Below are positions 1 to 64,000 of a stretch of 64,000 nucleotides of DNA, one piece after another (positions within the stretch are counted from its first letter, which is position 1; each line of letters begins with the position of its first letter). Where the stretch lies: positions 148,487,173-148,551,172 of the forward strand of contig CM054116.1 in assembly GCA_028673005.1 (NCBI GenBank). The letters are read 5' to 3'. The position numbers were made by a program, and so were the translations under genes. Under the pieces are notes generated by a model that had not been told where the DNA came from, did no database searches, and worked only from the letters and a program-made list of their open reading frames with translations. Source of the DNA: Tanypteryx hageni. Taxonomy: Eukaryota > Arthropoda > Insecta > Odonata > Petaluridae.

Positions 1-2267
1 CACCGAACTTCGACATCATCTTCCTATAATGAAAATCGTACATTAAAGTTTTACTGACATCTAAAACTGTCTGCCCAATGTAAATGGGCTTATCCATTTT
101 GATGGTAGACTTCTTCAAATGAACAGCTACCAAATTTTCATTGATGATTGTTCGGTCGAGGAATGTGGATTTGGAAATTAGTTTATTCAAGCGTTTTTCG
201 CAAGATACCAACTTCAAATTCGTCCTCTTCCGAACATTTTCCATCGTTTTTCCGAAAACTGCATTGTTCATCAATGTAAAGAAATCTTTTTCGAAGTCGT
301 TTTCTGAAAATTTTCTCATGCCTGAATTCAATTTAATGTAGGTTTTCATCCGCGGATACTGGTCGAATTTGATGATCCTAAACAATCTGAAGTCTCAGTC
401 CGAGGGAAAGGACCTGTTTCAAATTTCTGTAGTGAATTACATATTTTTCTTTATTATCTAAAGTAGTCAGAAGTTTTTGTGCTTGCCACCTGGAGGAATT
501 TTTTTTTCAGGGCATACGGTAAGTCGCTATGGTTATCGTGGAGGTGGGCTACGATAAATCGACTTCCAAAGGATAGTCATCTGGAACAGCCATCACGACT
601 AAATTTCGAATTTCGTTTGTGGAAAGCCATCGAAAACCACCTTCAGGAAGGGGTTGAGAAAGTGCCCAACCATAAAGGTTATTTACATCCAAATAAACAA
701 TATAGCGAGGCTGAGAATTTTGATCAAAAGTTCCCATATACTTATTGTTCGCCACGCTATAGATTGCATAAATAATGAGCTGCCCCCCTGAATTTACCCG
801 AAATATGTTCGTGATTTCTCACAAGATCATCATCCAATTCCTCCCCACATATGTGACAAGTGGTTGACGATTTGAATGCATTCTTCTCATCAAGTGTCAT
901 CACAGTCATAGGAATTACATTTTTGTATGAATTCCTCACTAGCTCAGCAACTTCTTTCATGTTTCTCACGAAAACCTCTGATGAATCACGTCCACGATAT
1001 AAAATAGGTTCGAAAATTTCACCAAAAGACGTAACAAGAACGAAACAAAAAGACATCACCTCATGTTTCTGTTTAAAGTTGGAAAAAGAGCGATCATTAA
1101 GAGGATCTCAAGATTGAATTTTGGGGAGGATGCATCCGAAATCTGCATAAACTACAAAAGGAACTTGAATATAATATTTGAAATTTTTAAATTTCAACCA
1201 CCTATCATCATCTGTTGGGAGGATTATTTTTGCGGGTGCATCGATGGAGCAGCCCTTTTGGTGTTCCTCGAACCTCTCCTCTTCCCGAAAATGAGTAAAA
1301 CAACGTTTACAAATAAAAAGCCTATGTCCATGTTTATTAATCTGACTCCCAACTAACCTATTAACATTTTTAATACAGCAAAAATGGTCGTTGTCTCCAT
1401 TTCTAAGGTATAAAAGATCTCGGTGGTCATCAAGTTCTTTATCCACTACCTTTATGGTGTAAAAGTTTTCATCATTATCTAAACCAAAAACATTTATCGA
1501 AATATTATTACGTTTTTCAAACGTTCGGATTGCATCAATTTTAACCGGATGCGTAATACAATCCCAATCATATCCTGTTAAAAATTCCTCAGAACAATAA
1601 CTAGAAATTCGTTCTGGGTGATTTGAGATATTTTTGCTCCAAATAGCATATTTAAAGCAATATTTCTCCGATTTTTTCACATTAATTACACATTTTTTAT
1701 TACTAATTTATTTTGGTAATTTAATAAATTTTGACCCCCTCAAAGGTGTGTATCGCTTTAATCTCAATTCCAAACATATAACACTTTACTTAATGGCCAT
1801 CCAGAACCTTCTTCTCGCTGCTCACTTTTCTCTTTTAATAATTTCGAAAAAAGTTGATTGATAATATTATGCAGTGAATGGGAAAGTAAAAGCGCAACAT
1901 TTTTTGTTTTAAAGGATCTCTCCATAACATTACATTCGCCATTATTTCTTTTCCCAAATTCAAATTTAAGAACTACGTTAATTTTCAAAGGTGAAATTTC
2001 GAGATGTTGCTTAATTTTGTCAACGAGTGTTTCTTTTATCATATTTCAAAATAAAACGACATCCGCTTGAGTTTCATTCACAGTTATCCAAAATGCCCTC
2101 ACTCGTCTCTTAACCGCAGATTCAATTTCTAAGACGTTTACATTACCGAAAGTATCATTACCACCTCTTTGAAAAACATGCCTCGAATGTACCTCGCTTC
2201 TTTCGTGAGCTACGCGAAAAAAAGGTTTAAAATATGCGAAACAAATTTCACAGAATACCTGACTCAT
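1..2267 (-). pseudogene. Decayed protein-primed family B DNA polymerase (Polinton/Maverick type), open at window edge
   Basis: Reads from about 2267 down to 1. Seen: an N-terminal region; exonuclease motif FVVYADFG near 1140; a Cys/His cluster (CHICGEE, then RNHEH) near 770-860, typical of the endonuclease VII-like insert of these proteins; palm motif A as YLDVNNLYGWA near 660; HYRNLK near 435; motif B as NNAVFGKTMENVRKR near 225-270; and a conserved thumb-side stretch with KPIYIG and LDVSKTLMYDFHY near 30-100. Breaks: in-frame TGA at 2046-2048, a frameshift near 1770, TAA at 1708-1710, TGA at 1108-1110, a shift at about 756, and a further shift between about 549 and 480. At 756 the Cys/His region joins almost directly to motif A, so the exonuclease II/III section (several hundred residues in relatives) is missing. 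Family knowledge: such enzymes replicate Polinton/Maverick and related virus-like elements from a terminal protein. This copy cannot be functional. Confidence 0.85.
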
Positions 2268-3420
2268 CTTCGCTAGTGAAAGGAATAAGGTGGGATTTTT
2301 TGGGAACGAGATTTTATGTACACAAATTTAATATTTTGATTTACGTTGTAACTATAAAAAATCGGTAAGATCAATTGAGAGTGCTACATCGTCGGTTAAA
2401 ATTGAAATTTTATTGTTTACATTAACTAGTTAAACAAAAGTATTTACTATTCTTTTTTAATTTATAATGAATCGGAAGGAAAAAGAAATATGCTACTCAC
2501 TCAAAAGAAACTCTATCCTTATTCTTTGTAGAATCTTAGGCAGTTGAAAAATTTCCAGTACACACTAGAAAGGTTTACTCCTTTCATACAAATGCGAACT
2601 GCATTATAACAAAGCAAACGTTGAAGAAAGAAAAGAAGTTCTCAGCTTAGCTTTTTTTCGCAATTTTCCGTTTTCTAGAAAGCGTAACTGCATCTGCTAT
2701 CTTCACGCCACGAGTTCCACATCATTAGAATTCTCGCTAATTAGTTCATGATTGCGTGCGTCCCAAACTAAGGAGTGATAACCTCGCGCGGAGAAAAAAA
2801 TGTAAAAAAATAGGAAGTTCCCATGTGGAGCTGAATCTCACGTTAAGTTTCTGGGGGAAAAATAAACATAACCAGCAAATCACATATGTGGCGTCAGAGC
2901 GTTGCCCTTTCTAATTGGCTGGAGATTTCGAATGCACCAATGATGTTAGCGAATTTTAAGTATTTCCATATATGAAAATAATTTCGCGTGCATGGGTGTG
3001 TCAACTTTCTTAAAAGGAGCTTTTCATATTGATGTAATCATCACTCGCACTCGTGTTATAGTGAATGTTAAGAAGAATCGCCACCGTCGTCTCCACCACT
3101 TCGCCGCTGTCATATACACCACCGTCTCCATCACCTTCTTCTTTCTTACACCACCACGGTCTCCACCGACTTGAAGTAAGTTGTATTCAATTCCATTCAT
3201 TGCTTTAACGCTTATTGTGAGAAACGATTGAAATATACTTTTTTTTAGTATGCCTAGCCCCAGAAGTCTTCAAAGCTAGGCCATTGACGTCATCGTTAGA
3301 AATGCTATAGATATTAGAGCTTTACCAAAAAGTATACAAAAAAATTAAGTCGTATAAATATCATAGCGATTTGATATTAATAACTTTGGAAGGGAGATTG
3401 ATTTGTAAACCAAACTCGCC
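2268..3420. other. AT-rich stretch without recognisable gene
   Basis: No coding similarity recognised. It holds a short CCACC/CACC-rich patch (about 3080-3170) whose translation is a low-complexity Thr/Pro/His stretch, and otherwise AT-rich DNA. It may be the flank of the decayed polymerase element. Confidence 0.4.
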
Positions 3421-3687
3421 ACCATGGGTAAAAAAGTGGATTCATGAACGGAAAATAGCACGGGATAAAAAACTCGGGATAAGTAAGTTTTTTCAATCGT
3501 TCTTCATCATTTATTTCTAATTAATTTCATTCCTGTTCTTGAGGTGCGTATACATTTTTGATAGCACATTCTCTAGTTGTATGTTTCATTATCTGATTCG
3601 TATTTAATAGATTCTTTTTATATGGAATTTGATTTAAAATCTATATATTTTATTATCTGACTTAACTGATGAGGAAAATTACTTCAT

Positions 3688-3924
3688 ATGTTTTTTAAAA
3701 AATTATTAAAAATAACCCTTATTTACAGATGGAATCTCTCACGGTTTGAAAAGGTGTCTAAGGTGAACACTTTCATCAAGGAGGAGGACCTAGTTCTTGA
3801 TAAAAAATACCAAATAAAATTATTTTCAAAAGTAAACACAAGATATGAGTGGACGTTACTGGTGACACTAGGAGACGATGAAGATTTGATGGGGGTGAAG
3901 ATGTTTATGCGAAATTTTTTTTAA
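3688..3924 (+). pseudogene. Small ORF fragment, unrecognised, possibly an accessory gene of the polymerase element
   Basis: About 65 residues after a possible splice acceptor (TTTACAG at about 3724-3730). The readable core has LVLDKKYQIKLFSKVNTRYEW followed by LLVTLGDDED. This pattern (Tyr-x-Ile, then Val-x-Thr-Arg/Lys-Tyr, then a hydrophobic strand and an acidic turn) resembles a short domain I associate with small proteins found near Polinton-like polymerase genes in arthropods; that link is memory-based and unverified. No upstream exon was found; 3425-3480 is open but short. No intact gene is claimed. Confidence 0.25.
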
Positions 3925-4128
3925 TGTTATTACTGATGAGAAAATTACATTGTACAATGCAAGTAATGATAAATATTTTAGTTTAAAAATCAATAGTAAC
4001 AATGTCATTATTTTTTAGAATAAAAAATTTCTAAAATTTTTGATTTATTCCATTTTTCCAAAATTAAACGGGATATTGAGTAGGTTGATCAAGTTTTTAT
4101 TTACAATAAAAATACATTCATTATCACG

Positions 4129-4425
4129 TTATAAATACCTACAACACAAATAACAATCTTTTTTCGTAGGAGGTGGTCCATCGACATGAATTGGTCCTTT
4201 ATTGTAGTGTTCCAGGCATGTCCGATCACGTTCCCTCTTATACCAATCTTCTAATTCTTGTAATTCAGGAAACTTGGTGGTTATATGATGGATGTCACGT
4301 GGATGATACAATTCAATATAATCAAAAGTTATAAATTTCAGATCTTCCAATGTAACATTAGGAAACTCCTTTTCGAAATGTTGAAAAATCGGAGAAAATC
4401 TAATCTAAACCCAAATATGAGCAAA
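4129..4425 (-). pseudogene. Cysteine-containing ORF, unrecognised
   Basis: A minus-strand reading frame of roughly 75-90 residues: an acidic/aromatic N-terminal half (ITFDYIELYHPRDIHH), then CLEHYNKGPIHVDGPPPTKK and a final DCYLCC. The Cys pattern CxxCC plus the upstream Cys/His could bind metal, but I do not recognise the family. Its 5' portion (about 4365-4425) runs into an inverted repeat whose partner lies near 11.55 kb; the partner has a degenerate but alignable reading (FSPVIRHFKKK against FSPIFQHFEKE). It may therefore be the end of a dispersed element carrying this coding segment. Confidence 0.3.
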
Positions 4426-4699
4426 CACGAATTAAACAACAGAATCTAAGATAATAATATGAAACTTCATTTCTTTATACGTGAAATACTGTAAATCTCG
4501 AGTGAAAGTCTCGATCGTAAATTATTTTGAAATGTTAAAGACTAATGGTCGACACATCGTGTTCAAGCCGATTATGTATTAATCAAATGCAAAAACGAAA
4601 ACTTTCCTGATATCGTACCCATGCCTTTTCGAGAGACGACTACCCGCTTAAAACCTGCTCGAGTTCGCGCCGAGTATACAGGCAAAAGATTTGTCGAAA
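4365..4699 (+). repeat. Left arm of a 335-bp inverted repeat flanking CR1 copy 1
   Basis: Aligns by eye with the reverse complement of 11222-11556 over the whole length with few gaps. Shared blocks include ATATGAGCAAACACGAATTAAA, the ACACATCGT region, TTAATCAAATGCAAAAA and CGCGCCGAGTAT. The arms face each other across 6.5 kb. Confidence 0.75.
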
Positions 4700-5058
4700 T
4701 CGAGCAGACCGTTTTTGATTTAATTTCGTATATACTGGGAGGTGACGTCACTCGAGGCATAATCTGTTTTTGTCCTTCATGCGTTTTATTGCAAGCTTAA
4801 TGCAAACTAGCTGCTTAGTGCAGCGTTGCTTGCAGTGTCAATAAGAAATACGCTTACTTCCACCCGGCATAGTAAATTAATGCAATGGGTGAGTTTATTT
4901 TTAGAAATGTATTCCAAAATTCTACAGAGCTCGCTGGTGGAAAACTTTTCAACTATCTCCGACGGCCCCGCATCTCGTCTGCCTCCGAAGGGAACGGTCG
5001 TGTGCCAGGTAGCTCCGGGTGAAAGGGTGTTTGAGGGCGTCGTAAGGAGAGAGTCGTA

Positions 5059-5945
5059 ATGACCAAGAACGGAAGTAAATCGGAAGCAGAGGTGACGAAG
5101 TGCAAGGCGTGCAACAGAAAACTTAGCATTGGTGTGCAATGCTCAACTTGTGGAACATGGTTCCACATAAAATGTTCGAGAAGCAGCTCAGAAGAGTGCA
5201 TGGAGGACAATTGGAAGTGTTTTGTGTGTAGGAAGAGTGAGGATCGCTCTGTTATAGATGAGAAGGAGAAGATAATAGTGAGTCTGAAGCAAAAGTTGGA
5301 GAGGGCTAAGGAGATGATAGAGGTATTAACGAAAGAGAATACGGCACTGAAGAGTGAAAAGATGAAGGGTCCAAGTGGTGAAGGATGGGTGGAGGTTAAA
5401 GGAAGGAGAAAAATAGAGGTGAGGAAGGATAACTGTGCTAAGGAGTCAAGTTTTCGTGTCTTGGGAGACTCCATGATTCGTTTTGCAGGGGAAGAATGCA
5501 GAAGGCAGGGTGCTGTGGTGGAGTGTTTCCCCGGAATTAGGATAGAGCAAATGAAAAAGAAAATTTTGGGCAGTAGTGACGATAGTAAAGAAGAAGTGTT
5601 GGTAATACACGTCGGAACGAATGATATTAAAAGTGCAAGGACCGATGATCACGTGGTGGGTTTGGTATGGGACATGTATACATCGGCTAAGAAAAATTTA
5701 GAAATGCAAAACTAGTAATGAGTGGAATTATAAGAAGACGAGATGTCGCTAGAAGACAAGTGGACTATATCAACGAAGGGATAGATTGGGTTGGCCAAAG
5801 TCAAAAGTTGTGTTTTGTGGATGAGAATTGCTGGTTGGGAGAGAATGACTTAGAACGTGATGGGCTGCATCTGAATAGACAAGGCAGCGAAAAATTTGGG
5901 AGATTGCTGAGGAATGTAGTGAGGCATGCGAGGGCGGGAGACTAG
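5059..5945 (+). pseudogene. CR1 ORF1: PHD-type zinc finger plus GDSL/SGNH esterase
   Basis: Starts at ATG 5059. Residues about 14-60 form a PHD-like finger: CKAC, CSTCGTWFHIKC, then CFVC. A charged, coiled-coil-like segment follows (about residues 70-105). The esterase domain begins near residue 133 with LGDSM (block I, nucleophile Ser), continues with VIHVGTNDI (block III) near residue 187, and ends after a frame change with DGLHLN near 5860 (block V, Asp-His). TAG at 5713-5715 ends the first frame; the domain continues one frame over from about 5715 to 5945, which looks like a 1-bp deletion. CR1-clade ORF1 proteins carry this PHD plus esterase pair and act as retrotransposon RNP components. 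All catalytic blocks survive, so only the shift is disabling. Confidence 0.85.
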
Positions 5946-6269
5946 CTGGGGAAAACAGAGGTGGGCCATCATCAACCAATGATCAAAAGAAGATAAGTGA
6001 CAATGTTATGCAGATGTGTATATTGGAAGACGAAGAAGAGGCAGGAGAAATAGAACACGAAAGAGGTGGTGGTTGTCATCCTAGACGCCTGCAGTCTAAT
6101 TGCAGAAGCAGTGGTGGTGCTGTTGAGCTGACGGAGAAATCGAATAAAGGTAAGGGTTTGAGGGTACTTCAGGTTAACTGTCGAAGTGTATATAACAAGA
6201 GGGAAGAGTTTCTAACGTTAGTTGATGCTTGCAATTCCGATGCAGTTATAGGGACAGAATCATGGTTAA

Positions 6270-7967
6270 CCCTGCAGTGGTAACGTTGGGTCTGACAGAC
6301 CCAACGCAGTCTGTTTTTGTATTTTTGAACTAGATCGGTTTGAGTTGCAACATTCTCCATTAGAGTACCTTCCTATCAAATACTCATGAGACGGTCATGG
6401 GACGGCACGCGCCCCAGCTTTTAGTTTATCAACAGTTGTCAAAGGGTGAAATGTTATTTGGGTCTGACAGACCCTACGTTACCACTCGTGAAAGTTTTTT
6501 CGTGTGATGACTTCTACGTCTTCCAAGAAATTCTTTGATCTGAGTAAAGAGAAAGAAATGAGAGACGTAGACTGGGCAATCTGGCACCTATATGACAATT
6601 ATTTGAAGCGTTTGTTGCAAAATGTTCGAAGTCGTTCTCTGTTGGAGAGTACCTAACTCTTGACGAAATGCTTCCAGCAATCCGCGATAGGTGTCCCTTT
6701 AAAGTGTACATGCCGAATAAACCAAGCCGATATGGAATAAAAATGTATGCCTTGGTTGATGCTAGAATGAATTATACTTTGAATTTGGTAATATATGCTG
6801 GAAACCAGCCGTCGAAAGTTTTAAAAGTAAGCCACAAACCGGACGATGTTGTAGAACAAATGTGCAGGCCTGTGTACAATACAGGAAGAAACATCACTAT
6901 GGACAACTGGTTTACCAGTTGTGCAATAGTGAAAAAAATGATGAAAGACTATAATTTAACTGTTGTAGGAACTGTAAAAAGGAATAAGGCCGAGTTGCCT
7001 CTGAATTCACAAATCCTAAAAATCATAATATTTGCATAAGTTTGTTTGGGTTTCAAGAGGACATGATGCTAGTTTCCTACATTCCAAAAAAGAATAAGGT
7101 TGTTAACCTGTTTTCAAGTATGCAAACACGATGCAAAATTAGTCACAGAAACGGGAGACAACAAAAAACCAGAGATTATCACATTCTACAATGCTACCAA
7201 AGGAGGCGTAGATGTGGTGGATGCCAAGTGCGCTAGATTACAATGTGTCAAGAAATTCAAGAAGGTGGCCTTTGACTATTTTTTTCACTATGTTGAATAT
7301 TGGTGCCATAAATTCACACATACTATTCCAAGCAAACAACAATTCAGTTGAAGAGCGAAGAATTTTTATAAAAAATCTTGATAAGAATTCATTTTTATTT
7401 TTTGAATTGATATTTCCGGTGGTTAAGGTGTGTGTCAAGGCATTAAGTAGATTTTTTTTCAGGAAAAGGTTTAATTGAGGAATACTTAAAGAATAGATCG
7501 ACGAACATGTACTTATCTAAAGATGTGAGGCTGCTTGCTCAAAAGTATTCAGGCTACCTAGTTCAGCAACATCCACCAGTGCAGCCAAATAAGAGAGGAA
7601 GATGCTTTATTGTAAAGACTCTAAATCAGAGTATTACTGCCAAAAGTGTTTGAAGTATATCTGCCTTAAACATGCATCAATAATGTTCAGTGATTGCATT
7701 GATAACAACTAAATTTCTGGGCGATTTAAAAAAATGCATATTGCAAATTTTTGGAATTTTAAATTAAGATCTGTTTTGAAAGCATTCTTTTGTTTTTTTT
7801 AGAGAAACTTTTATATTAGATATATAGTATGTATTAAAGTATAACAAAGAGCAAATTTCATGCTGTATTCTCTAATGCTTCATTTTTTACAAGCCATTTT
7901 GTTACCTGGGTCCCTTGGACCCAACGTTACCACTGGCGGGATTAAATCTCACGTTACCACTGAAGGG
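6270..7967 (+). mobile_element. piggyBac element inserted in CR1 ORF2
   Basis: TTAA lies on both sides (6266-6269 and 7968-7971). The ends are inverted: left CCCTGCAGTGGTAACGTT, right (reverse complement) CCCTTCAGTGGTAACGTG. Joining across a single TTAA keeps the CR1 frame open through TESWL and the following KSD. Length 1698 bp, shorter than autonomous members (about 2.4 kb), with the 5' half of the transposase missing. A subterminal GGGTCTGACAGACCC palindrome occurs twice (about 6288 and 6460). Confidence 0.92.
6602..7700 (+). pseudogene. piggyBac transposase remnant (DDE_Tnp_1_7)
   Basis: From 6602 one frame reads FEAFVAKCSKSFSVGEY, then the conserved RCPFKVYMPNKPSRYGIKM, LVDARMNYTLN (first catalytic Asp, near 6755), TGRNITMDNWFTS (second Asp, near 6905) and VVGTVKRNK, until a stop at 7039. 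In shifted frames follow IPKKNKVVNLFSS (7090-7130) and YNATKGGVDVVDAK (7190-7230, third Asp). The C-terminal cysteine-rich domain is recognisable near 7600-7690 (YYCQKCLKYICLKH). The N-terminal half is absent, and at least three shifts disrupt the rest. All three catalytic Asp codons remain, so loss of function came from deletion and frameshift. Confidence 0.88.
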
Positions 7968-10689
7968 TTAAAAAGCGATATAAACTCGAATAAGATTTTT
8001 CCACCTGGTTTCACGGTATATAGAAGAGATCGCGAATCTAGAGGAGGAGGGATTTTCATTTGTGTCAAAGACTGCTTTGAATGCACACTTGAATGGGTAA
8101 AAAACGATTGAGAGGCAATGTGTATAAAATTAAGAAATCCTTTCTTAAAAAAGGAAATCGATATTATAGCAGCGTATAGGAAACCGGGAGAGGATTATTA
8201 TTTATTAGAAATTCATCGAAAATCCGTTAACGCAGGACATACTAATTGCAGGAGACCTAAACTTACCTTCGGTTAAGTGGGATGGGTCATCAGCGGGGGG
8301 CGGGAGGGCTCAGGAATTGGCAAACAGCCTTATCTATGAAGGAGGATTCACGCAGGTAGTAAGATGGCCAACCAGGAGGGGTAACATTCTTGATGAAGAA
8401 GCAAAAAACTAAGGTATGGAAATATAGCAGAGGCGATAGAATTTTTTTCGAGCGTAACGCCGCGATGTAAGCACTCATTGTATCAATTAGTGAGATTTCC
8501 CACGAGATTTAATAATATATTAGATTTATTTATTACTAATCTTCCTGAATAGAGTATCTGATGCTGGGGGAATAAGCGATCACAAGGCAGTGGAATTTCA
8601 GTTAATTATTGAGAAACAGGTGAAGGCCAAAAGAAAACTTTATGTATTCGCCAAAGCCGATTTCTGCAAAATAAATATACTAATTTCAGCGATTTAACCG
8701 TTAGTGCAGACGCGGAGGAATCCTGGTGCATGTTAAGAGATATGATGCGAGAGTGTACAGATAAATTTTTTCAGAGCAAACTGAAGCGTGATAGTGCAGA
8801 ACCTAAATGGTACAACCAGGAAGTAAGAAGCGCTCTCCGACGGCAAAGAAAACTCCACTCTCACGTAAATAACACATCCTCAACAGCTACGGTCGAACAG
8901 ATTGCAATGATAAGGCAGCAATACAAGGAGGCGCGCTCCATAGCCAGAGTAGCAATGCGTTATGCGTTTAACAATTATAAAAAGAAGGTTTTACAGGAAA
9001 ACTTGAAAGAGAACCCGAAAGCATTTTGGTCTTACGTCAGGGAAGTTCAAGGTAGGGGCCCCACTATTGCGTCACTGCGGTCGGAAACTGGAACCCTATT
9101 CCTATGCGTCAGGGCGATTCGATGGAAGATTTGGTATTTTCGGAAAATGGAATCGCGCTCCAACTTCATTCAATTAAGCCAAATAAATCTCCTGGACCGG
9201 AGGAAATTCCCGCGCGTGTAATGAAAGAATTAGCTGCTGAAATCGCGCCGTATTTGAAAATTATATTCGAGAAATCCATTAGGGAAGGAGTAGTTCCTAA
9301 AGATTGGAAGGTGGCACACGTTACGCCCATCCATAAGGGTGGCGACAGAGAGAACGCCGAAAATTATAGACCGATATCCTTAACTTCATTATCGTGCAAG
9401 ATACTTGAGCACGTAGTCTTTAGCTCTGTAATGCGCTATTTAGATAGTCATTCATTGCTTAGCGGATGCCAACACGGATTCCGGAGAGGTAGATCATGCG
9501 AAACGCAGCTCGGCCTTTTCGTGGACGATTTGTTGCGATGCGGAGAGAAAAATACTCAGGTCGATGCCATATTCATTGATTTCAGGAAGGTGCTCGATAA
9601 AGTATCTCATAGGAAATGAATTGCGGAGTTAGGACCATGTGGTATCAATCCGAAAGTTGTCGGTTGGGTGAGAGACTTCCTCTCGAATAGGGAACAGATA
9701 GTTGTCATCGATGGGAAATACTTGTCCCCCGTTAAAGTTGCTTCGGGTGTTCCTCAGGGAAGTGTATTGGGCCCTCTGCTCTTCTAAATCTATGTAAATG
9801 ATATCTGCTCGGTTGTTCGTAGTAAAATTAGGCTTTTCGCCGATGACACCGTTTTATATAAAGAAATAAAAAAACAGGAGGATCATCAGTCACTGCTTGA
9901 AGACTTAAGAGCCATTTCAGCGTGGTGCAAAGAATGGCAAATCGAAATTAATTATACTAAATGTGCCGCAGTCACGTTCTGGAAAAGTAAGAACAAAGAT
10001 TTAGGTTTCGAATATAAAATAGATGAAATGAGCATTCGAGAAGCTGAGTATGGAAAATATTTAGGAGTAACCATTTGTCGAGATCTTTCGTGGGACATGC
10101 ACATTCGTCGAGTTATAGGCGCTGCCAACAAGAAACTGGCATTCATAGGTAGGATAATACGGAACACTACAGAGAAAGTACGTGAAACATGCTACTTATC
10201 ACTGGTAAGACCGCAAGTGGAATACGCAGCGAGCATATGGGATCCGTACGAGAAGGGACACATAATTCAACTGGAAAGAGTATAGCGCAGAGCAGCCAGA
10301 TTTGTAAAACAAAATTTCGAACATAAGGAAAGCGTCACCTCTCTATTGAGCGATTTGAACTGGGTATCACTGGAGAACCGTAGATTGGACTCAAGGTTGA
10401 AACTTCTGGAGAAATATAGGTCGGAATGTCTAAAAGAGGAGGTAGTGGGAATAATTGTGGCACCAACGTATATAGGTAGAAATGATCGAGACGATAAAAT
10501 ACGTGAGATGGATTGTAGGACGGAGCGTTATCTAGACTCTTTCTTTCCGAGGACAATACGAGATCACAATAGGAAATTTCGAATTGCGCTAGACAATCTT
10601 TAGGTAGGATTTGGTGCATTGCACCCCCTGCCACCCACCAACTTGGTGAATTGCAGGGTAACTTGTAGATGTAGATGTACTCTAATAGT

Positions 10690-10870
10690 TTTATTATAAT
10701 ACTCAGGATCAGGATTGTCCTTCAGAATCTTTATCGGCACCGACTACTTTTGTAGTCCCAACAACAATAAATCCTTAAATGCTACCCACATATCTTCTAC
10801 GCTTCCCCCTTCACATGCCCACTTTGGAAATCTTTCCTTTAAATATTGCCGAAATCCAGTGCTATCGCCT
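10690..10870 (-). pseudogene. Possible LINE endonuclease-RT linker fragment
   Basis: On the minus strand a frame reads KERFPKWACEGG, VEDMWVAFKDLLLLG and DNPDPEYYNKTI. The W-x-x-F-K spacing followed by Pro and a W/Y-Y-N-K motif resembles the linker between endonuclease and RT in Jockey/CR1-like LINEs. It lies immediately downstream of the CR1 copy 1 tail in the opposite orientation. Short and degenerate. Confidence 0.3.
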
Positions 10871-11221
10871 CTGCGATACTAATTTAACGATATAATTGAG
10901 TGAATGTCTCCAAAACCACAGATTTTTTAGAATATATTCAAGGAGAGATTAAGGCAAGCCACCATTACGGCATTAATCAATAATAATGATAATCTAATAT
11001 ACTTATTTTTCCCCCCTTTTAGGCTTAGGTTTTGACCTCAAGTCCCTGCTAGCCCTTTGTCCAGCAAACTTGTATTTTTATTTATTTTTTATTTTAAACC
11101 TTTTCTGTTTAGCACTTCTCTGGGTAAACTTTACGGTTTGGAGTTAGCAATTTTTAATTGTCCCTTCGTACCTGCGTCTGAAGCCTTGTCACATTCCGGC
11201 ATGAACGCAAATAAGCCGAGA

Positions 11222-11556
11222 ATCGACGAATCTTTCAACTGAATACTCGGCGCGTAATCTTGCAGGTTATAAGTGTGTAGTCGTCCCCCGGGAAGGCATG
11301 AATTTGATACCAGGCTAGTTTTCATTTTTGCATTTGATTAACACGTAATCGGCTAGAATACGATGTGTAGACCTTCATTCTTTAACATGTTAAAATATCT
11401 TGCGATAAAGACTTTGACTCGAGATTTATACCATTTAACGCAGAAAGAAATGAAAATTCCTATTCTTACCGCCGATTCTGTTATTTAATTCGTGTTTGCT
11501 CATATTTTAAGTTTATATTCGATTTTCTCCGGTTATTCGACATTTCAAAAAGAAGG
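11222..11556 (-). repeat. Right arm of the inverted repeat flanking CR1 copy 1
   Basis: Reverse complement of 4365-4699. The outer end carries the degenerate counterpart of the coding segment at 4365-4425. Either two opposed copies of one dispersed repeat, or terminal inverted repeats of a larger element that CR1 entered. Confidence 0.75.
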
Positions 11557-12300
11557 TTGCTAGGATAGCCGGCAATGTTCATCTCGGATTTTAGATTTTC
11601 ATTGCATTACGTTAATGTCGTAAAACATTAAAATAAAAAGTACGAATATATAATAGCAACATTTATCGCAAAACATAATTTGAACAGAAATATTTTATAG
11701 AAAATATTTATGTCGTGCACCTTTCTATTACTGCCATCTCAGGACCGAACATGGAACCTTGAAATTTATTTATTTAAAAAAACATTGCAATTTGGCCTGC
11801 CGGCCAGGTGGCAAGAAAAACATAGTATATAATTCCAAAATTCCAATTTTTCAAATAAAATCAGTTTGGCCAGTCCCTAAATAAATCATGAAAACCGAAA
11901 ATAAACGGCGCAATAAACATTGCACACACTTTCCCATATACGTTTCGTCGACTGTGTATGCTTATAAATAAACTTAACCATAGTTTAGCGTATATTTTAA
12001 TGCCACTGAACGATATATAGTAATTTTTTGGGACATATGGCTAAGTTAGTATTATTTGTGACATCCATTGGATGGATTTTAATCAAAATCCTTATAGCCA
12101 TTTTTGAGTAAATCGAATGTTGTTTCAAAATATCCTAGATTAAACTACCCTTAATTGTAGCGCAATATCGTTCATCTCTTCAGAATATCTTTTATGAAAG
12201 ATATTATCCAAAAATATGAGATATCATTTGATTTAGTTTAACCCTAAGGGATGTAGTAAGATTTTGAGTGGATCGCGGCGAAAGCGTGAAGTCATAGGCA
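11557..12300. other. AT-rich, no gene; contains a dispersed-repeat fragment
   Basis: No coding signal. The stretch at about 12035-12120 (AGTATTATTTGTGACATC, then GCCATTTTTGAGTAAAT) matches the reverse complement of about 38040-38130 and so belongs to a dispersed repeat. Confidence 0.4.
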
Positions 12301-12301
12301 G

Positions 12302-12500
12302 GGCCAGATTAAGGCATAGGCCAAGTAGGCCATGGCCTACGGCCCCGCGCGAGGCGGGTGCGGGGCTTTCCTAGCGTGAAAGGGCGGCGGGACCCCTAGG
12401 ACCTTCAGAAAGATGTTTACAATGAGTTTTTAAAGAGAAAATCCGGAACATTTTCCAAAAAAAACGGGACAATAGGAATTTTTATATTATTTATTGTACG
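12302..12500 (+). mobile_element. Possible hAT-type element end
   Basis: CAGGGCCAGATTAAGGCATA followed by a GGCC-rich segment is the kind of terminus seen in hAT elements (CAGGGCCGGATT class). No partner end or target duplication was found, so this is a suggestion only. Confidence 0.3.
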
Positions 12501-13335
12501 ATTTGTCGGTGCTTGCGTACTCCAAGCGCTTAAAAAATCTACATGCACAAAGATCTTAACTCGTAAATACGAAAGTATGGAATCTATCCGGAATTTCTAA
12601 ATTCTCTGGCAATCGGCTCGCATCCAAGTTTTCGAATTTCAAGCTTCATGGTTCAGATCGCCCTTTTTAAGCAATAACTATTATCATCATTAAGACAATA
12701 GCCGATATGTTACACAAAGAGTTATGTAAAAATTAGAATATTTTGTGTGTTAGGCGTCATCATCCTTCCCTTTTAGTACGTATCCGGATAAAAAATAATT
12801 TAAAATTATCACATCATCATATGTACTTATACGTCCCAGACTGCAATCAAAGCATTAAATGAATGCTATTGAATTATGGAAAATCAATTACCATTGAGAG
12901 ACATTGGAGTTGTTGCTATGGTAGTTCATATTTTTAACTGTTGAAAACCGAAAAACTTTTCATAATTTGATGATAAAATCAAATTTTCAATAAAATTCAG
13001 CATGGATTTAAATTTTGTCTTCAAGAAAAATGAACTTCATTCTTTTTTTTCCACAGTATGGTGCATGTCATGACTTTGTATCTTAATTGTAAATAATTTT
13101 AAAAAGCCATTTTATATAGCTCTTCGCCATTTTCAATACTTTTCTTATGAGTGTTTAAAATTGGACACTGGCGTCAAAAACACCCCTTAAAAACAACATT
13201 TTCTGAAATTTCGGATTTTTTTCAGAGGTTTTACCCAATGACCTATATTCATGCCAAATTTCAGCTCTGTAGCACTTCTAGAAGTACCATAGGTTTTATA
13301 TGATATCATTATATTTCGACGTTTCTTACAGAGGA
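12501..13335. other. AT-rich stretch, nothing recognised
   Basis: No coding similarity, no clear repeat structure. It leads into the satellite at 13336. Confidence 0.4.
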
Positions 13336-15219
13336 GGATATAACATACTAGTAGTTGGTGCTTGCATGCTGCAAGCATTTCATATCACCTTGAAAAAACA
13401 TTCATTTTTCAGACAGATATTTCATCATTACAAATACTAGTAGAAGGTGCTTGCATACCGCAAGCATTTAATCGCACCTTGAAAAAAACATTAATTTTCA
13501 GAGAGATATTTCATCATGAGGAATATTTCCTTAATTCTAAAGATTTCTCCTCTGGACGGGTTTTTGTTTTTTCCTTATGGAGTAAAAGAATTTATAATTT
13601 TTTAAATTTTCGAAATTTTCAAAATATGATACTTTTCCCACATTGAGTTAATAATGCCACACATTTATGCCAAATTTTAAATTTATAGTACATTTAAAGT
13701 GAAATAACATTTATCTAATTGTTTAAATTTAAATAATTTATAACGGCCAATATAACAATTTTATCGATAAATTGAAATGATTATTCGTTTACATAAATTA
13801 ACCTACAAATGATTTAAAAATTTCAGCTCCCTAACTTGCGGCGTAGTGTCTAAGCATCTACCTATTTGTTTAAATTTTAAGAATTTTTAACTGCCAAACA
13901 AATCAAAATATCAAAATTTGTATAATCCCTATTTCGTTTTTTTGAGAATTCTACCTATAAAAAAAATTTCAACTCCGAAGTACATGCGGAAACACATAAA
14001 CCTTGAAAATTTGTTTAAACAATTGCGAATTTTTAGCGGCCGCATTGTTGCACTTTTTCAAGATTTTCGTTTTTTTAGTCGGTTTTGCACAAAATCCTAC
14101 CTATGAAAAAAAATTTGAATCTCCAGCTCATCTGGAAGTGCCCAAACATTAGTATCCTCCTATATGTTATATATATGTTATACTTGCAGAAGGTGCTTGC
14201 ATACTGCAAGCATTTCATCTCACCTTGAAAAATCATTAATTTTTAGACAGATATTTCATCATGAGAAATATTTCTTTAATTCTAAAGATTTCTCTTCGGG
14301 ACAGGATTTCGTTTTTTCATAATAATAATTTTTGCAATTTTAGGAATATTATAATTTTCACACACTGAGTTAATAATGCCACTCATTTTTGCCAAATTTT
14401 AAATTTATAGTACAAATAAGAGTGAAATAACATTTATCTAATTGTTTAAATTTTAATAAATTATAACGGCCAAAATAATAATTATATGGATAAATTGAAA
14501 GGTTTACATAGGCTAAACACCAAGGAATTTAAAAATTTCAGCTCCTTAACTTGCGGGGTAGTGTCTAAGCATCTACCAATTTGTTTAAACTTTAAGAATT
14601 TTTAACTGCCAAACAAATTAAAATATCAAAATTTGTATAATCCCTATTTCGTTTTTTTTAAGAATTCTACTTATAAAAAAAATTTCAACTCCGTGGCGCA
14701 TTCGGAAATACATAAACCTTGAAAATTTGTTTAAACAATTGCGAATTATTAATGGCAGCATTGGGGCACTTTTTGGAAATTTTCGTTTTTTCTGGTCGGT
14801 TTTGCACATAATCCTACCTAAGAAAAAAATTTCGAATCTCCAGCTCATCTGGAAGTGCCTAAACATTAGTATCCTCCTATATGTTATAGGATATAACATA
14901 CTAGTAGAAGGTGCTTGCATACTGCAAGCATTTCATCTCACCTTGAAAAAACATTAATTTTTCAGACAGATATTTCATCATTACAAATATTCTATTTATT
15001 CTAAAGATTTCACCTCCGCAGAGATTTTCGTTTTTCCCATATGTAAAAATAATAGTTTGAAAAAATCCCCAAATGTTACAATTTTAGACATTTTACACTT
15101 TCTCCATTATGGGGTACTAATGCTACACATTTGAGCCAAATTTTAAAATTGTAGCACTTCTAGAAGTAAAATAATATTTTTCTAATTGTTTAAAATTTAG
15201 ACATTTTTAACGGCCGCCG

Positions 15220-15291
<72 letters not shown>

Positions 15292-16255
15292 AGAGATTGA
15301 AATGTTTATTTGTGTAAATGCACTGTTCTGTATATAATTTGAAAATTCAGCTTCCTGGCTCATCCCGTAGTACCTAAAAAATTATTAAACTTTAATGTCC
15401 AAATGGGGTTCAAACAACCCCTAAAAATTAACAATTTTAAAATTTTCCATTTTTATAGTTGGTTATGAGAAAAGTTCTATAATTATGCAAAATTTCAGCT
15501 TCCTAAACTTATTAGATGGGTCTACACACTGAATTGCGTTTTTCCATGCTAAGTTATGGGAGATATTCCGGGGTCTCGGGAGTCGAACCCAAGACACTGT
15601 AAGAAAAAGTGACTATAATTCCTAATAGATATTGCGGTCATCTAGCAACACTGAAAATTTCATTTTTCTAGCTTACCGGCAAGTGCCCATTTAATTTACA
15701 AAAAATGGCGCAATGCTTTTCTTACGGGAAAAAACGCAACTTTCGGAATTTTTCGAGTCGAACTCATGTCACTTAGGTTAGAAGTCTCATTTTATCTGTA
15801 GGTTTCTCTATTATATCTACAAAGACTAAATTTTTTGATCTCAAGCTCTTGTAGTTTGGGCTGGACATTAGTATCCTCCTGTTATATGTTACACTAGTAG
15901 AAGGTTCTTGCATGCTGCAAGCATTTCATCTCACCTTGAAAAAACATTAGTTTTTCAGACAGACATTCCACCATTACAAATATTCTATTAATTCTAAAGA
16001 TTTCACCTCCGTAGCGATTTTCGTTTTTCCCACGTAAAAATAATAGTTTAAAACAATCCCCAAATGTTGCAATTTTAAACATTTTACACTTTCTCCATTA
16101 TGGGGTACTTATGCTACACATTTCAGCCAAATTTTAAAGTTGTGGCACTTCTAGAAGTAAAATAATATTTTCTAATTGTTTAAAATTTAAACATTTTTAA
16201 CGGTTGCCGCAATATATATATGGTGAGATTTAAATGTTTATTTGTGCAAATGCAC
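13336..16255 (+). repeat. Tandem satellite with unit of about 0.72-0.99 kb
   Basis: A marker block (GAAGGTGCTTGCATACTGCA, then ATTTCATCTCACCTTGAAAA) recurs near 13352, 13437, 14184, 14901 and 15892. The spacing from 13437 onward is about 747, 717 and 991 bp. Other shared blocks include TTAGTATCCTCCTATATGTT before the units and AAATTTTAAATTTATAGTAC inside. The 13352/13437 pair is a short internal duplication. The last copy is cut at about 16255 by a Tc1-like pseudogene. The unit is AT-rich and has no convincing coding frame. Confidence 0.85.
15222..15289. repeat. (AT)n microsatellite inside the satellite
   Basis: An uninterrupted run of AT dinucleotides, 68 bp. The equivalent position of the next satellite copy (near 16212) has only a few AT units, so the run expanded in one copy. 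Confidence 0.97.
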
Positions 16256-17350
16256 AGTGCAATGACCAGTGCTCGAAGGATTTCTAATCGAATTGGTCAA
16301 TCCGCATCGCGGGTAAGGCGATCCTTGCATGATGAAGGTTTGCATCCTCGATATTTGCAATGTCTGCAGGCTCTTCAACCGGGTGATTATGATCATCGTG
16401 TTTGCTTTTGCCAGTGGATGCTGTTGCGTCGCCGTAGTCTTAAGCACATACTGTTCAGTGATGAAGCACAACTTAATCGGGATGGAATTAACAATAAACG
16501 AAGTTCCCACTTGTGGTCCACCAATAATCCTCACGGGACCGTTGAAAGCAACTTCCGGTATCGATTCTCAGTTGATGTTTGGTGTGATTGGAGATTTGTT
16601 GATTGGACCATTCTTTTTGGAACAACGTTTAAATGCTGCTAATTACCTGAACTTTCTGATGAATGAATTGCCGCTTTTAATGGAGGGCGTACCTCTGGAG
16701 AAAAGGCACAGGATGTTCTTTCAGCTGGATGGGGCGCCTCCACATTCTGGTCGTCAAGTTATGGATTACTTGAATCAGCATTACGGGAATCGGTGGATTT
16801 ATTGGTCCAATACCTTGGCCTCCGAGATCTCCGGACCTAACTCCGCTTGATTTCTTTTTGTGAGGTCTTATGAAAGACATGGTCTACAACAGGGGTCACC
16901 AAACTTTTTACTGAAAGGGCCACATGAGGCTCCATGATCCACTGTGCAGGCCACATACGGAATTTCAAATGACTGATCGGGGCCGTGTGAAAATTTCAAA
17001 GAGCAAGTTTTGAGAATTTTTTCGATTCTGTAATATGTAATTCGCTTATATTAAAAGTAGGTTTCTCCCAAGTACTCGGAAAATGTCGTTTAGATATCAT
17101 AAATGATATCTAATGAATTCTCTTGCTGATAAGGCGGGCCGGAGTAAATCACTGCGCGGACCGCAGTTTGGGGACTCCTGGTCTGCAAGACCAAAGTACA
17201 GACGAGAGAGGAACTATTGCGGAGCATTATGGATGCTGCTGCATACGCACGAGACCATCCTGAAATGATATAACTTGCAGTAAAGTCGTGTTTGGAACGA
17301 GCAAGACTGTGCATTAAAAATCGTGGTGGTCATTTTGAACAATTAACCTG
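16256..17350 (+). pseudogene. Tc1/mariner-superfamily transposase remnant, interrupted by a MITE
   Basis: An HTH-like part with SARRISNRIGQSASRVRRSL is followed by HILFSDEAQLNRDGINN (first catalytic Asp near 16461) and a shift near 16580. The other frame gives GVIGDLLIGPFFLEQRLN, MFFQLDGAPPHSGRQV (second Asp near 16730) and, after another shift, PPRSPDLTPLDFFL (third Asp, about 16825-16855). A stop follows, then a 291-bp MITE (16890-17180). The C-terminal part resumes from about 17185 (REELLRSIMDAA, then RGGHFEQL). This is the DDE_3-type family common in insects whose triad falls in FSDEA, QLDGAPPH and RSPDLTPLDFF. No inverted termini were seen; the 5' end abuts the satellite. Confidence 0.88.
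16890..17180. mobile_element. hAT-type MITE inside the Tc1-like pseudogene
   Basis: 291 bp with inverted ends: left CAGGGGTCACCAAACT, right (reverse complement) CAGGAGTCCCCAAACT. Flanking 8-bp duplication GTCTACAA (16882-16889) and GTCTGCAA (17181-17188), 7 of 8 identical. Removing it restores continuity of the Tc1 coding remnant. No coding capacity. Confidence 0.9.
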
Positions 17351-18510
17351 AGGTGTATTTCGAAACGTAACAATAAATTAATATGATTAATACTCTCGTG
17401 TATTTTCTCCTGCATGCACCTACAATCATCCGTATCTTCTCAACGTTTAGAAATAGGAGCAATATTGTATCAACTTTTTTTACTTGAACTTACCTCCAGA
17501 ATCACCTCCCGAAGTATGGCAGACCGGCCGTGAAACATCCAATAAAGTAAAAACGGAGAAGTTCGGACCATATTTACGTATTTTAATGAATGAAAGAAAT
17601 AAACCTTGCACCTTAAAAAATCGAAACTCCTGTGTAAACATATGGAAAAATATAACCGTCTCCCGGAGTCGAGTCCGGGACACTTCCATAAATGAAAATA
17701 GTTTTCCTGGGGTCTCCTAGTTGGCATAAACAAAATGGCGTTTACATAATTTCTCTATGACAAACTGTTCAAGAGATAAAAGGGAGGACCGACGGACGGA
17801 CTGACAGACATTGAGTATTTATATATAAAGATTCTTTTTGTCACGACAGCAACTGTATACCCGCATTGTTAAAGATTCCAAATTTTTCTATTTTATCCGA
17901 AAAATTACCTACATTCATGGTAATTTGGAATGGTTTCAAATTTCGTCTTACAAATAATTTACTTTATTCTTTTTCATACTAAATAAAGCTATTCTCGGGT
18001 TAGTATCTCAAATCTAACTAATCTTGAAATTTAATATTGTAAACCCATGCATGATTTCCATGTATTTATTATGGGGGATACAAAAAGAAAGAACGACATA
18101 AAAATGAGCCCTCAAGAAAACAAATAGTGGATTTTGGATATTTTTCTTTAGATTCATCTGATGTCCGATCATTCTTCCAAATTTTAGGTCTGTAGCGGGA
18201 GCATATTCTCCGAGTTACAATCGGTGAGAGCGACCTTTTATTATCTTTAATTACTGGTCCCTGGGTTCTCAGTGTACTTTTTGTGTTACCCATAAAAGAT
18301 TCTAATATAGGGCATAACCGTTACAGCACAAATATTTTAGTCTTAAAATATGTGTAAAATTTATTAGGTTGAATATAAAATTTTGAATAAGAAAATCCGA
18401 ATTTTCATAAATAATCATCAAAAACGAAAAATGTGCCACATACATGGAAATCTTAAAAATGTTTTTGATCTGCAGCATATATTTAAAAGTGACTATAAAT
18501 TAGTATTCTA
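17351..18510. other. Non-coding stretch, nothing firmly recognised
   Basis: Mostly AT-rich. A small GACGGACGGACTGACAGACA run near 17790 is of the type found in arthropod interspersed repeats. No coding signal. Confidence 0.4.
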
Positions 18511-18913
18511 AACGCTGGTTCACACTGGAGGGACGGTAGCAGGTCTCGGTAAGGGCGCTATTAGGGGTAGGACTAATTTTGCGGAGACCATTCACATTTG
18601 TAGGTTAGCCCTCGGTCACGGCGCGGTCGCATTAAGGCCCCCACCTACAGCGTGACGTAGTTTATGGATGCCCCTAACTAGCAGAAAAGTTCACTTCGGA
18701 TGTCACCGAGGATTGCCGATAGTAACCGAAGAGACTAGAGCTCGAAGGGGCTTGGGACAAAAGTTGTTTCCTCGAGCGACTCAAGGGATTCGTGCCCCCT
18801 ACAAGTGTGAACGCATTTGGGACTTGTCCATGGAATCCCAATTGAAAATAGGATTTTCATATTTGGTGTAAAATGTCCCGACCGCGACCGTCCCTCCAGT
18901 GCGAACCAGCCTT
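18511..18913. mobile_element. MITE of about 0.4 kb with 25-27 bp inverted ends
   Basis: Left end GCTGGTTCACACTGGAGGGA then CGGT (from 18514). The right end, reverse complemented, reads GGCTGGTTCGCACTGGAGGG then ACGGT. The termini resemble Harbinger-like (GGTTCACACTGG) MITEs. A target duplication is not clear, so superfamily is uncertain. The interior is GC-richer than the flanks and non-coding. Confidence 0.75.
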
Positions 18914-20340
18914 GAATGAGAAACACGCATTTAAGGTGGATACGTAACCTCTAAACGAAAAAGAAAACAAAAATAAAAGATTAACTACACTGCATTATTT
19001 TTTACCGAATTATTTCGTTATAAAGTTAAACGTAACGGGAAACGAATGTAGATTTTAGCGTAACGAAAACGAAATCGCTTTTTTGCCTGTAACGGAAAAT
19101 GTAACGAATCGTTTCTTATTTCCTTTGTCAGGACTGGTTAAGATACATTAGGTCAGTTCTCTAGAAATACGTGTAAAATAAATACTATATAGCTCAGCTT
19201 TAAACATTTGAATTCCATTATGGTATGTTGCACAAATCTTATATACAATATTGAATTGAAATCCGTTCAGCCAATTCCTTCCACATCCTTAATTACTGAA
19301 AGAGTTGAATTTGTAATTGTGGCACTCCTGTTTGCCTGATTCGGTTTAAATATGCTAATATAGTTTTGTATATATTTTATTTAATTAAAAAAGGTCCATA
19401 AACAGCCAAATTTTGGCCTTTTACAATGGATCCGTAATATAACAACATAAAATAAGAAATAAAATAAATTAAATTAACAATCGTGGAACAAATATTAAAT
19501 TGTTCCAAACAGGAAAATGCAAAAACAGAAACATATTCAAAAGCGTTTAGACAATAAGAATTATGGGGGTGACCGGGCAACTAGTGCAGAGAAAGATGAG
19601 ATGGGGGAAAACATATCAATAACAGGGAACAAACGAACCAGGGAATTAAATGTTTGGGGCAATCGATAGAAGAGAGATATTTTGGTGATGGAGAGTCGGC
19701 ATTTGGGTAAGTGTAAGGGGTTGGGATTGCGGGTGGGACGAGGGGGGACGTGAAGAGAGAAGTAGGTAATAATATGTGAATATTATAAATTTGGTAAAAC
19801 TTGATGTGGACAGTTCAACATAATTACATGTAAAATAATTGTTTTTATTCCTTGTATTGTGGCAGCCCTCCTTTTTGTCTATACTACTACTGTTATTTTA
19901 TGTTGCACGCCTACTTCATACAAAATTTCATTGAAATCGGTTTCGCAAATTCCGTCCAAATTCATAATTACCGAAAAGGTTTGTTTTGCAATTGTTGCAT
20001 TCCTGCTGAGTCGTTCCGGTCCAAATATGTCATTTTGGTCATGTATTTATGTTAAGATTCTATGTTCCATATTTGGTTGAAATCGGTTAACCAATAGATC
20101 TTACAAGGAGAGGCTACGACCTTCAGGTCACGGATTTTGATGAAAAGCAACCATCGAAAATAAGGAGATCCTTGTCTCGGGATTTTTGTGAAATCGTCCT
20201 CTAAAATATGCAAAATCATGGTATCCAACTTAATAAACGTCATTGTCAAATTGTTGATAAGGGAGTGAATGACTTAACATTCAGGATAGCACGCCTAGCG
20301 CTTACGGCGTAGGCTCGGATTCGATTACAAATGTTTTCGT
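18914..20340. other. AT-rich stretch with two degenerate copies of a dispersed repeat
   Basis: 19240-19350 and 19915-20095 share GAAATC(C/G)GTT..CCAATTCC, TAATTAC(T/C)GAAA and a following TGCAATTGT/GTAATTGT segment. No gene recognised. Confidence 0.4.
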
Positions 20341-21115
20341 TTTTACTTTCTCCATATACGTAGTATAGGGGAAAATATTGTTTGAAAAAATCTACTTCGA
20401 GATTTCAACGGAAATACACGTTTTGAGGTCCCCTGAACACGTTTTCACCATTTTCTCGATGATGTCTGTGTGTATGTTTTAGCTTTTGTGTGTGCTCTGA
20501 CTCAAAAACTATTAATCAGGTTAACGCTAAATTTTATATTTAAAATTTTATAAAAGTCAGAAGAACTGATTAGGTTTGGTAAAAATCGGTAAACCGGAAG
20601 TGGGTGTTTACTCATGTCACATCCGTTGTTTTAAAATATTTGCTTTAATATTTGATAAATGTAAAAATGTACTGGAATAACAGTTGTAGAAATTTAATTT
20701 TCTACAACCTTTGTTTGAAACATTTTTATATATAATAAATTTTTTAAGAGATATCTTATATTTTTAGCTGCCACCACCACGCCACCTTCCAACGACTATT
20801 GTTAACAATTGACGCTTAGTTACGTCTAAGTAACGCTGTAACGAGACCAGACCGATAACGGACTTTGCTCTTCATTTTATTTTGTTTTTGCGCGCAGCCA
20901 ACAGGGTGCGCGTCAGTTCTCTCTTCTCTTGTGGAAGCTTACAGAGTGTAGTGTGCGCCCCAGGCGATTAAAGGTGTTTGTGTTATTACGTGTAACTTTC
21001 ATTTGTGCCCTTTCCTCTCCGAGAAACCCTAGCCCGTCACAACGCTCCTTTTTCTTTTCTTGATTGTTGGAGCTTTGTGGCTATATCCAATATCAGAATG
21101 CTATGGTTTGAGTTT

Positions 21116-22928
21116 CTACATCTACATCTACAGTATACCCTGCAAGTCACTGCAATGGTGTGTGGCAGGGAGTGCAATGGCACCAAGGAAAGCAATTAAT
21201 TATGACGATGTATTTCGCCATATGACAGCTAATGTTTTATTGTTACTTCTGTTCTGGTCAGCTATCGTTCTAGGGAAAAGCGAGCCTTTGTATCTTTCTG
21301 TCCTGCAGGGTCTCTTCTTTTACGAAGATGGACCCTTCTACCAATAAAAGTTGGCGTTCTTATTATTTCTTCGACGTCGGTGGAGAATGCTTGCGTTCTG
21401 AACTTATCGGGGTAGTTTTAACCTAGAACGTGATCGGCGCTCAGCTAGTGATTCCCATCCTAATTCCTGTATCAAGCCTGTAACACTTTTATTTCTATTG
21501 TAACAATTTTTTACGTACCTAGCTGCTTTTCGCGGCACTCTGAGGTTGACCCTTTCTCGTATGGATCCCATATGCTCGACGCATTCTCTAACAGAGGTCT
21601 TACTAAGGAGAAGTAACATGTCTCTTTCACTTTTTCGTCACTTTTACCTACTATGAGTTTGATGAATCCTAGTTTCTGTTTAGCCTTCCCGCATATATTT
21701 CGTATGTGCATATCCCATGACAGGCTAATTGTTAAAATAACGGCTAAGTATTTGACGAAATCGACTAGTTCTAGCTGGAAGTCTTCAACAATGTAATTTG
21801 TCGCGGCAATTTTTTTGTTTTTCAATAGCTGAACACTTTTTTAAGTTCAGTTCTAACTGCCACTCTTTGCACCACTCTAGAATTGCATTTAAGTCGTTGG
21901 AAAGTAATCTTTGATCATTAGGATTGTTTATCTTTCTGTAAACTACTGTGTCATCCGCAAATAACTTGATTTTACTTTTAATAACCTTATCTAAGTCATT
22001 TATGCAAATAAGGAATAGTAGGGGTCCGATGACACTTCCCTGTGGAACTCCTGAGGCTACGCTGACCGAATCTGATTTAAAACCGTTTATAACTACTATT
22101 TGTTCACGGTTATGGAGAAAGTCTCTAATCCACTCGATTATCTTTTCATTTATTCCACAGGCATGTAATTTCTTCACTAACTTACTATGAGGAACTTTAT
22201 CGAAAGCTTTTTTGAAGTCAAGAAAAACCGCGTCTAACTGAGTTTTACAGTCTCCTGACTTTAGTATATCGTGAACGAACAAAGCGAGCTGTGTTTCACA
22301 AGACCTTGTCTTCCTGAAGCCGTGCTTATATTTACTTAGTAAGTTCTGACTATCTAACTTAAGAAGTCCATCACGGAACTAACGATAATGTGCTCGAGAA
22401 CCTTGCAAGATATTGAGGTGAGCGAAATTGGCCTGTAATTTTCTCTGTCATCCTTTTTTCCACCTTTATGTAACGGTGTTATAAAATCTAATTTCCATTC
22501 CTTAGGTACTACCCCTTTACTAAGCGACTTACTGAAAACGGTTCCTAGATAAGGTGCTATTTCCAGTGCTAACTCTTTGAGTACTCTAGTTGGTATTTCT
22601 TCTTGATATTTTTAAGCTGTTGAGCTATCCCTTTCGCTGATATGAATATATCATTCATTTTCCCCCACTTGGTTCGGGCGACACGTCCTTCGCTCTCACA
22701 TCTTCAGTCGTAAATACTCTCTGAAAGAACGAGTTTAACAAATTTCCTTTATCTGTGCTATCGTAAACTAACTCTCTTTTGTCGTTTATTAACGATCTGG
22801 AACATCCCTAACATATGACCAAAAGATTTTTGTATTTTCGTTTAGATGTTCACTAAGAATCTTTTTCTTAAACTCCGTTAATGCTTTTCGCATAACTTTT
22901 ATGGGTTTAGTCCGAGAATCTCTATACG
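21116..22928 (-). mobile_element. CR1-type LINE, copy 2, 5'-truncated
   Basis: The 3' end lies at 21116 with tandem TACATC units (GATGTA on the element strand), preceded on the element strand by TTGCAGGGTA and CCCTGCCACACACCATTGCA, matching the 3' end of copy 1. The 5' end is truncated inside the endonuclease-RT linker. An imperfect 11-bp duplication (GGTTTGAGTTT/GGTTTGAAATT) flanks it. Inserted into family X. Confidence 0.85.
21404..22928 (-). pseudogene. CR1 copy 2 reverse transcriptase remnant
   Basis: A frame from about 22345 to 21785 reads YKHGFRKTRSCETQLALF, AVFLDFKKAFDKVPHSKL (first catalytic Asp), ASGVPQGSVIGPLLF and LFADDTVVYRKI (catalytic FADD near 21950). After a shift, SWDMHIRNICGKAKQKLGF and SLVRPLLENASSIWDPYEKG (21600-21730) follow, then another shift to RKAARYVKNCYNRNKSVT (21470-21530). 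Upstream of 22345 the linker and fingers are full of stops. Sequence motifs match copy 1 closely, so both belong to one subfamily or near relatives. Confidence 0.87.
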
Positions 22929-23553
22929 GGTTTGAAATTGAAATTATTTCGGTTCTTTGTCAAGTGTAAAATTTTCTCGCGGTTTCTTAAAATGTTTATT
23001 ATTATGTAACCTACTAGGAAGTTTTACATAAATTACAGGTATGGAGAAAGTTATGTGGTGGTCACATCAGATTTTTTAAATTATCCTAACTTTATTCGAA
23101 AAGTAATATTTTCCGGTAAAAATACGCTGTATAATTGTTATTTGGAAGTAGAATAGAATATTGTTACTTTTGTGGGACGAAAAAAACTGTCTCTAGATAA
23201 ATGTTTAAATTTCCCCAATCCAATCGGTAAAAGTATGTTGTACGTACATTTACCGAACTTGGTGGTAACTGTGCACATTAACCGAGAAACGTACCCATTA
23301 ATAGGCGCCAACTCCATGGGACTTGAGGGGGCCCGAGCCCCCCGAATGTTACCGAATGAGCCCCCCCAATAATTTTATGCCTCGTCTCGTGTATTTTTGA
23401 GATTAAGTGAGACAACTATAATAAAAATAAACAATACAATAATACAGACTCATGCCAGGGTATTGTCCGCTTCACCCCTCCCGCCAATTGTCACTCCACC
23501 TCTTTCACAAGTCACTCAGTCTTTCCTCTGACGCTTTAGTTTAGTCGTGATAT

Positions 23554-23902
23554 TGTTACGGCGTCATATGGGCGTTTAGTTCTACAAAGTGTCACTAGAA
23601 GTGTCCCGATTGCCGGCCGACAAGGACGACAACAGAGAAGCATCGGGATAGCGATACTGGAACCAGTCGGTGGCGGGAGCGCGAAGATTGCAGAGCTTTC
23701 TGGAATCATAGCTCCCGCCTATATAAAAGGGACCGCATGGGTCGCTAGAAGTCAGTCTTGAGACAGCGGCACAAGCGAATCGTGGCGAGATTAAGTGAAG
23801 CGAGAAGAGTTAGAGGCAATTATTTTCGTAGTGAGTGTTGTAAAGTGAGTGTTGAGGGAGTTTTTGGCCTTTCTATTCTTGTGTACTCACGAACTCGTAA
23901 CA
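23554..23902 (+). promoter_or_regulatory. TATA plus initiator core promoter in the hAT-1 leader, possibly a solo LTR
   Basis: TATATAAAA at 23720-23728 is followed 32-34 bp downstream by a TCAGTC initiator (23752-23757), a typical arthropod core promoter. The surrounding 349 bp begins TGTTACGG and ends CGTAACA, inverted ends of the kind found on Gypsy-type LTRs, so this may be a solo LTR lodged in the hAT leader. I see no target duplication, so the LTR reading is weak; the core-promoter reading is stronger. Confidence 0.5.
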
Positions 23903-24036
23903 AAACAATATTTTAAAACCGTACTGTGTTTCTTTCTAGTGTGTTCTGCATTAATATTGCATTGTGTTGTGTTGTCGGTTAGGTGGTTTGTGACTGTTAT
24001 TTATTAACAAAGCTGCAAGCTGCAAACACATTCGGA

Positions 24037-26107
24037 ATGGATAAATTTGTTGTTAAAAAACCACGCTTGGAGAATGAAGTGCCGCATGCTTCCCCACCTA
24101 GTCCTGTCCCGGGTACCTCAGACTCTAGTGCGAGTGCGCGTCCTCCAATCGAACTTTCCAGCAAGAAGAACCTTTCAGAAGTCGTGGATGGCGTCATTCG
24201 GCTGGCTAGAATGAGACGCCACTGTTGACAAGGTATTTTGCAAAGCCTGCAAGGAAGCAGAGGCTCAGGGGCTGCTACTATCGAGCACGAAAAAGGAGGA
24301 CACTTTCACTTCTGTAGGGTTCTCGAACTGGAAAAAAGGTCTTGAGAAGTTTCGAGCACATGAGAATACACAAACCCACAAAGAAGGTATAATGAAGCTG
24401 GCCTTTTTATCCAGACCAAACGTGGCCATTCAGTTAAATGATCAAATCAACGCTGAGATGAAGAGAGCGCGCTCGGCCTTTATGGCTATCTTTACCACTT
24501 TCAGGTTCCTTTACCGATACGGGGGCACGAAGAACTAAGCTCAAATTTTAGGCAATTGCTGGAATTGAGGAAAGGCGGCGTACCTGAGCTCAACGAATGG
24601 ATGGGGCGTTCGGGCTACAAGTTGCTCTCCCATGACGTCCAGAATAAAATAGTTCAAATATTGGGAGAAAATGTTCCTCGTTCGGTTGTAAGCCAAATCA
24701 AGAGCTGCGAGTATTTTTCCATCATGGTCAACGAGATGTGCGACATTTCCACTCATGAGCAAGTCACCTTCTGTGTACGAACCGTCAACGAAAATTTTGA
24801 TATATATGAAGATTTCATTGAATTGTACGAAACTGTCAGTACTAAAGCAGAAACTCTCTTTGACATAGTGAAGGACATTCTTTTACGTTTGGACATGTCT
24901 ACTGAAAATTTGCGGGGACAGTGCTATGATGGCGCACCGAACATGAGTGGAGAATTCAGAGGGCTCCAGAAGTTAGTGGCGGATCTGCAGCTGCAGGCAA
25001 CATACGTTCACTGCGCAGCTCACTCTTTGAACTTAGCTGTGCAAGATAGCTTGCGTCACCTGCCTACTATGAGGGATAAAATGAACCTGGCTAAAGATTT
25101 GATAAGTACAATCATGAAATCCCCTAAAAGGTTACATCTGTTTAGAACTGTCCACGTCGTAGACAAGACTGCCCCGAAAAACCTGCTTCCACTGTGCCCT
25201 ACAAGGTGGACAATGAGAGTATCCAGTATGCAGCAGATCCTGAAGAACTACGAACATATCCTTTAATTCTTCGAGACCTTTTCTGCAGAAGATACGACTG
25301 ACGCAGCATCAAAATGTTCCGGGTACCTTGAGACAATGTTGCACTTCAAATCATACTTTTTCATCTCCCTCTACCGCCACGTAATGAACCCTGTCGAGGA
25401 AGTGAATTCCAAGGTCCAATATCCCCGCATTATAGCTACTGAAGTAGAATCAAAGCTTAAATGTTTACTCGATATCCTTGTAGAAAATCGTAAGGGCTTT
25501 GAGCAGTTTTGGCAGGAGTGTTTACGGGAAAAACCTTATCATGTAGAAGATCCGGAGCTGCCCCATCAAAGAAATGTTCCGAAAAGGCTTGACAGTCCTC
25601 GCGCTACTACACCTCACAGACTACAAAGCACGAAAGAATATTACCAACAAATAAACATCGAGGTATTCGACACCGAAGAAAGTTGTGTAAAAGCTCGAGC
25701 AAGCAAGGGCATTCTTTGCAAACGACGTAGATGCTGACAGGCTCTCGCTACACCTGTCAATGCTTGGGACCATTGGCAGACAAAGAAAAGAACCCTTGAC
25801 CAAGATGTACGAAATAAGGAAGTTTTTGCTGAAGGACAACACAGTGCGCGAGCTTCTCCCTGAAGTCGCTAAATGTATCAAACTCCTCCGCACCGTGCCT
25901 TTAACCACAGCGTCAGCTGAAAGATCAATTAGCGCCCTTCTCCGCCTGAAGACCTACTTGAGATCTACGATGGGGCAGAAGAGGCTGAACAACATTGCGA
26001 TCCTTAACACCCATCAAACTATGCTGGACAATTTGGACCTGAGGCCTCTCGTCAATGAATTCATTAAGCGCAACCCAGTCCGTAGTACAACTTTCGCCTT
26101 ATACTAA
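24037..26107 (+). pseudogene. hAT-1 transposase remnant (TTF-type finger, hAT dimerisation domain)
   Basis: Begins ATG 24037 (MDKFVVKKPRLENEV, Pro/Ser-rich leader). After a shift near 24224 comes the TTF/BED-like finger: CKAC, then FSNWKKGLEKFRAHENTQTH. After another shift near 24545 the catalytic region runs: SIMVNEMCDISTHEQ, QCYDGAPNM (near 24920), YVHCAAHSLNLAVQ (about 25000-25045) and CPTRWTMRV (25200). An in-frame TAA is at 25264-25266 and a shift near 25740. The C-terminal dimerisation block is VPLTTASAERSISALLRLKT with LRSTM (25890-25975), ending at 26107. The usual catalytic VDET is VNEM here, because codon 24730-24732 is AAC (Asn). Resembles ZNF862/ZMYM-like hAT proteins. Confidence 0.88.
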
Positions 26108-26639
26108 GTATCTACTTTTAAGGCGTGTCACCTCTTAACTTAATATTTCACTTTTTTTCTTAAGTACATAATTTGAAATGAATAAGAACATTACTAAATC
26201 ATATTAAAATCGTGACAAAATTGTAAAAATAATGTTACAATCCTCTTTCACTTTGTAATTTATAAATAATATCCCTAATAAAATAATTGTACCTATATAT
26301 CTCCATGCTCTCTTTATTTGTAGATACTTATTTATTCCTAAAAACTTACTAAAATAGTCTTTATTTGAGAAAATATTACAATTCTTAAATATTAAAATGT
26401 CAAGGAGTCAGCTCCTTTACAAGGGCAACTGCTCATTAGACGTGAGCTAATGACAGTAGCAGGTGACTGTGCAGAGGGTTATACACAGGTTAAACTTGGT
26501 AGCCAATTCAATTCCATACCTCCTGGAACTAGGCCCCCCAATATTTTTAACAAGTCGCCGCCCCTGTACCCATTTACCGGACTACGTAAATTCACCGTGA
26601 CATATATAAAAGGAAGTGTCCCGACTCACTAACTGACTC

Positions 26640-26975
26640 ATAAAAAAGATCTCATACTTCCAGGTTAGCTAGAAAGCTGAAATCAGGCAAAGTTGTAGCT
26701 TTTCGGTAACTATCAAAGCAAAAATTGCGAAAAAAATTCTAAAAAATCTCGAAGTAGGTGAAAAGGGAGTTCATTTATTCATTTCCATCTTCCATAAGAA
26801 AATTATGGAAATCGGTGCAAGGCATTTTATAAATGCTTTTTTAAATTACCAAAAATTAAGATACAAAAAAGAAACGCACACAGCTGTAAAGATAAAAGAA
26901 TGATATTTCTTATTTTTGAAGACAGAATTTGAATTCATGCCGAATTAACGGAAATTTAACCATTTAACCTGGAAA
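26640..26975. other. Interspersed-repeat-like DNA without gene
   Basis: Starts just after GTGTCCCGACTCACTAACTG (26616-26635), a motif style common at the start of dispersed repeats in arthropods. No coding signal. Confidence 0.35.
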
Positions 26976-27178
26976 AAAGGATAATTTTGGAACGAGAATA
27001 AATTCTGCTATGATCGGGAATCGAACCCGCGTCTTCCACTTGCCGGGTGGATATTCCACTGTACTATCGTAGCAGATCAATTTTCTGGTTTCTGAACTCG
27101 GATGTTTTCTTGGTTGGGAAGACCCGGGTTCGATTCCCGGTCATAGCAGACTTTTTTCTCGTTTCAAAATTATTCCCA
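26976..27178. repeat. Palindromic unit with tRNA-like ends
   Basis: The left end (ATAATTTTGGAACGAGAA, TCTGCTATGATCGGG, AATCGAACCCGCGTCTT) and the reverse complement of the right end (ATAATTTTGAAACGAGAA, TCTGCTATGACCGGG, AATCGAACCCGGGTCTT) match over about 57 bp with few differences. The spacer is about 85 bp. Both arms contain a Pol III B-box (GGTTCGATTCC on one strand or the other). Confidence 0.8.
27005..27074 (-). tRNA. tRNA-like sequence (degenerate, probably a pseudo-tRNA or SINE-type head)
   Basis: Folds as a cloverleaf-like string on the minus strand: acceptor strands TGCTACG/CATAGCA (one mismatch), an A-box-like TAGTACAGTGG, an anticodon stem TCCAC/GTGGA with loop CCGGCAA (formal anticodon GGC), and T-arm CGGG-TTCGATT-CCCG. 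Against a functional gene: C instead of the invariant U33, a poor D-stem, and position inside a palindromic repeat. The A-box region looks most like tRNA-Gly. Confidence 0.4.
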
Positions 27179-27234
27179 ACTTGACAGTTTATGTCTGTCT
27201 GCATAGGATCTTCGGATCGCTTTATTCCATCAGT

Positions 27235-27875
27235 TTACATAATAACAAATATTTTAAGAAACTGTGAGAAAATTTTAGACTTGACAAAGAACAGAAATAA
27301 ACTCAAACCATAGCCTTCTGATATTGGATATAGCCGCAAAGCTCCAACAATTAAGAAAAGAAAAAGGAGCGTAACTAAGACGTAACTAAGCGTCAATTGT
27401 CAACAATGATCGTTGGTAGGTGGCGTGGTGGTGGCAGCTAAAAATATAAGATCTCTTAAACAATGGGAATGGGAAAATGTTTAAAACAAAGGTTGTAGGA
27501 AATTAAATGTCCTACAACCTTTATTCAAATACATTATTACATTTATCAAATATTAAAGCAAATATTTTAAAATAACGGATGTGACAAGAGTAAACACCCA
27601 CTTCTGCTTGACCAATTTTTACCAAAAACTAATCAGTTCTTCAAACTTTCATAAAAATGTTAAATATGAAATTTCACGTTGACCTGTTTAATAGTTTTTG
27701 AGTTAGAGCACCCACAAAAAGCTATCACATACACACACCCACACACACAGACACCATCGAGAAAATGGCCAAAACGTGTTCAGGGGACCTCAAAACGTGT
27801 ATTTCCGTTGAAATCTCGAAGTTGATTTTTTCATGAATACAATACTTTCCCCTATACTACGTATATGGAGAAAGT
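27235..27875 (-). repeat. Family X interspersed repeat, right copy (uninterrupted)
   Basis: Reverse complement of the family X left copy, lacking the 209-bp segment (about 20838-21046) and lacking the CR1 insertion. It ends with ACTACGTATATGGAGAAAGT near 27868. Together with the left copy it forms an inverted repeat around hAT-1. Confidence 0.88.
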
Positions 27876-28437
27876 AAAAATCTAACTACCATGGCAACGA
27901 TATTTAGTAATTTCTGTGAATTTACTTGCATACATTACCAGCATTCCTCGGCGTATTTGAAACCAACATATGTCTCCCATGACAACAGTTAATAAAGTTG
28001 TTTGTTTACTTTTACCAAACATTGAAATCATTAGCGCTGACGCTACGCTGAAGCTTCTGTGGATAACTGTTCTTCTCGCCATATTTCTTTTATTTATTTT
28101 AATTTTTTATTATATCATATTTGAACCGGATCAACTAAACTTGTGCTACAATTACAAATTAAACTTTTTCAGTAGTTATAGATATGTAAGGCTAAACGGA
28201 TGTCAACTGAACTTTATATATAAGATTTTTACAAAATACCGTAATGAAATAAATATTTTTAAAGCGGAGCTTAAGAGCAAGGCTACCACAATTAAAGGTA
28301 AAATAATATTTCATTTACACGTTTTTCTAGAGAACTGTCTACATGGATTTTATCCCATTATGGTATATATACTCTTCATTTAAATAAATAACCCAAATAG
28401 CATATTTCAACCGGGTCGACTAAACAGGGCTATCACA
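27876..28437. other. AT-rich stretch related to the 106-bp repeat further on
   Basis: Contains ACCGGATCAACTAAAC and AAGGCTACCACAATTAAAGG near 28130 and 28280, echoing the 106-bp units at 28.98 kb (ACCGGGTTGACTAAACATGG, GCTACCACAATATCAAGG). No recognised gene. Confidence 0.4.
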
Positions 28438-28975
28438 ATATCAAGATTAGAATTTTTGGTACTTATCGGTTACGCCCAAAGGGGCGTGATATGAAACTAC
28501 AGTGCGCTAAAGGTGGCGAGATTTGGAATTACGTGTAGCAGTACTTCATTGGAACCATTGGAACTCGGCTTGTCCCGGAAAAAGAAATTTGAACTTGAAG
28601 AATTATATTATTTGATCCCATCGGCTTGGGTAGGTTGGTGGAAGTGTTTTTCATCCTTCATCACGTTGACTGTGTTCATAGACGTCTCCATTTATTGAAA
28701 AATGAAGGGAGAAAATTTTCATTTATTACGATATCCCTTCTATTTTCGTTGAATTGAGACACCTCTGAACACAGCGAACTTTAGGAACGAAAAATACTTC
28801 CACCAACTTACCCACCCCGTTGGGGCCGAGTGACATTTTCGTTCGTTCAAATTTCCCTCCACTCCACTGCTCCACGTAATTCCAAATATCGCCACATTTA
28901 ACACCTTATAGATCCATATCTCGCCCCTAGAAGGGCGCTGTGGAGGTGGTGCACACGTAACCGATAAGTACCGAA
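28438..28975. repeat. Fold-back (inverted repeat) element with arms of about 240-270 bp
   Basis: The left arm (28438-28715) and reverse complement of the right arm (28735-28975) share GGTACTTATCGGTTACG, ATTTGGAATTACGTG, GTAGCAGT/GGAGCAGT, AAATTTGAAC and GTTGGTGGAAGT. The loop is only about 20 bp, so a strand could form a long hairpin. No coding capacity. Confidence 0.8.
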
Positions 28976-28980
28976 TTTTT

Positions 28981-29346
28981 CTGTAACTATGAATTTCGAA
29001 GGTATTGGCTGAACCGTTTTCAATAAGAATATATTTCAACCGGGTTGACTAAACATGGCTACCACAATATCAAGGTTAGAATTTCTCTGTAACTATGAAT
29101 TTCGAAGGAATTGGCTGAACCGTTTTCAATAAGAATATATTTCAACCGGGTTGACTAAACATGGCTACCACAATATCAAGGTTAGAATTTTTCTGTAACT
29201 ATGAATTTCGAAGGAATTGGCTGAACCGTTTTCAATAAGAATATATTTCAACCGGGTTGACTAAACATGGCTACCACAATATCAAGGTTAGAATTTTTCT
29301 GTAACTATGAATTTCGAAGGTATTGGCTGAACCGTTTTCAATAAGA
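28981..29346 (+). repeat. Tandem array of a 106-bp unit, about 3.5 copies
   Basis: CTGTAACTATGAATTTCGAA starts at 28981, 29087, 29193 and 29299, exactly 106 bp apart. The units are almost identical, so the array is recent. It abuts the outer end of the fold-back element. Confidence 0.97.
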
Positions 29347-29572
29347 AATTTCGTTAGTAGGGCAGGTGTAGAATGACAAAACGAAATGATATTGTTTAGA
29401 ACGGATCTAAAAAGCAAGGCTACCACAACATAAGGAAAAATATTTTCTTATTTCAAAGCAAATACATTAGTATACGATTATACTACGGCGAATTTCATGA
29501 AAAGCACTCTGAAGAAATCTCGGCAACCAATTGACCGATTTTGATGATTTCTCCAGCAATATCAGTGTTGAA

Positions 29573-32362
29573 CAGTGGCGGCTCGTGTATAGGCACTGCG
29601 GAACTGCAGCACCCCCTATTTCTACTTGATATTATCGATAACATTTAATATAATGAGTCCTCTTTTCTTTAATTCTTTCTTTATTTTTGTAGTACAATAT
29701 ATATTCCTTAAGCTTAATGTCAGTACTTCAGTAGCCATCCCCCAGTTTATGAAAAAGATACAAAAATCTTTGTATGGAACTGTGCGCTTCACAGTGCCAG
29801 CGACGTGGTGTATGACTGTTGTGCGCTTGCGCACATAGGAGGGGGGTGGGGAGGAAGGCGGGACTGCCAGGTAGAGAGAGCACTGTTACTCTCGCAGTGC
29901 CGGCTCTGGCGTGATGGTGGAAGGAAGTATTTTTTACTCAGCGTGTGTTGTGCTTAATAACCGTGTACCATATTCTTGAATGTGATAAAGTGTAGAAGAG
30001 TGTAGAATTAGATTATTATTCTGCTTCCAGCTATTCTATTTGATTCATTTTTTTCGGTTCTTTTATTTAACAGAAAACTTTAACCATGGCCTTGCATCCC
30101 CAAGAAATAAGTTCTGTGACTGTAAGTGAACTTCAACAGCTTAAGTTTTCACAGCTATCTCTCCATGAGAAAGTTACAGTTAAGAAAAGAGGTCGTTCAA
30201 CACCTGATATTCTAATATCTCAGCCAGGCAAAAGCAACAACAAGAAATATATTCGTAGCTTTAATTCTGAATGGTACCAACGGAAAAGTTGGCTTTGCGG
30301 CTGTGAAGTAAAAAATGCACTGTTTTGCTTCCCGTGTTTGCTGTTTGGAGGTGATGTACCGTGGACAAAAGATGGTTTTAGAAATATAAACAAAATGAAA
30401 GAAAAAACTGAAAAGCATGAGAAGTCAAAGAAGCACGTTGATAATGTTGTTTCACTGTTACTTTTAGGAACCGTAAGTATTAAGGAGAAACTTAGTGAGG
30501 CATACAGACTTTCAATCAATGAGCATAATATAAAAGTTAAAAAGAACCGTGAAATTTTGTCCAAAATAATAGACTGCATTTACTTTTGTGGAAACTTTGA
30601 AACTCCCTTACGTGGACATGATGAAAAAGACGATTCAATAAATTCAGGGGTATTTAGAGGATTAGTAAATTTTGCATCTAAATTAGATTCAGATTTGAAG
30701 AATCACTTAGAAACCAGTGCAGTCTTCAAAGGTGTTTCTAAGACCATTCAGAATGAGATACTTGACTGCCTGCTACAAATATACCATGAGGAGATAAGGA
30801 CGGAAATTAGAAAAGCTTCCTTTGTAGCTGTCATGGCTGATGACACAACAGATGTTTCGGAACACACTCAAATGGTCCTTGTTCTACGGTACGTATTGAA
30901 TGAAGAAATATTTGAGCGTTTTTGGGGATTCTTTATTCCAGAAAATCAAACTGCAGATGGCATATCAAAACGTATTTTAGAACAATTGGACATAATCCTT
31001 CAAGGAAATGGACAAAAACTGATAGCTCAGACATTTGATGGTGCAAATGTCATGAAAGGCAAAAAAGCAGGAGTTCAAGCAAAAATAAAAGCAGTTTATA
31101 GTAATGCACATTTCATTCACTGTTATGCACATCAACTTAATTTAATAATGAGAAATGCAGCAAGTATTACACGAAACGCAAGAATATTTTTCTCTAACAT
31201 TCTGGCTATTCCAACATTCTTCTCAAGATCACCACAACGTGTGTCCATTCTCAAGAAACATATGGACGTCAGCATTCCACGTCCATCCTCTACAAGGTGG
31301 AACTTCAACATATGGACCATAAACAGAGTTCATGAAAATTTGCAACCTTTAAAAAACTGCCTTACTGAAATTCAGTCAACATCAAATGCAGATGAAACCA
31401 TTGCAGAAGCAGCAGGAATTTTAAAATACCTGAATGATGATAATTTCAAGTTTTGGTTAGAGCTTTTTCATCAGATTATGCCTCATGTTGAAATAATTTA
31501 CAACCAAATGCAATCTCGAGAAATTAGTGTGTTTAAAGTTAATGAATATATAACAAATTTCAAAACTGCTATTTTAGAATTGAGAAACTCAAAGTACTGT
31601 GAGAATCCTTCAAAGACACTCATGGCAGAAGCTAAGGAAGTGTGTGACTATATATGTGTTTATATAATGGACAGATATTCTTCCACTAAACACTTAGTAG
31701 CTGCTAAATTGTTCAACAAGAAATGCTTCACTAGATTTAAGAATGAACATCCCACAAAAGAGATAGTACTGACCACAAGCTTATCCCATGATTGACAAAG
31801 AAAAGCTTGAAACTGAACTAAAAGTATTCTATTGTATGACTGATAATCATGAATATTGAAAATTAATTGAGCTGCTGAAATTTATCTTGGAAAATAATCT
31901 AGATGATGTTTTTAGTGAAATTACGAAAATGATAAAAATCCTCTTGACAATTCCCATGACTACATCAGAGGCAGAGCGCTGCTTTTCAACATTGAAAAGA
32001 ATAAAAACTTTTTTAAGAAGCACTATGAATTCGGAAAGACTAAATGCGCTTGCAGTACTTTCAATGGAGAAAAATTTCCTCAATTGTCATCCAGAGATCA
32101 AGGAGAAAATTATTGAACTTTTTGCGCAAATTAAAACAAAAAGAATGGATTTCATTTTTAAATGAATAGATCAAGCTTGAACTGTAACAATTTAAGTTAA
32201 AGTAAGTAAAAAATGTTTGTTTTTTTTTTGTTAAGATTTTATCAAGTTCCTGAATAAATTTTCTATTTATACATGTTTTTTTCCTTTTACACAATTTTAA
32301 AACAAAGGCTAAAATTTTTCTGGAGCAGCACCCCCACTAATTTTAGCTACGAGCCACCACTG
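29573..32362 (+). mobile_element. hAT element 2, 2790 bp, near complete, perfect 8-bp target duplication
   Basis: GTGTTGAA at 29565-29572 and at 32363-32370. Inverted ends: left CAGTGGCGGCTCGTG, right (reverse complement) CAGTGGTGGCTCGTA. Subterminal CAGCACCCCC occurs near both ends in opposite orientation. The transposase is nearly intact. The most recent and best preserved DNA transposon in the window. Confidence 0.95.
30086..32165 (+). pseudogene. hAT-2 transposase, ZMYM1-like, one frameshift and one stop from intact
   Basis: Starts at ATG 30086 in a good context (ACCATGG) and stays open for 569 residues. TTF-type finger at about residues 62-118: WLCGCEVKNALFCFPCLLF and KHEKSKKH. Catalytic region: VMADDTTDVSEH (Asp 252), QTFDGANVM (Asp 318), FIHCYAHQLNL (about 345-355), STRWNFNIW near 408. 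The frame closes at TGA 31793-31795 through a shift near 31780; the next frame continues (PMIDKEKLE) to a TGA at 31857-31859, then runs on to the dimerisation block IPMTTSEAERCFSTLKRIKT and FLRSTM, ending at 32165. Full length would be near 700 residues, normal for this group. Both catalytic Asp residues are kept. No source of transposase activity is expected from this copy. Confidence 0.92.
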
Positions 32363-32370
32363 GTGTTGAA

Positions 32371-32856
32371 CCAAGAAACTTAGAGACTTAAAACTTGGTA
32401 TACATACTAAAGAGACGTTGAGAATATGTACCTCGGTGTCAAAACTTTGATTTCATGTGGGGGAGGGAGCTGTCACATTTGAGCCTATATTGAATTTGTT
32501 CATACCAATTAAAGGGGAATATCGGTCACTTACCTTGAGTTTGGATGAAATGTGCATGAAAAATTGTAAACTCTAAACCCGGGGCAAAGCCCGGGCAATT
32601 ACGCAAGTATCCATATAAAGGGAGGGGGTGAGAGGGAAATAGAGATTGTAAGATAAGATATACCTGTAGAAAGTTTTCTCGGGTACACAACCGGGTCAAA
32701 GTTTGATCTAGGATCAACGTTTCGACGGCTGACTCTGCCATCTCCATCAGGAAAGCACCAGATCCTACTTCAAGATATACCTGAGTGAATACAGAGCAAT
32801 TATAATGCATAAAAATATAGTAAAATAAGTTAATAAATTTATGCCCAATGAGCGTA
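32371..32856. other. Repeat-like DNA between hAT-2 and the LINE remnant
   Basis: Continues the repeat that hAT-2 entered. CCCGGGGCAAAGCCCGGGCA near 32580 is a small GC-rich inverted motif. No gene recognised. Confidence 0.35.
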
Positions 32857-33760
32857 TCATTTCGACAGTCTGAAAGGTAGTGGTTCAAGGCATGGAGTGT
32901 GAAAGGAGATACATGTAATACAAGCGTTTAAAAGTGCAAAGAGGTAAATGGTTTTTTTATTACCTTTGGAAGGCCATTCCAGAGTCACGGGAAATGATTT
33001 GTTGTAAATTTCTGTTCTATGAAGTGCAGTTAACAGTTTATCGCATCCTCTGGTATTGCATCGATGACCTGTATTAATGGCGACGAACTCGGTAGAAAGA
33101 TAACGAGCGATGTTATTTTTAAGAACTTGATACAATATGGAGAGGAGGTGAAGGTTTCTTCTAGATTCAACTTTTAACCAGGAGGGTCGACGGAGGTATT
33201 CTAAGACACGGTCAGACTTTTTATAATTAAAGATGAATTTGATACAGGAATTATGAGAGCGCTGTAGCTTAACTACAAAATCCTTTGATAAGTTCGGGTA
33301 TATCACAATTTTCAAAGTGAGGCGGAATTAAAGAGGTGTGTTTCTAGTGAAGAAGGAAGAAAGTTAGAGAAAGGAAGAATTTACCGTCTTGCGGACTTTT
33401 ATTACATTATTATTCCAGGTAAGTGTTTCATTAATTAGAATACAGAGGTTTTTTACTATTTTTCATTGGGGTATGACTGAACAATTCAAAGGCAGTTTTA
33501 TAGAATCCAATAGTTTTGGATGACCGATTAAAATGGCCTGAGATTTCAATGGGTTTATATTGAGAGCGTTATCGTAACTCCATTCTTGAAGTTGATCGAG
33601 GTCGCGATTTATTTTGGCTATGGCAAGAGGTAGATTTGGTGTCTAAGTAGAATTGGAGATCGTCGGCGTACAACTCATGTTTGGAGTAAGTTAAGTTTTG
33701 AGAGCAATCACTAATGAATACAGAGAACAATAAAATACCTAAACGCTTTGGTTAACATTA
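32857..33760 (-). pseudogene. Family B LINE reverse transcriptase remnant
   Basis: The RT core is visible near 33660-33740 (LLFSVFISD, HELYADDLQFYLD: an intact-looking YADD). It is degenerate between 33320 and 33640. The C-terminal region is open from 33315 with KLQRSHNSCIKFIF, SWLKVESRRNLHLL and LHRTEIYNKSFPV. These blocks match the LINE at 63.5 kb (KLQRTQNSCMRF, SWLKLDARRNLHTL, HRTNIYNKSFQV), which defines family B here. Clade is not assigned with confidence (Jockey/CR1 group). Confidence 0.82.
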
Positions 33761-34059
33761 AGCCATGAAGACGAGGTATCGTTGAAGATGACTTGTTGGA
33801 AACGGTCGCTAAGGTATGAGAAAACCAATTTTATTAAAGGTGAAGAGAATCGCATGCAGCGGAATTTCGCTAAGGGTATGCCATTGTCTACTGAAGGAAT
33901 GAAGAATCATTGCACTAGGAGGTGGAACTAAATCACGGATTTGATGAGAACAGGAAAGCACTGAAAACGTCTGCGTAGGATTTGCACTAGGGGATATTTG
34001 CACACAGGGGAAAAGCACTAAAACAGTGAGGAAACACAAAAATAAAAGCAGTATTAAAA
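33761..34059. other. Short stretch, nothing recognised
   Basis: Lies between the LINE remnant and the purine-rich minisatellite. Probably more decayed LINE upstream of the RT, but no motif could be read. Confidence 0.3.
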
Positions 34060-34795
34060 CCTAAGAGAGGGATAGAAAGCAGAATGGGAGAGAAATAGGA
34101 ATGAAAGAATAGAGAAAGTAAAGGAGAGAGTAAGGAAAGAAAGACGAAGGAAAGGAAGAGGAAAAAAAGAGATACGATGGAAGGAGAAGAGGAAGGAAAG
34201 GCAAACGAAGGAAAGAAAGAGAAAGTAAAAGAGAGAGGAAGGGAAAGAAAGAGGAACGAATGGAGATAGGATGGAAGGAGAAGAAGGAATGGAGATAGGA
34301 TGGAAGGAGAATACGAAGGAATGGTGGTAGGATGGAAAAGGAAGGAATGGAGATAGGATGGAAGGGGAAGTGGAATGAATGGTGGTAGAATGGAAGGGGA
34401 AGAGGAAGAAATTGAGATAGGATTGAAGGGGAAGAGGAAGGAAAGGAGATTGGATGGAAGGAGAAGAGGAAGGAATGAAGAGAGGAAGGAAGAGGAAGGA
34501 AGGAAAATCGAAGGAAAGATAGAGGAAGAAAAAGAGATAGGAAGGAAAAGATAGATAGATAGATAATCGTCTTTATTCGGGCGAAATTTAGACCATAAGG
34601 TCATTCTTACATTTAACCCTTAAAGAGGAGGGAAAAGAAAAAGGAAGGAATGGAGATAGGATGAAAGGGGAAGAGGAAGGAAGGAAAGGCAAAGAAAAAA
34701 AGGAAGGAAAATAAAGAGGAAGGGATGGAGATAGGATTGAAGGGGAAGAGGAAGGAATGAAAACGGGATGGAAGAGATAGAGGAATAAAGGCAAG
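34060..34795 (+). repeat. Purine-rich minisatellite (GGAAGGAATGGAGATAGGAT type)
   Basis: Irregular units of roughly 25-30 bp on the theme GGAAGGAATGGAGATAGGAT, AGGGGAAGAG, almost pure A/G on the plus strand. It is interrupted at 34553-34620 by a LINE 3' tail. Ser/Phe/Pro/Leu-rich reading frames on the minus strand are translations of this repeat. Confidence 0.9.
34553..34620 (-). repeat. Family B LINE 3' tail fragment inside the purine minisatellite
   Basis: (GATA)n followed by ATCGTCTTTATTCGGGCGAA and ATTTAGACCATAAGGTCATT, ending ACATTTAACCCTT. Same as the 3' end of the LINE at 62.58 kb, with a few differences. Minus orientation, only about 68 bp retained. Confidence 0.9.
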
Positions 34796-35868
34796 AAGGC
34801 ACCGTTTCCTCGTATATACCATCGAAGTTGTCTTTTGGGTAACGAACAAATGTTCTCGCACACATCAAATACTCTGTACAATTTCGGTGCGAATACTCAT
34901 CACGACTGGAAAGTCGTTATCTTTGGAATGTTGAAGGATGGCTCTAAAACGAATTTGAGAAATAGTAGAGGGTTCCAGGATTCTCTCTCTCTCTCTCTCT
35001 CCAACCTTCCAGCGAATAATTTTAGCAGTTATTTCTTTGCCGATTGTAACATGCCATTGGGAAAGTTGCTTTGAATTGGGGCAAGGAGATCTGTGGTAAC
35101 GCAATCCGTGGAATGGTCTCTACGAGTGAAGGGAACATTCGTAGAGAGCGAGACGAGGAGAAAGAGAGAGAGGTTGGGAATCACGCCAGAGAACGGATGT
35201 CCTCGCTCGTGTCGTTCAGTGCACTCGGGGAGGTAATAGGGACACTTCTGCGCTCTTTCTTTCTAGTCGACATTATTATCCGATGAACGGAAACTGAAAT
35301 GCCTTTGGAAACATCCTGCACCTGAAAGAAATTTGACGGCATATGAAGCGATGGAGTCCCACTGCGTGCCGGGAAGCGGACACTGATCCTAATGGATTAA
35401 AGTTGAATATCATCTACTTACGGGTTTAGGATGTTTCGCCGCCAATAACGCTTCACAGCGGCCGTTTCGTCGCTCTGTGTTATTTCAAAATTTGTACAAG
35501 GAACCATAAAATTGCAATTTTCAATTATTTGGATGTAGGATAAGTACTTCAAAATATTGCTAATGATTTCTAGGCTTAAAGAAATATTATATCTTGGAAA
35601 CGTGGATTAAAGGGACAAAAGTAATAAACAAGTGTAATATGAAGAAATAGATCTTGCGTTATAACTTAAAATCACCAATGTAATACAAGGTATACCCGGT
35701 AGGATCACTTCGATATAATATGCTAGGTCGACTGTAGTACCTACTCGTAATCACGTAGTTATTACGCCATATGTCGATAGTTTATTGAAATCTTTCATAA
35801 TAGTTACCTTGACGTAAAACAATTATTTCATACTTACTTTTGCCTAATTCTCGAATTCCTAATTCTTA
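34796..35868. other. Anonymous sequence with a (CT)n tract
   Basis: (CT)n at 34982-35001 and GA-rich sequence around 35130-35180. No coding similarity recognised. Confidence 0.4.
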
Positions 35869-35870
35869 TA

Positions 35871-36962
35871 CAGTCAAACTCGGCTATAACGAGCGCCACG
35901 GGACCGTTTAGTTTTGCTCGTTATAGCCGTTAAACTTAATATCCGTGAAGGCAAAAGCATGCATGTGTATGGTGAAATAAGACATAAGAAGTAAAAGTGA
36001 ATATATAAACAGAAAGGTTATTTAGTAAATTTATGAAAAAACCTAAAAATGAGAATAAACTAGAAAATTTAAAGTAAACATACGTACATATAAAATTTAC
36101 TCACAGCTGCATCCTTAATCACTACCCAAGTCGCACTCCCTCATTTCCTTGTTCGTTGTTAGGTTGTTCTCTAGTGCATATAAAATCGCTTCTTTGTTTT
36201 TCCATAAGGTTGAAACCGTAGACGATGATAAATTAATTTTTTTACACACTTCAACATTTTTTTATCACGTTCTAACTCTCGAATAATATCAACCTTTTCG
36301 CGAATAGACAAACACTTCCTTTTATGTACGGACATGTTACTCGTTCAAGGGCAAAATCTCAACTGATTTTTGTGATCAACGCTACGAACTTTCTTTGCAA
36401 ACTGTGAGCATACCAATTCCAGGAAGAGTTAATGAGGAGACGGATTAAACGTGGGATTTCCCATCTTTACGTGGGAAAGGGTGTTGGGTGCATTCGGCTG
36501 AGCGACGGGGGTGGGCGCCATTGTACATGCCCTCAGCCCCTTACCCCCTTCCAAACACAACCTCCTGGCTGTAAAAGAGCTGGGGGTTGGGAGGAGAGGA
36601 CAAAGGACCTCCGCGAGTGCCACTGTACCTGCAAGTTGGGAATTCTTGGTTTGGACGAAGGGATTATTTTTTAACAACAACGCCGCGGTCTTTAACCTCC
36701 CCGAGGGATAGGGTGTAGAGGCTGGACTCAAGAACACAAGGTTACATATTTTGGGTCACTATGAGGATTGAAGGGGCTGACCGCCACCGCTTTTGAGACA
36801 GTGAGAAGTGGTCAAAGTTTGCTCGATATATCCGTGAAGCGTGCTCGTTATATACGTGAAATATTTGTATGTAAATGCTCGTAAACTTATCTTGGAGGTA
36901 GCATTTGCTCACTATAGCCGTGAACTCGTTACAACCGTGCTCGTTATAAACGAGTTTGACTG
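35871..36962 (-). mobile_element. pogo/Tigger-like element, 1092 bp, non-autonomous
   Basis: TA at 35869-35870 and 36963-36964. Inverted ends CAGTCAAACTCG at left and CGAGTTTGACTG at right, followed on both sides by TATAACGAGC/GCTCGTTATA-type motifs. Contains the start of a transposase on the minus strand (36115-36335) but no DDE domain. Most of 36430-36730 is markedly GC-rich relative to the rest and may be a foreign segment. Confidence 0.9.
36115..36335 (-). pseudogene. pogo-type transposase N-terminal HTH fragment
   Basis: ATG at 36335 reads MSVHKRKCLSIREKVDIIRE. After a 1-bp shift near 36255, VCKKINLSSSTVSTLWKNKE and further residues follow to TAA 36115-36117. This is the Psq/CENP-B N-terminal helix-turn-helix used by pogo and Tigger transposases (and domesticated Jerky/CENP-B) to bind their ends. 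The CENP-B second HTH and DDE domain are absent. About 70 residues against roughly 450-500 in full proteins. Confidence 0.85.
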
Positions 36963-36964
36963 TA

Positions 36965-37527
36965 TTAAGAAAATATGATGTGGCCACCGCAAGAATTTCT
37001 CGTTATCTGTTATATTTAACAATTGATTCTTTTATCAAAGAGAAATATCTAATCATTGAAATAAAAATAATTTTCAACTACTTTGAATTAAGTTCAGAAA
37101 TGGAAACTTTTCCTTAAATTTCATAGTGTTAAAATACATCTATCCATTACATTAATTGTAAAAATTTCTGCGTCACGTAACGCTGACCTCATCAATGGCA
37201 CGTTTTTACGCGTTTTTAACAAACTTCCCTATTAGGTGGAAGGTTGAAATTTCGCAGAAATGTTTGATTAAGATATAAAACTTACACGACGAAAAAAATA
37301 CGGAAAAAGACCTGGGTTAGACTCCAGGGGGGCGATTTCCATTTCCTGTAAGATAACACGTAAACAGCGAATTTTTAAAGTGCAGGCTTTTATTCTTTTG
37401 AAAATTAAAATTAGAAAGAATTGACGTACGATCTTCGAATATGAACTATGTTTTAAGAATATTAATGAGGCTTCTTATTCTATTCATCCTTTTCCGCCTA
37501 CCATTCGAAATCTCGCATATTAAACAT
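36965..37527. other. AT-rich stretch without recognised content
   Basis: Flank between the pogo element and the piggyBac MITE. No coding similarity. Confidence 0.35.
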
Positions 37528-37531
37528 TTAA

Positions 37532-38395
37532 CACGTTGGACGCAGTGGGCATCAATTGATGCCCAGAGCAGTAGAGTCGGGTGGCGGCGGACATCAATTG
37601 ATGCCCGAGTCCATTGCCTTACCTAACGGGATTTTATGGAGAAAGCCAGCGTAAGGCATTCGCTTTTCCTCTCCAGTCGTCAGCACTCGACCTTCGTCCG
37701 GATCGCTGCCATTTTGAATTTAAACTCGCCGTTTTATTTTTCAGCATTTTGCTTTCTCATATAGGTACGTAGTATATTGAGAAAGTATTGTTATCGTGAA
37801 AAAATTCAACTTCGAGATTTAGATGGACATACACGTTTTAGGTGTCCCTGAATCCATAAAAGTGGTTTTCGCCATGCCGTCTGTCTGTCTGTCGCTCTTT
37901 TCGCTGTTCTAGGGCCCAAACGCGTACATGAAGTCGATTGATATTTCGTATTTGTGCAATATATTATCTTTTGCAGTCCATTTTTTTTATAAAAATGACA
38001 TTGAGCAAAAATTAATTCTTGGCGATTTTCGAAAAATTTTATTTACTCAAAAATGGCTACAGAGAATTTGATTAAAATCAATCTAATTGTAGATCCTGAT
38101 GTCACAAATAATACTGCATAAGCCACGTCTCTTGAAATCACTATTTGGCGTCCATTTCTTATTTTAATTTAGTTAATAATTTGTCTATAAAACTACAGGA
38201 AAGTTACTTTGTTATTTTATCCTTAATAAATAATACCAATAAATTTACTTGTTACAAATTTTTTACGTGTTTTAAAGGTGGTATCGATATGCTAGGCCGA
38301 TATAGAAAGCGTGCGTTACTAATTAAAATAAATTTAAAGTAAAAAAAAGTCAGTAACCTAGAAATTTTTTTAAATTTATGGCAGCGTTCAAAGTG
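37532..38395. mobile_element. piggyBac-type MITE, 864 bp
   Basis: TTAA at 37528-37531 and 38396-38399. Inverted ends: left CACGTTGGACGCAGTGG, right (reverse complement) CACTTTGAACGCTGCC. A subterminal perfect palindrome GGGCATCAATTGATGCCC is at 37547-37564, with its core repeated at 37592-37603. The interior carries a family X-like fragment (about 37750-37880). No transposase. Confidence 0.87.
37750..38130 (+). repeat. Divergent family X fragment nested in the piggyBac MITE
   Basis: CTTTCTCATATAGGTACGTA, GAGAAAGTATTGTTATCGTG, TTCAACTTCGAGATTTAGAT and ACACGTTTTAGGTGTCCCTG correspond in order to the family X start at 20345-20440 and 27780-27868. It is followed by (GTCT)n. The distal part (38040-38130) matches 12035-12120 in reverse. 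Confidence 0.65.
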
Positions 38396-38740
38396 TTAAA
38401 TCACATATTTTGGGAAAATATCGGCTTTTAAACGGGATGTTGTCTTCCCGACCAGGTCATTGTTAAACTTCGAGGATCAATTGTTTTCTCAACCCACATA
38501 CGTGTAATATATACGAGTGCTTACATTGCCTTAAATTATCGCAGTATTTTTCGCGAAATTACGTAATAATCTTCATGGGACTGGGATTTAGTTTGGATTC
38601 TTTTGCTTATCTAAACGACTATATAGATGTAGAGTAAGAGAGAGGAGGATGTAGGGATATAGAATGGAAGATACGAGTACATAGAGAGTAAGGGAGGCAT
38701 AGAATTAGTCTATTTTTCCATAGGAGAGAGAAATCGGAGT
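38396..38740. other. Unique-looking flank before the large minisatellite
   Basis: No coding similarity. The sequence becomes purine-rich (AGAGAGGAGGATGTAGGGAT) from about 38635, grading into the array. Confidence 0.4.
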
Positions 38741-38783
38741 GACAGACAGACAGACAGACAAACGACTTTATTAGGGCGAAATG
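38741..38783 (-). repeat. Degenerate family B LINE 3' tail at the left edge of the array
   Basis: (GACA)n then AACGACTTTATTAGGGCGAA and ATGTGAG, a diverged form of the tail seen at 38939, 39159, 40640 and 62579. The minisatellite begins directly after it. Confidence 0.75.
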
Positions 38784-38938
38784 TGAGGGAGGACTGGAGG
38801 GAGAGAGGACGGGAGGGAGGACGGGAGGGAGGACGGGAGGGAGGGAGGACGGGAGGGAGGGAGGGAGTACGGGAGGGAGGGAGGACGGGATGGAGGGAGG
38901 ACGGGAGGGTGGGAGGACTGGAGGGAGGGAGGACGGGA

Positions 38939-39004
38939 TAGATAGATAATCGTCTTTATTCGGGCGAAATTTAGACCAGAAGGTCCATTCTTACATTTAG
39001 GGTA
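38939..39004 (-). repeat. LINE family B 3' tail embedded in the array, copy 1
   Basis: GATAGATAGATAATCG, then TTTATTCGGGCGAAATTTAG and CATTCTTACATTTAGGG. It is preceded by GGGTGGGAGGACTGGAGGGA, as are the next two copies. Confidence 0.95.
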
Positions 39005-39158
39005 GGGAGGGAGGACGGGAGGGAGGGAGGACGGGAGGGAGGGAGGACGGGAGGGAGGGAGGACGGGAGGGAGGGAGGACGGGAGGGAGGACGGGCGGGA
39101 GGGAGTACGGGAGGGAGGGAGGACGGGAGGGTGGGAGGACTGGAGGGAGGGAGGACGG

Positions 39159-39226
39159 GATAGATAGATAATCGTCTTTATTCGGGCGAAATTTAGACCA
39201 GAAGGTCCATTCTTACATTTAGGGTA
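39159..39226 (-). repeat. LINE family B 3' tail embedded in the array, copy 2
   Basis: Essentially identical to the copy 220 bp upstream, including the minisatellite variant on its left and the TTTAGGGTAGGGAGG junction on its right. A product of tandem duplication. Confidence 0.95.
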
Positions 39227-40639
39227 GGGAGGGAGGACGGGAGGGAGGGAGGACGGGAGGGAGGGAGAACGGGAGGGAGGGAGGACGGGAGGGAGGACGG
39301 GCGGGAGGGAGTACGGGAGGGAGGGAGGACGGGAGGGAGGGAGGACGGGCGGGAGGGATTACGGGAGGGAGGGAGGACGGGAGGGAGGGAGGACAGGAGT
39401 GAGGGAGGACGGGAGGGAGGGAGTACGGGAGGGAGGGAGGACGGGAGGGAGGGAGGACGGGCGGGAGGGAGGACGGGAGGGAGGGAGGACGGGAGGGAGG
39501 ACGGGAGTGAGGGAGGACGGGAGGGAGGGAGGACGGGAGGGAGGACGGGAGTGAGGGAGGACGGGAGGAGGGAGGACGGGAGGGAGGGAGGACGGGAGGG
39601 AGGACGGGAGGGAGGGAGGACGGGAGTGAGGGAGGACGGGAGGGAGGACGGGAGGGAGGGAGGACGGGAGGGAGGGAGGACGGGAGGGAGGGAGGACGGG
39701 CGGGAGGGAGGACGGGAGGGAGGGAGGACGGGAGTGAGGGAGGACGGGAGGGAGGGAGTACGGGAGGGAGGGAGGACGGGAGGGAGGGAGGACGGGCGGG
39801 AGGGAGGACGGGAGGGAGGGAGGACGGGAGTGAGGGAGGACGGGAGGGAGGACGGGAGGGAGGGAGGACGGGAGGGAGGGAGGACGGGAGTGAGGGAGGA
39901 AGGGAGGGAGGGAGTACGGGAGGGAGGGAGGACGGGAGGGAGGGAGGACGGGCGGGAGGGAGGACGGGAGGGAGGGAGGACGGGAGTGAGGGAGGACGGG
40001 AGGGAGGACGGGAGGGAGGGAGGACGGGAGGGAGGGAGGACGGGAGTGAGGGAGGACGGGAGGGAGGGAGGACGGGAGGGAGGGAGGACGGGAGGGAGGA
40101 CGGGAGTGAGGGAGGACGGGAGGGAGTACGGGAGGGAGGGAGGACGGGAGGGAGGGAGGACGGGCGGGAGGGAGGACGGGAGGGAGGGATGACGGGAGGG
40201 ATTGAGGACGGGAGGGAGGGAGGGAGTACGGGAGGGAGGGAGGACGGGAGGGAGGGAGTACGGGAGGGAGGGAGGACGGGCGGGAGGGAGTACGGGAGGG
40301 AGGGAGGACGGGAGGGAGGGAGAACGGGAGTGAGGGAGGACGGGAGGGAGGGAGTACGGGAGGGAGGGAGGACGGGAGGGAGGGAGGACGGGCGGGAGGG
40401 AGGACGGGAGGGAGGGAGGACGGGAGTGTGGGAGGACGGGAGGGAGGGAGGACGGGAGGGAGGGAGGACGGGAGGGAGGGAGGACGGGAGGGAGGGAGGA
40501 CGGGAGGGAGGACGGGAGGGAGGGAGGACGGGAGGGAGGGAGGACGGGAGGGAGGGAGGACGGGAGGGAGGACGGGCGGGAGGGAGTACGGGAGGGAGGG
40601 AGGACGGGAGGGTGGGAGGACTGGAGGGAGGGAGGACGG

Positions 40640-40708
40640 GATAGATAGATAATCGTCTTTATTCGGGCGAAATTTAGACCAGAAGGTCCATTCTTACATT
40701 TAGGGTAG
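40640..40708 (-). repeat. LINE family B 3' tail embedded in the array, copy 3
   Basis: Same left and right junctions as the tail at 39159, displaced by about 1481 bp. The following array sequence (40710-40880) parallels 39227-39400, confirming a duplication of about 1.48 kb. Confidence 0.95.
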
Positions 40709-43700
40709 GGAGGGAGGACGGGAGGGAGGGAGGACGGGAGGGAGGGAGGACGGGAGGGAGGGAGGACGGGAGGGAGGACGGGCGGGAGGGAGTACGGGAG
40801 GGAGGGAGGACGGGAGGGAGGGAGGACGGGCGGGAGGGATTACGGGAGGGAGGGGGACGGGAGGGAGGGAGGACAGGAGTGAGGGAGGACGGGAGGGAGG
40901 GAGTACGGGAGGGAGGGAGGACGGGAGGGAGGGAGGACGGGCGGGAGGGAGGACGGGAGGGAGGGAGGACGGGAGGGAGGACGGGAGTGAGGGAGGACGG
41001 GAGGGAGGGAGGACGGGAGGGAGGACGGGAGTGAGGGAGGACGGGAGGGAGGGAGGACGGGAGGGAGGGAGGACGGGAGGGAGGACGGGAGGGAGGGAGG
41101 ACGGGAGTGAGGGAGGACGGGAGGGAGGACGGGAGGGAGGGAGGACGGGAGGGAGGGAGGACGGGAGGGAGGGAGGACGGGCGGGAGGGAGGACGGGAGG
41201 GAGGGAGGACGGGAGTGAGGGAGGACGGGAGGGAGGGAGTACGGGAGGGAGGGAGGACGGGAGGGAGGGAGGACGGGCGGGAGGGAGGACGGGAGGGAGG
41301 GAGGACGGGAGTGAGGGAGGACGGGAGGGAGGACGGGAGGGAGGGAGGACGGGAGGGAGGGAGGACGGGAGTGAGGGAGGAAGGGAGGGAGGGAGTACGG
41401 GAGGGAGGGAGGACGGGAGGGAGGGAGGACGGGCGGGAGGGAGGACGGGAGGGAGGGAGGACGGGAGTGAGGGAGGACGGGAGGGAGGACGGGAGGGAGG
41501 ACGGGAGGGAGGGAGGACGGGAGGGAGGGAGGACGGGAGTGAGGGAGGACGGGAGGGAGGGAGGACGGGAGGGAGGGAGGACGGGAGGGAGGACGGGAGT
41601 GAGGGAGGACGGGAGGGAGTACGGGAGGGAGGGAGGACGGGAGGGAGGGAGGACGGGCGGGAGGGAGGACGGGAGGGAGGGATGACGGGAGGGATTGAGG
41701 ACGGGAGGGAGGGAGGGAGTACGGGAGGGAGGGAGGACGGGAGGGAGGGAGTACGGGAGGGAGGGAGGACGGGCGGGAGGGAGTACGGGAGGGAGGGAGG
41801 ACGGGAGGGAGGGAGAACGGGAGTGAGGGAGGACGGGAGGGAGGGAGTACGGGAGGGAGGGAGGACGGGAGGGAGGGAGGACGGGCGGGAGGGAGGACGG
41901 GAGGGAGGGAGGACGGGAGTGTGGGAGGACGGGAGGGAGGGAGGACGGGAGGGAGGGAGGACGGGAGGGAGGGAGGACGGGAGGGAGGACGGGAGGGAGG
42001 GAGGACGGGAGGGAGGGAGGACGGGAGGGAGGGAGGGAGGACGGGAGGGAGGGAGGACGGGAGGGAGGACGGGAGTGAGGGAGGACGGGAGGGAGTACGG
42101 GAGGGAGGGAGGACGGGAGGGAGGGAGGACGGGCGGGAGGGAGTACGGGAGGGAGGGAGGACGGGAGGGAGGGAGGACGGGAGTGAGGGAGGACGGGAGG
42201 GAGGGAGGACGGGAGGGAGGGAGGACGGGAGGGAGGGAGGACGGGAGGGAGGACGGGAGTGAGGGAGGACGGAAGGGAGGGAGGACGGGAGGGAGGGAGG
42301 ACGGGAGGGAGGGAGGACGGGCGGGAGGGAGGACGGGAGGGAGGGAGGACGGGAGTGAGGGAGGACGGGAGGGAGGACGGGAGGGAGGGAGGGAGTACGA
42401 GAGGGAGGGAGGACGGGATGGAGGGAGGACGGGAGGGTGGGAGGACAGGAGGGAGGGAGGACGGGAGGGAGGACGGGAGGGAGGGAGGACGGGAGGGAGG
42501 GAGGACGGGAGGGAGGGAGGGAGTACGGGAGGGAGGGAGGACGGGAGGGAGGGAGGACGGGAGGGAGGGAGGACGGGAGGGTGGGAGGACTAGAGGGAGG
42601 GAGGACGGGAGGGAGGGAGGACGGGAGGGAGGGAGGACGGGAGGGTGGGTGGACTGGAGGAAGGGGGGACGGGAGGGCGGGAGGACGGGCGGGAGGGAGG
42701 ACGGGAGTGAGGGAGGACGGGAGGGAGGGAGGACGGGAGGGAGGGAGGACGGGAGGGAGGACGGGAGGGAGGGAGGACGGGAGGGAGGGAGGACGGGAGG
42801 GAGGGAGGACGGGAGGAAGGGAGGACGGGAGGGAGGGAGGACGGGAGGGAGGACGGGAGTGAGGGAGGACGGGAGGGAGGGAGGACGGGAGGGAGGACGG
42901 GAGTGAGGGAGGACGGGAGGGAGGGAGGACGGGAGGGAGGGAGGACGGGAGGGAGGACGGGAGGGAGGGAGGACGGGAGTGAGGGAGGACGGGAGGGAGG
43001 ACGGGAGGGAGGGAGGACGGGAGGGAGGGAGGACGGGAGGGAGGACGGGCGGGAGGGAGGATGGGAGGGAGGGAGGACGGGAGTGAGGGAGGACGGGAGG
43101 GAGGGAGGACGGGAGGGAGGGAGTACGGGAGGGAGGGAGGACGGGAGGGAGGGAGGACGGGCGGGAGGGAGGACGGGAGGGAGGGAGGGAGTACGGGAGG
43201 GAGGGAGGACGGGATGGAGGGAGGACGGGAGGGTGGGAGGACTGGAGGGAGGGAGGACGGGAGGGTGGGAGGACGGGAGGGAGGGAGGGAGTACGGGAGG
43301 GAGGGAGGACGGGATGGAGGGAGGACGGGAGGGTGAGAGGACTGGAGGGAGGGAGGACGGGAGGGAGGGAGGACGGGAGGGAGGGAGGACGGGAGGGAGG
43401 GAGGGAGGACGGGAGGGAGGGAGGACGGGAGGGAGGGAGGACGGGAGGGAGGGAGGACGGGAGGGTGGGAGGACTGGAGGGAGGGAGGACGGGAGGGAGG
43501 GAGGACGGGAGGGAGGGAGGACGGGAGGGTGGGTGGACTGGAGGGAGGGAGGACGGGAGGGAGGTGGACTGGAGGGAGGGAGGACGGGAGGGAGGGAGGA
43601 CGGGAGTGAGGGAGGACGGGAGGGAGGGAGGACGGGAGGGAGGGAGGACGGGCGGGAGGGAGGACGGGAGGGAGGGAGGACGGGAGTGAGGGAGGACGGG

Positions 43701-46700
43701 AGGGAGGGAGGACGGGAGGTAGGGAGGACTGGAGGGAGGACGGGAGGGAGGGAGGACGGGAGGGAGGGAGGACGGGAGGGTGGGTGGACTGGAGGGAGGG
43801 AGGACGGGAGGGCGGGAGGACGGGCGGGAGGGAGGACGGGAGTGAGGGAAATCGGGAGGGAGGGAGGACGGGAGGGAGGGAGGACGGGAGGGAGGACGGG
43901 AGGGAGGGAGGACGGGAGGGAGGGAGGACGGGAGGGAGGGAGGACGGGAGGGAGGGAGGACGGGAGGGAGGACGGGAGTGAGGGAGGACGGGAGGGAGGG
44001 AGGACGGGAGGGAGGACGGGAGTGAGGGAGGACGGGAGGGAGGGAGGACGGGAGGGAGGGAGGACGGGAGGGAGGACGGGAGGGAGGGAGGACGGGAGTG
44101 AGGGAGGACGGGAGGGAGGACGGGAGGGAGGGAGGACGGGAGGGAGGGAGGACGGGAGGGAGGGAGGACGGGCGGGAGGGGAGGACGGGAGGGAGGGAGG
44201 ACGGGAGGGAGGGAGGACGATAGTGAGGGAGGACGGGAGGGAGGGAGGACGGGAGGGAGGGAGGACGGGAGGGTGGGAGGACTGGAGGGAGGGAGGACGG
44301 GAGGGAGGGAGGACGGGAGGGAGGGAGGACGGGAGGGTGGGTGGACTGGAGGGAGGGATGACGGGAGGGAGGGAGGACGGGAGTGAGGGAGGACGGGAGG
44401 GAGGGAGGACGGGAGGGAGGGAGGACGGGCGGGAGGGAGGACGGGAGGTAGGGAGGACGGGAGTGAGGGAGGACGGGAGGGAGGGAGGACGGGAGGTAGG
44501 GAGGACTGGAGGGGAGGACGGGAGGGAGGGAGGACGGGAGGGAGGGAGGACGGGAGGGTGGGTGGACTGGAGGGAGGGAGGGACGGGAGGGCGGGAGGAC
44601 GGGCGGGAGGGAGGACGGGAGTGAGGGAGGACGGGAGGGAGGGAGGACGGGCGGGAGGGAGGACGGGAGGGAGGGAGGACGGGAGTGAGGGAGGACGGGA
44701 GGGAGGACGGGAGGGAGGGAGGACGGGAGGGAGGGAGGACGGGAGTGAGGGAGGAAGGGAGGGAGGGAGTACGGGAGGGAGGGAGGACGGGAGGGAGGGA
44801 GGACGGGCGGGAGGGAGGACGGGAGGGAGGGAGGACGGGAGTGAGGGAGGACGGGAGGGAGGACGGGAGGGAGGACGGGAGGGAGGGAGGACGGGAGGGA
44901 GGGAGGACGGGAGTGAGGGAGGACGGGAGGGAGGGAGGACGGGAGGGAGGGAGGACGGGAGGGAGGACGGGAGTGAGGGAGGACGGGAGGGAGTACGGGA
45001 GGGAGGGAGGACGGGAGGGAGGGAGGACGGGCGGGAGGGGAGGACGGGAGGGAGGGATGACGGGAGGGATTGAGGACGGGAGGGAGGGAGGGAGTACGGG
45101 AGGGAGGGAGGACGGGAGGGAGGGAGTACGGGAGGGAGGGAGGACGGGCGGGAGGGAGTACGGGAGGGAGGGGAGGACGGGAGGGAGGGAGAACGGGAGT
45201 GAGGGAGGACGGGAGGGAGGGAGTACGGGAGGGAGGGAGGACGGGAGGGAGGGAGGAAGGGCGGGAGGGAGGACGGGAGGGAGGGAGGACGGGAGTGTGG
45301 GAGGACGGGAGGGAGGGAGGACGGGAGGGAGGGAGGACGGGAGGGAGGGAGGACGGGAGGGAGGACGGGAGGGAGGGGAGGACGGGAGGGAGGGAGGACG
45401 GGAAGGAGGGAGGGAGGATGGGAGGGAGGGAGGACGGGCGGGAGGGAGTACGGGAGGGAGGGAGGACGGGAGGGAGGGAGGACGGGAGTGAGGGGAGGAC
45501 GGGAGGGAGGGAGGAGACGGGAGGGAGGGAGGACGGGAGGGAGGGAGGACGGGAGGGAGGACGGGAGTGAGGGAGGACGGAAGGGAGGGGAGGGACGGGG
45601 AGGGAGGGAGGACGGGAGGGAGGGAGGACGGGAGGGAGGGAGGACGGGCGGGAGGGAGGACGGGAGGGAGGGAGGACGGGAGTGAGGGAGGACGGGAGGG
45701 AGGACGGGAGGGAGGGAGGGAGTACGAGAGGGAGGGAGGACGGGATGGAGGGAGGACGGGAGGGTGGGAGGACTGGAGGGAGGGAGGACGGGAGGGAGGA
45801 CGGGAGGGAGGGAGGACGGGGAGGGAGGGAGGACGGGAGGGAGGGAGGGAGTACGGGAGGGAGGGAGGACGGGAGGGAGGGAGGACGGGAGGGAGGGAGG
45901 ACGGGGAGGGTGGGAGGACTAGAGGGAGGGAGGACGGGAGGGAGGGAGGACGGGAGGGAGGGAGGACGGGAGGGTGGGTGGACTGGAGGGAGGGAGGACG
46001 GGAGGGCGGGAGGACGGGCGGGAGGGAGGACGGGAGTGAGGGAGGACGGGAGGGAGGGAGGACGGGAGGGAGGGAGGGAGGACGGGAGGGAGGACGGGAG
46101 GGAGGGAGGACGGGAGGGAGGGAGGACGGGAGGGAGGGAGGACGGGAGGAAGGGAGGACGGGAGGGAGGGAGGGAGGACAGGAGGGAGGACGGGAGTGAG
46201 GGAGGACGGGAGGGAGGGAGGACGGGAGGGAGGACGGGAGTGAGGGAGGACGGGAGAGGGGGAGGACGGGAGGGAGGGAGGACGGGAGGGAGGACGGGAG
46301 GGAGGGAGGACGGGAGTGAGGGAGGACGGGAGGGAGGACGGGAGGGAGGGAGGACGGGAGGGAGGGAGGACGGGAGGGAGGACGGGCGGGAGGGAGGACG
46401 GGAGGGAGGGAGGACGGGAGTGAGGGAGGACGGGGAGGGAGGGAGGACGGGAGGGAGGGAGTACGGGAGGGAGGGAGGACGGGAGGGAGGGAGGACGGGC
46501 GGGAGGGAGGACGGGAGGGAGGGAGGGAGTACGGGAGGGAGGGAGGACGGGATGGAGGGAGGACGGGAGGGTGGGAGGACTGGAGGGAGGGAGGACGGGA
46601 GGGAGGGAGGACGGGAGGGAGGGAGGGAGTACGGGAGGGAGGGAGGACGGGATGGAGGGAGGACGGGAGGGTGAGAGGACTGGAGGGAGGGAGGACGGGA

Positions 46701-49700
46701 GGGAGGGAGGACGGGAGGGAGGGAGGACGGGAGGGAGGGAGGGAGGACGGGAGGGAGGGAGGGACGGGAGGGAGGGAGGACGGGAGGGGAGGGAGGACGG
46801 GAGGGTGGGAGGACTGGAGGGAGGGAGGACGGGAGGGAGGGAGGACGGGAGGGAGGGAGGACGGGAGGGTGGGGTGGACTGGAGGGAGGGAGGACGGGAG
46901 GGAGGGAGGACGGGAGTAAGGGAGGACGGGAGGGAGGGAGGACGGGAGGGAGGGAGGACGGGCGGGAGGGAGGACGGGAGGGAGGGAGGACGGGAGTGAG
47001 GGAGGACGGGAGGGAGGGGAGGACGGGAGGTAGGGAGGACTGGAGGGAGGACGGGAGTGAGGGAGGACGGGAGGGAGGGAGGACGGGAGGGTGGGTGGAC
47101 TGGAGGGAGGGGAGGACGGGAGGGCGGGAGGACGGGCGGGAGGGAGGACGGGAGTGAGGGAAGACGGGAGGGAGGGAGGACGGGAGGGAGGGAGGACGGG
47201 AGGGAGGACGGGAAGGAGGGAGGACGGGAGGGAGGGAGGACGGGAGGGAGGGAGGACGGGAGGGAGGGAGGACGGGAGGGAGGGAGGACGGGAGGGAGGG
47301 AGGACGGGAGGGAGGACGGGAGTGAGGGAGGACGGGAGGGAGGGAGGACGGGAGGGAGGACGGGAGTGAGGGAGGACGGGAGGGAGGGAGGACGGGAGGG
47401 AGGGAGGACGGGAGGGAGGACGGGAGGGAGGGAGGACGGGAGTGAGGGAGGACGGGAGGGAGGAAGGGAGGGAGGGAGGACGGGAAGGAGGGAGGACGGG
47501 AGGGAGGGAGGACGGGCGGGAGGGAGGACGGGAGGGAGGGAGGACGGGAGGGAGGGAGGACGATAGTGAGGGAGGACGGGAGGGAGGGAGTACGGAAGGG
47601 AGGGAGGACGGGAGGGAGGGAGGACGGGAGGGAGGACGGGAGGGAGGGAGGACGGGAGGGAGGGAGGACGGGAGAGAGGGAGGACGGGCGGGAGGGAGGA
47701 CGGGAGGGAGGGAGGGAGTACGGGAGGGAGGGAGGACGGGATGGAGGGAGGACGGGGAGGGTGGGAGGACTGGAGGGAGGGAGGACGGGAGGGAGGGGAG
47801 GACGGGAGGGAGGGGAGGACGGGAGGGAGGGAGGGAGTACGGGAGGGAGGGAGGACGGGAGGGAGGGAGGACGGGAGGGAGGGAGGACGGGAGGGTGGGG
47901 AGGACTGGAGGGAGGGAGGACGGGAGGGAGGGAGGACGGGAGGGAGGGAGGACGGGAGGGTGGGTGGACTGGAGGGAGGGAGGACGGGAGGGCGGGAGGA
48001 CGGGCGGGAGGGAGGACGGGAGTGAGGGAGGACGGGAGGGAGGGAGGACGGGAGGGAGGGAGGACGGGAGGGAGGGAGGACGGGAGGGAGGGAGGACGGG
48101 AGGGAGGACGGGAGGGAGGGAGGACGGGAGGGAGGGAGGACGGGAGGGAGGGAGGACGGGAGGGAGGACAGGAGTGAGGGAGGACGGGAGGGAGGGAGGA
48201 CGGGAGGGAGGACGGGAGTGAGGGAGGACGGGAGGGAGGGAGGACGGGAGGGAGGGAGGACGGGAGGGAGGACGGGAGGGAGGGAGGACGGGAGTGAGGG
48301 AGGACGGGAAGGAGGACGGGAGGGAGGGAGGACGTGAGGGAGGGAGGACGGGAGGGAGGGAGGACGGGCGGGAGGGAGGACGGGAGTGAGGGAGGACGGG
48401 AGGGAGGGAGTACGGGAGGGAGGGAGGACGGGAGGGAGGGAGGACGGGCGGGAGGTAGGACGGGAGGGAGGGGAGGACGGGAGTGAGGGAGGACGGGAGG
48501 GAGGACGGGAGGGAGGGGAGGACGGGAGGGAGGGAGGACGGGAGTGAGGGAGGACGGGAGGGAGGGAGGACGGGAGGGAGGGAGGACGGGAGGGAGGACG
48601 GGAGTGAGGGAGGACGGGAGGGAGGGAGGACGGGAGGGAGGGAGGACGGGAGGGAGGACGGGAGGGAGGGAGGACGGGAGGGAGGGAGGACGGGAGGGAG
48701 GGAAGGAGTACGGGAGGGAGGGAGGACGGGCGGGAGGGAGGACGGGAGGGAGGGAGGACGGGAGGGAGGGAGGACGGGCGGGAGGGAGTACGGGAGGGAG
48801 TTAGGACGGGAGGGAGGGAGGACGGGAGTGAGGGAGGACGGGAGGGAGGGAGAACGGGAGGGAAAGAGGACGGGAGGGAGGGAGGACGGGCGGGAGGGAG
48901 GACGGGAGGGAGGGAGGACGGGAGTGAGGGAGGACGGGAGGGAGGGAGGACGGAAGGGAGGGAGGACGGGAGGGAGGGAGGACGGGAGGGAGGGAGGACG
49001 GGAGGGAGGGAGGACGGGAGGGAGGGAGGGAGGACGGGAGGGAGGGAGGACGGGAGGGAGGGAGGACGGGAGGGAGGGAGGACGGGAGGGTGGGAGGACT
49101 GGAGGGGAGGGAGGACGGGAGGGAGGGAGGACGGGAGGGAGGGAGGACGGGAGGGTGGGTGGACTGGAGGGAGGGGAGGACGGGAGGGAGGGAGGACGGG
49201 AGTGAGGGAGGACGGGAGGGAGGGAGGACGGGAGGGAGGGAGGACGGGCGGGAGGGAGGACGGGAGGGGAGGGAGGACGGAAGTGAGGGAGGACGGGAGG
49301 GAGGGGAGGACGGGAGGTAGGGAGGACTGGAGGGAGGACGGGAGGGAGGGGAGGACGGGAGGGAGGGAGGACGGGAGGGTGGGTGGACTGGAGGGAGGGA
49401 GGACGGGAGGGCGGGAGGGACGGGCGGGAGGGGAGGACGGGAGTGAGGGAAGACGGGAGGGAGGGAGGACGGGAGGGAGGGAGGACGGGAGGGAGGACGG
49501 GAGGGAGGGAGAACGGGAGGGAGGGAGGACGGGAGGGAGGGAGGACGGGAGGAAGGGAGGACAGGAGGGAGGGAGGACGGGAGGGAGGACGGGAGTGAGG
49601 GAGGGACAGGAGGGAGGGAGGACGGGAGGGAGGACGGGAGTGAGGGAGGACGGGAGGGAGGGAGGACGGGAGGGAGGGAGGACGGGAGGGAGGACGGGAG

Positions 49701-52700
49701 GGAGGGAGGACGGGAGTGAGGGAGGACGGGAGGGAGGACGGGAGGGAGGGAGGACGGGAGGGAGGGAGGACGGGAGGGAGGGAGGACGGGCGGGAGGGAG
49801 GACGGGAGGGAGGGAGGACGGGAGGGAGGGAGGACGATAGTGAGGGAGGACGGGAGGGAGGGAGTACGGAAGGGAGGGAGGACGGGAGGGAGGGAGGACG
49901 GGAGGGAGGACGGGAGGGAGGGAGGACGGGAGGGAGGGAGGACGGGAGAGAGGGGAGGACGGGCGGGAGGGAGGACGGGAGGGAGGGAGGGAGTACGGGA
50001 GGGAGGGAGGACGGGATGGAGGGAGGACGGGAGGGTGGGAGGACTCGGGAGGGAGGGAGGACGGGAGGGAGGGAGGACGGGAGGGGAGGGAGGGGAGTAC
50101 GGGAGGGGAGGGAGGACGGGAGGGAGGGAGGGACGGGAGGGAGGGAGGACGGGAGGGGTGGGAGGACTGGAGGAGGGGAGGACGGGAGGGAGGGAGGACG
50201 GGAGGGAGGGAGGACGGGAGGGTGGGTGGACTGGAGGGAGGGAGGACTAGAGGGCGGGAGGACGGGCGGGAGGGAGGACGGGAGTGAGGGAGGACGGGAG
50301 GGAGGGAGGGACGGGAGGGAGGGAGGACGGGAGGGGGAGGACGGGGAGGGAGGGGAGGACGGGAGGGAGGGGAGGACGGGAGGGAGGGAGGACGGGAGGG
50401 AGGGAGGACGGGAGGGAGGACAGGAGTGAGGGAGGACGGGAGGGAGGGAGGACGGGAGGGAGGACGGGAGTGAGGGAGGACGGGAGGGAGGGAGGACGGG
50501 AGGGAGGGAGGACGGGAGGGGAGGGAGGACGGGAGGGAGGGAGGACGGGAGGGAGGACGGGAGGGAGGACGGGGAGGGGAGGGAGGACGGGAGGTGAGGG
50601 GAGGACGGGAGGGAGGACGGGAGGGAGGGAGGACGTGAGGGAGGGAGGGACGGGAGGGAGGGAGGACGGGCGGGAGGGAGGACGGGAGGGAGGGAGGACG
50701 GGAGTGAGGGAGGACGGGAGGGAGGGAGGACGGGAGTGAGGGAGGACGGGAGGGAGGGAGTACGGGAGGGAGGGAGGACGGGAGGGAGGGAGGACGGGCG
50801 GGAGGTAGGACGGGAGGGAGGGAGGACGGGAGTGAGGGAGGACGGGAGGGAGGACGGGAGGGAGGGAGGACGGGAGGGAGGGAGGACGGGAGTGAGGGAG
50901 GACGGGAGGGAGGGAGGACGGGAGGGAGGGAGGACGGGGAGGGGGAGGACGGGAGTGAGGGAGGACGGGGAGGGAGGGAGGACGGGAGGGAGGGAGGACG
51001 GGAGGGAGGACGGGAGGGAGGGAGGACGGGAGGGAGGGAGGACGGGAGGGAGGGAAGGAGTACGGGAGGGAGGGAGGACGGGCGGGAGGGAGGACGGGAG
51101 GGAGGGAGGACGGGAGGGATGGAGGACGGGCGGGAGGGAGTACGGGAGGGAGTTAGAACGGGAGGGAGGGAGGACGGGAGTGAGGGAGGACGGGAGGGAG
51201 GGAGTACGGGAGGGAGGGAGGACGGGAGGGAGGGAGGACGGGCGGGAGGGTGGACGGGAGGGAGGGAGGACGGGAGTGAGGGAGGACGGGAGGGAGGTAG
51301 GACGGAAGGGAGGGAGGACGGGAGGGAGGGAGGACGGGAGGGAGGGAGGACGGGAGGGATGGAGGACGGGAGGGAGGGAGGGAGTACGGGAGGGAGGGAG
51401 GACGGGAGGGAGGGAGGACGGGCGGGAGGGAGTACGGGAGGGAGGGAGGGAGGACGGGCGGGAGGGAGTACGGGAGGGAGGGGAGGACGGGAGGGAGGGA
51501 GGACGGGAGGGAGGGAGGACGGGAGGGAGGACGGAAGGGAGGGAGGACGGGCGGGAGGGGAGTACGGAGGGAGGGAGGACGGGAGGGAGGGAGGACGGGC
51601 GGGAGGGAGTACGGGAGAGAGGGAGGACGGGAGGGAGGGAGGACGGGAGTGAGGGAGGACGGGAGGGAGGGAGTACGGGAGGGAGGGATGACGGGGAGGG
51701 AGGGAGGACGGGCGGGAGGGAGGACGGGAGGGAGGGAGGACGGGTGTGAGGGAGGACGGGGAGGGAGGGAGTACGGGAGGGAGGGAGGACGGGAGGGAGG
51801 GAGGACGGGAGGGAGGGAGGACGGGAGTGAGGGAGGACGGGCGGGAGGGAGGACGGGAGGGAGGGAGGACGGGAGTGAGGGAGGACGGGGAGGGAGGGAG
51901 GACGGGAGTGAGGGAGGACGGGAGGGAGGGAGTACGGGAGGGAGGGGAGGACGGGAGGGAGGGAGGACGGGAGGGGAGGGAGGACGGGAGGGAGGGAGGA
52001 TGGGAGGGAGGACGGGTGTGAGGGAGGACGGGAGGGAGGGAGGACGGGAGGGAGGGAGGACGGGAGGGAGGGAGGACGGGAGGGAGGACGGGAGGGAGGG
52101 AGGACGGGAGTGAGGGAGGACGGGAGGTAGGACGGGAGGGAGGGAGGACGGGAGGGAGGGAGGGACGGGAGGGAGGGAGGACGGGCGGGAGGGAGGACGG
52201 GAGGGGAAGGAGGACGGGAGGGAGGGAGGACGGGAGGGAGGGAGGACGGGAGTGAGGGAGGACGGGAGGGAGGGAGTACGGGAGGGAGGGAGGACGGGAG
52301 GGAGGGAGGACGGGCGGGAGGGAGGACGGGAGGGAGGGAGAACGGGAGTGAGGGAGGACGGGAGGGAGGGAGGACGGGAGTGAGGGAGGGACGGGAGGGA
52401 GGGAGGACGGGAGGGAGGGAGGACGGGAGGGAGGGAGGACGGGAGGGAGGGAGGACGGGAGGGGAGGACGGGAGTGAGGGAGGACGGAAGGGAGGGAGGA
52501 CGGGAGGGAGGGAGGACGGGAGGAAGGACGGGAGGGAGGGAGGGACGGGAGGGAGGGAGGACGGGAGGTAGGGAGGGAGTACGGGAGGGAGGGAGGACGG
52601 GAGGGAGGGTGGGACGGTCGGGAGGGAGGACGGGGAGGGAGGGAGGACGGGGAGGAAGGGAGGACGGGAGTGAGGGAGTACGGGAGGGAGGGAGGAGACG

Positions 52701-55700
52701 GGAGGGAGGGAGGACGGGCGGGAGGGAGGACGGGAGGGAGGGAGGACGGGGAGTGAGGGAGGACGGGAGGGAGGGAGGACGGGAGGGAGGGAGGACGGGA
52801 GTGAGGGGAGGACGGGAGGGAGGGAGTACGGGAGGGAGGGAGGACGGGAGGGAGGAGTACGGGAGGGAGGGAGGGACGGGAGTGAGGGAGGACGGGAGGG
52901 AGGGAGTACGGGAGGGAGGGAGGACGGGAGTGAGGGAGGACTGGAGGGAGGGAGGACGGGAGGGAGGGAGTACGGGAGGGAGGACGGGAGGGAGGGGAGG
53001 ACGGGAGGGAGGGAGGACGGGAGGGAGGGGAGGACGAGAGGGAGGACGGGAGGGATGGAGGACGGGAGTGAGGGAGGACGGGAGTGAGGAAGGACGGGAG
53101 AGAGGGAGGACGGGAGGGAGGGAGGACGGGGAGTGTGGGAGGACGGGAGGGAGGGAGGACGGGAGTGAGGGAGGACGGTAGGGAGGGAGTACGGGAGGGA
53201 GGGAGGAAGGGAGGGAGTACGGGAGGGAGGGAGGACGGGAGTGAGGGGAGGACGGGAGGGGAGGGAGTACGGGAGGGAGAGAGGACGGGAGGGAGGGAGG
53301 ACGGGAGTGAGGGAGGACGGGAGGGAGGGAGGACGGGAGGGAGGGAGGACGGGAGGGGAGGACGGGAGTGAGGGAGGACGGGAGAGAGGGAGGACGGGAG
53401 GGAGGGAGGACGGGAGTGTGGGAGGACGGGAGGGAGGGAGGACGGGGAGTGAGGGAGGACGGTAGGGAGGGAGTACGGGAGGGAGGGAGGAAGGAAGGGA
53501 GGACGGGAGTGAGGGAGGACGGGAGTGAGGGGAGGACGGGAGGGAGGGAGTACGGAAGGGAGAGAGGACGGGAGGGAGGGAGGACGGGAGTGAGGGAGGA
53601 CGGGAGGGAGGGAGGACGGGATGGAGGGAGGACGGGAGGGAGGACGGGAGGAGGCAGGACGGGAGGGGAGGGAGGACGGGAGGGAGGGAGGACGGGAGGG
53701 AGGTAGGACGGGAGTGAGGGGAGGACGGGAGGGATGGAGGACGGGAGGGAGGACGGGAGGGAGGGAGGACGGGAGTGAGGGAGGACGGGAGGGAGGGAGG
53801 ACGGGAGTGAGGGAGGACGGGAGGAGGGAGTACGGGAGGGAGGGAGGACGGGAGGGAGGGAGGACGGGCGGGAGGAAGGACGGGAGTGAGGGAGGGACGG
53901 GAGGGAGGGAGGACGGGAGGGGAGGACGGGAGTGAGGGAGGACGGGAGGGAGGGAGGACGGGAGTGAGGGAGGACGGGAGGGATGGAGGACGGGAGGGAG
54001 GGAGGACGGGCGGGAGGGAGGACGGGAGGGAGGGAGGACGGGAGGGAGGGAGTACGGGAGGGAGGGAGGACGGGCGGGAGGGGAGTACGGGAGGGAGGGA
54101 GGACGGGAGGGAGGGAGAACGGGAGTGAGGGAGGACGGGAGGGAGGGAGTACGGGAGGGAGGGTGGACGGGAGGGAGGGAGGACGGGCGGGAGGGGAGGA
54201 CGGGTGGGAGGGAGGGACGGGAGTGTGGGAGGACGGGAGGGGAGGGAGGACGGGAGGGAGGGAGGACGGGAGGGAGGGAGGACGGGAGGGAGGACGGAGG
54301 GGAGGGAGGACGGGAGGGAGGGAGGACGGGAGGGAGGGAGGGAGGACGGGAGGGAGGGAGGACGGGCGGGGAGGGAGTACGGAGGGAGGGAGGACGGGAG
54401 GGAGGGAGGACGGGAGTGAGGGAGGACGGGAGGGAGGGGAGGACGGGAGGGAGGGAGGACGGGAGGGAGGGAGGACGGGAGGGAGGACGGGAGTGAGGGA
54501 GGGACGGAAGGGAGGGAGGACGGGAGGGAGGGAGGACGGGAGGGAGGGAGGACGGGCGGGAGGGAGGACGGGAGGGAGGGAGGACGGGAGTGAGGGAGGA
54601 CGGGAGGGAGGACGGGGAGGGAGGGAGGGAGTACGAGAGGGAGGGAGGGACGGGATGGAGGGAGGACGGGAGGGTGGGAGGACTGGAGGGAGGGAGGACG
54701 GGAGGGAGGACGGGAGGGAGGGAGGACGGGAGGGAGGGAGGACGGAGGGAGGGAGGGAGTACGGGAGGGAGGGGGAGGGACGGGGAGGGAGGGGAGGACG
54801 GGAGGGAGGGAGGACGGGAGGGTGGGAGGACTAGAGGAGGGAGGACGGGGAGGGAGGGAGGACAGGAGGGAGGGAGGACGGGAGGGTGGGTGGACTGGAG
54901 GGAGGGAGGACGGGAGGGCGGGAGGACGGGCGGGAGGGAGGACGGGAGTGAGGGAGGACGGGAGGGAGGGAGGACGGGAGGGAGGGAGGGACGGGAGGGA
55001 GGACGGGAGGGAGGGAGGACGGGAGGGAGGGAGGACGGAGGGAGGGAGGACGGGAGGAAGGGGAGGACGGGAGGGAGGGAGGACGGGAGGGAGGACGGGA
55101 GTGAGGGAGGACGGGAGGGAGGGGAGGGACGGGAGGGAGGACGGGAGTGAGGGAGGACGGGAGGGAGGGAGGACGGGAGGGAGGGAGGACGGGAGGGAGG
55201 ACGGGAGGGAGGGAGGACGGGAGTGAGGGAGGACGGGAGGGAGGACGGGAGGGAGGGAGGACGGGAGGGAGGGAGGACGGGAGGGAGGACGGGCGGGAGG
55301 GAGGACGGAGGGAGGGGAGGACGGGAGGGAGGGAGGACGGGAGGGAGGGAGGACGGGAGGGAGGGAGTACGGGAGGGAGGGAGGACGGGAGGGAGGGAGG
55401 GAGTACGGGAGGGAGGGAGGACGGGATGGAGGGAGGACGGGAGGGGTGGGAGGACTGGAGGGAGGGAGGACGGGAGGGAGGGAGGACGGGAGGGAGGGAG
55501 GGAGTACGGGAGGGAGGGAGGACGGGATGGAGGGAGGGACGGGAGGGTGAGAGGACTGGAGGGAGGGAGGACGGGAGGGAGGGAGGACGGGAGGGAGGGA
55601 GGACGGGAGGGAGGGAGGACGGGAGGGAGGACGGGAGTGAGGGAGGACGGAAGGGAGGGAGGACGGGAGGGAGGGAGGACTGGAGGGAGGGAGGACGGGA

Positions 55701-58700
55701 GGGAGGGAGGACGGGAGGGAGGGAGGACGGGAGGGTGGGTGGACTGGAGGGAGGGAGGACGGGAGGGAGGGAGGACGGGAGTGAGGGAGGACGGGCGGTG
55801 AGGGAGGACGGGAGGGAGGGAGGACGGGAGTGAGGGAGGACGGGAGGGAGGGAGGACGGGAGGTAGGGAGGACTGGAGGGGAGGACGGGAGGGAGGGGAG
55901 GACGGGACTGAGGGAGGACGGGACGGTGGGTGGGACTGGAGGGAGGGAGGACGGGGAGGGCGGGAGGACGGGCGGGAGGGAGGACGGGAGTGAGGGAAGA
56001 CGGGAGGGAGGGAGGACGGGAGGGAGGGAGGACGGGAGGGAGGACGGGAGGGAGGGAGGACGGGAGGGAGGGGAGGACGGGAGGGAGGGAGGACGGGAGG
56101 GAGGGAGGACGGGAGGGAGGACGGGACGGTGAGGGAGGACGGGAGGGAGGGAGGAGGGGAGGGAGGACGGGAGTGAGGGAGGACGGGGAGGGAGGGAGGA
56201 CGGGAGGGAGGGAGGACGGGAGGGAGGACGGGAGGGAGGGAGGACGGGAGTGAGGGAGGACGGGAGGGGAGGACGGGAGGGAGGGAGGACGGGAGGGAGG
56301 GAGGACGGGAGGGAGGGAGGACGGGCGGGAGGGAGGACGGGAGGGAGGGGAGGACGGGAGGGGAGGGAGGACGATAGTGAGGGAGGACGGGAGGGAGGGT
56401 GTACGGAAGGGAGGGAGGACGGGGAGGGAGGGAGGGACGGGAGGGAGGACGGGAGGGAGGGAGGACGGGGAGGGAGGGAGGACGGGAGAGAGGGAGGACG
56501 GGCGGGAGGGAGGACGGGAGGGGAGGGAGATAGTACGGGAGGGAGGGAGGACGGGATGGAGGGAGGACGGGAGGGTGGGAGGACTGGAGGGAGGGGAGGA
56601 CGGGAGGGAGGGAGGACGGGAGGGAGGGAGGACGGGAGGGAGGGAGGGAGTACGGGAGGGAGGGAGGACGGGAGGGAGGGAGGACGGGAGGGGAGGGAGG
56701 ACGGAGGGGGTGGAGGACTGGAGGGAGGGAGGACGGGAGGGAGGGAGGACGGGAGGGAGGGAGGACGGGAGGGTGGGTGGACTGGAGGGAGGGAGGACGG
56801 GAGGGAGGGTGGACGGGAGGGAGGGAGGACGGGAGGGAGGACGGGAGGGAGGGAGGACGGGAGTGAGGGAGGACGGGAGGGAGGACGGGAGGGAGGGAGG
56901 ACGTGAGGGAGGGAGGACGGGAGGGAGGGAGGACGGGCGGGAGGGAGGACGGGAGGGAGGGGAGGACGGGAGTGAGGGAGGACGGGAGGGAGGGAGGACG
57001 GGAGTGAGGGAGGACGGGAGGGAGGGGAGTACGGGAGGGAGGGAGGACGGGAGGGAGGGAGGACGGGCGGGAGGTAGGACGGGAGGGAGGGAGGACGGGA
57101 GTGAGGGAGGACGGGAGGGAGGACGGGAGGGAGGGAGGACGGGAGGGAGGGAGGACGGGAGTGAGGGAGGACGGGAGGGAGGGGAGGACGGGAGGGAGGG
57201 AGGACGGGAGGGAGGACGGGGAGTGAGGGAGGACGGGAGGGAGGAGAGGACGGGAGGGAGGGAGGACGGGAGGGAGGACGGGAGGGAGGGAGGGACGGGA
57301 GGGAGGGAGGACGGGAGGGAGGGAAGGAGTACGGGAGGGAGGGGAGGACGGGCGGGAGGGAGTACGGGAGGGAGGGAGGACGGGAGGGAGGGAGGACGGG
57401 CGGGAGGGAGTACGGGAGGGAGGGAGGACGGGAGGGAGGGAGGACGGGAGTGAGGGAGGACGGGAGGGAGGGAGTACGGGAGGGAGGGAGGACGGGAGGG
57501 AGGGGAGGACGGGCGGGAGGGAGGACGGGAGGGAGGGAGGACGGGCGGGAGGGAGTACGGGAGGGAGGGAGGACGGGAGGGAGGGAGGACGGGAGGGAGG
57601 GAGGACGGGAGGGAGGACGGAAGGGAGGGAGGACGGGCGGGAGGGAGTACGGAGGGAGGGAGGACGGGGAGGGAGGGAGGACGGGCGGGAGGGAGTACGG
57701 GAGAGATGGAGGACGGGAGAGATGGAGGACGGGAGGGGAGGGAGGACGGGAGGGAGGGAGGACGGGAGGGAGGGAGGACGGGAGGGAGGACGGGAGTGAG
57801 GGAGGACGGGAGGGAGGGAGGACGGGAGGGAGGGAGGACGGGAGGGAGGGAGGACGGGAGGGAGGACGGGAGGGAGGGAGGACGGGGAGTGAGGGAGGAC
57901 GGGAGGTAGGACGGGAGGGAGGGAGGACGGGAGGGAGGGAGGACGGGCGGGAGGGAGGACGGGAGGGAGGGAGGACGGGAGGGAGGGAGGACGGGAGGGA
58001 GGGAGGACGGGGAGTGAGGGAGGACGGGAGGGAGGGGAGTACGGGGAGGGAGGGAGGACGGGGAGGGAGGGAGGACGGGCGGGAGGGAGGACGGGAGGGA
58101 GGGAGAACGGGAGTGAGGGAGGACGGGAGGGAGGGAGGACGGGAGTGAGGGAGGACGGGAGGGAGGGAGGACGGGAGGGGAGGGAGGACGGGAGGGAGGG
58201 AGGACGGGAGGGTGGGTGGACTGGAGGGAGGGAGGACGGGAGGGAGGGAGGACGGGAGTGAGGGAGGACGGGCGGGAGGGAGGACGGGAGGGAGGGAGGA
58301 CGGGAGTGAGGGAGGACGGGGAGGGAGGGAGGACGGGAGGTAGGGAGGACTGGAGGGAGGACGGGGAGGGAGGGAGGACGGGACTGAGGGAGGACGGGAC
58401 GGTGGGTGGACTGGAGGGAGGGAGGACGGGAGGGGCGGGAGGACGGGCGGGAGGGAGGACGGGAGTGAGGGAAGACGGGAGGGAGGGAGGACGGGAGGGA
58501 GGGAGGGAGGGAGGACGGGAGGGAGGGACGGAGGAGGGAGGGAGGACGGGAGGGAGGGAGGACGGGAGGGAGGGAGGACGGGAGGGAGGGAGGACGGGAG
58601 GGAGGACGGGAGTGAGGGAGGGACGGGAGGGAGGGAGGACGGGAGGTGAGGAGGACGGGAGGGAGGGGAGGACGGGAGGGGAGGGAGGACGGGAGGGAGG

Positions 58701-61700
58701 ACGGGAGTGAGGGAGGACGGGAGGGAGGGAGGACGGGAGGGAGGGGAGGACGAGAGGGAGGACGGGAGGGATGGAGGACGGGTGTGAGGGAGGACGGGAG
58801 GGAGGGAGGACGGGAGTGAGGGAGGACGGTAGGGAGGGAGTACGGGAGGGAGGGAGGACGGGAGTGAGGGAGGACGGGAGGGAGGGAGTACGGGAGGGAG
58901 GGGAGGACGGGAGGGAGGGAGGACGGGCGGGAGGGAGGACGGGAGGGAGGGAGGACGGGAGCGAGGGGAGGACGGGAGGGGAGGGAGGACGGGATGGAGG
59001 GAGGACGGGAGTGAGGGAGGACGGGAGGGGAGGGAGGACGGGAGTGAGGGGAGGACGGGAGGGAGGGAGGACGGGAGGGAGGGAGGACGGGATTGAGGGA
59101 GGACGGGAGGGAGGGAATACGGGAGGGAGGACGGGAGGGGAGGGAGTACGGGAGGGAGGGAGGACGGGAGGGAGGACGGGAGTGAGGGAGGACGGGAGGG
59201 AGGGAGGACGGGAGGGAGGGAGGACGGGAGGGAGGGAGGACGGGAGGGAGGGAGGACGAGAGGGGAGGGAGGACGGGAGGGAGGGAGGACGGGAGTGAGG
59301 GAGGACGGGAGGGAGGGAGTACGGGAGGGAGGAGGAGGACGGGAGGGAGGGAGGACGGGCGGGAGGGAGTACGGGAGGGAGGGAGGGACGGGAGTGAGGG
59401 AGGACGGGAGAGAGGAGGGAGGACGGGGAGGGAGGGGAGGGACGGGAGTTTGGGAGGACGGACGGGAGGGAGGGAGGACGGGAGTGAGGGAGGACGGGAG
59501 GGAGGGAGTACGGGAGGGAGAGAGGACGGGAGGGAGGGAGGACGGGAGTGAGGGAGGACGGGAGGGAGGGAGGACGGGAGGGAGGGAGGACGGGAGGGAG
59601 GACGGGTGTGAGGGAGGACGGTGAGAGAGGGAGGACGGGAGGGAGGGAGGACGGGAGTGTGGGAGGACGGGAGGGAGGGAGGACGGGAGTGAGGGAGGAC
59701 GGTAGGGAGGGAGTACGGGAGGGAGGGAGGAAGGGAGGGAGTACGGGAGGGAGGGAGGACGGGAGTGAGGGAGGACGGGAGGGAGGGAGTACGGGAGGGA
59801 GAGAGGTCGGGAGGGAGGGAGGACGGGAGTGAGGGAGGACGGGAGGGAGGGAGGGACGGGAGGGAGGGGAGGACGGGAGGGAGGACGGGAGGGAGGGAGG
59901 ACGGGAGGGAGGGAGGACGGGAGTGAGGGAGGACGGGAGGGATGTAGGACGGGAGTGAGGGAGGACGGGAGGGAGGAGGACGGGAGGGAGGACGGGAGGG
60001 AGGGAGGACGGGAGTGAGGGAGGACGGGAGGGAGGGAGGACGGGATTGAGGGAGGACGGGAGGGAGGGAGTACGGGAGGGAGGGAGGACGGGAGGAGGGA
60101 GGACGGGCGGGAGGAAGGACGGGAGTGAGGGAGGACGGGAGGGAGGGAGGACGGGAGGGAGGACGGGAGTGAGGGAGGACGGGAGGGAGGGAGGACGGGA
60201 GTGAGGGAGGACGGGAGGGAGGGAGGACGGGAGGGAGGGAGGACGGGCGGGAGGGAGGACGGGAGTGAGGGAGGACGGGAGTGAGGGAGGACGGGAGTGA
60301 GGGAGGACGGGAGGGAGGGAGGACGGGAGGGAGGGAGGACGGGAGGGAGGACGGGAGGGAGGACGGGAGGGAGGGAGGACGGGAGTGAGGGAGGACGGGA
60401 GGGAGGACGGGTGGGAGGGAGGACGGGAGGGAGGGAGGACGGGAGGGAGGGAGGACGGGCGGGAGGGAGGACGGGAGGGAGGGAGGACGGGAGGGAGGGA
60501 GGACGATAGTGAGGGAGGACGGGAGGGAGGGAGTACGGAAGGGAGGGAGGACGGTAGGGAGGGAGGACGGGAGGGAGGACGGAGGGAGGGAGGACGGGAG
60601 GGAGGGAGGACGGGAGGGAGGAGGACGGGCGGGAGGGAGGACGAGAGGGAGGGAGGACGGGAGGGAGGGAGGACGGGAGGGAGGGAAGACGGGAGTGAGG
60701 GAGGACGGGAGGGAGGGAGTACGGAAGGGAGGGAGGACGGGAGGGAGGGAGGACGGGCGGGAGGGAGGACGGGAGTGAGGGGAGGACGGGAGGGAGGACG
60801 GGAGGGAGGGAGGACGGGAGGGAGGGAGGACGTGAGGGAGGGAGGACGGGAGGGAGGGAGGACGGGAGGGAGGACGGGAGTGAGGGAGGACGGAAGGGAG
60901 GGAGGACGGGAGGGAGGGAGGACGGGAGGGAGGACGGGAGGGAGGGAGGACGGGAGGGAGGGAGGACGGGAGGGAGGGAGGGAGTACGGGAGGGAGGGAG
61001 GACGGGAGGGAGGGAGGACGGGAGGGAGGACGGGAGGGAGGGAGGACGGGTGTGAGGGAGGACGGGAGGAGGACGGGAGGGAGGTGAGGACGGGAGGGAG
61101 GGAGGACGGGAGGGAGGGAGGACGGGCGGGAGGGAGGACGGGAGGGAGGGAGGACGGGAGGGAGGGAGGACGGGAGGGAGGGAGGACGGGAGTGAGGGAG
61201 GACGGGAGGGAGGGAGTACGGAAGGGAGGGAGGACGGGAGGGAGGGAGGACGGGCGGGAGGGAGGACGGGAGGGAGGGAGGACGGGAGTGAGGGAGGACG
61301 GGAGGGAGGACGGGAGGGAGGGAGGACGGGAGGGAGGGAGGACGGGAGGGAGGGAGGACGGGAGGGAGGGAGGACGGGAGGGAGGACGGGAGTGAGGGAG
61401 GACGGAAGGGAGGGAGGACGGGAGGGAGGGAGGACGGTAGGGAGGACGGGAGGGAGGGAGGACGGGAGGGAGGGAGGACGGGAGGGAGGGAGGGAGTACG
61501 GGAGGGAGGGAGGACGGGAGGGAGGGAGGACGGGAATGAGGGAGGACGGGAGGGAGGGAGGACGGGAGTGAGGGAGGACGGGAGGGAGAGAGTACTGGAG
61601 GGAGGGAGGACGGGAGGGAGGGAGGACGGGCGGGAGGGAGGACGGGAGGGAGGGAGGACGGGAGTGAGGGAGGACGGGAGGGAGGGAGGACGGGATGGAG

Positions 61701-62460
61701 GGAGGACGGGATGAGAGGGAGGACGGGAGGGAGGGAGGACGGGAGTGAGGGAGGACGGTAGGGAGGGAGTACGGGAGGGAGGGAGGACGGGAGTGAGGGA
61801 GGACGGGAGGGAGGGAGGACGGGCGGGAGGGAGGACGGGAGGGAGGGAGGACGGGAGCGAGGGAGGACGGGAGGGGAGGGAGGACGGGATGGAGGGAGGA
61901 CGGGAGTGAGGGAGGACGGGAGGGAGGGAGGACGGGAGTGGAGAGGTGGAGGGAGGACGGGAGGGAGGGAGGACGGGATGGAGAGGAGAGGAGTACGGGA
62001 GGGAGGGAGGACGGGAGTGAGGGAGGACGGGAGGGAGGGAGTACGGGAGGGAGGGAGGACGGGAGGGAGGGAGGACGGGAGTGAGGGAGGACGGGAGGGA
62101 GGGAGGACGGGAGGGAGGGAGGACGGGAGGGAGGACGGGAGGGAGGGAGGACGGGAGTGAGGGAGGACGGGAGGGAGGGAGGACGGGAGGGAGGACGGGA
62201 GTGAGGGAGGACGGGGAGGGAGGGAGGGACGGGAGGGAGGGAGGACGGGAGGGAGGACGGGAGGGAGTACGGGAGGGAGGGAGGACGGGAGGGAGGGGAG
62301 GACGGGAGGGAGGGGGACGGGAGGGTGGGAGGACTGGAGGGAGGGAGGACGGGAGGGAGGGAGGACGGGAGGGAGGGAGGACGGGAGGGTGGGTGGACTG
62401 GAGGGAGGGAGGACGGGAGGGCGGGAGGACGGGCGGGAGGGAGGACGGGAGTGAGGGAAA

Positions 62461-62578
62461 ATGAGAGAGAGGGAGGATGGGAGGGAGGGAGATAGGGAGG
62501 AGGGAGGATGGGAGGGAGGGAGATAGGGAGAGAGGGAGGATTGGAGGGAGGGAGATAGGGAGAGAGGGAGGATGGGAG
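62461..62578 (+). repeat. Transition between the minisatellite and the LINE tail
   Basis: Units change to GGGAGGATGGGAGGGAGGGA plus GATAGGGAGAGA, about 35-37 bp, three copies. They are intermediate in composition between GGGAGGGAGGAC and the (GATA)n tail that follows. Confidence 0.85.
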
Positions 62579-63204
62579 GGATAGATAGATAGATAGATAA
62601 TCGTCTTTATTCGGGCGAAATTTAGACCAGAAGGTCCATTCTTACATTTAACCCTTCGTCAATATAATAAACACAAGAAAATGAATAAAATAAGGTATAA
62701 CAAAATACATTATGTACCTAAATCATACTAATTAAAAAGATTAAATTGAATACAGATTTGTGTTTGTGGAGAAAATCTAGGTAAAAACAGACATGTCCTC
62801 CCTAGCAAAACCCACGCAGGAAAACACCCACTAAGAAGGGGGGTGTGAAAAACCTGCGAAAACCCTAGATAGTGTACATATGGTAATACAAAACTACAAC
62901 ATTAAATAGGAAGGAGTATGTACAGTGGGAGAGTTCGTATATACAGCGTAATTATATACCGTCATAAAAAAGTACACGTAAAGGTAATAGCGTAATGTAA
63001 ACAAGAAATATACAAGTATGCAGAATGAGATGAAATATGCATGAAATATATACAATGAATGAATATAAAGAATGTTGTTGGGGCATGCATATTATAAGAA
63101 AGCAGGAAAAGATATAAAATACATAAATAATATAATAAAATATAAAATAATATAAAACAATAGCAAAATAAAAACAACACAAAAAAATACAAACAATAGA
63201 AGAA

Positions 63205-63335
63205 AGAATATATATATACACACCCATACACATATATACACATATATATATACACATATGTATATATACATACATATACATACATATATACATATATACA
63301 TACATACATACACACACACACATACATACATATGT
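63205..63335. repeat. TATA/CATA/CACA microsatellite in the LINE 3' UTR
   Basis: Mixed (TA)n, (CATA)n and (CA)n runs. The Tyr/Cys/Val-rich minus-strand frames across it are low-complexity translations. Confidence 0.9.
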
Positions 63336-63461
63336 ATACATATAAACAATACACAAAATATATAAAAACAATACAAAATTATATTAAGAAATAGAAAATA
63401 ATATAAGACAATACAAAAAAAACATGAGTAAGGATAATTTATGGGGAGTGTAAAGAGATGA

Positions 63462-64000
63462 TTAAGGATTACTTTGTTGTTTAAGAAAGTGAGTGACACA
63501 GGTGCGTTTGAATGAGTTTAAAGAGGGAGATGTTTTAAAATTCTCATCTAAGTTATTCCAGAGTCGGCAACCGGAGACTTGAAAGGATTTATTGTAGATA
63601 TTCGTCCTGTGATGAGGAATAAGGAGGTTATTCTTGCCTCTAGTATCCCGCTTGTGTACTGTGTTGATTTCATTGAAGAGGGAAGAGAGGTAGTCAGGTT
63701 TGTTATAAGTAAGGATTTTGTACATTTGCATCAGGGTATGTAAGTTCCTTCGAGCGTCAAGTTTGAGCCATGAAAGATTATTGTAATGTTCGCTAATGTG
63801 GTCGCTCTGTTTAAGGTCACCGATGAATCTCATGCAGGAGTTTTGTGTGCGTTGAAGTTTTAATGCCAATTCACAGGAGAGATCATTATAAACAACATCA
63901 CAATAGTCAAAGTGAGGAAATAGGAGTGTGGTCACTAAGAGTTTACGTAAGGAATTAGGTAATAAGTTTTTGAGTTTTTTGAGAGAGTGCAAGGAGGAGT
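63462..64000 (-). CDS. Family B LINE ORF2 C-terminal part (reverse transcriptase thumb and tail), partial
   Basis: Open from the window edge for about 179 codons, no stop or shift. It begins in the thumb (LRKLLVTTLLFPHFDYCDVV), then KLQRTQNSCMRFIGDLKQSD, LSWLKLDARRNLHTLMQMYK, HRTNIYNKSFQVSGCRLWNN and the terminal SFKRTCVTHFLKQQSNP. The catalytic YADD lies upstream, outside the window. RT thumb/C-terminal segments of Jockey/CR1-like LINEs show this L-Q-R-x-x-N and R-x-I-Y-x-K-S-F pattern. Intactness suggests a recent insertion. The element drives target-primed reverse transcription in principle; whether this copy is full length cannot be seen. Confidence 0.85.
   Translation of the reverse strand, partial: SSLHSLKKLKNLLPNSLRKLLVTTLLFPHFDYCDVVYNDLSCELALKLQRTQNSCMRFIGDLKQSDHISEHYNNLSWLKLDARRNLHTLMQMYKILTYNKPDYLSSLFNEINTVHKRDTRGKNNLLIPHHRTNIYNKSFQVSGCRLWNNLDENFKTSPSLNSFKRTCVTHFLKQQSNP

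What the first reader, a model, noticed from the sequence alone, without database searches (positions are those of the whole stretch)
38784..62460. 24-kb strand-asymmetric, G-quadruplex-capable minisatellite
The unit GGGAGGGAGGAC puts four G-triplets within 19 bp (GGGAGGGAGGACGGGAGGG), so overlapping quadruplex motifs occur almost continuously for nearly 24 kb on one strand, with T nearly absent from it. Such length and asymmetry would be expected to challenge replication and could act as a fragile or recombination-prone site, or a protein-binding satellite. I know of no named system with this unit.
Basis: partly seen in the sequence, partly recalled or inferred. Interest (0 to 1): 0.75.

Follow-up and report, generated by a model that had tools for sequence, protein, structure and literature searches.

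The report
Overgrown purine repeat inside a transposon
A 24,000-base stretch made almost only of G and A in an animal genome looks like the overgrown inner repeat of one mobile element, into which a second kind of mobile element that favours such stretches has inserted; how it arose is of a known kind, its size is unusual.

Summary
The array is real (38784-62578), but its main unit is 16 bp, (GGGA)3-GGAC, not 12 bp: 1006 of 1404 units are 16-mers, 132 are 12-mers. G-quadruplex motifs cover 78% of one strand and are absent from the other; folding is untested. The genome is a 1.68-Gb assembly; the array lies 1.3 Mb from the end of contig C5. It occupies the purine-rich domain of a dispersed non-coding element (TE X, Helitron/HINE-like in layout, membership unproven): left modules at 37178-37531 and 38396-38708, right module just beyond the window; another copy carries about 480 bp of the same 16-mer. 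A LINE ending at 62579 inserted into existing purine repeat at the right edge, leaving an exact 35-bp duplication. That LINE family favours purine tracts on one strand: 20 of 36 tail-side flanks are at least 75% purine, none at most 25%, against 37 and 31 of 1980 background windows. Growth was by 4-bp steps and kb-scale duplication. Extra single Gs, concentrated in the interior, suggest consensus errors there. Verdict: a transposon-seeded minisatellite, a new member of a known kind.

The parts
37178..37531 (+). Left module A of the dispersed element TE X
   Evidence: Matches L014 (89.0%), L049 (80.6%), L048, L018, L038, L034, L035, L047, L008, L007 and, over 87 bp, L051
37532..38395 (.). Stretch that splits modules A and B; its parts 37747-38154 match other dispersed repeats
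   Evidence: A and B are adjacent in L048, L049, L018 and L014; this stretch matches L044, L035, L045 instead
38396..38708 (+). Middle module B of TE X, running into its degenerate purine-rich domain
   Evidence: Matches L018 (86%), L048, L049, L014; purine fraction of 38600-38745 is 0.66
38744..38782 (-). Partial 3' end of a variant LINE with a (GACA)n-type tail, at the left border of the array
   Evidence: 17-base match with one mismatch at 38766-38782; sequence; L049 holds a similar end
38784..62578 (+). The array: 16-bp unit GGGAGGGAGGGAGGAC with 12- and 20-bp variants; the last 120 bp or so are a variant repeat GGGAGGGAGATAGGGAGAGAGGGAGGAT
   Evidence: TRF, unit split, sequence
38938..38999 (-). 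Short LINE 3' end inside the array (copy 1)
   Evidence: 54 of 54 bases identical to the LINE end at 62597-62650
39160..39221 (-). Short LINE 3' end inside the array (copy 2)
   Evidence: Same junctions as copy 1
40641..40702 (-). Short LINE 3' end inside the array (copy 3)
   Evidence: Same junctions as copies 1 and 2; about 1481 bp from copy 2
39021..42120 (+). Tandem duplication inside the array, offset about 1481 bp
   Evidence: 97.8% identity, one substitution in 1622 columns; exact stretches of 508 and 453 bp
40900..47400 (+). Duplicated block inside the array, offset about 3.35 kb
   Evidence: 94.4% identity over 3150 columns
62544..62578 (+). Target-site duplication of the LINE; second copy outside the window at L050:4266-4300
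   Evidence: 35 identical bases
62579..64000 (-). 3' part of a LINE: (GATA)n-type tail, 3' end, 3'UTR and end of ORF2 (63462-63998); it continues to L050:4265
   Evidence: ORFs; endonuclease and RVT_1 domains in the L050 part

Best explanation
The array is the overgrown purine-rich inner domain of a dispersed non-coding transposable element (TE X, Helitron/HINE-like in layout). Shown: TE X modules flank the array in the order and orientation seen in other copies, and a second locus has about 480 bp of the same 16-mer between TE X modules. Shown: a LINE with both ORFs inserted into existing purine repeat at the right edge, and short LINE ends lie in the left 2 kb. Inferred: a short GGGA-type tract in TE X expanded by 4-bp slippage and then by unequal exchange or a similar process copying 1.5-3.4 kb blocks, perhaps helped by quadruplex formation on one strand. 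Inferred: these LINEs land in such tracts because a nicked purine strand can anneal to the (UAUC)n end of the LINE RNA and prime reverse transcription. No host function is needed; the strand asymmetry is inherited from the seed tract.
For: TE X flanks: L051 right flank matches L050:4310-4406 at 88.7%, its left flank matches window 37204-37290 at 83.9%; modules A and B precede a purine-rich stretch (purine 0.82-0.87 just after B) in L018, L049 and L014, and such a stretch precedes the right module in L048 (0.74), L038 (0.87) and L035 (0.88). LINE after purine repeat: 35-bp exact duplication. LINE preference: 20 of 36 tail-side flanks at least 75% purine and 0 at most 25%, background 37 and 31 of 1980, binomial P 2.8e-26; 13 of 18 short copies have at least 70% purine on both sides. 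Growth: unit lengths in 4-bp steps, kb duplications, 20 shared unit runs against none in five shuffles.
Against: The window locus and L050/L051 belong to a 3' subtype without the palindrome seen in other copies; scanning for perfect hairpins before CTAGT gave 23 hits in real and 23 in shuffled sequence, and no sub-terminal inverted repeat was found, so the Helitron reading is weak. Only two loci with the same unit between TE X modules were read (window, L051). The 35-bp duplication is of the right-edge variant repeat, so it does not prove that 24 kb of 16-mer existed when the LINE arrived, and in a repeat such identity could be an old tandem copy. In L008 the stretch between A and the right module is not purine-rich (0.39-0.72). 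The LINE sample is 36 of the 40 best hits listed, all on one contig. 16 of 36 LINE ends are not in purine-rich flanks by the 75% mark.
Confidence: 0.68

Rival explanations
1. The array grew out of the LINE's own (GATA)n 3' tail: slippage extended the tail, which then mutated to GGGA-type repeats.
For: The array meets the LINE tail in the same 4-bp register; some LINE copies have long (GA)n runs next to the tail (L055, L058); LINE tails are known to slip (PMC3747384, passages).
Against: The 35-bp duplication on the far side of the LINE; purine repeat on both sides of 13 of 18 short LINE copies; L051 has the 16-mer with no LINE end in the 884 bp read.
Confidence: 0.12
2. The length is largely an assembly product: a shorter array inflated or misjoined.
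For: Extra-G indels rise towards the interior: 13 of 13 one-base gaps in the 40900-44000 / 44250-47400 pair are an extra G in the interior copy; G4+ runs per kb 0.4 at the left, 10.1 inside, 2.4 at the right, 0 in two short arrays.
Against: Substitution variants stay roughly even (0.37-0.71 per 16-mer) and interior blocks are related but not identical (89-91%), which a simple stutter would not give; both edges join coherent flanks.
Confidence: 0.12
3. The array is a functional satellite (chromatin, replication or subtelomeric role) kept by selection for its G-rich strand.
For: Length, strand asymmetry, mean G4Hunter score 1.75, 1.3 Mb from a contig end.
Against: Of 260 exact unit dimers in the genome (read-backwards control 1) 212 are in this window, so it is close to a single locus; the features seen are accounted for by transposons. 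No function could be tested.
Confidence: 0.05

Closest known systems
Non-autonomous Helentrons with central repeats (Cg_HINE of oyster, PMC7492417; DINE-1/HINE, PMC4067079; passages read)
   Same: A dispersed non-coding element with a left module, a 4-nt-based simple-repeat or tandem-repeat domain and a right module; arrays proposed as seeds of satellites (PMC12628747, passages)
   Different: Here the inner domain is one-strand purine, the array is about 24 kb (the longest oyster array reported in the passages has 29.3 monomers), and palindrome and sub-terminal repeats were not established for this copy
LINEs that target microsatellites (e.g. Togen into (TG)n and some HERO families, PMC4640811, passages; Kibi, Koshi and Waldo are recalled, not read)
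   Same: LINE 3' junctions concentrated in simple-repeat tracts of one orientation
   Different: Preference, not strict: 20 of 36 flanks; targets are varied purine repeats rather than one motif; an Exo_endo_phos-type endonuclease here
Minisatellites grown from transposable elements (e.g. (GGCAGA)n from SINE B1, (CGGGAGGC)n from Alu; PMC6947457, passages)
   Same: Tandem array expanded from a motif inside an element
   Different: Host element, unit and length
UnaL2-type LINE tails (PMC3747384, passages)
   Same: 3' end with short tandem repeats instead of poly(A)
   Different: Tail is TATC; the 3' structure was not more stable than shuffles

Membership tests
HINE / Helitron-like element (for TE X) | Left module - simple or tandem repeat - right module, in constant order | tested here: met
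   A before the right module in L048, L038, L051, L008 and window+L050; purine-rich stretch between them in four of these five, not in L008
HINE / Helitron-like element (for TE X) | Fixed 3' end CTRR or similar, followed by T | tested here: met
   CTAG then T in L035 (first of two ends), L008, L048, L050, L051; L038 CTAG then T; L035's second end reads GTAG: six of seven
HINE / Helitron-like element (for TE X) | Palindrome near the 3' end | tested here: inconclusive
   Imperfect CCCGTCATATTTGACGGG-like palindrome in five ends, absent from L050/L051; perfect-stem scan 23 real, 23 shuffled
HINE / Helitron-like element (for TE X) | Sub-terminal inverted repeats | tested here: inconclusive
   None convincing in six pairwise comparisons; the 5' end is not fixed
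HINE / Helitron-like element (for TE X) | Rep/helicase-coding partner in the genome | not tested
   The one search sent did not complete
Microsatellite-targeting LINE | Endonuclease and reverse transcriptase ORF | tested here: met
   RVT_1 E 6.4e-37, Exo_endo_phos_2 and Exo_endo_phos in L050:2-2926
Microsatellite-targeting LINE | Insertions concentrated in a given repeat class | tested here: met
   20 of 36 against 37 of 1980 background windows
Microsatellite-targeting LINE | Strict target specificity | tested here: not met
   16 of 36 tail-side flanks are below 75% purine, e.g. L010, L022, L026
Minisatellite or satellite array | Head-to-tail repeats with array-internal duplications | tested here: met
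G-quadruplex-forming DNA | Motif G3+N1-7 four times | tested here: met
   912 motifs in the array; shuffles average 434
G-quadruplex-forming DNA | Folds in solution or in cells | not testable with these tools
   No biophysical data

The most novel reading that the evidence does not exclude
A self-reinforcing cycle of two selfish elements: TE X spreads purine tracts; LINEs ending in (UAUC)n choose targets by pairing the RNA end with a nicked purine strand, and leave either long copies or a discrete mini-retroposon of about 60 bases plus tail, cut at a nearly fixed point; purine tracts hit in this way can run away to tens of kilobases.
Probability: 0.27. Interest if true: 0.6.

Novelty: new member of a known kind. 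Interest (0 to 1): 0.4.

Why it matters
It turns an odd G-rich satellite into a case with a readable history: seed element, expansion steps and later insertions. A LINE family with 2302 exact copies of its 3'-end 26-mer in one genome and a one-strand purine preference would be a clear test of how a LINE's tail helps to choose its target. It also warns that interior letters of long G-rich arrays in assemblies can carry consensus errors.

Tried and rejected
Array as coding sequence: the long + strand ORFs of the GREDGREGG type follow from the scarcity of T; a search with an idealised peptide of that kind gave 17 weak hits among 7994 scored candidates. The one match in the collection of bacterial and archaeal genomes, L001, is a run of two and a half units in a GC-rich metagenome bin, taken as chance; viral contigs gave none for the unit or the LINE end. 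Stable RNA structure at the LINE 3' end: minimum energy no better than shuffles (z 0.10, 92 of 200 as good). Protein search with the end of the LINE ORF: two weak hits, no taxon. The organism was not identified. A single higher-order period: none stands out (best non-modal unit match 7.8% at any lag up to 999; shuffles, lags up to 399, reach 6.1%). Sub-terminal inverted repeats and perfect terminal hairpins of TE X: not found. Paper searches; I recognised no paper on a purine-preferring LINE of this type among the titles and abstract starts listed, which is not proof that none exists.

Full report
What is there. TRF finds one array at 38785-62581, period 16. Splitting 38784-62460 after AC gives 1404 units: 1006 of 16 bp, 132 of 12 bp, 31 of 20 bp; the commonest is GGGAGGGAGGGAGGAC, 566 times. 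T is 631 of 23677 bases. G-quadruplex motifs: 912 non-overlapping on +, none on -; 20 base shuffles average 434.

Internal structure. Exact repeats of 508, 453 and 417 bp occur at offsets of 1493, 1481 and 3374 bp. The 1481-bp duplication has one substitution in 1622 columns (97.8% identity with gaps); a block at about 3.35 kb offset is 94.4% identical; blocks compared deeper in the array are 89-91% identical. In unit space there are 20 shared runs of at least 10 units with at least 5 non-modal units, against none in five shuffles; no single higher-order period stands out. The array thus grew in 4-bp steps and by kilobase duplications, some of them recent.

Reliability of the letters. Units whose length is not a multiple of four number 0-4 in each of the first six 1-kb bins (some of these are the LINE-containing units), 4 to 16 per bin from 44.8 to 59.8 kb, then 7, 3 and 7 in the last three (the last bin is short); substitutions per 16-mer range from 0.37 to 0.71 without such a trend. 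In the pair 40900-44000 / 44250-47400 there are 13 one-base gaps, each an extra G in the interior copy and none in the left copy. In a pair lying wholly inside, they are 16 to 14, 29 of 30 being G. Pairs at the clean left end also show a few one-base gaps (4 in one, 3 in another). Runs of four or more Gs: 0.4, 4.7, 10.1, 5.5 and 2.4 per kb from left to right, none in the short arrays L051 and L052. I read this as homopolymer consensus error in the interior; a true gain of Gs cannot be excluded.

Where it lies. The window is G000:C5:148487173-148551172 in an assembly of 1678174424 bases and 1022 contigs; C5 has 149849934 bases, so the array ends 1.3 Mb from the contig end. The unit dimer has 260 exact matches in the genome (246 + 14; read-backwards control 1), 212 of them in this window. 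Of the other 48, the capped listing shows 17 at seven sites, the largest with 9 dimers at C5:13.876 Mb.

The LINE. The right border is the 3' end of a LINE on the minus strand. It runs on to L050:4265 with an ORF holding endonuclease and reverse transcriptase domains and a 250-aa ORF before it. Thirty-five bases at 62544-62578 recur exactly at L050:4266-4300, on the other side of the LINE: a target-site duplication. It is made of the variant repeat that forms the right edge, so purine repeat was there first, though not necessarily all 24 kb. The LINE end also occurs three times, with the same junctions, within the left 2 kb of the array, in a variant partial form at its left border, and in a second purine minisatellite at 34549-34621.

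A purine-preferring LINE. The 26-base LINE end occurs 1180 + 1122 times, control 0. I read 36 loci, 36 of the 40 best hits listed, all on C1. The 100 bp on the tail side are at least 75% purine in 20 and at most 25% in none; in 20 evenly scattered 10-kb regions the numbers are 37 and 31 of 1980 windows, binomial P 2.8e-26. Eighteen of the 36 are short copies; 13 of these have at least 70% purine on both sides, and L028 shows a 9-bp target duplication. Insertions outside purine tracts exist, for example L010, L022, L023, L026. The purine strand is the strand from which the first cDNA strand would grow. GGGA or GAGA can pair with the UAUC tail at three of four positions if G-U counts; that the tail guides target choice is my inference.

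The host element. Sequence left of the array (37178-37531, 38396-38708) and right of the LINE (L050:4308-4408) belongs to a dispersed non-coding element, TE X. Modules A and B run into a purine-rich stretch in L018, L049 and L014, and a purine-rich stretch precedes the right module in L048, L038 and L035; in L008 the stretch between is not purine-rich. L051 at C5:13.876 Mb has about 480 bp of the same 16-mer between an A-type left flank (83.9% to the window) and a right flank 88.7% identical to L050:4310-4406. Pieces A, B or the right module are in 6 of 20 scattered regions and 4 of 28 three-kb LINE loci. Six of seven 3' ends read CTAG|T; five ends have an imperfect palindrome before it, but not L050 and L051, the subtype that holds the 16-mer. 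A scan for perfect hairpins before CTAGT gave 23 hits in real and 23 in shuffled sequence, and no sub-terminal inverted repeats were found. I call the element Helitron/HINE-like in layout and do not file it as a member.

Comparison with print. Non-autonomous Helentrons carry 4-nt microsatellites and central repeats and are proposed as seeds of satellites (PMC7492417, PMC4067079, PMC12628747; passages). Minisatellites grown from other elements are known (PMC6947457; passages). Microsatellite-targeting LINEs are known (PMC4640811; passages), as are repeat-tailed LINEs that slip (PMC3747384; passages). Unusual here are the size, the one-strand purine make-up and the pairing of two element types.

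Verdict. A transposon-seeded minisatellite of unusual length with LINE insertions; quadruplex biology is possible but untested.

Noticed in passing
LINE 3' ends in L002-L029 and L053-L060: The 36 LINE ends fall into two classes: 18 stop 54-61 bases into the LINE (15 of them at 59-61), none between 62 and 192, and 18 go on to at least base 193 (7 of these limited by the fetched length). A discrete mini-retroposon of about 60 bases plus tail, with a nearly fixed 5' point, would be unusual.
   Followed up: partly
34070-34790: A second purine-rich minisatellite (units of about 16-32 bp) split by a short copy of the same LINE end at 34549-34621; no TE X module was matched beside it.
   Followed up: partly
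L049 (right of module B) and L048: TE X's purine domain also holds ends of a related LINE with (GACA)n-type tail (L049) and two further LINE-end-like pieces (L048).
   Followed up: no
13345-16255 and L023, L038: Dispersed repeat ending TGCTTGCAGTATGCAAGCACCTTCTACTAGTA, present in several nested copies.
   Followed up: no
1-1680, 6668-7039, 24556-31795: Remains of several other elements: Polinton-like polymerase pieces (recalled likeness, no family match for 2-385), a DDE_Tnp_1_7 transposase, two DUF4371 (hAT/ZMYM-like, recalled) ORFs, one of 569 aa.
   Followed up: no
27005-27074: tRNA-Ala-like gene on the minus strand.
   Followed up: no
28973-29347: A 106-bp tandem repeat, 3.5 copies, 98% matches.
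   Followed up: no
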